This document shows positions 1 to 64,000 of a stretch of DNA of 64,000 nucleotides, piece after piece (within the stretch, counting starts at the first letter, position 1; each line of letters begins with the position of its first letter). The DNA is from Bugula neritina. Its lineage: Eukaryota > Bryozoa > Gymnolaemata > Cheilostomatida > Bugulidae. The stretch lies in assembly GCA_964035545.1 (NCBI GenBank), contig OZ037765.1, positions 24,167,504-24,231,503 of the forward strand, given 5' to 3'. The notes under the pieces were generated by a model. The model was not told where the DNA came from and ran no database searches. It was given only the letters and a program-made list of their open reading frames with translations. Position numbers and translations under genes: made by a program.

Positions 1-223
1 ATGAGAACATAAACAAATGAAATGCTTTGTTGAGTCTTTTTATAACTACTTTACTAAAAAGATCTATAACAATATGTTCATAGGTTTACATAATAAGTTC
101 AAATGTTTATAAAAGTTGCAAAATTTCTTTTATCTGGTATGCAAAACATCATATTCTAGTGCATTACTATACTCAAGGATTAGCTACACTGCTAAAGCTA
201 TTTTATTAATCTCTCTTGACACT

Positions 224-1865
224 ATGTTGAGTAGTGCAAATTCAGCCATCCCTTCTGTTGATCAACTACTCAGGTGAGGTATGTACTATTGCAATTGGCA
301 GTGGATGCGCATGATTATTCATATTTCAATGTTTATAATATTTCATAACATTTTTGAACTAATTCTAAAAAGTATAATAAATTATTATGACAAAATAGAG
401 TATTATACTTATGCTCCTAAAACTGCCCACTATTTATTATTAAAAAATATAATTTCATTATCAGATAAGGAACGATATGTTGCTTTAGGAGCCCTATTCG
501 GTGTCATCCCACTTAGACGGTTCCCAGTTAGACGATTTGCAATATTTCCCACTTAGACGATTCTCACTTGGACGACATTTATAGATTCTAGTGTAATATA
601 TGTATTTTATGCTATTATTTAGCACATAATAGAAAGCAAGGAAGCCACCAGCAAACCGCTTACAGTAACAATGCTTCTATAAGAAGCCATCTTGCACAAA
701 ATTTAAACTTAAAGGTAAAAGATAGACAAAATATAATAAGAAAAAGTTGTAATATAGCAGTATGTGATATACCATGAAATGCATTTGTGCATTTTATTCT
801 GTTATCTGTTATTCTGAATAAAATAAACTGTAGCTAAATTAGTATTGAGTTAAAGCAAATAGGTGGCTTGGTAGCTTATTTCATGTTTAGCAGTAAATGA
901 AACAGTTATATTTGTATATTATTATATATATTGTACTAAAATAAAAAAACGTCTAAGTGGGATGAAACCCCCTATTCATGCCCTGCAGCTCTTTATGCAA
1001 TGACGTAACATATCTCAGTGATGTTTAATTAACTGCAGCGCATTTTACAGTTGCTGAAAGAGAAACATGTTTGTGTGGAAAGAATTAGTTGCAGTATTAA
1101 AACAGCTATATTAATCTAGTAGAAAATATGATGTAGCTATTCCAACTGTTTTATTTTCTGTATAGTGAGCTGGAGACTCAGCTGCTAGGAGGTGCTGAAA
1201 TGGAGGAATTAAACGCAACATCTCCTTCAAATCCACAAACATATATTAATGAAAAGTCATACATCATATCAGAACAACAGCTCTGGAACTTGGTTTCATT
1301 TCTGGTACGAAACATATCAAATGACAAGCCAACTATTAGTTTTGGATCAACGATAACAACTGTAGCAAATGAATATAACATAACAACCATTAATGCCAAT
1401 TTTTCTCGTGCACCGGTGGATTTGACAGAAGATCAGGAAATAACTATGATATTTTACATACTCATCTTCTTTGTGTGGTATGGAGGAATCATCTTTGTAT
1501 GCTTAATAGGATTTGGTGTGTACAAAACTTCAAGTTCTTATGACATCTATAAAGCGTTTGTAGAGCGTGAGGAGTTGAGAGCTCAAATCAAACAGGAAAA
1601 ACTTGACAAACTTGAAAAGAAGAGATTACAAAGACAAAGCAGCGAGGCCTCTTCTATGTGCATCACACTAAGTGTAGGTTCAGATTTATCTACTAGTTGG
1701 AATGGAGGAGTATATCGAAGCTCATTTGAAAAGAATTCCCGTCTCCCTTCACCTCGTTCTCCCAACTCAATTGTGCAGGAAGAGGAAGAAACACTGCTAG
1801 CTAATAATTCTAATGTTGAAAAACTTGCAAACAAAAGTAATAAGCTTGTAGTTTTTGATTTATAA
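224..1865 (+). CDS. KCNE-like single-pass membrane protein (putative potassium-channel beta subunit)
   Basis: Two-exon model: 224-273 and 1166-1865 (249 aa). Exon 1 ends CAG|GTGAGG with two bases left over; exon 2 follows a TATAG acceptor and supplies the single base that keeps the frame open into the long ORF. A shorter protein starting at the ATG at 1200 is the fallback. Seen: no cleavable signal peptide; an extracellular-type N half with four N-glycosylation sequons (NAT, NIS, NIT, NFS, residues about 33-95); one hydrophobic segment at about 110-135; then YDIYKAFVEREELRAQ and a basic, helical, Glu/Lys/Arg-rich stretch; a Ser-rich tail with an acidic patch. Small size, N-glycosylated outside, one TM and a juxtamembrane 'Y-x-x-Y-x-x-x-x-E' run resemble KCNE proteins, which modulate Kv channels at the plasma membrane. 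Similarity is by eye and weak; it could be another type I/III membrane protein. The membrane topology is more certain than the family. Confidence 0.5.
499..969. mobile_element. TIR element (MITE) in the intron of the KCNE-like gene
   Basis: The left end reads GGTGTCATCCCACTTAGACG and the right end is its near-perfect inverse (CGTCTAAGTGGGATGAAACC). The element is bounded by the direct repeat CCCTATT at 492-498 and 970-976, a 7-bp target-site duplication. Just inside the left end the motif CC(C/A)(A/G)(C/G)TTAGACG is repeated about four times (507-575), a subterminal repeat. The interior is AT-rich with no coding potential. It is a non-autonomous DNA element; the superfamily is not assigned. 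Confidence 0.65.
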
Positions 1866-3868
1866 CATGCTTTTGAAATTATATTCAAAATGAATTTTTT
1901 GAATAATTAAACAACTTTTCTGCATGTACACTAGCATTACTGCTATGAAAATGTTATATTATATGTAAACTTGAAATAGGTGATATATACTTCCGTAGTA
2001 TAGCTATTGCATACTCAGAAAGTACATACTGTATATTAAATATTATTATGAAATGACCACGAGGACAATAATTAAAGTTCTGTAATTTGCATTTAATGCC
2101 ATTGGCGGTGTTTTTAAACAAGTAGAATATTATATTGCATCTAATGAATATTTTTCAATATATGCATTTTTCAAAGTTTATTGTTAAGATATCATGTAGT
2201 TCCTAATATATAACCACTGATCAGTCTGTAATATGAATTATACAGCTTTTGATATGGTAAACAGGTAAAAACTTGGTTGATATTGGTAACAACACACCAG
2301 CTACTGCAAATTTCTATTGTTTTTCTATGTTTTTAGATTAAAAATCTATCCTAAAACATTAGAAGTAAAGTCTTATTTCAAGTGTTTTTATTAAAAAAAA
2401 TTATATCGATCTTTTTAAAAAGTGTCAGCTAATAACATAGATGTAAAACTTTTACCTTTGTTGATATTTCCGAGTGCTATTCTTAGAGTAATTGAGACCT
2501 ACGTTTAAAATTAATGATATCTTAGTCACAGAACGCATGAATGATGTTGTCAATTCCAACTAATATGTTCAAATATAGATTGTTTTACTACTAAAAACAG
2601 CATGCAGCTGATTTCACACAACAATTATATATAGAACATGGAAGACAAGACAAGAAACTGTATAAGCTTATGCACTAACATTTAGGTAATAACTAAACAC
2701 AATATTGTTAGAATGATAATGTCAAGGTGCTTTAAGCATAACTTCTATTATTCTATTTAAGAATTATATATAGAGGCTTTATATATATAGCATTACAAAA
2801 CATAGTTTTGAATATACCAGAGATTTTGAAACTGTTTGAGTGATGCAATATACATTCTATAGGTAGTTTGAACCTATTATACTGAATTTCTATTTTTTTA
2901 TATAATATTTACAGCTTGTAAAAGCAGCACTCTAAAGATTGTAAATGGCAGTTTAAAAATATTACTACAGTTTTTGATTCAATATATTTTATAATAAACA
3001 TTTTAGACATTTTCCCAGCAAACACTTTTTTGCACCTTATAAATTGTTTTCTGAATACTTTCATATCATATTTAATAATTAATTGATACAAATATTTCTG
3101 AAAAAAATTAACTTATTGAAAAATATTATAATTGCTAGATAGATTTTATATTGCACTATATGTATATTATGTTATATTCACCAACACATTTGTAGCACTA
3201 AAATTCTGGTAACTAGGGGCAATAGAACTTTTCTTATAATAAAATATGAAGAAAGCATTGAGGGTTTAGAATGGCAATAAATATTTAAGGCAATAATGAT
3301 AAGGTTCTAATATTGCACATGTACATACACATGATATAATAATATATCTCCATAAATTTTGCTAGTAACCCAAGTACAGTTTAAAACTCTGTAATATGTT
3401 TATAATCACATATGTAAGATAATTATAAATATATAATTTGCTATAGATCAGGTTTTTATTTAGCAAGCCCTTTCAGCCATAGTCTAAGTTTTGCTTTCTG
3501 GTGAAAGGTAATGCAGTAGTCCTCGTTTATTATGGTTCAATAGGTGCCCAATTTTATAAATACTCGCAGCATATAAAAATTCTTTGCAAAATGCTGAATA
3601 ACTAAGAAGAAGATGGCAACATGGGACACAAAAAATTTCTCAAAAATTACCAAATTCAAACTTATTCTTCCTATTAGTATTGCTATATGCAATCTTGAAA
3701 ATTACAAATTTTAACAGGCTATTTTGAGTAACTATGAGCTTATATTAAAAAAACTTTTGTCATATTCCTTATAGCTAGTTATTATATAATTTCTAAAACT
3801 TCACTGCTTATATTAGCCACGTAAATATTTATTTTCAAATTAATTTTGCTTTATTTGATACAAAATAC
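1866..3868. other. Intergenic, AT-rich, no gene seen
   Basis: 3' flank of the KCNE-like gene followed by AT-rich DNA. I see no ORF with exon-like borders, no RNA gene and no clear repeat family here. Confidence 0.6.
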
Positions 3869-4068
3869 AGCAGCGGTGGTCTAAGGGTTAGAGCATTTGC
3901 TTAGTAAACATGAGGTCATGGTCATGGCAAAGGCCATTGGTGATGCATTCAGTCATAATTGTTCCTGTGCCTCATTTAAGTAAGTCCTTAGCCTGCTTTA
4001 ACAAAAACCCTTTCCATCAGAGGTTTTTCACAGGGATAGCGACTATAAACTTGCATGAGTTTTTTTTT
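3869..4068 (+). mobile_element. tRNA-Thr-derived SINE, copy 1
   Basis: The head reads like a tRNA: GTGGTCTAAGGGTTAGAGC (box A region), then a CTTAGTAAAC anticodon-loop-like segment and GAGGTCATGG. The body carries CATTCAGTCATAATTG, CCCTTTCCATCAG and CAGGGATAGCGACTATAAAC, shared in the same order with the copy at 52997-53230. The box B region is damaged (GGTCATGGTCATGGCAA in place of GGGTTTGAGCCC). It ends in a T run (4061-4068). Confidence 0.75.
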
Positions 4069-4473
4069 AATACAAAATACAATGCAAAACATAAGTTTAT
4101 TACATCTGTAGCAACACCTAATGGCTAATGCTAGAATAAAAATTGTTCTTGCATATTATGATATTGAGTGGCAACTTTTTTGACAATGATACCAGGCTTA
4201 TTTATTGCAAGTGCTTTGATTACATAATTATTCAATCCTGATGGATTTTTTAACCTGTAGTGATTGAAAGTGATAAAATATAATAAATAGTTTAAACTGG
4301 GCATCTTACTAACATAGCTATAAATGTTAGTTGCTTTTAAAACAATAATTATTACATATCTCTGTTTGCAAAACCAAACCTATATATTAATATAGACATA
4401 ATGAATCAAAGCTAATAAAATTTGAATTGTTTCATATTTACTCACATGAGCTGAATAACTACAAAGGCTATGT

Positions 4474-4545
4474 CAGGGGTGGGCAGTTTCTTTTGCGTCA
4501 GTGCCAAGTTTAGAAGTCAACCAAAATGGCGGGCCACATGATTGT
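4474..4545. mobile_element. hAT-like transposon end (fragment)
   Basis: The sequence begins CAGGGGTGGGCAGTTTCTTT and continues to ATGGCGGGCCACATG. This resembles the common animal hAT-type terminus (CAGGGGTGGGCAAAC... GGGCCACA). I could not find the matching inverted end nearby, so only a fragment is called. Confidence 0.4.
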
Positions 4546-5639
4546 AGAGATATTAAGTTTCACTATAATGAAGTAATTTGTCAGCTAGCCTGTAATGTGC
4601 TAATGAGAATACATGGAAAAGTTTTCATAAATCTCTTACATTTATTAATTCTTCTAAATTGTAAAAGCTACAATCAATGATACAAAGCATAACACAATAA
4701 TGTGCTAAAACTTATAATATAATACAATTTTTAAAATATTAGCAAACATCAGGATATAATATTAAGATATAAAGACAATAAAAATTCTTATAAAACACAT
4801 AAAGCATTATGTTTAAAATAGTAAAGAATAGTAATAAATGATAATACCTCTATTCTCCTGATGAGCATGCTATATTTTCAAGAATCTAACTTTTTATCAA
4901 CTTTGTCATTTAACTTAAACACAATAGGTAGCACAACTTAGCCTATATGAGTGACTGCTTTTTCCTTAAATACCAAGGCAATCACAAAGAAAAGGTCAGC
5001 TAATGGGGACACATGTGATGACCTTACAAAGGAAGATGAACTGGTTCCTGTCAAAACCCTAGAAGCTGACTTTAACAAATGTGGTGGTTAGGCCTTATCT
5101 ATTATTTGGCGGCTGAATACTGTATAAGAAACTAAACTGTTTAATAAAACAACAAATATCATCTCGAAAAGGCTAAAAATAAAAGTTCGACAATCTAGTG
5201 GCATTTGTAACAAAGACCATGTTAATGCTTTGTTTAATTCTTTATACTAGAATAAAAGATATATAGGTAGAAGACAAATGATAGCACTAGAAAAAAAGAA
5301 ATGTAGCTAGCAGACAACTCCTACATCAAAGAAATAACGTTACAAAGGGTCAAAGTTTACACTGGTTCAGCTAAAATGGGATTTGTTTTAACTTGCCAAA
5401 AGCTAAATACGGGTTTATCCAATAAAAATTAGCCATCGCTAATGTTCTGAAGTAAAAGTAAACTAAATACCATGCGGGATAGTGATGCGTACTAATAGTT
5501 ATACTTATACTTGTAGTACTTTACTTTTGACAAAAAATATTTATTCATAATGAAAATGATTCTGTAATATAACAGCAATAATTATTTTTTATAAATCTAA
5601 TCAATTAATTAGCGTTTAAGTTTTAGTTTGAAAACATCT
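4546..5639. other. Intergenic, no gene seen
   Basis: AT-rich DNA between the hAT-like fragment and the hexamer-periodic array. No supported coding exon. Confidence 0.5.
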
Positions 5640-6175
5640 CATTCACTCTAACTGTAAGAGTCAGAGTGTATAACTCAACTGTATCATTATCATTATGATT
5701 ATCACTAGCGCCTAGCGGTATCAGTATCAATATGAATATGAATATGGTTATCGTTATGATTATCATTTAGGATTATTAAATTTAATATATATTAAAAACT
5801 GATAGTGATATAATTGATTTGGAATTAATACTATTAATATTATTATTACTAGTAGTAGTAACACTCACAGTCACACTCTGACTCTCACTAGAAAGTAGAA
5901 ATAATTACTAATTAGTAAAACTAGACCTTCTCCTACTCCTAGTCCTAGTGACTAGTACCGAGAGTTAGTAGTACTATTCATATTCATATTGTATTAGTAG
6001 TAGTAGACATAGTACTAGGCATAGCAACTAGAAGTAGATAAACTTAAATTAGTTGGCTAGTATTACTAATAACACTAGTTCAAGTTCAAGTTGTAGTAGT
6101 ACTAATACTGTAATAGTAAATGTAATAGTAATACTTCTGCTAAGTATAATGGTAATGGTAATATTGATAATTAAT
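5640..6175. repeat. Hexamer-periodic cryptic repeat A, upstream of EXD1
   Basis: A degenerate array of six-base units with core ATA/TAT and variable three-base spacers (ATGAAT ATGAAT ATGGTT ATCGTT ATGATT ATC; ACTCACAGTCACACTCTGACTC; AGTAGTAGTA). It ends about 160 bp before the EXD1 start codon. The same style of array recurs at 15490-16400, 34555-35010, 42895-42990 and 45165-45400. Confidence 0.65.
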
Positions 6176-6334
6176 AAGCTTTAAGCTTTAATAAGCTAAT
6201 AAAAATAATTGCTAATTGGCTTCCAAGCATAGTATTTCATTCACAACTATACACTGTATGTACGGCCAGATGCTGCGCAAGTTCTAATACAGATACTAGA
6301 AGGTCTAATATGTATTTTAGGCAGCATATATTTA

Positions 6335-9300
6335 ATGGCAGCATATATTGGTCATACAGTGACATTGGAGCTGAAAAATGATGGCGGAAAGTATTGTGGG
6401 CGACTCATCTCTCACAATCACGTCGATGGAAAGATTGCATTGACAAAAGGTTAGTTTTCGCCTTCTGAATATAATAAAATTATAATGGAATAAATTTTTT
6501 ATTTTATATTTGCTTGCTTTTTAGTGATCTGAACTTACACCACTTCTCTAAAAAAGTTCTCTTTAATATTTTCTAAAGTTTCTTGCATACTTTTTGTGTT
6601 CCAGATTGATTATCTCATTTAAGCCATACTGCTTGATTGTTTGTAGTTACTTGTATAACCACTGGTAAGCAGCTTCCTGGGAATCAAATATATTTTGAAG
6701 ATGAAATAATCCCAAACTCATGTAAGTCAATTACTTCAGTGCTCTATATGCAAAGAATGGCATTTCGCTTGTAGTTTTGCAAACAATTTTATTTCTCATT
6801 ATGTCTTTGGCCTGTGATTCACCATTGATTAGCCTGTGATTTAATTATGTGTGTTTTTCTGTTGCTTACATGCACTATTAATTTACAACTTTATTTGTAG
6901 CATTTTTAAAGAAATATTTAACTTATTTTAATCTTTTAGTCTTGATAACTGATGAAGTTACCAATGAAAGGATTAAAGTTGACAAAGGAACTTTGTAAGT
7001 GCTTCAAACCGGAGTATAAAGTAATTACTTAATTGTTGACATATTTTACAGTTATTGCATACATAAAAAGAGATTTTAATAGACAATTTTTTTTTTAATT
7101 TTGTCAACAGGAAAGAGAAAAAGTCTAAAAGTGTAGAGGAACGAGGTTTAAAGAGACAAAACTCCACTGTTCCTACATACAGTGATGTGCAAAAAGAGAG
7201 TTTCCAGCTGGCTTCTTTCCTTAAATATTTGGAGAAAGCAGACGATTCTTCCAACTTGCCCAGTAATATGGTGACAACTAATCCATATAAGTGTATAGAA
7301 GAGTGTAAGTGTTACTGACCTTGCTAGCATACTTCTATAGTCTTTCTACCTCAGCATACTTACTATGTTACTTACACCTAGCTAATTAAGTTGTATCATA
7401 GCTCAGAGATGGAGAGTGTGTCAACTGCAGGGTAGTGTGCAAGTAATGTGCAGAAAAGTTAATGGCAATGGTACTGTAAAGGCATCTGCGCTAGATAGTT
7501 TTATAAAACGAATATAATTATATACCAACTCCAAAAAAATATGAGCATTGTGAAATTCTATTTTCCCATATAATATCATAAACATCAGTAATGTTTGCTT
7601 ACTAAATAACTGATGCATGTATCAACCAATTGAATGCCAATGGTATAAATTTCAAATTCATTATAACACTTCGGCTTTATTTATGTAAGCTCTTTCCATC
7701 TTCTTGGGGTATAATTTATATGACTTATTATTGCAATTGCTTTGGTGCTACATAACTTATTGCTTCTGCCCTTGCATTATTGGTACATGTTTGCTCCAGT
7801 GGTACCCAGAGAAGAGTGGCGTAAAGCTGTGAACAGAACTCGGCCGACTAGTTATATTATTGTGACCAGTCTGGGTGAGATGTTTAATGAAGCTATTTAT
7901 AGAATAAAGTCAGAGGAGGCTATTGGGGTGGCTTTCACCGGGGCTAATATTGGTCGAGATGGAGAACTCTTTTGGATTCAGGTGAGTTTACTAGAGCAAA
8001 TGTAGAAGTTTTAAGAAATATAGAAGAACTTACTCTGGTGTTTTACATATGATGCATATTTTAGTGCTTTCAAGTGCCTTCTTTCATGAAACTTTGCCAA
8101 ACTAATTTGATAGATAAGTCATATATACGTTTGATACATTGCATGCGTTGGAAACATTTTTCCAGGTCAATGTCAATTACTAATAGCTGGTCCTTGTTTA
8201 TACATTGATTTGCCTTATAATACAGGCAGAAAGGTTTAAATAAGCTGCTAATAATTATTTGAAAACCCCTGCATTGTAACTAGAAGACATATATTGAACT
8301 GACTAGTTGAATGTGCGATTGTTATGTTAAAAGCCATCACTCAAAATTAATAAGCTGTGATGTTACTGTTATCTTCATCTTAGTAATGTTATTGCCAAGA
8401 CTGTCTTTCATCTAGTCCTCTCTTTCATAGATATCAACTTCTGACGTGGTATATCTGTTTGACGTGTGTGCTATGGGACACTCGTGCATATCCTATGGAC
8501 TTGGGCAGATCTTCTCTAGTCAAACTGTGCTCAAGGTACGACTTGCACACTTATTTCACAGTCTGTCCTACAACTGGCAATTATTATATGGATATAATAT
8601 ATAATGTCAAACATTTGTACCTTTTTTATTGTGTTAATCTCCTTGAATCATGTTTTCTCACCCTGTAAGCATGCACATCATGTTAATAGAAAATTTAAGC
8701 CTATATCTTCCTCTTATATATGCTCTAAAAAAACTTCACAACTTTGTGCGGCTTACTGATACAAGAAATAATTCCTAATTAAAGTGTTGACTAGCATCAT
8801 TAATGGTTGAGCTGCAACTTATGAATTCCGACAGAAATTGCATAAGAAGTTTAAGTTGTTAATTATCTAGCAATTTTTAAACTTTAATATTCTGTACAGC
8901 TCAGCATTATGTAATTTGAATACTATCATCTTCATGCTTGTTGTTGATATGTTGTTATGGTTACAACAGGTAACATACGATTGTCGATGGATCTCGGACC
9001 TTCTCTTTCATCAGTATAATGTAAAAATTCTGAATGTCTTTGATGTTCAGGTAAGTGCCTATTGTCTGTGAATGTTACTGTTCATCTTGATTTTGCTTTC
9101 TCTCTACATTTACTTGCATCATTTGATGTCAGGGTATTGTCTTCTAGGTCGCATCAGTTCTCTCGTACAGGGCTTTACATGGTGGAGATCTCCCAGCCTA
9201 TGTGAAAAGTTTACAAAGTCTCGTTGAACAGTATTTACTGGTTGGGCATGATGAATACCATGTCTACAAAATTCGCCAGGCTTTTAAAGACGTAAGAGTA

Positions 9301-12300
9301 CTTTATTTGTTGCTTAGTATTGCATATTTATCTTTGTTTGCGTGGCCTCCAGTTCATGGAAGTTTTTTTTATATATTTGCTGTCATTCATCAGCCTTCAC
9401 ACTTTTATATACATGTACTGGTTCATCTAACTCACTTCTCCTGTTAATTTCAGTCAGAGGAGCAGCTGTGGGCAACCCGGCCGCTGCACAGCTATTTACT
9501 TGATTCACTGGCCAAGACAGTGTCCTACTTAGTTGAGTTGAAGAAACCATTGCTGGATGAGATGATGAATGATTTTTATGTTGCCATGAACTCGTATGTG
9601 AGTGTCATAAGAGACCAATCAGAAACAGAGAGGGAGTTACCTCAGGTTAGTCAGGGTTTAGAATTTAGATGCATATTTATATTCATATCCAATTAGGCAA
9701 TGTGGTAACTGTTTGATAATGTGTTATTACTTGTGGTATTACTTCATGTTGGGTAATATTTTAATCAATTTTGTATTAATGTAAATTATAGGTTAATTTT
9801 TATAATGCTGGCACTGAATAATTTTTGAGGCCTAATTTATAAGTCGGCTGCTTCAATCAGGAGTAGCTGAGAAGTTGACATTCTGGTAGATAAAAATGTT
9901 GCGAAGGCATATATAACGACATTTTCTAAATTACTACATCAACTGAGTAACTTTGGTTGACTTCTGCCAGTAATATTCCAACTGTTTGACTATTTGCTTT
10001 TGTTCCTGTATTCACACAGATAATCATTAGCATTAAACAACTTTGTGGAACACTCATCAATTAGAATTGTTTATTACTTGGATTTTGGGCAATAATTACA
10101 AATCCAAAATCCAAAATGTTTTTTTAGGACTCATCACTACTTATAAATTCTTTTATTTTTAGTATTTTTAAACAAATTTAATCAGGAAAATTAAGTTTAA
10201 ATAAACATTATTTTGTAGTTTATGGTTTAGAATACTCATACTATACTCTGTTGCTATTTTTATTGATAACTTGAACTCAGTTGGCTTCACAAATTCATAA
10301 AAAACTGGTTTAGCTTTGAAATTTTTTTTATAAAAATACTCAAGATAGCTGTAGTTTGTTCACCTTTCACCGCCATGTCTGTTGAAATTATATCGAACTA
10401 CTCATTAGTTCATCATTACAATCCGTTGTTACTTTAAAGTTAATATTATGCATTATTTCTTCAATTTTTGATAATTACATTAAAGTATTAATTAATCTGA
10501 AATTTAATTTAATTGAATCCGACTTGAAATCTTGATCAAAATGCCCTCATCACCCTTAGCTGGCTCAGCTTTTCACCATTCGATGGAAGTTATTCATCAG
10601 TCATGTGAAGGACTGACCAACAAGAATGTGCCATCTGTTTGTCACTTGCTTTCAATTAAATTTATTTCTTAACACTTTGCATTCATAAGTTGCATTTTAA
10701 AATGTTGACTGCTGTACACTTCTCGTATTTATCACTCAATTATCTAATTTATTACACAAAAGTTATTAGGAGAGCAGCTGAATAAACTGAAACTTAGTCT
10801 TGTTAGATCCCACTAAAACTTTACTTGAGTTGATGACGTGATTCCAAGTTTAATAAAACGGTTGAGTAAATCTCAAGTTTCCTATGGTATGAAGTATGTT
10901 ATTATGTATTGCTGTAATTCGGTATTTTATATATTCTGTTGAATTGACTTTAGTGTGATGCCTGGTTTTAGCAAGAGCCATATCGTCTTCCCGCTATTTT
11001 CACTCGAATGCAACACCGGGATAGGAGGACATCACAGCTGCTCCGTCATCAAGATGATAGTCACATTGTCAACCCTGAGGGATTTATTGAAACTTATGAT
11101 AATCCTAAAGAGCTACACTATCGCCGAGACTCCATTAATCACAGTAGAATGAGAAAACAACCCTGTGGTATGTTTTAAGATTGTTCTTTTTTGTTGAGTG
11201 TTTTTCGGCATTTATACGCATATTATACTAAGTTATTAGTGTATTTTATTATAAACATAAAGCTATTCAATCACTCTAGAACTAGTTTATGCTTAAAGTA
11301 TGTAATTTTATTCTTTGAGATCATACAAAAAGTAAGATTTGTTTGCTCATACCAAACATGCACAGGTGAAAAGCAAAACGCAATAAATTACATTCATTTA
11401 AAGGAAAAAAAATTGTCAATGTGTTGAGAATCTATATGTTTGTTGTTGATTATTGTTTAGATGTCATTCCTCAAGCCAAAAAAGTGGTTCAAAAGTATGT
11501 GGTGCCATCTCATTTGTTGAAAGATTTGCCAGCAACTCAACAAAAACACTCTAGTAGCTCAAGTTCAGAGAAGCAATCAAATAGACCTGCACGTAGCCCA
11601 AATGGACAGTCGAATATGCCTGCTAGCAGCCCAAATAGACAGTCAAATATGCCTGCCAATAACTCAAATGGACAGCCGAATATACCTGCTAGGAGCTCAA
11701 ATAGACAATCAAATATGCATGCACGTAGCCCAAATGGACAGCCGAATATACCTGCTAGTAGCCCAAATGGGCAATCAAATATGCCTGCGCATAGCCCAAA
11801 TGGACCGCCGAATATACCTGCTTCTAAGCATAAAAGAATTCTCCATTCATCTTCTCAGTTTCTGTCTAACCAAGCCATTGACTCATTAAAACATCATCTG
11901 GAATCTCCACCGTCTCATTATGGTATATAATCATGTTTCTTGTAGATGTATTTTTAGTGTTGTATTCTTCCAATATCACACAGTTGATGTGTTTCGGTTA
12001 TAGTTTATTCAACTGTAGTATAGAAGTTTATGTTAACCGCATATTGAATCACTTAGCAGCTACTTATATATTTGTAGCATGTAATTTTCAAAAAGTAAAA
12101 AGTTTATGCAAATATTTTTTATTTAAACATATGTTCATAGTATTTCTATTTATTCACAGGTGCTGCCTTTGATCCGGATACAGGAGGCAATAAAAAGGAG
12201 CTGCCAGCTTCTGTTCACTCTCAGAATCGGTATGTATCACTTCATGTTACTTATTTGCTCAGAGTTTTGGATAGCTAAGTTTGAAATTTGCAAGTATGAT

Positions 12301-14346
12301 TTATACAATAAAATGTTAGTAAATTACCACATTATCCATGAAATGTTCTTTTTTTATAATTTTCTTCTAAGTAAAACATTGCTTATGTTTTTTGAAGATG
12401 TTTTTATGCCAATACTTCTTGGTTTTATATGTGGGTTTATAACTATGTGGTTTTGGCATATACTGTTACGCATCACCCACTGCACTGGAGATTGTTTGTG
12501 GTTAGATATTTTTCCAAATTAATAATACTTTAATATAATATGTTTCGCTTTGATGTTATTTTCACCAAAATGGCTTTAACCTGAAATCAATATTTAGTTC
12601 AATGCCTAATAATTGATGTTTGTAGAGCTTCAAATGCTACTCTCTCTGGGTTGCCTAGTGCATCAGATATTTGCTCAACAAGCAGTACCTCATCATTTTC
12701 TGATAGAAATAATTCAACATTCAACAATCCAACATCAAGAAGGTATGTGTATATGGTTCCACGATATAGTCTACTCTTTCAATTAATTTTATATTTGAAA
12801 AGAAATTCCGAAGATTGTATAAACATATTATATGTTGTTGTTGAGTTGATTCTTGTATTTCCCCTAATGTCATTGTTCTAGACCCAAAAGTGTTGGAAGA
12901 GGAAAATCACCATTTATTTTTGAAAAGCCGAGGATTATACAAACATCTGGAGACTCTGATAGTGGAGTAGAGAGCGGCAATAAGATGTTTAGGCCCCAAA
13001 CTCAACCTGCTGGAGATCGAGTGGTTTGTTTTTATTGTAATAGTTCAGCACCAGATCAATTATTAATCCTAATAACATTTTTGATCACAGATGAATGAGT
13101 TTGTCATCAGGAAATAATATAACTGGTTTCAAGGTTCATTTTTTGAACAAGTTCTGCAAGCTGCAATATTTGAAGATAATGAACTTTACCTCCCAGAAAG
13201 AGTCAAGACAAATAGGAAAGATACAACAAGGACTAGAAATTAGTTGTCTCTTGCTCATTCGCGAGTCTTTTCATTTGACAAGCCTCTTTTTCAAGTGTTT
13301 CAGTTGAAGGTTTTATTTTAGATTTGTTATCAAGTTTAGCACGAATCACAAATAACATTTAGAATGCACTTTGTAGGGCGAGGTGGCTGGTTTCCAGAAC
13401 TTTGAGATTATGGGCACTGCACCTCTTACTTTAGAAAACACGCCAGAAGACTTTGATATTCGATCAACCAACGTTCGAGAGCTTAAACTCTTGAAAGAGG
13501 GTAAATTGAAAAAACCACCAAAGAAGGTACATGACTGAATCCCAACTCATCTTATTAATCAGCATGCATATATGGACTGTAGTACCATGTGACTGTAACA
13601 GTGTGTGACCATATATAACTTTATTCTAGTCTGAAGCAATCAAAGTTATAATAACTTTTATGTAATTTGAATGATGGATAATTCCCATCATGGCTTTATG
13701 TGTGATTTAATCTATTATAATGATGGCTGTAAAGCTTGCTTCATGTTGACATTTCCACAGGAAAACATTTTGCTGAAAGGTTTGGCATTCCAAAATAAAG
13801 AAGATATCCCTGTTGTGCGTCAGCTAGTTTGCCGAGATGGAAGTATCGAAGATATGGAGGGAAGTGTGATATTGAATAGTCCTACTAATAACTGGTGTAC
13901 TCCACATCCTAATTCTCACTTCAACTGGGATACACTTTCATCACAGTCAGCTCAAAGGTGAAAATCTCAAGTTGTATTAAAAACTTGAAGCATAAATTTC
14001 TGGTCGGATATGCAGTTTTTCTTCATAAGAGAACAAGTGATCATTACACTCTGACTAGATCGACTACATTATGATGTAATAATAACAATATTGAAGTGAA
14101 TTAAAATTATTAATAGTTATTTACAGCTGTCATTTATAATAATTGGGCTTACTATATTTTTTCAACAAATATTTTTCCATCAATCAAGATACAAGATTAT
14201 GGCTTTTATTGAATGTTCATTGCTCTATTCTAGATTCTGTGTCTTTTAGAAAGGGTGGCACTGAACAAAGGCCAGTTTCAGCTTCAGCAGTGACAGTTAA
14301 AGATACATCAAAAGACGAACATTCCGATATTGAATGGGATGATTAG
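6335..14346 (+). CDS. EXD1: EXD1: Lsm-like plus 3'-5' exonuclease-fold protein of the piRNA pathway
   Basis: Seventeen exons: 6335-6449, 6647-6721, 6940-6994, 7111-7304, 7800-7981, 8431-8535, 8970-9050, 9148-9291, 9454-9645, 10972-11167, 11461-11922, 12160-12229, 12626-12742, 12882-13023, 13377-13526, 13761-13957, 14250-14346; 857 aa, closing in frame. Residues 2-63 are Lsm-like (AAYIGHTVTLELKNDGGKYCG, ending FEDEIIPNS). A DEDD-exonuclease fold spans about 185-350 with LKVTYDCRWISDLL, NVFDVQVASV and WATRPLHSYLLD. In moths and mice EXD1 acts with PIWI proteins and Tdrd12 in piRNA production and is thought to bind RNA without cutting it. Consistent with that, the first D-x-E motif is replaced here by AFTGANIGRDGEL. 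The long, Ser/Pro/Asn-rich C half (from about residue 446) includes a seven-unit repeat and ends in acidic HSDIEWDD. The protein is much longer than the roughly 514-aa human form. Start chosen as the ATG directly before the Lsm strand. Confidence 0.92.
11595..11825 (+). repeat. In-frame 33-bp coding minisatellite in EXD1
   Basis: Seven units of 33 bp encode an 11-residue repeat of the form S-P-N-G/R-Q-S/P-N-M/I-P-A-x, wholly inside exon 11. Unit length is a multiple of three, so copy changes keep the frame. Units alternate between NGQ and NRQ and between SNM and PNI, suggesting amplification as pairs. Confidence 0.9.
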
Positions 14347-15489
14347 AATGACATAACTTGGAGCTTTAAATACTATAATATATGCTATTTGATGATATCT
14401 TGTCAGCTATTAGCACTAAAAACATGGTGCTCCTCTTATTATTGGGAAAGAAATTACAAGGATGCCACATAGCAATACATCTGGTGTACCCTTATAATGC
14501 CCATTTTTTTAAAATTAACAGATATTTTCAACCTACAAAGCTAAAGTTTGGTTTTAGGACTCTACAATTCTTGTCTCTAGTCATTAAAGATATTTATCTC
14601 AACAGGTTATTTACATTTTATTTGACTACATATAATTTACCTGCAGAAGATGAGTGATTTACATATGTAAATGTGTATATGCAGAAAATTTTATGTGATG
14701 CTTCGGTAGCCATTGTTTTATATTAACACATAATAATAAGATTCATAATTATATATTGTTAATTATATATTGTTCCTTCAAAAAACTAAATAAACTTACT
14801 TTAAATTGTAGAACAATTAAGACAAGTCGGCAATATGAGTCAGATGGGAACTTAATTTAATATCAACTTTTCTGTTTGCCATCAATATTAATAGGGCTTG
14901 GTGTGAAGTAGTATTTAGTGAATGAGCTGTAAAAACTATTAGTGTCATGATTCGTCACTTAGAAAAAACAACATTCAATAGCAACAGTATGTTTAATAAA
15001 AATGCACTTGGTCTAAAATTATATAAGTTTTACAAATACATGTTTTCGACAATTGATCAGCATACAATTTTCAACCCAACTAAGCTATAATATGAGGTAT
15101 ACAGCATACAAAATAGCTAATGATCAACAAGCTTTAGCATGTCTTGGTTCCATACAAAATTAATTGTGATTTCAACACCACACAAAAAGTCTATAGCTGC
15201 ATTTATTATATTATTATGTAGAGCTACCCTACTCTCTTTTTGGTGGGATAACTCGAAAGCGCACACACCTGGATCGAAAATTTTATTTACGCACACATTT
15301 TACGGAATTTTTGAAGCTTATACTTATACTTTATAGTAATAAAACATTAACTAAGAAAAATAATCAGAATGACTCTCTGCCCTGGTAGACATTCACATTG
15401 CTGTTACAGTGGTTTCATATATTGACAACAACTCATCAAATAACCCAATGCTTGAATTTTCTCATTGCCCTAGTCACTATCATTCGTAT
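14347..15489. other. EXD1 3' UTR and intergenic spacer
   Basis: AT-rich 3' flank of EXD1 with an AATAAA at 14789-14794, then non-coding DNA up to the hexamer array. Short direct repeats (AATTATATATTGTT twice near 14742-14774). No further gene seen. Confidence 0.55.
14789..14794 (+). promoter_or_regulatory. Candidate polyadenylation signal of EXD1
   Basis: Canonical AATAAA about 440 bp after the EXD1 stop codon and the first such hexamer in that flank. Confidence 0.4.
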
Positions 15490-16400
15490 TCAATTTCATA
15501 CTGATAGTGATACTTATACTCACCGTGAAAGTGAAGGCGAACTCACAACTGTGAATCAGAATCAGAATGTGATACTCACACTCATACTCATACTTATAGT
15601 CATACTGATAGTGATACTGTATGATACTGATAGTGATACTCATGTCTCATACTCATAGTATTAGTATGGCTATCAGCCATAGTGATACTGCTCACTATCA
15701 AGTATCATGATTCATGAGTCTTGTCCTTGGTGATACTCATACTGATACTCTTACAGTTACTGTGATACTGATAGTCAATATCACTCATTGTTATTTGTCA
15801 GTGTCACCCACAGTTACTGAGTTACTCTTAGTCTTAGTAATATTGATTATCGATAGTGATACTCTAGACTCTAGAGTCTAGCTCATAATGATAATCTCAA
15901 TCTGTCTCATACAGTCATAGTGATAGGCTGATAGTGATAGTCATACTAACTCATACTGACAATGACTACTCAAATTCAATACTGATAGTGATAGTCATAA
16001 TGATGTTCGTACTTACTAAAACTAAAAGTGAGCAGTGATACTATCATTGATAGTATATCTTATACGTACATCATAATCATCGTATTGATAATCATAAATA
16101 TAGTGGTTTAAATGTTATGGTAATCTGAGTTTATCAATGTGAGATACTGAGTTTCAATTTGATATGACAATCACTCTGACCACTGATTCTGATGATAACA
16201 TTAATAATAGTCATTAGTCAATTAATATTATAATAATTAAAGATAGTCATAATTTGAATTATAATGATAAACACTAAGCTAGAAATAAAAAACATGACAA
16301 CTTTAAATAATGAAACTTAAACTGAAAGTAAAACATTTAAGTAAAACTCGTATGATAATGATAATGAAGAACGGGTATCACTATCAGCATGAGTACGCCT
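15490..16400. repeat. Hexamer-periodic cryptic repeat B, upstream of RBM17
   Basis: The richest array in the window: ATAGTG, ATACTG, ATACTC and ATACTT units follow one another (for example CATACTGATAGTGATACTG), drifting to more degenerate TATCA/TGATA sequence by about 16400. Both orientations of the unit (ATACT and AGTAT) occur, so short hairpins are possible throughout. Confidence 0.75.
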
Positions 16401-16420
16401 TCTGAGTTCAATGTTTAATT

Positions 16421-16570
16421 ATAAAGCCTGAGTCAGTAGTCATAGAGAGGGTCTTTAGACTTCAGTGGCAGAGATACTCTTACACCCAACTTGTGTAAGT
16501 AAATGTGTAAAGTAACTGTAACTCTAAGAGTAAGTCTGAAGAATGTGGGTACTGACTCCAGGCTTTAAAA
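16421..16570. repeat. Imperfect inverted repeat, about 150 bp
   Basis: The left arm starts ATAAAGCCTGAGTCAGTA and the right arm ends TACTGACTCCAGGCTTTA, its inverse with one extra base. Further inward, AGACTTCAG pairs with CTGAAGAATG/TCTGAAG and CTCTTACAC lies opposite TAAGAGTAAG. It looks like a small decayed hairpin MITE. Confidence 0.5.
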
Positions 16571-16993
16571 ATATTATGAACATCAATAACAAGTTTTCAA
16601 AAAATTATGTAAACACTGTGCTCACAGAAATTTAACAGTTTGCTCATTTACAGTAGTTTCATAGTTTTTTACCATCAACTGCTATTTGTACTCTGACAAA
16701 CTTTGATGTCAATAGATATAATTTGAAATATTCATGGTCATAAATTTTTTAAACGCTTCCTAATTAGTAGCGTAATTATTTCGCTTCAAATAATTTTCTA
16801 AACTAAGTTTAAGAGGAGGGATTTGAGCATGCATGCATTAACCATGTGTTTTGTATGTCTCAGTAAGCATTTCTATCAACTTATTATTGTGAAATGTGTC
16901 TTAATAAGCTACATTCATGTATCCACCTATATAAACTTGACCAATAAATTTTTGAATTGCTATAAACCTGCGTTTTATGCATAATTTGCTAGG

Positions 16994-19900
16994 ATGTCTT
17001 TGTACGATGATATTGATTTGGACAATAAATCTGGAGATGCCAAAAGTGACATCTGTAAGTATACATATATCCTAAATGCTACATAACATCTGCAGGTTTT
17101 TAGGCTTAAAAATTTGAAGTTGTTTAGACCTTTGAATCGCTTTTTGATCTACTTTTTATATTTTAATTGTTATCTAATGAAAAGATAGCTGCATTTTAAA
17201 TTTGCTTGCTCTGATTTTAGCCGGATGGTCAGTAGGACACAAGCTGTTGCACTCACATTCAAAAAGTAAAAAGTCGGCAATGCCTAGTTCTTCATCGCAA
17301 TCTAAGGTATTTATATTGCTTTAGCTTACAATAATGCAATGTTAAATAGTATATCAACTGAATTTTTTTCTCTCAATTGACTTTTTATGTAAACAAAATT
17401 TTGCATGTTTTAATTTTTTATAGAAGCGCCAAAATACAGCCCTGGCTCCTGTGGTGGATCTGAACAGTGGTGGAGGCATGAGCTATGGAGGGGGAGGGAG
17501 CATTGCAGCTCAAGATGGAGAAATTAGATTTAATCATATAACTGGAAAGGTCATTTTTCCCACTCTATATTGAAATAGCAGGAAATTCTTTGCTAATAAT
17601 CACAAAATTGTTGTTATATGCAAACGAGAATGCATAATTTCTTATTTGTTTATATACAAATGTTCATGTCTATAATGATTAAAGTATTGTAAAAGATATT
17701 TGAAAGATAAGTACGAGCATCCATTTGCATAACGCGATGTAAAGGAAACGCTGTGAATTTGGAAAATAAGTTAATTTATTTTATCATTAGATGGAAGCTG
17801 GTCCTATGCCGAGATCATATGCTCAGCTTGGAATGAAGACATATCCATTAAGTTCACCATTTGCTGACATGAGCATAGAATATGATCCTGGCTTTCCTAA
17901 TGAGTACTCAGATTTCTCAAAGAGGCTAAAGAAATTACGTTATCAGGAACGAGAAAGAGAAGAACAGGAACAAGAAAATGAACGGCGAAAAGAATCTGAA
18001 GAACGTCAAAAGTTAGTATTTACAGTATTTGAGCTTGAATTATTAAACATCTGCTTCATCCCTAAAGACCTGCAGTGGCTAATGCTTTATATTATATCAG
18101 TTCATATAACAAGGCTTTGTTCCTAGCTTCTTTTTTTATTGAACTGAACTTTTTTATTTCTATACTTCTATACTGCTTATTTTTCTTCTATTTAGCAGTC
18201 TGTCTCTGCTCTTTTAGTGTGCTTATCTAAGCGATTCTTTTCATTTTGTAATTTTACATGTGCTGCGTGCGCACGTCTCTGTCTGTAAAGCATGGGTTAT
18301 CTTTTGTTGAACAGAAGGCGTGAGGACGAACGTAAAGAAAGATTAGAAAAAATTGCTGCATCTTTTAAACCACCACCTAATTTGTACAACGAGTCACCAA
18401 AAGAAACTGAAAGTACAAAGAGACTTGCGTTATACGATTCATCTTCGGATAGTGACGATGATGAGAAAAATAAGTACAACAATAAAGGTGAATACTCTAT
18501 AAAGAAGATATGTGTTTAATGAAAAAATACTTGTGATATTAATATACTTTTTCGTAAATATTATCGTTCTCAGCTGTTTCTTGACTGCTTTACTAGAATT
18601 GTAGAAATATACATTGCCAGTTAACGTGTATAGAGCAAATTTTTTTTGTGTATTGTCTGTAGGAAATATGGAGTTTGCTCCACCACCAAGTCTTGTAGAA
18701 GAATCAAAACCAATGACCCCTCCTTCATACTCTAGCCCTTTGAACCAAGCTGCTGAAGATGAGCTAACAGGTTTTAAAATAGAAGGCAAAGGGTGAGTCA
18801 TAAAACACTGAAATTACAAGCAACAAGTTGTAATGATATGACAACTCCAGATTAGTGAATGGCTTATAAAGATGACTTCTGCTGATTTAAAACAATACTA
18901 TACTATGTAGTATGTGTTCAATAACTTTTTACATAACACATACTACATTGTAAAGTATTGTTGTAAATCAGCAGAAGTTGCCTTAAATAAGTCATTTACT
19001 AATGTAGAGTTGTCATATCATTGCATTAGTATTATTCCTATATATTTTAACAGCAGGTAATCAGTTTATGAGTATATTGCTTAATTGAAATTATAGTTAG
19101 CATTTATGCTATTATTTACATAGGTCAAAAATGGATTGCACTAACAAATGCATTTATTTGTTGAATGATAAATTAAATATAGGTTATGAAACTTACATAA
19201 TGCCATTAATATGGCTTACAAAATATAATGTTAAGTTGTAATAATTTAAAACTTTTCAGTGGCAAATATTTATTCAATTGAGAGTGTAGTTTTAGTAGAA
19301 CTGAAGTAGATGTACTTTGAGTCTCAATCGGAAATAAATATTTTTATAACTGTTCTGAGTAGAAGTTTTTGTGTTCTTTTTAAAGATTGCCAAGTGCACA
19401 GATGTAAATTGTTATTTAGCTAGAAGCTTTTAATTTTTTATATCTATCATTTAGGATATTTTACAAGCAGACAACTTCACATTATGCAAACTCAAGTTGC
19501 TTTTTCTCAGCATTGGTGAATTAGCACCTGCAAAGCTACTAATCATAGCAGTACTTGAAAACTAAAACCAACTAGATAAATAACAAAGTTTTTGAAATGC
19601 ATTGTAATTGCTGTGAATGAGAAATCTATAATTGTGAAACATGTTGATGTTTGTTACTTTTAGTGGAAGTGTAGCCTCAAAGATTATGGCTAAAATGGGG
19701 TATAGGCAGGGTAGTGGTCTTGGCAGAGATGAGCAGGGCATGAGTCGGGCTCTTCAGGTGGAGAAAACTAGTCGAAGAGGCGGAAAAATCCTACATGAAA
19801 AAGATATTGCTTCTAAAGGTTACTTTTACGCTATTAGGTTTTTCAGAGCTATCTATAGCTTATGTGAGATGGGAGGGTTCACATACCTTCCTTAAAGTTG

Positions 19901-22900
19901 ATAGTAGTCCATAAACAGGATCAGGGCTATTAAGCAAATACTTGACTCAATGTTAAAAAGATTAATATATGGTAAAATCCGGTGTTAAACAAACCTCGTA
20001 GTTTACATAGTTTGATTGTTTGTAGCTTTTTCAAAGGAATGTTTTCCTAAGGGAATAGAGTTAACCTCTCTTGAATAAAACAGAATAAAACAAACTCCAG
20101 GTAAAAGTTAGGCTTTGTGGGAGTTTTTGTACATGAAAGGCATATAAGCATAACCTAGAGTTTTATAACCAAAAATTAAATAAAGATAAAAAAATTCAGT
20201 TCAACATGTGCTATCAACTATTTTATAATGTGAATACATAAATTCTAAACAACTGTTGGAAGGAGAAACTATCATTATGTAAAAGTATTGTACATTTTCA
20301 TGGATAAAAGATAGTGGAAAATGCTGCCATTCTTAAATTAAACATTTTGAAATAGACAATGAGCAATTTTGACAATGGGCCGGTTTCAAAATAAAAGCTA
20401 AGCAAATTTATGGCTTTCTTTCAACACACTATAAAATATAAAATAAGGACTGTAAGCCACTGTGATACTAACCTAAAAATAAAATCACCCATTGTTAACA
20501 GTTTCACACTAGGCCTAGATTAAAAATGTCCTATGAATTCAAATGTAAGTTCCTGAAAACTAATGATTAAGTTAAGGGGAAGTGTTAATTAGATGTTGGG
20601 TAAATTTAATGCATCCATGTGGCTTGTACTAAGTCATAATAACAGTGTAGTTTGCCTCTGATAGTCATATGCATATCCTGCCATTGGCTCTACTATTTTA
20701 TATGAAAATACAAAGATTGTAAATACACTAATTACTGCATCATCTTGCATAAGCTAAAACCTACATCATTACTATTATATGGATTATTGTATGTTTACAT
20801 ACACCAGATATTATGTATTAGTGATGTCATGCTTGCTTCTCAGTTAATTGGCTGCTTCTATTTGCATTATAATTATATTTTGCTGCAGTAAAAATAACTC
20901 ATTAGAATCTATTTTTAACATGTTGACATAACCAATTCCCAAAGATCTGTCTAATTTTCAAACTTGTGTTCCATCTCTGATAGTGTGGGCTGAACAGCTG
21001 CTATATTTATTTATTGTGTAATGACTGAATGTAAGTAAGATTTCCATCTTCAATGACCTTGTGGTACCCTTTGATAAATACCTCTCTATTTAGACAAATA
21101 ATTACACCCGGATCATGGTTTGTATTATTTAAATTTTTTTTTGGATTTGGCCAAATTCTCGAGTTTTAAATTCAACTCTTTAATAGGATACATCTGATAA
21201 TACAAAGTTTATGATTATACATTTCTACTATGACTGTACTGAAGTGGGCAGTATGGTCTAAACTCTAAAGTATAAACAGTTATTTGTTTACTCTTCTGAC
21301 AATAAATTTGAATGATGTTTTCATGAAGACTGTTAAAATGCAATTAACTACGTCTACCTGTGCCTGAAAAGGCGCTTTCAAAATTTTGCGTTGGCAAATT
21401 AGCTTGAAGCATGGCATCAAACGTGCCTTTGACTAGTTGCATGGCTGGTGTGAGAAAGTATGAACAGATAGACTCTGTCTATTAGACTCAAGTATGCTCA
21501 TCATACTCTCTATGCTCATTGTTGCTAAGTGTGCCTGCTTTGTTCTCCTTGTAGAAATGTCAGCTGCCGGTGGACCAGTTAAATCTGACACCGGTGTCAC
21601 ACACACTGAATTGTTACGTAATCCCTCTAAAGTGTTACTTCTAACGGTAATAATCAATTTATCTATTTATTTTGTAAGAAGTCTCAACTATGTTTACTGT
21701 TTCTTTTCATAGCCAAAGCTTTAGAATTTAGATGTTCCATCAGATATCTTCTTGTGTCACAATATAGACGTATTAGTATACTGAGATATAAATATAAATG
21801 GCTGTCATTACTTTGGATCTATTTTTTCTATTTCTGCTTCTAAAAGTTATTGATGAGCACTAACTCAACTTGAATCTATTTTACTACTAGTTTCACTGGT
21901 TATTTTATTTATTGTTACCATGTAATACAATGTCATTAATTATAATCTCTGAACTTTGCAGTAAATTCTCAGTAAATATATTATGTTATATAATTGGTAT
22001 ATTGTTTATTTGTTTATAAAAGAACATGGTTGGACCAGGAGAAGTGGACAATGAGCTTGAACCAGAGACAGCTGAAGAATGTAGCAAATATGGAAAAGTT
22101 ATAAAGTGTGTAATATATGAGGTAAATAATGGCAGCTGAGGTTTTACCAACAAACTGACTTTGGCAAGCAGTAAGGACCTCAATCCTGCTGCTAACATTA
22201 ATTGCAGTAAAATACTGCAAAGGGGGACAGGTTTTTAAAAGAGGGAAGTTTCCGGAAAAATTTCTTCAAATAGTTCCAGCAATTGTAACACAGACTATGC
22301 AAGCAACTGTACCACAGGCTATATATACCATGAAGTGTACCTTGACGGTACTGCACATGTATTTGAATTTTTCTGTAAATACATGATTGCTGGATAAGCT
22401 TGCACCAGTTGCCCACCAACTTCTTTGTTTTGCCATATTTATATCTGGTAAATCAATATTTGTGATTTGAGTTGAGACTAATGATCAGGTGGGTAGAATT
22501 AAAGAGCAGTCCGGAAATAATGAAATCTCTTCATGTAATGATGTTCAACAAAAGAAAATTGACTTTTATGGCATAGACTACGGTTTAATGGTATCGGATT
22601 AGAGTATAATTGTGTGAAATCGATACTAAATATATCTTATTTGTATTATTATTATGGCAGAAACTATGGTGATACTTCACCAGCAGTGCAAATTGCTAAG
22701 TCAACTGTCAGCTTACGTATGTGGAGACTTGCCGTGTCAAACTGTCAGCGTATGAAGCAATCGCTGCCCTCCTCTGTATGCCAATTAATGCTTTCAGTCT
22801 GAGAAAACATAGTCAATTATATGTGATAATTACAAGTTTTGAGCCTATCGCTGTTACACAATTTCTTGTGTACAGATGCATTATAATCGCATGTGATGTT

Positions 22901-23992
22901 GGTGTCATTATGAATCCTATATTGTATATCATTTATGAATTCTGCTTGTGTTTATTATATACTTACCCTACAATGCCACTACTTTTATGATGCTTTTTTT
23001 AATACTTTTCATATATCACTAATGTTAAAAAATATGTGTTTTGTAGCTGCAAAATGTTCCAGAAGTCTTAGCAGTTCGAATATTTGTGGAATTTGAAAAA
23101 ATCTCTTTTGCCATCAAAGGTGAGCACAAAATGGTATCTCAGTATCTTCGTAACTAACAATTTTGATCTTCAGTCCATTTTATGTAATTGTTGATTGAAA
23201 AAAAATAAAAGGTAGATGTAATTCATAGATTTGATTCAAGTTGTACAACATCTCTGACGAGTTTGGAACTTTTAGCCTCTGTTCTAGTTTAAAATGTAGC
23301 AAAAGAAGTTATGTCTTCTCGCATAGCAGTATGCATAGCCTGTGCTCAAACTTTAAAACTACCCTAGTAATTATACTGTGTATTGCGGCAGTTAGGAATA
23401 GCATCAAATAAAAGTAAGCAACAATTAGTATTAGTTTACTTGGTAGCTATCAATAAGTGAATCAAAATTTCAAATTATTCGAAGACATGTGTGTCCAAAA
23501 ATTGTTAGGAAATGAAATCTCTTAAGAACACAACTCTGATACTTTTAGTATTTATAAATCATTCAATACTAACTGGGCATCCACTATTAGGTCACAAATC
23601 CTCGAGCAAGTCAAAGATAATGTTAATAAAATATTTTTTACACTTTGTTTTAGTTATAAAAAATCAAGTAGCATTTTTATGTTGCTAATTAGAAATCTTT
23701 TAGTTCTATAATGGTTTAGTCAAGCTGTTTAGAAAGTAAATGAGAAATGAAGTATACTTGGTTGTATTCACTTTCATATTCACAAACTTCTTGGAAAAGT
23801 TTTCTCCAGGATGTTATTCTTGTGGATTGAAGTTTGCCGTTGCTATTCATCAGCCCATTATATTTTGATGCGCTTTTCTTTGTAGCTGCTATTGATTTGA
23901 ATGGGAGGTATTTTGGAGGTCGTGTAGTCCGAGCTTCATTTTATTCCCATGAGAAGTTTCTAGAAATGAAATTAGATGACGATCCTTTATAA
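16994..23992 (+). CDS. RBM17: RBM17 / splicing factor 45 (SPF45)
   Basis: Eleven exons: 16994-17054, 17221-17306, 17424-17549, 17791-18011, 18315-18487, 18663-18792, 19664-19818, 21555-21646, 22023-22121, 23047-23119, 23886-23992; 440 aa, in frame throughout. SPF45 is a nuclear splicing factor that binds U2AF/SF3B1-type ligand motifs and influences 3' splice-site choice. Seen in order: the family start MSLYDDIDLD; ALAPVVDL; YDPGFPNEYSDFSKRLKKLR; a charged coiled-coil-like Arg/Glu stretch; FAPPPSLVEE; a G-patch at about 266-315 (VASKIMAKMGYRQGSGLGRDEQGMS, ending TSRRGGKIL); and a C-terminal UHM-type RRM at 349-435 with NMVGPGEVD, EECSKYGKVIKCVIYE and the diagnostic R413-Y-F415 motif. Human SPF45 (401 aa) aligns from end to end. 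Introns hold a large palindrome (18832-19024). Start is unambiguous. Confidence 0.97.
18832..19024. repeat. Long near-perfect palindrome (hairpin MITE) in RBM17 intron 6
   Basis: The left arm, AATGATATGACAACTC... CTTCTGCTGATTTA... ATGTAGTATGTGTT (18832-18922), is repeated in inverse as AACACATACTACAT... TAAATCAGCAGAAG... GAGTTGTCATATCATT (18938-19023), with a short loop around ATAACTTTTTACA. The arms are about 85 bp with scattered mismatches. No ORF. A transcript across it would fold into a long stem. Confidence 0.8.
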
Positions 23993-25250
23993 CCAATACT
24001 CCAGAGGAGGAGAAGCAGGAAATACTGAACAGCACTTTCCAACGCTGCTATATAATATTCCTGTAATAGTGTAGTGACATTAAACAACTTTGAAGTGGGA
24101 TCTAATCTTGTTTGAAATGCGAAAACACTATTTAAGCATTAATTGATGATGCTAAAATTTTACCTACCAACTCTAACTTTTAGCTTACATGCCTGTGTGT
24201 AGCTAATAGTAGAAGTAAAATGTATAATTGTAATGATGGATTGAAGTCTGATATTTTTAAATGTATTCTACTTGGAAATATTTGTTAATATACATTTTCA
24301 TGTGTTAAGAATAGCATAAAATCTGTACATACATCGTTCTACTTGCTATCTTTTATTATTATAAATGGAAATTTAGATATTGTCATGTTTTCTATCATCA
24401 TCTGTGGCATTTAAAGCTTGAATTATATTATATGCCTATGAATATTATCTCCGCCACTTTGAGCATGTTTTTTTTAAACAAATCACAAATCTATAGTAAA
24501 TAATTTGCAGTGACAGAGATTAAACTTGTATATTTTCAAGATATGATTATTCTCTCATGATGCAATAAGATGCACTATGCCGGGTGTAACCAGACCCTAC
24601 GTCATGTACAGTGCATTGTCAACGTCTGAGTGCGTTATAGGTAGGGCACAATATTGCACATAACAAGGTGAATCATACAAAACTCCTTCATTCAAGTACT
24701 ACGGGAAGGAAATTGTTTGCATTTCCTGCTGCATTCAGACTGCCAGATAACGAATTCTAAAGAAATGTTGAGGCTATTACAGTAAATCAGAAAGAATTAC
24801 ATTCTTTTGTTGGTAAATTCAATGTTGTCTTGCACGTAACAGAAACAATTGAGAATCTTAAAATCAATATCAAAGGTTTCATTTTAGGTCATATAAGAGT
24901 CATTTAGTCAAATAAAGAATTATTTATCAGATAATTCTTTGCTTTGTGAGCATCTCATGTTTCAGGGCCGACTAAACGCTACAGACTGTCAGAAAGGTTA
25001 ACACTTTGACTGTCTCCTAATACAGGTATAAAGCAGAGCAAATAAACCCTGCAAACTTTCATTAAGCTACTTGCATCATTTATTCATGTCGGTCAGCGGT
25101 TTAAGAACTTATTAGACTTGAATTAGGCTAATATATAATATATTAGAGTTGCTCAGTCAAAGTTGAATGTTTTTGAGGCTTGTTTACTCTGTTGGTAATG
25201 GCATACCTGTCTCATCTTAGAAGTCTACTCTGAAATCGTCTACACTAGAA
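23993..25250. other. Intergenic between RBM17 and the first RFamide gene
   Basis: 3' flank of RBM17 and AT-rich spacer. A few less AT-rich tens of bases at 24570-24700 may be the upstream flank of the next gene, but no motif is secure. No coding exon seen. Confidence 0.5.
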
Positions 25251-27375
25251 ATGCAACTTACATGTCCACTGCTATCTGGGGCTATTTTCATCTGGCTGGC
25301 TTGCATGTGCACAGGATTTCCCATCATCAATAACCCAAGGCTTTATAATTGTGACAAATCATCAGATAGAGAGCTTTACTATCTATGTCTGACATTGACA
25401 GAGAGTAAGTTTACTATGATACTATGTTTATGGTGGTTTCTGTTTAATAAAATAGTGGCAAACTGGTATAATTATGCGTTGTATATAGAACTGACAATTT
25501 ATATTTTCTTCTATTTTCAACTTTCGAACTATTTTGAATAAAACATAATGAGTAATTTAAATTTAATAGATATGCACATCTATGAAAATGTAATAGTAGC
25601 TTATCTTTTCATTTTTTAGAAATTGGCAACATTTTAATGCAGTTCCACTGTTCCAGGGTACATATTTCTAGGCTACTCAGCAAGCCTAACTGTACAAACT
25701 ATAGCTATATAAACATATTTTCACATTTTAAACCAAGAGCCAAGTATTCTTATTTTATGTCATAACATGCAATTTTAAAACTAATATGTTTCTAAATATT
25801 TAATGAAGTATTTTTAAAATTATTCATCAAAAACATGCATAACTTATATTTAAAGTTTTAATATAATCTTGTGCTTATATTAAGTCTACTAGAAAAGGAT
25901 CTTGTTCTGGCACTTATTTAGGTGTAGAAGTTGAGATTTTAATAGTTTAAGTTCTTTAATTTTCTTAACAAATTTTGGTTTGGGGCACAAGCTGAAGTTC
26001 TCATGAGAGCATAACTTCTTTTACTACATTTCTGATCTAAATCACAGGGTTTCCTTAATTTTTCCATTACTACACCTACCTGTGGAAGCTTGTATTTAGT
26101 AGGTCTAAAGCTATTTTAACATTCTTATTTGAGTCCGGAAGTGTTAACTACGTCATGTAAATAGTATAATTTAAATTCATTGCGCTTCTATAATTAAGAC
26201 TACAAAAAATCTATTTTGTTTTTTTAACATTCAATTTTTTTCTAACCATATATTCTGAGACATAACATACCAACCAGTTTCAGCTGTGAACTGTTTCCGC
26301 TGGGTTTATAGTCAATATATAATGTTTGCATTATGAAGTTTCAAATTTGCAATAACTGTAGCAAAAAAATATTGGTTGTTTCATTTTTAATCAAATGCGT
26401 ATGTTACCAAAATGGTAATTAAACTAAAAACAACAAGTACGGCACCTAATTTCTTTACAAAGTGTCTTTTTCATACTATTTCCTTAAGGCAATTAGCATA
26501 TACTATATTGTATTGTGTTTGAACAATTGTTGATGTTCTAAATCTATAAACATGTTTTTCTTCCTTTGAATCCCATTTCTATTACCTAGTTTAAGATTTC
26601 ATATATAATTGAAATTTCAGTGATGGATGCAGATAGAGAAAAGTATAATAATCCCTATCAAAGGCAGTGGGAGTCACTATATTTTTCTGGCAGCAACACT
26701 AATCAACTGAACTACCTTGCCAGGTACAAGATATATAGGTACAGTTACACATTACCATACTGCACCACACCATGCCGTACCATACTATATAATACTATAC
26801 TACACCATATGCTATATCATAACTTGTTGGCCGCACCCTGCTGTATCATATGTGCATTAAAACCACACATATAAACCGAATGCATATATATTAAGGCATC
26901 TACATTTTTGTTTCAATTAGAGAGCAATGTTGGCTGGCCTCATAAGTTAAAAATCAGGTTTCTATTTTTGTTTAATGAATTCTGTTTTAGTTGAATGACA
27001 TTATTTATTTAGTGTCAAGTTTTTTAGTTAATTTAAAAAAACATGCTAGCATATAGGAGGCTTATTCGTGATTGCTGACTGATGCTTAAACATAAAATGT
27101 CCTGAGGCTGTGGGTATCTCATTTTTAATTAAGGTAGATATCAATTATGAAACGATAAAATTTCCCCTGAGAGGCCAATAATCACAAAACAGCAACTCAC
27201 CTTTTCACAATCAGGTCAGACTAAAGTGACAATTTGTTTAGAAAACCTGCCATACTCATTGTCAATTACGGTTGACTCATTTTTTTACAGAGCCTTGAAC
27301 TATCCAGATGCACAGAAACAGCCTACCTTCACTAATAAAAGAGTTGAAACTGGACATTTCAATAGATTTGGCTGA
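25251..27375 (+). CDS. RFamide neuropeptide precursor 1 (VETGHFNRFamide)
   Basis: Three exons: 25251-25404, 26621-26723, 27291-27375; 113 aa, in frame. Seen: a hydrophobic signal peptide (residues 1-22, ending CMCTG), then a propeptide with two cysteines (C34 and C46, spacing 11) in a Leu/Tyr-rich helix-like stretch, an acidic and aromatic linker with NNPYQRQWESLYF, and a dibasic site K102-R103 followed by VETGHFNRFG and the stop codon. Inference: prohormone convertase cuts after KR, and Gly113 is the amide donor, giving the nonapeptide VETGHFNRF-NH2 for secretion from neurons or endocrine cells. A two-cysteine propeptide followed by one C-terminal RFamide is the plan of insect myosuppressin precursors, but the mature peptide differs from xDVDHxFLRF. 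The second precursor lies 1.4 kb downstream on the same strand and has the same length. No homolog is recognised with certainty. Confidence 0.75.
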
Positions 27376-28799
27376 ATGTTGTTCTAAAAACTATATCTAA
27401 GTTTTACTCGTTTAATTTAGTCAAGTTTACCTGTGATTTCACATGACTGTAGATGTAATATATGTTATAAGTCTTGTTTTAAATGTTTTTAATTCATATT
27501 ACTATAGTTTGAGCTATATTATGATGCACGGTTCCTGCTAATAATCTTAAACCATTATAAAGTGCATTGCTTTTATCATAGTATCTTGTTATAAACTTTA
27601 TATAAAACAATAATAATAATAGTAACAATAACATATAGGCTAGTATTCAAATGCTCATTTGTTGTGCATGTCATGTTGTTTATCTAAGTTATAATTTTAT
27701 ATAATATTATAATTGCTAAGGTTATAGCTATTCTATTGGCAGTTCAAAAACTGCAAGGGCTTAAAATTTGCTAGTAAATTTTAAACCCTTGATCTTTCCA
27801 ACATTTTTTGATTATTATAAATATTTTGTGTCACTAAACAGGTTTTGTTATATACCTAATATCATAATAATTACTATATTATATTATAGTATGAGCAGAA
27901 ACTTATACAGAAATAGATATACTTATTTAGCATAAAATTTTTTATTATTTCATCATTGCTATGTTCAGCCTATGCTGACGGAAGCAACTGTCTATGCTGT
28001 CCTATGAAACACTCAGCATGTAATGATGCCTTATTTATTGGCAGCATACAAAGAAAACTGTTTAATGCAGCTTATTACAGGTTGATGCAATTACATTGAA
28101 TCCTGTTGACTTTTCCTCTACAAAAGTGACTGCATTCAAACAACCCGATAACAATTCAATTAACATATGTAACCCACATTTCTCATTTAGCAGAAAATCT
28201 ATAAACTAACCATTATGTAAGCACCTTTATAACTAAAAGTAATGAAAAATATAGACAGCATAAAAATTGAGAAATAATTTACGAGCTTGATGATGGTGTT
28301 TCCTCTACCCTTTCTGTCCCAAGAGGAAAGACATTTGTTGGTATAAAGTGTACATTCTCACCACTGTGCATATCATTAATAAGTTCTCTACGAATAAAGC
28401 TAGACTAAGCCAATATTTTTATTTGGAGAGTAATTAACAAGCTTAGTAATTTGAAGGTAAGTATGATATAGAATTTGTGACTTTGCTGCTAAATCCAATT
28501 TCAATCTAGGATATACTAAATTTAATTCTGTTCTGTAGTATGTAACACTATTACAAATTATTATAATATAGTGTACTTAGTGCTTGCTTTAGCATTATAT
28601 AAAATTGAATGTTTGCGTATCAAGTAAATCAGATAATATTTACCGGGAAAATTTTTAGCTCATACTAAGTGCATTTAATAGGTTTTGGAAATTAATAATG
28701 TTAGCAGCTATACAGCGGACTGAATTTAATTTATCAAATCTTATAAAGAAGAAATAGTGAATCACAACACATGACTATGTTTCAGAACAGCTAGGAACC
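27376..28799. other. Intergenic between the two RFamide genes
   Basis: AT-rich 3' flank of precursor 1 and 5' flank of precursor 2, with a short AATAATAATA run near 27608. No coding exon or RNA gene seen. Confidence 0.5.
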
Positions 28800-29999
28800 A
28801 TGTACAAGAAGGTTATCTTGATAGTAGCAACTTTTGCAACTATTGGAAGCATTTTAGCAGCCCCTGTGATTGAAGACAGCTCAAGTACCATATATGAAAG
28901 AGTTGAACGTGCTAGGCACCTGTGTTTGAATGCTGAAACAGATTTTTTCGATGCCATTTTGTGTGAAATATTGTTTCAACATGAAAATGTGACACCATAT
29001 TTACCAGGTAAGTTTGAATAGTACTAATTTAGTCATGACCCAATCAGTAATATAAAAATTATAATTTAAAGTTGTATTTCAACCTAGTAAATTTTATAGC
29101 TAAAAAACTTGAGAACTTCTAAATTTAGTTATCCTAAATGTATGTTCATTAGAAATTCGTATTGGGTTTGACATTACTGTAAGATGCCATTTAAAGCGTT
29201 GTGCAGAGTGCTAACTTGAATTGATACCTAAAAATATGCATTCAGATATTTTTGTCTTTCTAGATTGTCACATATTTCCCATCTTTAAATGCAGTAACCG
29301 ACAAATTTCAATAGCTTAAAGGTTTTTTTTAGTTTTAGCTCCAGCCTAAAATCTTGCAAACAAACAACTTCTTTCAAGATATTTATTCCCACCAGAAAAC
29401 AGGATTTTTTAGATTTCTTCATTACTGCCTCTACCCCGTTCTCTACACTGTTCAAAATACAATGCTGAGTGCAATCTTTAGGTCTCAGCTTTTAAAATAA
29501 ATCAAAAAAGTCTTATGTAGGAGAAAATACTTAATAAATGAAGCATCAAAACCTTTCAATGACAAAGGTTTTCTGTATATGGGTATAATAAGTATGAACA
29601 AAACTAAATCTGACTAAATTATAGTGAGATCAGTAAAGCTTACCATGCCGTGCATTATTATCAACTATATTCTATACGTGCTAAAATTACTACTATTGAA
29701 TTTAATAGCACAATAAGATACTGTACTTTATTATGGTAATTTAATGAATGCCTTTTTTAAGTTGAGAATAAAACTGCTGTGAGTAACAAGCTTTACTCAC
29801 CTGTTTGTAATGTAACTTGCTGTGGTTAAATCTAAAATGAGTTTTTATCTTTTTTGGGGTTTTAGAATCTGCAAAAAGAACTGGCCCTAAAAATCCCAGA
29901 CCAAAACTCTCTCCTTATGGAAATTTGCTTTCCAACGTGAGATTTGGCAGGAAAAGAAGAAATAGTTTAGCTGCTGCTGCGCATCCCAAGTCCAACTAA
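28800..29999 (+). CDS. RFamide neuropeptide precursor 2 (long NVRFamide)
   Basis: Two exons: 28800-29007 and 29866-29999; 113 aa. Seen: a signal peptide MYKKVILIVATFATIGSILA with likely cleavage before APVIEDSS; a propeptide with C42 and C55 (spacing 12) in an amphipathic run (HLCLNAETDFFDAILCEILF); K73-R74; a peptide at residues 75-96 starting TGPKNPRPKL and ending SPYGNLLSNVRF; amidation Gly97; a tetrabasic R98-K-R-R101 site; and a 12-residue tail NSLAAAAHPKSN. The expected product is a 22-residue peptide amide with C terminus Asn-Val-Arg-Phe-NH2. It has no internal dibasic site. Same length, two-cysteine plan and first-intron phase (phase 1) as precursor 1, so the two are probably old tandem duplicates, although sequence identity is low. 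Family not recognised; NPF/NPY, luqin and myosuppressin were considered without a convincing match. Confidence 0.8.
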
Positions 30000-30159
30000 T
30001 TGACTTAAATTTGTTGTCTTATATAATATTATAGAGCTATTAAATTGAGGTGCAAAAACAAATATGTAGTGTGTATATGGCTTAAGCTGAACTGAACGGT
30101 TACTAGCATTAATACATAGCAGTTTGTTATAGTTTATAGCTAGCAGGTAATAATATTTG

Positions 30160-30165
30160 AATAAA
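30160..30165 (+). promoter_or_regulatory. Candidate polyadenylation signal of RFamide precursor 2
   Basis: AATAAA 161 bp after the stop codon of precursor 2. Confidence 0.45.
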
Positions 30166-33100
30166 TCCAATTACAACAATATGGTGTCTAGTTATTATAT
30201 TTTATTAGAAGAAATATTATCATAAAATAACTTTGTGTCACATTTTTTGAGATAGCAGAGAAGACATACTATACACATACACAGCTACAATAGACTTCAA
30301 ATTATGCAATTGAAACTCCTACGGATGGTCTAATTCGATGCAACTGTTTCCCAACATCAAATGAAAAATTCAGTCGCATAATGCAAGCTTGGAAATATAT
30401 AGTGATATCTAGACTATAGCAGCTTAATCCATGTGTGGTTTGCTTACGTGCTTAAAAATAATAATTCTCAACTTGAAGCATAATATAAATTAGTTGCCTT
30501 ATTTCGCATTTACTAAAAGAATGTATCTTGTTTTATTCATTTTTGCATTGCTAATATATTATACAACTAACTGGTACGCATACAGACAAATCTTCCCATA
30601 ATTACTCAATAAACAAATATATGTTACAAACAACATTGCAAATATGTTATATTGACATGCTTTTCTTCCTACCAACCTTGGCTTGAGCAAATATAAATAT
30701 ACAATTTAACATAGTTAATGCCAATATTATAATGCATGTTTACTTTCGTGAATCTATCAAAAAAATTATAGCAGCCAGCATTTTTAATGAAGAGTTGTTC
30801 TCCTTGTATAATATTTTATTTTTCTACATACGGTACTTTAATATTTTTATAGAATAATACAAGACGTATAAGCTTCAAATAAGTTGTTATTTGCTACCCA
30901 CTCACCATTAAAATGTGCAAATGTAATGTTTATTAATAATAAAGATTTTCTAGTTCAAAGTCGTTAGTGCATTTTATTCCCAGTGTTCGCTAAATTGTTC
31001 GTAATTATCGAATAGATAGATTTAAACATCACAAAAGTTAGAGATTTTACATTCAAAAAGTCATTTAGTCTAAGACAATTCAATTTTATTCCGTTTTTAC
31101 CTTTAAATAGCTAGAAAAATATTTTCATATAAATACATGATAGATTAAATATGGGTAAACAATAATTGATGCACCTATCCAAGTAAATATTTTAAAAATG
31201 TAAATAGCCTTGTAACAACTTTTTTTGTCGACACATAGCAAAGACTTTGACAAATTATTTTAGATTTTCTTTGTGAATTATTGAATTCTTAAGCAACTGC
31301 ATAGCTACTTCATCTATTAATAAAAAAGCAAAGGGGCAAAAAATTAAAACATTCCAAAACAATTCGTTAGCACATAGGTCAAATATTACGTTAACCTGAC
31401 ATGCAGAAAATACATTAAAAATTCAGTAAAGTCATGCCCCCCAGTCTAAAACATGTAACTGTGATGAGAAAATTCTACATATAATATAATATGATTGATA
31501 ATATAAAAAAACACTAGTGTTACACTTTTATTGATCACATCTATGCAGAAAATAACAACCAACTTAAAAGCAAATTTGTTTTGAAAAAAAAAATTGATCC
31601 ATGTGTTCAGTTTGAACTATTATTTGAAATATTAAATGCAATTTTAAATGCAAATAAGTAAATATAAAGGTATTCAAAAACTTATAAAAACAGATAGTCG
31701 AATATCCATTTAGCAAATGTGCATAAAGACAAAAGCCACTGAATGAAGTTATGCTAACAAGTATTCTTCAAATATTATTTTACACAGCTATAATTAGTTT
31801 CACAATTGCAACTAAATTATAAATAATATAATTATATAGTCCTAAAACATGAGCAAGTTTTACTTGAACTTAATTTATCTTCAGCCAATAAATTTGTTTT
31901 TTAATATCTTATTGCATTTTAATGCTTTGGAAAGTCACTTAACGTATATCTTGTAACAGACTTTTTGGGTCACAGTTAGCCTGACTGAGACATTTCTCTA
32001 CTTTAATCAAGGTGAGTTTACAATTATGAAACACTAGTGTTTCCTCCGGGGGATCATCAGCTCTAATGCAATAACTTTGTCGATGGTAATACCAGCAGCA
32101 ATTGTTACTCCTACATTATCAAAAGGGAATTATTATTATTATTTGTTTGCAACAAGCCTGCAGCTTAATTAAATATTATTGTTAGCTGCTTGCAGGGTGC
32201 CAATGATGTAGCTTGGATAAAAACTGTTCTTAAATTCAACATTTGAATTGATTTTTTGAAAGATATAGTCCTAATATAAAACAAAAATTTTAACAAATTG
32301 CACCTGCTAGTTTAAATATCAGAGCTCTCTTTAGACTATAACAAAATATTACATATCATATGTTTTATTTCGTAGGGTAGTATTTAATAACAATGCATAA
32401 GAATATTTGTTTCAATAAGTAATTACCAACACATTTGCAAACTCACCTCACGCACTGAAACCCTGAAACTAGCATATATAAAATTTGAGCACCTTTATAT
32501 GTATTGTTGTTGTGTTATATAGATAAGCACTGCAATAAATTACTACCAATACAACTTTCTTACTGTCACTACACTTTATTCTATCAAATCTCAAAGCTAA
32601 CTGAATGCTTGATAAACTAACAGTATGTCAACACAGTTACATAGCACTTTCAAAACCACAACATAATTACTTTGACAGCATAATTGTATCGCTATAACAT
32701 TCCGTAATATAAGGCTACTAGAAGGTATGAGTCATGGGATAATACAAACATAGCTTTAGTAAACAGATACAAACATTTCATGTATATTATCAGTAAACTA
32801 TGTGACAAGTGAGATTGCAGATTTTGGGGTCTTTCAATGACTTTAAGGACAAGTTTTAGAGTAAAGCAACGAACAAAAACCATAAAGTTTGTATTGTTAC
32901 CTTCTTCATATTTCACATAATATTAGCCAATAACTTTCATTGTATAATTGTAATCTAAAATAAGTGCAATAAATCTTTAAAGTGGAACAAATGAATGACA
33001 AAATAAACTTCCATATGTTATCTGTACAAATAGTATGCATCAATAATTATTGTCTCAACTAGTTATGATAACGTAATTTATTTAGATTTTATTAGAAAGA

Positions 33101-33299
33101 CATTAATATATACAATGCAATAAGCTTATAACTAGATATTAAATAATCAAACCGAGACTGCAGTTTTTTATTGTTTGTTCTGCTAACACCTCTGTGTTTT
33201 ACATTAACTTATCTAAACAATTTTTCCACTAAGTTTATTGACTCTTATAAATAAAGATAAGCCAAATTTATGATTAGAGTTAAAAGTGGTGACTAACTA
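30166..33299. other. Long AT-rich intergenic spacer
   Basis: More than 3 kb of AT-rich sequence with no ORF bounded by plausible splice sites and no recognisable RNA gene on either strand. Confidence 0.5.
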
Positions 33300-33583
33300 T
33301 CCCCTCATTTACACTTTGCCGTATCGTAAGCCATAACGTAAAATATCAGCCATTTTGTCTGAGCTTCCTGTACGGCCTTGCGGTACGTTAAGATCAAGCA
33401 CTGCTTGATTCAAACAAGTTGGACAGAAAAACTTTTGCTTCAACTCATTGGATATAATTGTCCAATGAAGTGTCATATATACCGTACCTAATAGCGGACT
33501 TTGAAAACTTTAGCCTGGACACATTAAAAATGGCTGATATTTTACGTTGCAGCGTACGATACGGCAAAGTGTGAATGAGGGGA
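33300..33583. mobile_element. MITE with about 55-bp terminal inverted repeats
   Basis: The left end is TCCCCTCATTTACACTTTGC followed by CGTATCGTA and ACGTAAAATATCAGCCATTT; the right end is the inverse, AAATGGCTGATATTTTACGT... TACGATACGGCAAAGTGTGA then ATGAGGGGA. The arms match over about 55 bp with few differences. The interior (about 170 bp) has no ORF. No clear target-site duplication is visible, so superfamily is open. Confidence 0.85.
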
Positions 33584-34554
33584 AAAGCTGTGGCCCTTTT
33601 TTGTAAATGCATTGTGTCTATGTATTATAATGATTATAATATGTATGATATAGCTTGTGCCGATCCTCAAATTGCTATGCAGCATATAATAGTTCTTCGC
33701 ACTCTGTAGGATTTTGTACATTCAACTCCAAGCATAACGTATATATCATTTTATTGCATGATATTATAGTGAAATGCATATGGCAAAAGAACACTTGAAA
33801 TTGAATTGATTGGTTGAATTTGGCCAAATTTTGATTTATACAATTAGCATAAGCAGACATAATTGAGAAGTTCCTACTGCTGATGCAATTGTTGGACCAA
33901 AATTATCTCACTTTTATAGGCGTTTCAACTCTCCACAATTATATATCTCAGCTTATTTTTTCATAAGAATTGCTTGCAAAGGCAATCCATTTCAACTTGT
34001 GACGAGTTGTCCTGTTTAGTTAAGGTAGGATAACTCTCATAGTACGTGGTGTAATCAAAGCGTATAAATTTACCGTGTGCATGAAGACTTGTGCGGAAAA
34101 ATTCCGGTCGGGCTACACCCACTCAAAGGGCATAATATATAATTATGTCACTCTGCACCCACTAATGACCGAATGTACGAGGTAATGAAAGCCCTATATT
34201 CATCACAAAGTTTGAGTCACTGAGTGCAAACTTTGTGTACACATATATTACAACCCCCTCCGAACCACTGCAGCCACCCCAAACTCTGTGCTACATTAAG
34301 TCAATTTCATATTGATACGATGCGTGCAAACCTGCAAGTGTAAGTCACTTGGCTGCAGCAGTAGAACTAGATGTAATACTAATACTTAATAGCTAAGTTA
34401 CTGTTAGGCATAATGATAATGATAATCACATCACTGTCCTAAAGTTACCAAAAGCCGTAAAGGCAAAGTCGAATAATTAGTCGCAAAGTTGAAGTTTAAT
34501 TTAAATTTGAAATTGACTATTGACTTTGAGGTAGGGTCAAACCGAAATCCGAGT
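33584..34554. other. Intergenic, no gene seen
   Basis: Spacer between the MITE and hexamer array C. No supported gene. Confidence 0.5.
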
Positions 34555-35010
34555 ATCACGAACTCTAAGTGTAAGTATCAATATGACTATGAGTATCAGT
34601 ATAACCGACTATAACTATAACATTAGCAAAAACTATAAGTTAAAGTATAACGTTAGTCATTAACCTATTGGCTATTGCCTATTACTACTCCTATGCCTTA
34701 GGCTTATGCATAGCCATGGCCATAGTGATAGTCACAGTCATAGTGATACTGATAGTGAAAAACATTCAAATACTGAAATAGTATCACACATACTCAAGTA
34801 GTAATAGCAATACTTATACTTAGTCTTGTGTCGTATCACTATCAGTATGAGTTTGAGTATACTTACACTTGTAGTTATACTATAACTTTAACTACAACTA
34901 TAAATATAAGTTAGAGCTTATGGCTATAGCCATAGGCATAGCCCTATAACTATAAGTATACTCATCACTATGACTCTATGAGACACTAATACTATTAGTA
35001 TTATTGTATA
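34555..35010. repeat. Hexamer-periodic cryptic repeat C, upstream of the acyl-CoA oxidase gene
   Basis: Same design as array B: GTATCAATATGACTATGAGT, ATAGTGATACTGATAGTG, CTATAACTATAACATTAG and their inverses (ATACTATAACTTTAACTAC). It ends roughly 700 bp before the ACOX start codon. Confidence 0.7.
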
Positions 35011-35389
35011 ATTTAATGTGTATTAATATAAATATACTTATAAATTATAGGCTATATCATTATGATCATCATAGTATTGATACTCATTTTCAATAAGATT
35101 ATTACTTCAAGTTTATAATTTATAAATTTATATTTTATAATTTAATCAAATAAATTAATAAATGCTTTTTTTCTTTGAATTAGGTAGTGTTTATACTTAT
35201 AGTCGAAGCATTTACTTAACTGAAGTTGTAAAGAAACAAGTTATAAATTAGCAAAAATAAATGATGCATAGTCTTTTTAGTAGAGTTGTTTGATTTTATG
35301 GCTTGTAAAGTCAATTATCTATCACTAAGTTTTTATAGCTTTATCAATGTTGAAATAAAATTATAACTTGACTTTTTTCAAGGGCTCCC

Positions 35390-35515
35390 TATGTTTATTT
35401 GACTCAAGTCACTCCCGGAATTGGACTTGGCCTGGATTTTTGTTTTGCACCATGACTACTTGATTAGACATTGACTTGAATTGATTTGTTGTGACTTGGG
35501 CCTAGCTCTGATGAT
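35390..35515. repeat. ACTTG-rich degenerate repeat, possible hAT-type end
   Basis: A run of GACTCAAGTCACTC, TTGGACTTGGCC, TTGACTTGAATTG and TGACTTGGGCCTAGCTCTG. The last part (inverse CAGAGCTAGGCCC) looks like a transposon terminus, but no matching other end was found. Confidence 0.3.
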
Positions 35516-35723
35516 GTTACTGGCATTTGTAACACATCTGATATCTCATCTACCAATTTAATTTCTTTTTATTCAACTTTAGATTTAACTTACAATAAAT
35601 GGATACAGAATATAACTTCAAATAATGCATACTTTTTTTGCATTCTATGTAAACTTTAACGCAGCATAATGCTATGGGCAGATTTATATAATGTTTATTT
35701 TTTACAGCACATGTTTAAATAGG

Positions 35724-38700
35724 ATGCCAACAAACAAAGATATTGCTGCTGAGCGAGCAAACTCAACTATCAGCGCCAAAGACTTGACATTTACATTGTA
35801 TGGTAAAGATGGGACATATAGAAGAAAATTGGCTTGTATGTTCATTTCATTCGGATTTCTGAATTACTGTATGATATAGTATTAACGGGCACAATACATA
35901 TGGCTGTAGAGTTTACTGACAAATATAAGTACTCTTTTTCCAAAGCAAATGTAGTTATGTTATTTGGAAAATATATTACGGTTTTTTTGTTACTAAGCAT
36001 GGTTTTACCCTCTAATAGTTTTTTTTAGTTGAGAGAGCCGATAAGAATCAGGCTTTTGCAAAGTCTAAAAAGTTTTTACTGATGGATCGTGATGAGTTGT
36101 ATGATGAAGCCATACGTATGGAGACGGTTGTCACTCAATGTTTGCAGGAATATGGGTATAATAATTCCAAAGATATGCAAACATTTCTTGACCGAGGGCA
36201 CTTTTTAAGGTATAATAAATAATTATTGCGCTATATCTGTTGTAATTTAATAAAACATATGTTTGAAATATCTAATTTTACAGTTGAGTTTGCTGTTCAT
36301 ATCATTTTCATATGTGCAAAAATTGTCTAGTACAAGGATGCAAAAATAATTTTAATTTTATGTTTTATGCTTTATTAAATTTTGTTTTTTTTTATAGCGC
36401 AGTTTTTCTTGGTGTTCACCCATTTGCTATTCATTTTGGTGCATTTATACCGAGTATTCTGGGCCAAGGCACGCCTGAGCAGATCCAGAAGTTTCTCCCT
36501 GAAGCTGAGTGCATGGAGTACATTGGTACATATTGTCAGACGGAACTTAGTCATGGTGTGTGTACAATCCTATCTCTTGTATAAAACTGAATTATGTAAC
36601 GCTAGACTTAGGATCTTAAATATTACAAACTGGCAAGTATTAAAAGTTGTTCCTTCGTGGTCTCAATATTGCCAAACATATTCTCCAGGCTCATTTGTAA
36701 GAGGTTTGGAGACTACAGCTACCTATGATAAGAGTACTGAAGAATTTATTCTACACACTCCTAACCTTTCTGCCATCAAGTTTTGGCCTGGTGGGCGTAA
36801 GTATAGTTTCTTTTTCATAAAAATATTACATAATTTCTTGTATTTTGTCTGTTGAACTGACAAAAACCCAGAGCAGTTTTTATTACACTTGATTTCAACC
36901 AAAATGAATATTTTTTGCTGCAGCTTTTTTCTATTAAACTACTTTACTCAAACTCAGGATTGTGTGCTTCTCAAGTCAACACAGTTCATTCATTTATTCA
37001 ACCTAAAATCTAAATTTAGTAAATCTAGAGAATCTTTAAATAATTTTGCTCAATCTAAAAGTTTCAAATTTTTAAAAACACAAAGAAAACATTTCTTAAA
37101 CTTTATTCTCTAAAATTGATGCTCTCTTTGATGGGGCAACTTATTCTTAATTTATAAAGTTAAAAATTACTGTTGAAAAATATTTGCACTATCAAAAAAA
37201 GGTTGTCTAATTAATAATATGAAGTAATTTTTTTTTTCCTAAAATATAAAGAGTTGAAATAATTTTAAAAGATTAGCTACATCTATTGGGAAATATTTTT
37301 AGCCATGTGTTTATTTTTGAAAAAATGCCCAACTCAACATTTTTTAAAAACAATTGTAAGAAAAAGTTCTTTAATTTACATCAACTCAGTATATGAAAAA
37401 TATAAATAGACTATTTTACCAAGTTTTAACATGAAAGCTAGTGTGACAATGTTTTAGAAACATTTCTTCTTATATTCTTAGTGGGCAGATCTTGCAACTA
37501 TGCAGTCCTTATGGCCCAACTAGTAATAGATGGAAAGAATTATGGAATTCATCCATTTATGTGTCAGTTGAGAGATTTAAACACCCACCAACCACTTCCA
37601 GGTTAGATTGTTTATAGTCTGGACTCTAGTTGAACAGTTTGTATATTGTTATAGTGTGTTTTTAAATGCCATTTTTTTGTATTTTAAATGTTATGTTTGA
37701 CCATCATTTATCTTTTTTATGAAACATTTTGCTGGGTCACTTATGTAACTTACTGATTTTAGTATGTATGCAATTTCTGTTATATTTTAGTATGTATGTA
37801 ATTGTCTGTTGAATGATGTTGTTTAGGTGTAGAGGTGGGTGACATCAACTATAAATTTGGTGGGAATGCACTTGATAATGGCTACCTGATATTGACTCAC
37901 TACCGAATTCCTAGAACTAATTTACTAATGAAGTATGCACAGGTAACTGGCTGATTTAAATTTTTGTTTATTTTACTTACTTTACTCCTGCAGTTTTGAT
38001 TCATTTTTCTGTTTTAAATCATCTGTCAACACAATATACTTATAGCTAGCAGCTATTTATTGTCTTTAAACTGATACTCTATAACACATTTAGGACTTGA
38101 CTTCTACTCTGTTCATGCTGCTAAACTTTCATTGGTTCACCAGGTATCACCAGATGGCTCTTACACTAGACAGGATGTTCCTCCTCAAATAGCTTACCTT
38201 TCCATGACTTTCCTCAGAACTATTCTGGTCACAGCAAGTGCTAGCAGTCTTGCTAAGGCTGCTACTATTGCCACAAGATACAGCGCAGTTCGAAGACAGA
38301 CTGCTAATAGAGATGGGTATGTATCAATGCATCCCTTAGATAAGTCCTACATTCACTTGACTCCTTAGCTATTTTTTGGTGGCAGATTTTATAGGTATGT
38401 TTACTCCTTGCTTATTTACCATCTCATTTATTGCTAAATAATAGCTGAGTGCAGGTGAAGGCAGCTGAGGTGTGTTGCAATCCCCTCATGTTTGTTGATA
38501 GAATTGAACCACAGATATTAGACTACCAGACACAACAGATGAAGCTGTTTCCAGCCATTTGTACTGCATATGCTCTACACTTTTCTGGAGCTGCTTTACA
38601 GTGTGCATACAACGACATACTTGTATCTGTTGGTAACGGGGATATGTCTAGACTAAGTGAAGTATGTGTGATACAAGAACTATTTTAACTGCTAAATTAT

Positions 38701-41485
38701 GTGAGTTTAGTGATAACAACTTGGTGATGGTTCATTACATCGGCTGGTTGTCAACTTTTTTTTGTTGTTGTTGCTAGTACTCAGTTTGTTTGTGCACACA
38801 ATCAAAGAGTGAGAATGGAGAAATAGTAACAAATAGTAAGTTAGTAATTAAAATACTGGAATGATTGTAGTTATTTGCGTTATAATGTTGAATTTAGAAA
38901 AGAAGCTGTGTTGTAGCTGCACTGCCTTACTTCTGGATTGAAAGCTTATTCAGCTGATGTAAGCAGTTATCATATAGAAGTTTGCCGAAGGTCATGTGGA
39001 GGTCATGGCTATAGTCATGCTAGTGGAATTCCTGATATTTATCAACAGAATGTGATAAACTGTACGGTTGAAGGTGAAAGCACAGTTCTTTACCTTCAGG
39101 TGGGAAGGTAAGTGAGTGTACTACTATAGAAGGTAGGTAATTCCTTTTGATAACATCAATGCTTTAATTTATTTGTAAAGATCTCTTGTATTAATCATCA
39201 AATAACATTGATTTGTTTTGCTGAAGTATTTTTATGGGCAGAAAATGCTTGCTGCAAATATGTGATCATCTAAAAAGTATAAATTATACCTCTTTTAAAA
39301 ATTGTTTACAATCCTAAACATAAATATACCATCACCTACAATTTTTTCAACACAACTTCTACCATGTGAATAAACTGTATGCGCTGTACTTGGGTTTATA
39401 GATCCCTTGTGAAGTTTCTTAAGAAGGCTGACTCAGGAGAGAAGCTGCCACCTGCACTGGCATTTCTATCAGAGTCTTCACCTCCAACAGCAAAGTTTAC
39501 ACTGAGAACACAGTCTTCTCTGGACTTTTGTGTTTCAGTGTTCAAGTACAACATTGTCCAGTATGCTAATATTCTTTGTTCTCATTAGCCACCTCTGGCA
39601 AATTTTCTTGTCTATTCACTCATTGATATGTAGTATACTAGGAATTTTCTAGAACTATAATATTCATTGAACCAAACTTATTTTGCTAACATCGATGTTA
39701 TCTAAGTAACCAAACCTCTTCTTATAAGACTTGTGCTAAATATTCGCTTAAAATAGGTTATAGTTTTGTTACATAAGGAGCAGTTGCAGTCTAGTGGTTG
39801 GGTGCTGATCTAGTAAGCCCTTTCAATCAGGGGTTTTTACAGGGATGGTGATTTTAAGCAATCGCATATTTTTTATTGGTTTTTAAATTTATTAGTGAAT
39901 TAGTTTTGTTCCATCATAGATGTGCATAAGAACTCGTGCTCTAGCACTTGCTTAGTAATCTCTATTTTAAATCAATGATGCAGGCTGACTAGAGCTGTGA
40001 CTCATCAGATTGCTCAGTCACTGTCTGCCGACTCAGTGAATCTAGAAGCTGCACTAGCACTTCACTCATTAGAACTAGTGAAAACTGCTCAGGTAGGATA
40101 TGTATATATAGTTTACATTGGGTAGTTGTTTTTAAACGGCTAAAGCATTTAGAGTAGGTGTGTTTTTAATCTGAAATATGAAGTTATTAATGGGGCTTGA
40201 TTATTTATGGTAAGCTCTTGCCTAGCGATGTGGAGTGAAATATTTTTACTAAAACCCAATCATTAACTCTAAAAAGGAAAGCTGAGTAATTTACGATTTT
40301 TACTCACCACACCAACAGTTTCCTAGGTTGTAGTGTGTGTATTCTAAATTTAGTTTTTTTTTCAAGTAAAGAAAAGTACATGGAACCTTTAATGGCATTA
40401 AGAAAATGTAATTGCCTGTAATACCAACTCAGCATTACTGGCCAAAGACTGTCATAAGCTTTCACACCATAATTACAACTTGTCTAAGTATATGTTTTTC
40501 GATGCAGATATTCGATTCATATGCATATATTTGCTTTTTTTAGGCATTTGCTCAATATCTTACAGTAGTTATGTTTGTTGATGGTGTAAAGGGATCAAAA
40601 TTAAATGCAAAGGAGAAGTTGTGTATGCTGCATATGTGCGAGTTCTATGCTATCCACAATATTGTTGAAGAAAGTGGACAGTTTTTAAAAGTGAGTTTGG
40701 TAACATTAAATAACAATAACAAATAGTTGCTGATCTATTACTTCAACTAAATTAACAATTTATGTACAAAACCTGAACTGTTGAAATTTTTAATTTTTAA
40801 ATTGGCTCATTTTGTTTTTAGAATGAAGCATTAAATGCTGAGCAGCTGTCACAGTTGTGTCAGCATCGTACATTCTTGTTGACACAATTAAGACCAAATG
40901 CTGTAGCACTGGTTGATGCATTTGATTATCCAGATCGTCTGCTGAATAGTTGTCTGGGAAGATATGATGGGAATGTATATGAAGCTCTGTATGAGTATGC
41001 AAAGAGTTCTTCACTCAATCAACATCAGGTATAGTTAATATCTTATAGTATAATTATGTAGAGGTTTTATACTCAGTAATAGTAACTAGATGAAGTAGTA
41101 TGAACTATCTACACTCAATCAACATCAGGTATAGTTAATATAACATTATTTAGTTCAAATGTCTTTTGCTTGATCAGCATTATAGGTGCTTAGATTGGTG
41201 CATTTTTGTGTCACTTGTTGGGGGAAATTAAACACACTTTGTGCTATATACATCGAACACTAAAATCTTAACAGGCGGTGACTAGTTGCCCATATATTAG
41301 TATTCTTTGTAATGTACGATTGTTGAAGTTGATTGAATGGTTTGAGTTGAAAGATTGTGTCAGTTTGTAATAATGTTTTGTTGGGAGCAACATAGTTGTG
41401 TAAAGTATAATATTTGTTTCAGGTTCACCCATCTTACCACAAGTACATCAAACCAATGCAGCAGGCACTCAGAGCCAACTTGTGA
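35724..41485 (+). CDS. ACOX1: Peroxisomal acyl-CoA oxidase (ACOX1-like)
   Basis: Fourteen exons: 35724-35835, 36029-36209, 36398-36555, 36689-36796, 37482-37601, 37827-37942, 38144-38320, 38455-38661, 38917-39107, 39402-39560, 39984-40092, 40544-40690, 40822-41028, 41423-41485; 684 aa (human ACOX1 is 660). It catalyses the first, FAD-dependent, H2O2-producing step of peroxisomal beta-oxidation of very long acyl-CoAs. Seen: ACOX N domain ([11 protein letters not shown]); [20 protein letters not shown], then [92 protein letters not shown] with the catalytic Glu near residue 445; ACOX C-terminal domain with [13 protein letters not shown] and [10 protein letters not shown]. It ends RANL, like catalase's KANL, a non-canonical type 1 peroxisomal signal. 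The exon 7 donor is ambiguous: GTATGT at 38317 breaks the frame, GTATCA at 38321 keeps it. Orthology to ACOX1 rather than a paralog is inferred. Confidence 0.93.
39780..39866 (+). mobile_element. tRNA-Thr-derived SINE, internally deleted copy 2
   Basis: GCAGTTGCAGTCTAGTGG matches the SINE head, then GATCTAGTAA jumps directly to GCCCTTTCAATCAGGGG and TTTTTACAGGGATGG. The middle of the element present in copies 1 and 3 is missing. It lies in ACOX intron 10. Confidence 0.65.
41012..41140 (+). repeat. Duplicated splice donor: 29-bp direct repeat 100 bp apart in ACOX
   Basis: Positions 41012-41040 and 41112-41140 are identical (CACTCAATCAACATCAG then GTATAGTTAATA). The first copy holds the end of coding exon 13 and its donor; the second is an intronic decoy with the same exon end and donor. 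Confidence 0.9.
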
Positions 41486-42750
41486 CTTAATACCATTCCA
41501 AAAATCTTTTGTAGTCAATATTTATAGACTTACCTATAAATATATTTTTAAATCATTTCAATTTTTTAACATTCAAGTTTGTGAAATTTATATTTTTTAC
41601 ATTTGCTGGTATTAAGTTGTTAGTTTAGAGATGTAGTAACATATTCTTGTTCAACAATTTGTCCATGTACTTGAACTAATGTATTTCAGATTTTAGAGTT
41701 GTCTTCTCTATTGTTTCTACTCGAATGGCCTGCAGCAGCATATTTTATTTATGCATACACATCATAAATGTTGGTTTTTTATAATGAATGGTGCTCAATT
41801 TTTTTAGACAAAAAATTCTTATATTTTTTGATTTAGTTATTTTAACCTTCCTCAAAACAATTTCATGAGGGAGTTTTACAAGTCAAAAATTACCTGAAAT
41901 ATCAATATTTCAAAATCCAACAATAAATTTATTGAAGAATCACTATTGCTGAAATTATCATTCTAAAGTTAACTTACAAAAGTGAATGAGAGATTTCAAT
42001 GCTATTGCTAAAATTGAGGAGTGTGATGACGGCATAAAGGAAATGAAATGCAGTCACATTGATTCACTTTTGCAATTAAAGGCGAGTATATATTATAAAG
42101 ATGTATTACATTAGGGTGGAGATTATTACTGTTTGCTGACAGAAACAACACAAATTTAACTTAAGATACCCCAATAATAGGCTTAGTACTAGCATGTTTT
42201 AACTTGTATCAGGATGTTATGCATACCCTACATACTATGTTTTAATTCTCCACTCAGAGTTATCCTCTAAAAAATATAACTCAGTAGCGTAAAGTTATCT
42301 CCCTTCTTAAAAGATTATTTTATTACCTACACTAGTTTAATGACATTCTGCAGCTTCATAGGAACATGTGTTATAGTGATACACTACATGTATATACTAT
42401 ATTTTAATTTGCCCTTTGGTGTAAGGAAGAATCAACCCTATAAAATGCAAGGCTATAGTCAGGGAGTTGTATTCTCTATCGACGTGCTCCGGCACTGAAC
42501 TGAAACTATAACCCTGGAAAGGACATCCGGTTGCTTTATAATGTAACCCCGCGTCCAAAGAGCAGCCATATTGGTGGATTGTTAGTTTCACTTTGAAGTA
42601 AGATTTTCGGGCAGTTTATCACGTGACCTGTTCATTTTTTCACGTCAACTGGAGCCTCTTTTCGAGAAGTATTTTAATTTTAGCCAGTTTGCCGCCATTG
42701 TTAAATTTTCAAATGTCGTGGTTTGTCACTAATAGTAAGCATTACTAACA
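41486..42750. other. ACOX 3' flank and intergenic spacer
   Basis: AT-rich 3' flank with AATAAA at 41922-41927 as a candidate polyadenylation signal. From about 42470 the base composition becomes less AT-rich, with CCATATTGG-like and GCCGCCATT motifs (GCCAT cores resembling YY1 sites) up to the ATG at 42751; this may be the old promoter of the THAP relic. Confidence 0.4.
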
Positions 42751-43605
42751 ATGGATACTTCTGAACACACTTATCACGCAGTTTCAAAAAGCCAAAGAAC
42801 ATCAGGATTACAGTGCTTTGCTTATAATTGCTTCAATTACTCAAATTCATCGCGTTGATAGCAAAGAGAGAAACACTTCATTTCACAGGTTGAGGTTAGT
42901 TTGAGTGATACTAATACTTCTACTAATATTATCACTAATAGTAATACTTACACTAATACTAATAGTTATTAGTAATTGTATCCGTATCAATTATTATGGT
43001 AAAGATGATTTATAAATATATGACAATGACTATACTTTTAGTTTGAGTCATAATGATGATCTAAATCTTAATTTATTGTAATTCAAATTGACTAACTTTT
43101 TATAGCCATTACCCATATACTTTTAGTCATTTCAATTTGATGATTTAGCTATAAAACTGAACTACAACTTGAATTAGAGTCTAATTGTAACACTAACGCT
43201 ATATAAGTATATAATAAAATATAGCCAAAGGCTTAAGTTTTGTTGACAAATAAATGATCCAAGGCAAAGTAGATCTTACACAAAATTGTACTAGAAGTTG
43301 GCTAGTATTAGGATTTAGCAAAAGCTTTTTTATAAAAACATTATAATATGCAGCAAAAATTAATAGTTTGTATACTAAATTTACTTAGCTTTAGCTTTAA
43401 GTATTCATATATTTTTATTTTAGATTCTCTAACAAAATGAGAATAAAGGATTTCAGCATGTGTAAGGAATGGTGGCAAGTGTCCAGGGGCTAAGAAGAAC
43501 TATCAGAAACTGCAAAACTGTGCAGTGAACATTTTTATCCTCAGCATATTGACACCACTGGCCAAACTGGAAGGTTGCATGAAGGAGCTGTCTCATTAGC
43601 AGAGT
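42751..43605 (+). pseudogene. THAP zinc-finger domain relic
   Basis: Exon 1 (42751-42894) reads from an ATG into CFAYNCFNYSNSS, the first two zinc ligands of a THAP C2CH finger (C-x4-C). One extra base near 42855 then shifts the frame; the domain continues in the next frame as DSKERNTSFHRLR. After an intron with good borders, exon 2 (from 43424) carries on with WWQVSRG, an in-frame TAA (43492-43494), then ELSETAKLCSEHF with the last two ligands (C-x2-H) and LHEGAVSL. THAP domains are DNA-binding modules of transcription factors and of P-element-type transposases. With a frameshift and a stop inside the finger, this copy is unlikely to make protein. It could be a decayed host gene or a transposon-derived fragment. 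Confidence 0.7.
42895..42990. repeat. Hexamer-periodic cryptic repeat D, inside the THAP relic
   Basis: Short array of TACTAATACTTC, ATTATCACTAATAGTAATAC and TACACTAATACTAATAG starting right at the exon 1 donor of the THAP relic. Confidence 0.55.
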
Positions 43606-44895
43606 TGGTTTCTATTCTATCTAGACTTTTATTAAGTTCTGAACTATAGTGTAAAATTAGCATTCTTTCAAAGTTGTCCAAAAATTATATTTGTTATGCA
43701 AGTTACTTTTAAAATTCTTTTTAGAAACCAGTTACACCACAGAATACGAATGTGAGTAAAAATTCCAGCAATGAAGATCTACCAGTTTACACAGTTTTAA
43801 CAGCCATAATTAATTAGGTTTAAATACTTGTCAAGTCATTTTTAAGAGAGAATTAGTATTTTCATTTTGTGCAGCATACAGCATAGCAAGTTGAATGTTT
43901 TTGGAGTACACCTGTGTTTTCTAAAAAGATTAAAAGCTTTTGAATTGTTTTACTGGCTTGATAACTTGAAATTATTAGAATGGTATTTTAGGATCATTCT
44001 TACAGTGAAGGGGAAGATTGGTGGATACGATATTTTTGGCATTGAAAAGCATGCTATGGAAACTTCTACTGACATTGAGAACCACCACTCTACGTTACTC
44101 AACCTCATTGTTGAAATATATTAAGATTTTTTTTAACACAATTTGTCTAAAATAAAAAACTTGTTTTACATAAAGTGAGCTGTCAACAGAGAAATAATGA
44201 AAATGTTCTTTTTAAGAGTCAATAGACTTTTTATTTCTAGTTTTTATTTATATTACTTATATTATATATCAGGTTTTTAATTGATATCTACTTGCTTTTG
44301 TTGTTTTAAAGTAAAATATTTTTATAACAACTAGCCTCATTTCTCCATTCTATAGCCAACAATTATTACCAGCAGCTAAATTTAAGTAAATGTTATATTA
44401 TATACTAGGTTTTTACTTGATATCAACTTGCTGTTGTTGTTTCAAAAAAGAATATTTTTATAACTACCAGCTTTATTTCTTTATGCTATAGCCAACCCTT
44501 ATTACCAGCAGATAAAAATAGAGTAGATTTTGAAATTATTCACTTGTGTGGTGTGATGCCAAAGGTTTTATAAATACTGCAAAGTATAGTAATTTCCATT
44601 ACTTTTACATTAGAAAGTAAGCGGTGTCCAAAAATAAGAATTCTTCAATATGGCTGAAATATTTGGACGTTTAAAATTTACATTGGCCATTCCAGGGGAT
44701 TATAGTTCAATGTGCTCCGGTTCTATCTGACTATCTAACTTGTGCATACTAAAGAAATTTAGGCTATTAACTCGTGATCACTCTTCACTTTCGCTTAGCT
44801 TTGCGAAAGAAGCAATTGCAAGCGAGCAAAATAGTCACCTGAAATTGAATGAATTCGCTTAACCAAGAGTTTGTGCACTAGTTTATAGCCGTAGA
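43606..44895. other. Spacer before the DPP7-like gene
   Basis: AT-rich DNA. An 85-codon open stretch at 43867-44124 has no recognisable domain and no conserved borders, and I do not call it a gene. The region contains the tandem duplication at 44257-44516. Confidence 0.5.
44257..44516. repeat. Tandem duplication of about 125-bp units
   Basis: The segment 44257-44379 is repeated with divergence at 44393-44516: AGGTTTTTAATTGATATC / AGGTTTTTACTTGATATC, then CTTGCTTTTGTTGTTT / CTTGCTGTTGTTGTTT, ATATTTTTATAAC, CTATAGCCAAC and ATTACCAGCAG in the same order. Confidence 0.85.
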
Positions 44896-47800
44896 ATGTA
44901 TAACTATACCATATACTTAATACTTGGCTCCTTTCTAATAACTTCTTCATTTGAATTGGAGCAGCATGCTGCGAAAAAAGCAAATTTAAATCGAAGTCTG
45001 TGGCCATTGAAAAGCTCAGATTCATTGAAATACTCACTGAAATTTCAATATACTTATAGCACTGCCTACTTCACTCTTCCTGTAAGTATTATTAAGTTTA
45101 CTGCTGACATTGAATTCAATGTCGAATTTTACTCAGTCATGTAAAAAGTTACAATAACAATTGTTATAATTTCCAATGGATTTTAAAGTTAAACTTGAAG
45201 TTAAAGTTAAACACTAACTTAGTAACTCTAACAGTTGGACTTGGCGTTACACTTTTGGTATGTTGTATGAGTATCACATTCACTGCCGTCTATCACTGTA
45301 TCAGTATGACTATGGGTGATACTAGCAGTAGCAGTGTGAGTGTAGCTCGGACACTAACACAGTAACACTAACTGTAAGTGTAACAGCCAACAACTACAAG
45401 GCTTGAGCGAACTTGGTAAATTAATTCTTTTTTATAAATTATATAAACGGTTGGTATTACTAAAATAAAAAGTATAAGTTAATGCTAGTACTTAATCACA
45501 GTAGCCGTAGCTGTCATTGATAAATTCAAATAGTTTGATACTTGAACTTGGGCCAAGTAAAGCACTTGGTTAATTTTCACATTGTTGCACATGACAACTA
45601 ACAACTCTCTGATTATATTGTCTCTTAAGATGCACTGAAAAGTCATTATATTCTACAAACATTAGTATCAACAAAAACAAGCCATTTTTATTTTTTAGTG
45701 GGAGAAGGGGGTGCGAATATGCTATTTTATGTTCACTGTTCTTGGTTTAGAGTTTGGCATACGACTGTTTTATTAGTTTACAGTAATACTAACAATTGTG
45801 TGTTAGCTTTTTGCTGAAGAGCTGATTTCTAAACCTACCTTTAAACCTACAATGACAGTGTTGAAACTATCCACAATCTACAATTTTCAGCCTAATAAGA
45901 AAATAAATTTATTAGGAATAAAATAATATACAACTTTCAAACACAATGCAGCTGCTAAATTACAATTATGACATTTTAATCCACAGGTTGACCACTTTGG
46001 TTTTGCCACTACAGACACATATCAAATGAGGTATTTATACAATATGGACTATTGGGACAAAAATGGCGGACCGATTTTGTTTTATTGTGGAAATGAAGGA
46101 GATATTGAAGACTTTGCCATTAATACGGTAAGCTAGTAATTGTAGAAGAAACTTTATTTAGTGTGATCTTGATAATGGTGAGATGACAGAAAAAGATTTA
46201 AATGGTTATTATATTATATGTATTTACATCTTTAGCTAAAGTTACCACAGCAATTTGTATGTCACTCTGTTGAAAAAATTTTGACTTTTAAACTTGCAGC
46301 ATTCTTTCTAAACACTTAGGCTATATTTACTTTTCAGTAACTTGTGTTGCTATCAATTTTGTAGGGGTTCATGTGGGACATTTCTAAACAGATGAAGGCA
46401 ATGGTGGTGTTTGCTGAGCATAGATATTATGGTAAATCATTACCATATGGAGACAAGTCATTCAAGGTCAAGTGATAAAATGCTAGTTTTTAATAATTGG
46501 TTTAGTTATATGCTGATCAAAAAAACATGCTTTTTATATCAACAATTTTGTATCTAACGTCAGCTGGTTGAAGCTGCTGAATTTCTAACTCTGCTTGTAT
46601 AACCAGTTATAATATAACATTGCATATGCTTTAATACAGGATGCTGCCCACTTGGGTTATTTGACAGCAGAGCAAGCTTTAGCCGACTACGCCGTGTTCT
46701 TGACCTCATTCAAGGCCACTACAGCTGGTGCTGCCAATAGTCCAGTGGTTGCTTTCGGCGGGTCATATGGAGGAATGTTGGCTGCTTGGATGAGGGCAAA
46801 ATATCCTCAAATAATCATTGGGTTTGTTTGGTTTTTCTCTATACATCTCAATAAATGCCATATCAAGACCTTTTTAAAACAATGTATTACTCTCTGTCTA
46901 AGTATAGCATGTGGCAGTGTTGGTTTGACATATTTTATGGTAAACTGGAGTCAGACTCAGCAGAATGATGGTAATGTCGTAACGAGCATTCAATCTAAAT
47001 GTTTCTTGTATCACTTTCAAGTTGTTAACCAGTGTGGTTTAATTATAAAAACAAATTTTGTCAGGATATCAAAGGAACCATAGCCTAAGCAAACTTGAGC
47101 TTTTGTCACAATTAATACATACATGTATATATTTTGCCGTTTTACAGGGCACTGGCAGCTTCTGCCCCTGTGCTGCAGTTTGAAGGAGTCACCCCATGTG
47201 AGGCGTATAATGAGATTGCCACAAAGACATTCGCCAGATATGGCTCTAATTGTGTTGAAAATGTTCGGAAATCGTGGAAAGCTATGACTGACCTCTACAA
47301 TTCTGGCGGTATAACCTGACCTGCTTTATACTCTTCTTACCTGTTTTATCTCTTCTTACCTGCTTCATACTCTTCTTACCTGCTTTATACTCTTATTACC
47401 TGTTTTATCTCTTCTTACCTGCTTCATACTCTTCTTACCTGCTTTATACTCTTCTTACCTGCTTTATACTCTTCTAACCTGCTTTATACTCTTCTTACCT
47501 GCTTTATACTCTTCTAACCTGCTTTATACTCTTCTTACCTGCTTTATACTCTTCTTACCTGCTTTATACTTTTCTTACCTGCTTTATACTCTTCTAACCT
47601 GCTTTACACTCTTCTTACCTGTTTTTTTACTCTTATTGGTGCAGTTTTCCATATGCACATAATTAGCCTCCTATAGTTTTACTTTTTGTGCTTTGGATGT
47701 TGTGAACAAAGCAGGTTTCAAGAGAGTGACAAGTTAGTAAATGTGACCGTATCCTTTCCAATACTTTTATGTCATAACTTTGCTATATGCCACCATGTTG

Positions 47801-49448
47801 AAACTGTCCATGTATCACATCACCTACCATATTACTGTTGCAAGCTACTGGATGTGCTATTCTGCATATTATAGCCACTGGACAAGCATACCTTAAGAAG
47901 GCCTTCAATCTGTGCGGTGACGTCAAAACTACGGATGACCTGGCAGCTCTGAAAGGGTGGCTGACAGGTGCCTGGGGAAATATTGTCATGGTGGAGTACC
48001 CCTACCCTGCAGACTTCCTGCAACACTTGCCTGCGTGGCCTGTCAAAGTATGTGCTAATATCTAGGTCTAATGTATATATCTCTTTACTCAATTAGATTT
48101 TTGTAATGTGAAGGCAAGTCCACTTAGTTAAGCACCTCTACCGCCTATAAAGTGAGTTAGACTTTTACTATGGCTGCTTTGGTTTCTTTTATACCTGTAT
48201 ATAGTGTTTAGTAGTATAGTTTATTGTGATACAACAATAAAGCTTCTATTATAAATGATATTTCAGGGTGTGTGTGATATCCTGCAGCAGCCATATTGGG
48301 ATAATCCTTCTACTCTAGTAACTCAAATATCATTGGCTGCTCAGGCATTTTTCAACTACTCCAACAGCTTTAGTGGGAGCTGTTTCAACACGACTTCCGA
48401 ACCAGACAATCTGGGTGCTGATGTGGGCTGGGGCTTCCAGGTAAGTGTGTCAAGTATAAGAATAAGACTTCTTGAGAATAACGCCATGTACTTTTACTAG
48501 AGTTGCAACACCCAAATAAACTTTCTGGCCAATGGTTACATACTTTATAAGGTACAACCTATTAAAAATTGTTTTAAATTTTTCTTGACATTTAAAAAGC
48601 ACTATTTTGCTAAGCATACTTGGAGTATATTTCTAAATTTGAACTGTTGACATGTAACGTTGCTTATTGTATGCTAGGCTTGCAGTGAGATGATCATGCC
48701 AATGTGTGCCGACAACAAGAATGACATGTTTGAAGCCTCGGCCTGGGATCTCGCCTCCTACATCAAAGAATGTGCGAAAAATTATGGAATAGTCCCCAAA
48801 CCCAACTGGATCATGACCAACTTTCTCGGTGTGAATATTACCGGGGCAACTAATATTATATTTAGGTGAGCTGCATTAATGTGTATATAATTTATTGTAG
48901 CTTTGGTTCTCTCTTTACACAGAGTTGTGTGTTTCCTCCTTTTACATCTTGTCATTTTTAGAGTGTTTTTAAGAAGTAGCGGATGCAATAATCGGTGCAA
49001 TGATTCGCTTGCAATAAGCTATAATAATAATAATACTAATGATAATTTGAAGCTGTTCCTATCCACCTTAGTAGCTACAGGAAGTCCTCATCATGTCATA
49101 TTTTCATTATTTCAGAAATTCAACAAGTATACATTGCATGTTTTGTTTTCATCAAGAGATGCAATTACTTGCTGGTCATTGGCTAGAGATATCCAGATGT
49201 TTCTTGTTAGCTTTCCTGTAGTACTGTACTATTTCTGTAGCAATGGTCTTCTGGACCCCTGGCATGGCGGAGGGGTGCTGAGGAGTTACCCTGAGCAGAA
49301 CATCACTGCTATTATCATACCTAACGGTGCTCATCACTTAGACCTCAGAGGACATAATGCTGCTGACCCCGTGGATGTTATTGCTGCCAGAGATATGGAG
49401 ATCGGCATCATTACTCAGTGGATTGCTGACTATCAGAGAGAGCATTAA
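44896..49448 (+). CDS. DPP7: Family S28 serine peptidase, dipeptidyl peptidase 2 / DPP7-like
   Basis: Nine exons: 44896-45081, 45987-46127, 46365-46466, 46640-46821, 47148-47308, 47875-48047, 48267-48440, 48678-48865, 49241-49448; 504 aa (human DPP7 is 492). Removes X-Pro or X-Ala dipeptides from peptide N termini in lysosomes or vesicles. Seen: signal peptide MYNYTIYLILGSFLITSS; VDHFGF (S28 opening motif); NGGPILFYCGNEGDIEDF; VVFAEHRYYGKSLPYG; nucleophile Ser185 in FGGSYGG; LAASAPV; VEYPYPADFL; catalytic Asp441 in NIIFSNGLLDPWHGGG; catalytic His in PNGAHHLDLR (467/468); C terminus IITQWIADYQREH, nearer to human DPP7 (IIGEWVKAARREQ) than to PRCP. NITG, NYS and other sequons fit a glycoprotein. 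Intron 5 holds a minisatellite and intron 1 hexamer array E. PRCP-type specificity is the main alternative. Confidence 0.93.
45165..45400. repeat. Hexamer-periodic cryptic repeat E, in DPP7 intron 1
   Basis: Degenerate array (AAGTTAAACTTGAAGTTAAA; ATCACTGTATCAGTATGACT; GCAGTAGCAGTGTGAGTG; ACACTAACACAGTAACACTA) beginning about 85 bp after the exon 1 donor of DPP7. Confidence 0.5.
47318..47620. repeat. 20-bp minisatellite in DPP7 intron 5
   Basis: About 15 tandem copies of TTATACTCTTCTTACCTGCT with few substitutions, starting about 10 bp after the exon 5 donor. On the sense strand each unit is pyrimidine-rich. Each unit's complement contains CAGGTAAGA, a consensus 5' splice site. Confidence 0.95.
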
Positions 49449-50372
49449 CTCTGTTCTTATTGTATCGACTGTATTGAATATTCCAGCTAGTCTCACTTGT
49501 CGTTGTATTTATATGGTTAGTTTTATGCATTTGAATAGCTATATGATTGATATACATAAATATTTATATGATTTATTTTCACTGTTTCTATAAGATACTC
49601 CAGGTTCATAATAATTTCAATTTAGATGCTGCTTCTGTTATGCACTCTTCATATTCCAACTTTATAATTCATTCAATATATAATGTACGTGTGTAAGTTT
49701 TTAATATAGTCATTAAGATTTTTTTAATATAGCTGTACTAAATTTATACTCCAAGATTTAATTTTTTTAAATTTTTGCTTGAGTACATTTTATTATTGAC
49801 AGTAATAACATGCAAATATACTCCAACTGAGATATATTTATGCTATTTTTTACTTCATTGGATTTTTGTAAAGGAAATAGCACAATAACATTACTCCAAG
49901 TAGAAAAATATGTTTATACAGTATGCAACTGTTAATATTGACCACAATACTAATGGCTGCAGGCAAAAGACACAATATATACAGTTATCCAATATATAGT
50001 ATTTATATTTAGGAGGCTGTTTTGTACAGATTTTACACACCAAATAGGTTTTAGTCGTTTACTTATCTTACAGGCATGCGCTGTTGAGCCATAGCTAATG
50101 AATGTGATTGTAATAGGAGCCAATTGCAGCATTGGACTTGCTTTTCACACAAGTCACCGTTGAATACCAATATGAGCAATCTATAAAATAACCTTGCAAA
50201 GGATTATGGGTACTATATTCTAGCTAGCTTTTTAACTTCAAATCTTTCTCCACACATCTGCATGATGAGTATCTTTTGAGGGTTAATTAATCTTATTTCT
50301 CTAAATCTGCTATAAGTGTTTATAGTCATCTAGAAGTGTGCTTTGCGTAGAGAGGTGTGTCTTGCAAATAGT
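49449..50372. other. Convergent intergenic region between DPP7 and RASGRF
   Basis: The two genes end tail to tail with about 920 bp between stop codons. AT-rich, no additional gene seen. It must hold both 3' UTRs. Confidence 0.6.
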
Positions 50373-53300
50373 CTAGCTGTTAATGTGCTTTAGCTTATCA
50401 GGAAAGTCATGTGGCTTATAGCTAGAAGTGCTTAGCCTAGGTTCCACCGTCAATGATTGCTGGTAAGTTTGTTCATCACTGAGAAGGCAACTCCTGTCTA
50501 GTAGGTAAGCACACACGTTGGCATTGTATTGGATTGTGTAGCTTTGTTGCTGGTATTGCTGAATCTCACCAATCACATTTGAGATCTAAATACACATCAA
50601 CATCATTGCAAAGTGTAATCAACACATCAATATAACTGCTGAGTGTAACACAAAATGCATTCAATTGAAATGTTTATGATATTAAAATTTGAATAGTTAT
50701 AGTTAGACGAAATTCAAAACAACGCAATATATTTATGCCGCTACAATTTTAATTACTCTTACACAAGTAAAACACTGGATCACTTTAAGCAAATTCATAA
50801 TAATATAGTTTTCATAATCGATTGAGCAGCTACGCTTTACATTCCTACCATTCTCATTTTGGAGTAGTTTACCAATCCATCCTCCACAAAGTCTGGTGCA
50901 CCTTCTTCAATGAAACTTAGATCTGACAAGTACATGCCTAGGTATGGTATTGCTGGACCATCACACCTGTCAATGTTGCCAACATGCTTAAAAATTTTTA
51001 ACAAATATCGATAATAGTGTTGAAAATTCAAGTGACTTAATTTGATAATGAGCCACCATGAGGTCTATAATATTTTTAAAAAAACATACACGGTGAACGT
51101 TAGAACACATATTACTTGCTAACTAAGAAAAGTTCCTAAGTCTACAATTTAGGGTTAAAGTTTTATGTTTAAGTTCAGTAACATTAAACTGTGCTTTTTT
51201 CTTTTAACTTACTTATGCAGTGCTTCTCTCATGTTCTTGAACCTTCCATCAGATGACACAATTTGCTGAAGCTTGGCAATAATCTGCTTGGTATGCTTTG
51301 AGATCTTCTCCCATGTTTTACTCAGTCTGTACACAGAGCTGTTGACAAATGCAGCATAGATCTGCAGTACTCCATTATAGTTCTGCATACAGTGCAGGAT
51401 ATCAGCAATGGCCGCCCACTTCTCTATACAAGTTACTCTGTCTTGAATGTTGGATCTGAGGACTATTTCTGTGACCACCAACTGACTGACCTGTTGTATG
51501 TATTACCACAGAATTACTGTGTGTGTGTGTGTGCGTGTGTGCGTGTGTGCGTGTGTTGTGTGTGTTGTGTGTGTTGTGTGTGTTGTGTGTGTTGTGTGTG
51601 TGTGTGTGTTGTGTGCGTGTTCATTTCATTTTTGACTTGCTGTACTGAAAGAACTTAGGTACTCGTACATTGTAAATATATTATTACTGCAAGATAACGC
51701 TGACAAAATGCACAATAGTTAACATTTGTGTTCCATAAGGCTCCTGTCACTTGCATACAGGTTAATTTTAATATATTTGAGTATAGAAGTGATAATTAAA
51801 AACTCGCGTAGTTGGCTAAGCACAATACTTGACAAGTAGAGTGTTTTTTGTTTCACCAGTCCAACATTTGCCCTAATATTCAAGTAGCGTGTAACTCAAA
51901 TTCATCAAGTCAAGAGTTGCTTAAATCAACTTTTTATAGCGAACTTTGTTTTTGGGCTTTTAAGGAATGTATTTTTTTAGTTATTCTAAAATCAGCATGG
52001 CAATGTATTGATACTTACTTCATTGAAACGCTGACTTGCTTGAATTACATGCGGAGCCTTAGAAGCTTTGTCTACTTTCATCCAAGCTTGTCCAAGTAGC
52101 TCTCTAATAGACAAAACTTAGTTCAACATTATTTTAATACGATATGAATTATCAAAAGGTAACATGCTGATAATGGCTGGGTTTGGACTTTTACAGTACC
52201 ATTTGATGTTGCAAACTCTATTAATAATTCTTTCATTATAATATAACGTGTAGCTATAGTATTGCGTGTGCAAGAATCTAGATATTTCACATGTTTACTT
52301 CCAGTAATTTTAAAGACTCACTCGCTGGATATCCCCATGATTATCTGATGGTCCAAATAAGTGATTTGCTCAGCAATGTCAAGGGCCGCAATCGATTCGA
52401 ATGTACCATGACTCATCAGTGGCTGTGTGGAGTGATTCAAAAATATTTTGAGGTTCTCTGCATCAACATACTCATCCAGTTCCTGTAACAAATAATGAGA
52501 ACAGAAATACAACACCTCAAAATAGGAAGGTATAGAAGTTATATAATCTTCATTTATCTCTCAATTATACTACTCAGTTTATTTCACTGGTGCAGCAAAA
52601 TATTCAGAATTGCTTTTGTAAAAAAAGAATTTGCAATATATGATATACATTATAATCGAGAAAAATGAGATAAAATTAAATTATAAAAATTTATTCAGAT
52701 AAAGATTTTCACCTTGGTTAAAGCTTTGAATATGTTGGCAGCTAGCTTCTGTTCGACTGGTACCAACTGTGAACTAATGATTAGGTCTTCTAGAAATTTC
52801 TTTGCACTTGCAGCTAAATTTGCATCTTGCTGAAAGCTCTTGAAAAGAAAACAATTCCAAATAATTATTGGAGTACCGTTACTGATTGCAAATAAAAGCA
52901 CTAATATACATAAAATACCTTTTAAAAAAAATTAATAGTGGTTACATCAATACATCAACACATCAACGCATCAATATTATATCATATAAATGGTGGGGGC
53001 AGCCGTGGTCTACGGGTTAGAGCGTTTGTCTAGTAAACACGAGGTCATGGGTTTGAGCCCGGACAAAGGCCATTGATGATGTTAGGAAGAGCATCCAGTC
53101 ATAATTGCTCCTCTGCCCCATCTGAATAAGTTCTTAGCCCGATTTAACAGAAACCCTTTCCATCAGGAGTTTTCTCCCAGGGATGGCAACTATAAACTTG
53201 CGCTATAGCATTTCGCTTAGCAGTGATTGGTTGGATGCATAGTACACCAGTTAGATGGTTGGCCGTAGACTATCTGTAGTTTGTACAGAACCTTACTTGA

Positions 53301-53683
53301 GGGTATTTAGACACCCAGTGTTTGAAGACATTCAATGCTCTCATTATGGCTGTTGATGTGCTGCTCACTGAACACTTGGCAGACGCTGAAGTAAAAATAA
53401 TAAACATTTGATTGGTTAGAGAAAAGTTTGTTACAAATATTCTGGAAATAATATAACATGTTGATCATTAGAAATATTACAAGAATAAAACCTAAATAAG
53501 GTTTATTTAACTGCTATTACTTCTTTCTAGCATCTAATACAGTGTGTTGAGTGTGTGTTGAGTGTGTGTTGAGTGTGTGTTGAGTGTGTGTTGAGTGTGT
53601 GTTGAGTGTGTGTTGAGTGTGTGTTGAGTGTGTGTTGAGTGTGTGTTGAGTGTGTGTTGAGTGTGTGTTGAGTGTGTGTGTGT

Positions 53684-53734
<51 letters not shown>

Positions 53735-56700
53735 TGTGTGTGTGTGTGTGTGTGTGTCTGTGTGTATGTATATACTATACAGTATATACATAACAGTACT
53801 TACGTGCAGAGCCAACAGAAGGATGTTTAATATACATGGCAGCAGCTGATGCCCCAGCAGTGGCAGCAGCAAAAGCTGAGGTAGCTGCCGATGAGCTGCA
53901 CCTATAAGCAACAGTAGCAGATGATGAGGTGCTAAACAGTAGGCAGCACGGAACATTTGTAGATCAAAACTTATAATACTTTTCAAATATGATCGTTGAG
54001 GCAATTTACTCAATATCATGTCAGTTCAATAAAAGAATGAAAGAGAAGGAATCATATTCACCTCTGGATTTTGCCATCTTGTCTGAGCAAATGATAAATG
54101 TCAGATAAAATGACTTGCGGCTGTATACATTTAATATAAGTGCTAATAATCTTGTAAAATTTAGAGTTAAATTATGTGAGTTTATAGCATAACTCATTGT
54201 GTAGCCAAGCCTAAATTATTGGTAAAATATTTACAATATTTATAGCAAAGCTAAAAATTAATTGAAACTAAACCTATCAGCTGTAAATGTATTTGTTAGA
54301 ATATATTATTTCAAAGAAGTCTCTTTCATAGAAATGAAAGTTTAAGTTTTGTGGTTTCTCCATCTTACACTTTAGGGCTCAGATAAATCCCATGATTGTG
54401 GTGAAACTATTTACTGACTTAAGTAACTAGCTATAAACATCAACCAAATGTTACGTAGAAAATAATCAGAAACTCAATTAATATCATCATAATATATGTA
54501 CAATAAGAATGTAATAGTTAGCTAGTAGCAGCCAAAGTTTTCAGCCGAAGCATGACATTTTGTTAGCTTGTTCTAGAATCCACATTACTTTTAATATCAA
54601 CACGCGTTGAAGCAACTACACTTGAAATTTGATGCTTTCTAAAAATTATTATTTCAACTTTAAAAAATATTTTCTAATATGTTTTTAATGGTTATTAATA
54701 CAATTTCTAATCTACAGTATTAGAAGAAGTTTAACGGATTTAGAAAGAAACTTTCTAAAACTATAATACGACAATGATTATATTTATGGATAGTATGCCA
54801 TATTAAGATTAATTTAAATGTACAGAAAGCAAACATAAAACTGTTGCAATGTTTTTTTCATCTTTTCAACTGAAATACCCACCAAATTTTAATTTTGAAA
54901 TTGCATGCAGTATACCAAATAGTATATGTATTCAATGGGGATTAAATCCACACATCAAAACATAGATTCACAGCTAAATTTACCTTCGCCAAAATTGTCT
55001 GTCTGTATTCATTGAATATGACCTGATTGATACCATAGTACCATGAAGTGGACACAAATCCTAATACAAATTATATGTAATGAACCTCCATTAGGCTAGC
55101 TAGCTGAGGGGTAAAACTATGATCTATTTAAAAGTCCTTTTGGGTTTCCTGTGGTTAGGGGGATTTTAAAGCGTCATACAAGCACAAGCGGAAGGAGAAA
55201 ATTGAATGACAAATCATTTCCAATTTTAATACGTTTGAAATAGTATTGCATTTACCTGCGCCGTGATATCCTAGAAGATGTGATAATACCTCCCATTTGA
55301 GCATGACTCTCTACGTTCTTGTGTGCAGAAGGTATCAATGGTCGAGCTACATTTACAGATCACATGAATACATGTATTGCAAATGATTTTTGAGAAACAT
55401 ATGCCTCACAGAAGTTTTCAACTTACATTCTTTGTAGTTAAATAAGAAATTGGCTAAAATTTTAATTGTATGAATCTTCTTAAAGAAGTATTTATAGCAA
55501 TGCATGTGAGAGAACTTGCAAAAAGTAAAGCATATTTTAGCAGCACATTCAAGTAAACTATAACTATAACACTTTTATAATTAAATGTGATAACATATAG
55601 ATCTATAATAATATATAGAGAGTTGGAACTGGTAGATAATTTTAACTGATGTGCATATATCCAGTACTAGCACTAAAATTACTGGGATTGTATCTCATAA
55701 ACTAAAAACAAACTAATAGTGTCTCACTAGGGCACATAAAAACCAAATTTGGAAAATTAACACAAACTGTGCTGAAAACTAAATTTTCTTCTGTTGTTTT
55801 CATATCACTGCTAGTCTTAAACCTTGTCACTTCAGTAAATTGAATTTTTTTTCAATAAATTGATAATAATTGCATCAGTGAATTGCCATTTTGAATTTAC
55901 AAAGATTTGACAGAAAACTTACGAGAGGAAATACGTGGTGACATAGGTAACTTTGTGGTGGGAGATATAGAGGTCGGTGATTTTACATCACTATTCTTAG
56001 TTGTAGAACTACATTTAGAGATCTTGTTACTGTTTTCATCTAACTTGTTGTCTGCTATAAAGACAGTATCTTCCGGAATTGTTTCAGTGTTCGTTTGAGC
56101 AGTGATCAACGCTTGCTCACCGCTCTCCAGGTCTGATAGAGGTGCAACACTGGATCGAATCTGCAACTGTATCAAGTTTATGATAGTTACAGCTGAAAGA
56201 AAAGAACTTCTACTGTTAGAGTTGTTTTCTCTTTTTATAGGAGCGACTCTTAGTTCTGGCACACCACTTGTCGCGTGATAGCAGAGCAATCTGCATCTCG
56301 ACATCTATTAGATGCAGACATTGAAATATAATCAATTCATTGAGTGTATAGATTTTCATTCAAGTTAGGTTTTTAACTTTTTGTCTCAAGTTGGAAGGAT
56401 CTGCATGTTCAACTTTACCAGCACACAACCTCACAGGCTAGAGACACCCATTAAAATTAACACTACTTGAAAAAGCTGCAAGTCTGCCTCTATCACAAAG
56501 AGGATTGTATTAAACAAATAATCCTTTGTTTATTTGCTGATCAACAGAGTTACCATTTTCTTTATTTGCAAAAAACTAATTGATGCCAGGCTTAAGTTCA
56601 ATTCATAACCAAATATTACTGACTAAATAAATGCTAATGTATTTTATACGTTGTCTAAATAATTCTGGACATTGCTGTGGCTGGGGTCGTAAGTATTCAG

Positions 56701-59700
56701 AAACTTAGAGAAGAATCAAACTACCAGGTACTATATAATATTATATACTCACAATTTTGGATGATACACATTTTATTAAGACGCATGCTTAAATATATGT
56801 ACCTAGTATATCACAAGGTTTATTGTTCATTACATTCTTACTAATACTATTTTAATACTCGGGCAAAATTTTCTTCTATACATTTTAGTATTTTTGCTTA
56901 AAAAAAGTTCAAAGAGTTTGCAAAGTATTCAATTATATAATCAAATTGTATGTCTGCTGTGGCATTTTCAAATTTCACGTACCTTGGGGCAGAAAGAGAG
57001 TATTAGCACACACATATACCTCTAGATACGTGTTTGGCTATATACTAGTTATTCAAAATAGCTTATTTTTGTAACCAACACAGAATTAAACTGCAAAAAG
57101 AAAGTAAACAACCTACCTACTAACTTGAGGGCAGGGTGACTTAATAATCATAATTATTTGCATCAATCTATAAACCTATACAACTGCATAAGTTTGTTTC
57201 GACTTATTTCCAAAATGTTGGTGAACAATAGTTTACAGAATACTTCAAATATGGCTAAAAAGTATAGCCAAATAATATTCTCTAAAATTCATCGATTGTT
57301 AAATGCTCTGTACAAATATCTGCAAACTGCATCTGTTAGCAAATAATAAATAAATTGCTAATATAATGACCATCTTGTGTTTTTCAACTACTTATTTTAA
57401 AGTAGCAGGCAAAAAATACCATAACAAACTAGTTTAACTCAGCTTAAAGTTCATGCCGTTATAACACCAAACTACATTTTCTGCATTGCATGATTGATTC
57501 ACAATTACATTTTAAAATACAAAGTGAATACCTTCCGATTCTCAGCATTATTGTTAGGTGGTGACTCTGTGCTTGCAGAAGATAGTGATGCAGATTCGTG
57601 TATAGAGTCCAGTAAACCCCTTTTCAATTTTTCTGAAAAAAAATTACATAATATTAGTCATGTTGGTTGTTGTGCTCTGAGTAGCAATGTCGGTTGCATA
57701 GCCATTCACTGAGTCACCAAAAAACAACGTTTTATATTACTAGCCAGAAGCTTTATGGAAGCAACATATAAGTTATGTGAAATAATAATTATATTTTTTT
57801 AAAAAATTGCAGTGAAGACTGCAGAATAAAGGTTGTGCTTTTTATCTACACTCTGAACACTTGAATTAAAAAATTCTATTAATTGGCAAAAATATTGTTT
57901 CTTGCATACAATTGTCATAGTTATAGCCTAACTTAGTAATTTAAAAAAATACATTTATAATTGAACCTTTGAAATTTCTGTTCATAGAGTACAAAGTAGT
58001 AGATTCTTTGTCTACATCATCATCTTGTGTTCTGTAAATAGAAATTACTATCATGGTTATTATTTGAGATAAAATGGTGAGCAACGTGTATAATTATTTG
58101 GCACTATCAAATTAGTAAATGCTTATCCCTGTCATATTTACATAAAAAACAACAGACAAAGTAAGATAAAATGCATACAACTTACAAGCTATTTTCTTCA
58201 TGCTCTCTTGCTAAGCATGCTTTCCTTACAGTCATACGGAGGGAGTTGATCACAGTCTCGTTGTCAGTAAACACTTTGTAAGTAAGAAGGAAGCTATTCA
58301 GAAAGTCAACACTCAAAAACCTCAGGTCTGTCAGCCTTTCCAGTAGCTTCTCTACAGTTGCATGTCTTATCTGCAAAATTGAGAATATAAAGTTTGCCAA
58401 CGCACTGCTGATATGCAGAAAGTATATATTAGACACTGAATGAAACTTTTTGTCCTCTTTAACATTTGTGCAGTTGATGCCATCTTTTGCAAGCCGGTTT
58501 TGGCTACATGAAAGAACTCTTCATTTTCGCATCATTGATTTGCTTATAATAATATAAGAAACTCTTGTAATTATTTTGCTTGGCATACTATACAGTCATG
58601 TCAACTGTGTGAAAGCAATATAAAAATAGCATAAAATAATAATTACAACTTTTTAAAAATAGTATAGTATAACATTAGTATAACTCTTCAGTTCTATATT
58701 CTACATTCAGAGTGTCACTTGTTGGTGGAAAAGTTTATACTCAACTCTGAATACTAATAAATGTTTTAGCTTTGTATTTATATAAAGTAAAGCTTTGCAA
58801 CATGTGATAGCATACACAAGAAAGTACACCAAAGCAGAAGTAAATACATAGACAAAAAGGATAGTATTCATAGACATACTAAAACTATACAATGTCGTAT
58901 CTATAGTAAAGAAGTATCACTCAGTTTTATAAAAGATTATTTTCGTAAATAAAATAATTATATGAAATAGTCAGTTGAAAAACTACTAACCTGTGGTATC
59001 TTACACGAGTTCTTCACAGTTCGGCAATATTTGACAGACTTATCATCTTTGAACACCTTGTGGTCTACCCTACACAGTAAAACTACAGCATGAGTACAGG
59101 CCTATAGCTAGTTGTAACAATTGGACCAACAAGTTTAAACATTATATAAATAATAGTAAGGCATAGGTAAAACGAAATAGTTGATAGCACAAGATGCAAA
59201 TGATAGCTTACCTGACCGATTGTGGTAAACTGCCAGAACTAAAATCATTTGTTGTGTTTTCAGTGTAATGCAGGTTCTCCATGCACTACAATATAGCACA
59301 CATTTCACTAACTATATATATATATCTTGTCAGGCATCACATTACTACACGCTGCATTTAAAATAACTTATCATAGACTACTTTCACTTGGAGCCCCACC
59401 GTACTGACCACATAGTCTAAAAGCATTGCTTCCCCTACAGCTAACCAACATAACCTACAGGATATCTAAATGTTACTGATTAAAATAAAAACTGGAGTTA
59501 ATCTCCCAGGTAAGTAAAAACATACTAACTCACCAAACCTTGTACAAAAGGCTATGAGTTTAAATAAAAGTTGTATAGGATCATGATATAATACCCTTTG
59601 CTTATGTTAATATTTTTGTTTCTTTTTGTTTTGCAGTACAAAATCTCTATTTCATCAGCAATGGATTTCATTATTGAAATTTTTTTTTATTATCATCAGA

Positions 59701-62700
59701 TACATATTATAAACTGCTACACATTATGTAAACTTTTTCACCTAACAAAAAAGACTTGTAATAAAAAGTGCTTCAAGCAGCTTTATTTACATAAAATAAT
59801 TGTGTTTTATTTCTGAGAAAACTTTCCTTAAATTCAGAAGATTTAAAATTATTCAAAGTAATTCACTGACTCTCTAAGAGCTCTAGTTGATCACATACTG
59901 AAATACATGTATAAGAGTATTGTGTATACAGGTTAAATTAAAAAAAGTGGTTGGATAAATAGTCATGACATACTGCTTCTAAAAAACTGCGGAGAACTAA
60001 GTTGAAAATACTTCAATAGTTGAATAACCAGCTGTACACACCTGACTAATATCACTGCACCAAGAAGATTTCTCTTGCAGGGATGAAGCCACGAATGTAA
60101 GAGATACGGCTGGCACATCTTTATCCTTGGAATGCACAATTATTCTAAAGTCAAATCGATTGCACCAACCATTCTGTGAGGCAATAGAATTTCCTGTGAT
60201 GGAAATGGGTCACATATATAAAGCAACTGAGCTGTTAATGGCAATGAATGTTTCTTGCTAAGATTTAATATGAGTGCAGGATTTCAGGGTGATTAGTTTG
60301 TATGGCAAATGATTGTTAAATGAGAAGTAGTTAGATTTTAAAATAGATTTGAAGTGTTGCTAATTCTCATTTTCTCTAATTTTCTAAACTTGGACAAAGG
60401 TTTTTGCTTGTAGCATATAAGAACAATTGATTGCTATAAGTTAATATTTTGAAAGCAATTGAAAGGATTCAGAGTATCTTCAAAAGATATTTTAAGAACA
60501 TAAAGTTATTTTGGAACTTTTCATAACACTAATTTCTCGAAGACATCAATTTGAGCAGCTTACCTTCCTCCTCACAAGTGTTGGCGTCAAAACAGGTATC
60601 CTCAATTAGTGTGCACTGTGCTAAAGGAATCTTCCCATAATTCTGCAATTTAAATCTAATACTGTGAACATTAGTGCTCAAAAAAGTAGTTGGTTTATGT
60701 TAATATGTAGGCTATAAGTATAATAGGAAATCTCAACTTTAAAATTAAGTTACGTATAATAGTTGTTTATCGTTTACATGTAATATGTTAAGCCTGCACA
60801 AGACAATATCTAATCCTAAACTCGTATCTATAGCTTGTCATCAATCATAATCTATCTGTATTTTTGCAAAGCCATTTTACTATTTTATATAGAAACAAAT
60901 TTAGTGAAAATAGTGTTATCAGCTATGTTTTATTAAAATAATTTGAAAATCTACAACTTAATTTTTAAAGATGTTAAACATATCAGAAGAATATGTATTT
61001 TAGAAGACTTCTAAATATTGAAACAATTAATTTAATATTCAGCTGAAATATTTTCAACACATCAAGTTTGTGTAAGTATAAGCAAGCCTGCAGAAATGTA
61101 TCAACATATATAACTCTTGTAACTTTAATTTATGTAAATATCTCCCACATAGGCTAGATGTATGTATGTGGGTGAAAATTATAAAAAAAACTTATCATGT
61201 AGTGAACTAACTGAAACATCCCTCAATAATATATTGTAACTTGATAAAAGATGCGTTTATGAACACTTACCTTAGCTAAATGAAGACGGCCATTGGATGC
61301 TCTGTTAGTTATCAGCAAATGATGAGTGAAAAGAAACACTTTCCTCGGTATTTCTTTATCCTTGAATGTGGAACTGAGGTTTGAGAGCTTCAAGCCTCCA
61401 TATTTAGACTTGTCACTCGTCAACTGCAGCAAAGTTCCTGTAAAACAGTAGCAAACAACAGGAAGTATAATCTGTCCTGCTTTGGAAATATCTTTAACTG
61501 ACTTTGTTAATGTAAAAGTTATGTGAAATTTGTAGAATACATACATATTAGTTTAGTCAGCAGGCTGTAATGTTTTGGTTTTTTTTGCAGATTTTAATAA
61601 TTTCTAGAAAAATAAACATTTCAAAATTTGGATTTTATTATGCCCATTTTTAGTGACTAATACTATAACGCATTTTACCATTAATCAATGGCTAAGTTGG
61701 TCAACTAAGCGTATGTGTATGTTATTGAACATTTAACATTTTAAATTAAGTTATAGTATAAAATATGAAGTAAATAAAGCATTTCTCTTTTTATAATTTA
61801 TAAATGATAATAATTATTTTTCAAATAGTCCGTCACTACTCATGAATGTGATTTATTACACCAACAGTACAAGATTATTGCTGATGTTATATATTACGAT
61901 TCCAATTTAAACACAAACCATTATATAAAGTTTATGCGGCATTACTGCAACGCCATGAAATATCATCACAAAATATAATTTATATACTAACATTTACACC
62001 TGAATAACCAAGAGAACACTTTGGAATATGCATAAAGTTTAAAATAATACAGCATAGTGAAACACTCTTATAGTAGCTGACAAAACAAACTATTTGCAAA
62101 TCATGAACAACTAACCTTGCCTGACAAACACCTGAGAAGTGTCTAGAAGAATGTCACATCCTTCTGTTATCATTCGCTCTATTGCTAAGTTCTTCCTTAT
62201 GTTCTCAGTCTCACTAACTTCATCATGCATTATCTAGATCAGTGAACAAAGCATATAACTGTATGGGCATAAATATTTTTACGACATTTATACAAATTAA
62301 ATTTGCTTAAAAATGAAAATTGCATTGTGACTATGAACTATCAGCTTTTATAGGGGTTCAGTTAGGAAAAGTTTTCCCATTTGTATAGTTAGCCTTTTAA
62401 GAACTGCAAAGACTTTCCCCATGCCACTCAATGTAATAGCAAGTTTTTTCAATAACAAACATACATATTATATAACTCATCATATAATTATATAATATAT
62501 TTGACTTTCAGCTATCTGATTCAGTAGTTATTAAGGCCAAAATATTCACACAACTTGTTAAAATTATTGCAATTATAGTGTCAAGTTTTAAGGGCTTTTA
62601 AAGAGCGAGACATCATTTTTAAATATTCATCACAAACAACTTCCTTACTGGCTACAATTGAAAAACTAGTTTAATGTTTAACATAGACCCTGGCCATCAT

Positions 62701-64000
62701 GTACAGTAAAGTTAAGTGATATAAAAACAGCTCACCATTTAAAATCCTTCATATTTAAATACTGCTGAGCATATAATATAACTAGACTTATTGTTTGTAC
62801 TAGCATACCAAGGAAAGTTCATCTAGTTTACTTCTAGCATACTCTAGTTGTGTCCTCTCCACGTGCTCATAAGGTGTATGAGCTAACAATTCATGAAGAG
62901 CCAAAATATACTTGGGTATCTGAAAAACAAAATTTTGACAGAATATTAATAAAAATAAACTTTAGCAGTGTGTATGCATAGTGATGTAAGCTTCCAGTGC
63001 TTTAAGTTCTTTTTGAAACAACTGCAACACTGATTAAAAAAGTTTTACATAGTGGGTGTTAATATGTATATTGTGTTATATAGTTACATTGCATAGAGTT
63101 ATGCTGCATTTCTTTATTGAGTTTTTCACTGTATTATTAATTATATTAATGATGAATGTATATTATTTAGTATATATAGAGTGCATAGCTGTATTTTCCT
63201 ATGATGCATGATTATTAAGAATATTAGGATTGATACTACAGTGCTTGGCTCTTACTGTCTCCAATAAAAGAAAGGATTCGATAAATTAACATACAGGCTT
63301 TGCAATAGAATACAAGAAAAATAACTAATATAATGTTATGTAAGTGGGATAAAACAACTCCAATACCTGGTGCATAGGGTATGTGAGAAACGTTTCAAGA
63401 ACTCTATTCTCACAAGCAGGTTTTTCTTCAAACCTTTTGAGCAGAGAGTTAAATTCTGGTTTCTGTTTGTATTCTGTGAGCACTTGAAGACTGTAGTGGT
63501 GGTTTCGGACGTATTCCTGGTAGATGCCAAGCATGGGCAGCAGCATGTCAAACAGGTCACCTTGTAATGACATCATAGGTTTACATTATTTTTACTGATT
63601 TTTAGTACACTATTGTATGTGGCATTACTATGTATTAACGTAACTTTTAGCAACTAACCAATGACTAGTGTAGGCCAGTTTTCCATCCGTGCGGTCAGAC
63701 CTTTGAGAAATATTTGATGCAAGAAAAGAACAGTCTCACTGCAAAATTATGTCATGTTTTATTTTCTTGCAACGTTTAAGCAAATGTCATTCGAAGCAAG
63801 TCCACCTACTAAATGTCAACTGTTCATCTAATGCCCATTGCACAAACCCATGCATACAACAATTATCACCTAAAAGTTAAATTGCATTAAATATTGCAGT
63901 GTGTTTAACCTGTTGAGGAATATGGAGTTGACATCATCGTGTGATATGACTGGTTTCTTGGAACTGGCAGCCATTCTCAGGGGTCTTAGAAAGCATGTAA
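50373..64000 (-). CDS. RASGRF: RASGRF Ras/Rac guanine-nucleotide exchange factor (partial, N terminus beyond the window)
   Basis: Twenty-three minus-strand exons, N to C: 63910->64000 (open), 63659-63738, 63367-63560, 62809-62919, 62116-62233, 61271-61437, 60564-60642, 60042-60193, 59212-59285, 58991-59069, 58186-58370, 57967-58031, 57532-57632, 55923-56160, 55256-55310, 53804-53901, 53297-53385, 52713-52838, 52322-52482, 52019-52103, 51213-51490, 50849-50966, 50373-50585; 984 residues plus stop, one frame. Activates Ras (CDC25 domain) and Rac (DH domain) downstream of calcium in neurons. Seen: DH domain ([59 protein letters not shown]); PH domain ending [32 protein letters not shown] and TDLRFL (REM); a Ser-rich linker with [13 protein letters not shown]25 domain ([42 protein letters not shown]). 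The PH1, coiled-coil and IQ parts should lie to the right. One gene where vertebrates have RASGRF1 and 2. Confidence 0.95.
51519..51616. repeat. TG/CA-rich microsatellite upstream of a RASGRF 3' splice site
   Basis: GTGTGTGTGTGCGTGTGTGC then repeated GTGTGTGTT units on the plus strand, that is CA-rich in the sense of RASGRF. It ends about 30 bp before the acceptor of the CDC25-domain exon 51213-51490. Confidence 0.9.
52997..53230 (+). mobile_element. tRNA-Thr-derived SINE, copy 3 (best preserved)
   Basis: The head CAGCCGTGGTCTACGGGTTA, GCGTTTGTCTAGTAAACACG, AGGTCATGGGTTTGAGCCCG follows a tRNA-Thr(AGT) plan, with box A, the CTAGTAA anticodon loop and box B (GGTTTGAGCCC). The body GAAGAGCATCCAGTCATAAT ... 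CCCTTTCCATCAGGAG ... CAGGGATGGCAACTATAAAC matches copy 1. It sits in a RASGRF intron, antisense to the gene. Not a working tRNA: the acceptor stem does not close. Confidence 0.8.
53540..53768. repeat. 11-bp minisatellite merging into a TG repeat, in RASGRF
   Basis: About 12 copies of TGTTGAGTGTG (53540-53672) pass into (TG)n with GTCTG interruptions up to 53768. In the gene's sense this is a CA-rich array starting about 35 bp after the donor of exon 53804-53901. Confidence 0.95.

What the first reader, a model, noticed from the sequence alone, without database searches (positions are those of the whole stretch)
25251..29999. Tandem pair of two-cysteine RFamide precursors of identical length
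Two neighbouring same-strand genes each encode exactly 113 residues with a signal peptide, a Cys pair (spacing 11 and 12) in a helix-like propeptide, and one C-terminal RFamide after KR. Their mature peptides are very different (9 versus 22 residues). The plan matches insect myosuppressin precursors, known for two cysteines and one C-terminal FLRFamide, but neither peptide matches that consensus. This suggests an undescribed, duplicated RFamide system, with copies diverged to new ligands. The first intron is in phase 1 in both genes.
Basis: partly seen in the sequence, partly recalled or inferred. Interest (0 to 1): 0.85.

Follow-up and report, generated by a model that had tools for sequence, protein, structure and literature searches.

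The report
Two unannotated bryozoan RFamide hormone genes
Two neighbouring genes in a moss animal (bryozoan) look like precursors of small RFamide nerve-signalling peptides, and a public gene model appears to have fused them into one unnamed protein; they are new peptides of a familiar kind, and nothing found here shows that they are copies of each other or belong to the insect myosuppressin family.

Summary
The window matches chromosome 1 of a Bugula neritina assembly. Both gene models hold up. Gene 1 has three coding exons and ends in VETGHFNRF-amide. Gene 2 has two and yields TGPKNPRPKLSPYGNLLSNVRF-amide. They are the only matches in the window to two dibasic-to-RFG patterns (random means 0.083 and 0.0 per 64 kb). 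An NCBI B. neritina protein, EB796_021632, fuses gene 1 exons 1-2 with gene 2 exons 1-2 and differs enough to be a second lineage, so both genes, in order, are conserved. The RFamide of gene 2 is confirmed there (AGPKNNKPKLSPYGNLLTSMRF-amide, P0003); exon 3 of gene 1, which carries its RFamide, is not. 'Exactly 113 residues' is fragile: a second in-frame donor gives 118. Duplication has no sequence support: no BLASTP alignment; 1160 of 2000 shuffles score as well. The myosuppressin HVFLRFamide consensus is not met and similarity is marginal. The gene 1 'propeptide' is 59/64 identical between lineages against 16/22 for gene 2's mature peptide, so it may itself be active. New members of a known kind, useful because the 2016 B. 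neritina survey reports no FMRFamide transcript.

The parts
24601..24640 (+). Probable 3' part of a 5'-UTR exon of gene 1 (donor ATAG|GTAGGG; acceptor CTTAG|AAGTC ending at 25220)
   Evidence: P0002 carries VMYSALSTSECVI-EVYPEI; the same string is found at 24601-24639 and EVYSEI at 25220-25237; EVYSEI and STLEMQ lie in different frames in the window, so it is read as UTR (inference)
25251..25404 (+). Gene 1 exon 1: signal peptide (about residues 1-22) and Cys34/Cys46 segment; phase-1 donor
   Evidence: aligned with P0002 residues
25350..25388 (+). Gene 1 Cys34 to Cys46 (11 residues between)
   Evidence: both Cys conserved in P0002
26621..26723 (+). Gene 1 exon 2; an alternative in-frame donor (exon end 26738) would add YKIYR
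   Evidence: P0002 reads NYLARYKIYR; the TE/MMDADREKYNNPYQ junction matches P0002
27291..27375 (+). Gene 1 exon 3, with KR cleavage site, amide-donor Gly and stop
   Evidence: only match of its pattern in the window; not seen in any relative
27343..27369 (+). Predicted mature peptide 1: VETGHFNRF-NH2
28800..29007 (+). Gene 2 exon 1: signal peptide (about residues 1-20) and propeptide with Cys42/Cys55; phase-1 donor
   Evidence: P0001 and P0002
28923..28964 (+). Gene 2 Cys42 to Cys55 (12 residues between)
   Evidence: both conserved in P0001 and P0002
29866..29999 (+). Gene 2 exon 2: KR, 22-residue peptide, Gly, RKRR, 12-residue tail, stop
   Evidence: P0003 and P0002
29880..29945 (+). Predicted mature peptide 2: TGPKNPRPKLSPYGNLLSNVRF-NH2
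   Evidence: 16 of 22 residues conserved in P0003, with KR, RFG and RKRR intact
30160..30165 (+). AATAAA, candidate polyadenylation signal of gene 2

Best explanation
These are two adjacent, same-strand neuropeptide prohormone genes of a cheilostome bryozoan. Shown: signal-peptide-like start, paired Cys, dibasic site and RFG in both, splice sites, and conservation of gene 2 and of gene 1 exons 1-2, in the same order, in a second B. neritina lineage. Inferred: each has its own transcript; in peptidergic neurons the precursor enters the secretory pathway and the two Cys form one disulphide in the prosegment. A proprotein convertase cuts at KR (and RKRR in gene 2), carboxypeptidase trims, and the amidating enzyme turns the Gly into an RFamide. 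Gene 1 gives VETGHFNRF-NH2 and a disulphide-containing N-terminal peptide; gene 2 gives TGPKNPRPKLSPYGNLLSNVRF-NH2. Each acts on its own G-protein-coupled receptor. The genes are most likely unrelated, or too diverged to relate, and not a demonstrable tandem duplicate.
For: Gene models and motifs. Exon GC 0.37-0.42 against 0.27-0.33 in introns and spacer. Relatives P0001, P0002 and P0003: gene 1 residues 23-86 are 59/64 identical, gene 2 signal peptide 19/20, gene 2 mature peptide 16/22 with KR and RFG-RKRR intact. No Pfam family for either precursor. A query with each gene found only that gene in the genome (gene 2 at E<=0.001; gene 1 at E<=10). The NPF gene of the same genome is elsewhere (C4) and has an intron inside the Arg codon, which these genes lack.
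Against: No RNA or mass-spectrometry evidence was seen. Gene 1 exon 3, the only source of its RFamide, is missing from the P0002 gene model and from the other database hits. The exon-2 donor of gene 1 is ambiguous. The gene 2 mature peptide varies at positions -3 to -5 (SNVRF against TSMRF), where RFamides are usually most conserved (recalled). The signal-peptide rule used is weak: 25 of 90 ATG ORFs in the window pass it.
Confidence: 0.8

Rival explanations
1. The main active product of gene 1 is not the RFamide but the long two-cysteine peptide after the signal peptide (GFPIINNPRLYNC...LC...ESLYFSG...), a disulphide hormone; the RFamide is a minor or absent product.
For: Residues 23-86 are 59/64 identical between lineages (47/49 over residues 27-75), against 17/22 in the signal peptide, 36/49 in the gene 2 propeptide (Fisher p 0.009) and 16/22 in the gene 2 mature peptide. 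This is in the range of GPB5 (79 and 89%) and NPF (91%) against other published B. neritina sequences, which may be from another lineage than EB796. No dibasic site lies inside it (by reading).
Against: Only two sequences; the contrast with its own signal peptide is not significant (p 0.12). Exon 3 in this window has the marks of an amidated peptide, and its pattern is rare by chance.
Confidence: 0.25
2. Gene 1 is a bryozoan myosuppressin/myomodulin-type gene that kept a single FxRFamide.
For: Plan: two Cys then one C-terminal amidated peptide after KR. The peptide has H and FxRF-amide, like HVFLRF-amide. Against a fly precursor (recalled letters) 16 of 2000 shuffles reach the score. Thiel et al. 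[quoted passage not shown] My myomodulin-repeat query gave 8 rows at 4 places, all simple repeats by eye.
Against: The HVFLRF consensus is not met. The best alignment to fly does not pair the Cys residues. Against lobster 118 of 2000 shuffles reach the score, while fly-lobster gives 0 of 2000. Gene 2 against lobster scores about as well (37 of 2000). Three coding exons, not the two per transcript of Locusta.
Confidence: 0.12
3. Gene 2 encodes the unknown lophotrochozoan kisspeptin-type ligand.
For: YGNLLSNVRF-NH2 lines up with kisspeptin YNWNSFGLRF-NH2 (recalled): Tyr at -10, hydrophobic-R-F amide. An Asn lies in the core and a phase-1 intron separates the signal-peptide exon from the peptide exon, as PMC9400282 describes (sections 7 and 8). 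That paper says lophotrochozoan ligands are unknown (passage).
Against: Three identities of ten, two of them the selected RF. No Leu-X-Phe (Val or Met instead). Exon 1 also holds a 49-residue propeptide. Phase 1 alone is weak.
Confidence: 0.05
4. The two genes are a true tandem duplicate diverged beyond recognition.
For: Adjacent, same strand, same plan, Cys spacing 11 and 12, both first introns phase 1.
Against: No alignment; 1160 of 2000 shuffles match the score. Intron position, intron number and peptide differ.
Confidence: 0.25
5. One fused gene, as annotated in EB796_021632.
For: NCBI model P0002. If EB796 is the 2020 draft genome (inferred, prefix not checked), it came from AUGUSTUS with transcriptome hints (PMC7576161, passages).
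Against: It would place a second signal-peptide-like stretch with its own Met in mid-protein. It leaves out the gene 1 exon that ends in a stop here, and it adds upstream residues whose frame is not kept in the window.
Confidence: 0.05

Closest known systems
Arthropod myosuppressin precursors (lobster pQDLDHVFLRFamide; Locusta Ms)
   Same: Cys pair upstream and one amidated RF peptide near the C-terminus; gene 2 also has two coding exons, as each Locusta transcript does
   Different: No HVFLRF consensus; 9 and 22 residues instead of 10; sequence similarity marginal or absent
Spiralian myomodulins
   Same: Held to be the spiralian orthologues of myosuppressin (PMC8557429, passages), the clade that gene 1 might belong to
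   Different: Those usually end in RLamide/RMamide/PRXamide; here one RFamide per precursor
Luqin/RYamide precursors
   Same: Two Cys about ten residues apart and an RF/RW/RYamide
   Different: In luqin the Cys pair is in the C-terminal region, after the peptide; here it precedes the peptide
Bugula neritina NPF (BnNPFL)
   Same: Same species name; ends in VRFamide as gene 2 does
   Different: 35-residue NPY type; in this genome on C4 with an intron inside the Arg codon
FMRFamide-related peptides
   Same: Gene 1 ends in FxRFamide
   Different: Single copy with Asn at X; a made-up multi-copy query found no FMRFamide gene, sensitivity untested

Membership tests
Neuropeptide prohormone (general kind) | Signal peptide, convertase site, amide-donor Gly | tested here: met
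   (signal peptide by a crude rule that 25 of 90 window ORFs also pass)
Neuropeptide prohormone (general kind) | Conserved in a relative | tested here: met
   gene 2 whole, gene 1 exons 1-2; gene 1 exon 3 not found
Neuropeptide prohormone (general kind) | Expressed and processed to the amide | not testable with these tools
   no RNA or peptide data
Myosuppressin | C-terminal HVFLRF-amide decapeptide | tested here: not met
   GHFNRF and LSNVRF; consensus
Myosuppressin | Two Cys in the propeptide before a single C-terminal peptide | tested here: met
   lobster linker peptides
Myosuppressin | Sequence similarity of precursors | tested here: inconclusive
   shuffles reaching the score: gene 1 16/2000 (fly, recalled letters) and 118/2000 (lobster); gene 2 706/2000 and 37/2000; control fly-lobster 0/2000
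Myosuppressin/myomodulin | Receptor of that clade present and activated | not tested
   the receptor-family searches did not complete; activation needs the bench
[quoted passage not shown]
   gene 2 has V/M-R-F; motif
Kisspeptin type | Phase-1 intron between signal-peptide exon and peptide exon | tested here: inconclusive
   gene 2 has a phase-1 intron, but exon 1 also holds the propeptide (rule)
NPF/NPY | Intron splitting the Arg codon of the terminal RF (conserved position recalled) | tested here: not met
   present in the NPF gene, absent in both genes
Sulfakinin/CCK | Tyr with 5-7 residues to the amide, often DYG | tested here: not met
   gene 2 has PYG with more residues to the C-terminus (by reading; rule); gene 1 peptide has no Tyr
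Luqin/RYamide | Peptide followed by a Cys pair about 10 residues apart at the C-terminus | tested here: not met
   Cys pair precedes the peptide (rule)
Tandem duplicates of one another | Sequence similarity above shuffled controls | tested here: not met

The most novel reading that the evidence does not exclude
Bryozoans carry a two-gene RFamide locus whose first gene is a dual prohormone: a strongly conserved two-cysteine peptide that is itself a hormone, plus a short FxRFamide that keeps the lost RFamide end of the spiralian myosuppressin/myomodulin system. The second gene is a new long RFamide, possibly the missing lophotrochozoan kisspeptin-type ligand.
Probability: 0.06. Interest if true: 0.75.

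Novelty: new member of a known kind. Interest (0 to 1): 0.4.

Why it matters
The 2016 survey of B. neritina precursors cites earlier FMRFamide staining of bryozoan larvae but states that no FMRFamide or RYamide transcript was detected (PMC4990251, sections 13 and 18 and passages). These two genes are concrete RFamide candidates for that staining (inference), in a species whose larval settlement is studied. They also suggest that a public gene model (EB796_021632) merges two hormone genes, which could hide them from neuropeptide surveys.

Tried and rejected
Rejected: one fused gene (P0002 model), NPF, luqin and CCK membership, and demonstrable tandem duplication, for the reasons given in the rivals and membership table. 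Led nowhere: Pfam on both precursors; IMG/VR scans (13 and 4 pattern matches, none confirmed); tRNA and Rfam scans of the window (nothing); PDB profile searches (only a DIM-5 histone methyltransferase chain at E 0.83; nothing); Pfam on P0002 (one match, PF04730, below its cut-off); AlphaFold on P0002 with five other rows (mean pLDDT 35.6, not used). The FMRFamide repeat query gave one row (L014, E 0.0071), a simple repeat by eye. The myomodulin repeat query gave 8 rows at 4 places, all simple repeats by eye. These made-up queries had no positive control, so absence of those genes is not shown. Paper searches for FNRFamide (0 papers) and NVRFamide (2 papers, both on Nematostella by title) gave nothing relevant. 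Gene 1 as a whole precursor found nothing; its relative appeared only with the piecewise alignment. Why is not certain: the fused relative is 248 residues, longer than 1.75 times the 113-residue query.

A slip of mine, mended: searches used 25401 instead of 25404 as the end of gene 1 exon 1 in the intron-position and GC lines. One search gives the right values; the phases do not change, and the protein letters and shuffle tests were not affected.

Of the 20 window ORFs scanned for neighbour genes had a Pfam match at E<=0.01; nine reached the curated cut-off and one (window 1137-1862, PF11488) did not.
Full report
Identity of the window. The window is held as G000:C1:24167504-24231503 of a 215,847,546-base assembly. 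Contig lengths C1 35,640,107, C3 32,418,041, C4 24,795,343 and C5 17,720,077 match chromosomes 1, 3, 4 and 5 of the Bugula neritina assembly tzBugNeri2.1 (216.00 Mb; 35.64, 32.42, 24.8 and 17.72 Mb; PMC11480708, passages read). Published B. neritina hormone sequences find their counterparts in it: neurophysin 86 and 81%, GPB5 79 and 89%, NPF 91% over 33 residues (sequences from PMC4990251 Table 2). These identities are below 100%, as are those to the EB796 protein, so the species name seems to cover well-separated lineages (inference). Neighbours by Pfam are a G-patch protein (19638-19892), acyl-CoA oxidase (36288-41031), an S28 carboxypeptidase (46613-49445) and, on the minus strand, a RasGEF/RhoGEF protein (51212-63585). 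The G-patch gene looks like RBM17/SPF45 by eye (recalled) and seems to end near 23986, though that last stretch had no Pfam match. The two genes lie between it and acyl-CoA oxidase.

The observation. Gene 1: signal peptide, Cys34 and Cys46, no dibasic site until KR, then VETGHFNRFG and stop. Gene 2: signal peptide, Cys42 and Cys55, AKR, then TGPKNPRPKLSPYGNLLSNVRFG, RKRR and a 12-residue tail. Introns: gene 1 phases 1 and 2, gene 2 phase 1. In a six-frame scan of the window, a dibasic site plus 3-30 residues plus RFG-stop, and the same plus RFG-dibasic, each match exactly once, at these genes. Sixty first-order random sequences of the same length gave means of 0.083 and 0.0. Exon GC is 0.37-0.42 and intron or spacer GC 0.27-0.33. 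The signal-peptide test used is crude: both pass, as does the NPF control, but so do 25 of 90 ATG ORFs of the window.

Relatives. Gene 2 as a whole found one relative among two candidates, P0001: 73 residues, E 1.8e-26, 80% identical over 61% of the query, ending in what reads as an intron read-through at the same donor. Gene 1 as a whole found none. The third and last protein search used an alignment stitched from gene 1 exon pieces and gene 2 exon 2, and returned two proteins at E<=10 out of 926 candidates. P0002 is 'hypothetical protein EB796_021632 [Bugula neritina]', 248 residues, E 4.2e-61. P0003 is a 50-residue ORF from JGI data, E 7.9e-10. P0002 contains gene 1 exons 1 and 2 (through NYLAR and on to YKIYR), then gene 2 from MYKK to HPKSN; I read it as an automatic fusion of both genes. 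If EB796 is the 2020 draft genome (the prefix was not checked), its genes were predicted by AUGUSTUS with transcriptome hints (PMC7576161, passages). P0002 supports the gene 1 exon 1/2 junction and shows the same order of the two genes in a second lineage. P0003 gives the gene 2 peptide of what seems to be that lineage as AGPKNNKPKLSPYGNLLTSMRF followed by GRKRR. P0002 has divergent stretches near the end of exon 1 and at the peptide (YGEITSMRFGRKKKK), which I read as sequence or model error (inference).

What is not confirmed. No relative found shows gene 1 exon 3. Exon 2 of gene 1 has two in-frame donors, CAG|GTACAA (exon end 26723) and TAG|GTACAG (exon end 26738); the second adds YKIYR (118 residues), and P0002 reads ARYKIYR as well. 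Equal length is therefore not a safe feature. P0002 also includes an upstream string (VMYSALSTSECVI-EVYPEI) whose counterpart is at 24601-24639 and 25220-25237 with splice signals between. In the window EVYSEI and the STLEMQ that holds the ATG at 25251 lie in different frames, so I read the upstream part as 5' UTR.

Where selection acts. Between the two lineages, gene 1 keeps 17/22 signal-peptide residues but 59/64 of residues 23-86, and 47/49 of residues 27-75. Gene 2 keeps 19/20 of the signal peptide and 36/49 of the propeptide (P0001), and 16/22 of the mature peptide (P0003). The difference between the two prosegments has Fisher p 0.009; the difference within gene 1 is not significant (p 0.12). 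With only two lineages this is a lead: the gene 1 two-cysteine segment is unusually conserved for a discarded propeptide and may be a product in its own right.

Are they duplicates? BLASTP finds no alignment at E<=100. After removing the signal peptides the local score is 27, below the shuffled mean of 28.3; 1160 of 2000 shuffles reach it. Phase-1 introns follow the second Cys by 5 residues in gene 1 and 14 in gene 2. Homology of the two is not excluded but has no sequence support. A query with each gene against the whole genome found only itself (gene 2 at E<=0.001; gene 1 at E<=10).

Known families. Myosuppressin: the lobster precursor gives pQDLDHVFLRFamide and Cys-bearing linkers (PMC7654637, passages), and in Locusta the peptide lies on a second coding exon (PMC4237046, passages). 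Gene 1 and gene 2 share the plan but not the consensus. Shuffle tests give 16/2000 (gene 1, fly), 118/2000 (gene 1, lobster), 706/2000 (gene 2, fly) and 37/2000 (gene 2, lobster), against 0/2000 for fly-lobster. The fly letters were recalled, the lobster letters joined from reported peptides, and the shared RFG favours a match, so these are at best hints. Spiralian orthologues of myosuppressin are myomodulins, usually RLamide/RMamide/PRXamide (PMC8557429, passages). Kisspeptin: PMC9400282 (sections 5, 7 and 8 and passages) says that lophotrochozoan ligands are unknown and gives a phase-1 intron and a Leu-X-Phe-amide motif. Gene 2 has the phase but V/M-R-F. NPF: the NPF gene of this genome splits the Arg codon by an intron, which neither gene does. 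Luqin has its Cys pair in the C-terminal region (PMC4208409 and PMC4772807, passages). CCK has Tyr 5-7 residues from the amide (PMC8428848, passages). The receptor side was not examined: the family searches did not complete.

Print record. The one bryozoan neuropeptide survey found is Wong et al. 2016 (PMC4990251; abstract, sections 13 and 18 and term passages read). It lists 11 precursors; the mature peptides in its Table 2 do not include these, and it says FMRFamide and RYamide transcripts were not detected. Searches for FNRFamide, NVRFamide, bryozoan neuropeptide and RFamide papers and B. neritina neuropeptide papers listed no report of these peptides (listings, beyond the papers named above). 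A paper on Bugulina stolonifera zooids holds none of the terms neuropeptide, RFamide or peptide hormone (PMC7534450). The library holds open-licence PMC papers only, no preprints, and no supplements could be read.

Verdict. They are two real-looking RFamide prohormone genes, new as members but ordinary in kind. Gene 2 is well supported as a precursor; gene 1 is well supported as a secreted two-Cys protein and probable as an RFamide source. The duplication and myosuppressin readings are not established.

Noticed in passing
whole window / G000: The assembly matches B. neritina tzBugNeri2.1, yet hormone sequences published under the name B. neritina (Wong 2016; EB796 protein) differ from it by roughly 10-20%, so the name seems to cover well-diverged lineages.
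   Followed up: partly
L006, L007, L012, L013 (G000:C5:7278081-7280361 and 7285437-7286938): Two neurophysin (vasotocin-type) gene pieces lie about 6.6 kb apart on the same strand (86 and 81% to the published B. neritina neurophysin), a probable tandem duplicate.
   Followed up: no
L008, L009, L011 (G000:C3:265622-272442): About 6 kb from the GPB5 exons, on the same strand, lies a second, 41% identical match to GPB5, perhaps a second glycoprotein-hormone subunit gene.
   Followed up: no
L010, 600-1700, minus strand: The NPF gene of this bryozoan has an intron inside the Arg codon of the terminal RF, the position recalled as typical of NPY/NPF genes.
   Followed up: yes
window 1137-1862 (+): A 242-residue open frame with one hydrophobic stretch and a charged tail, resembling a KCNE-like membrane protein by eye (recalled); Pfam gives only a below-cut-off match.
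   Followed up: partly
window 11574-11822: 66-bp tandem repeat (33-bp sub-unit) inside an open frame of 186 residues coding for repeats of the type RSPNGQSNMPA.
   Followed up: no
window 47319-47634: 20-bp tandem array, 15.9 copies, between stretches that match S28 carboxypeptidase.
   Followed up: no
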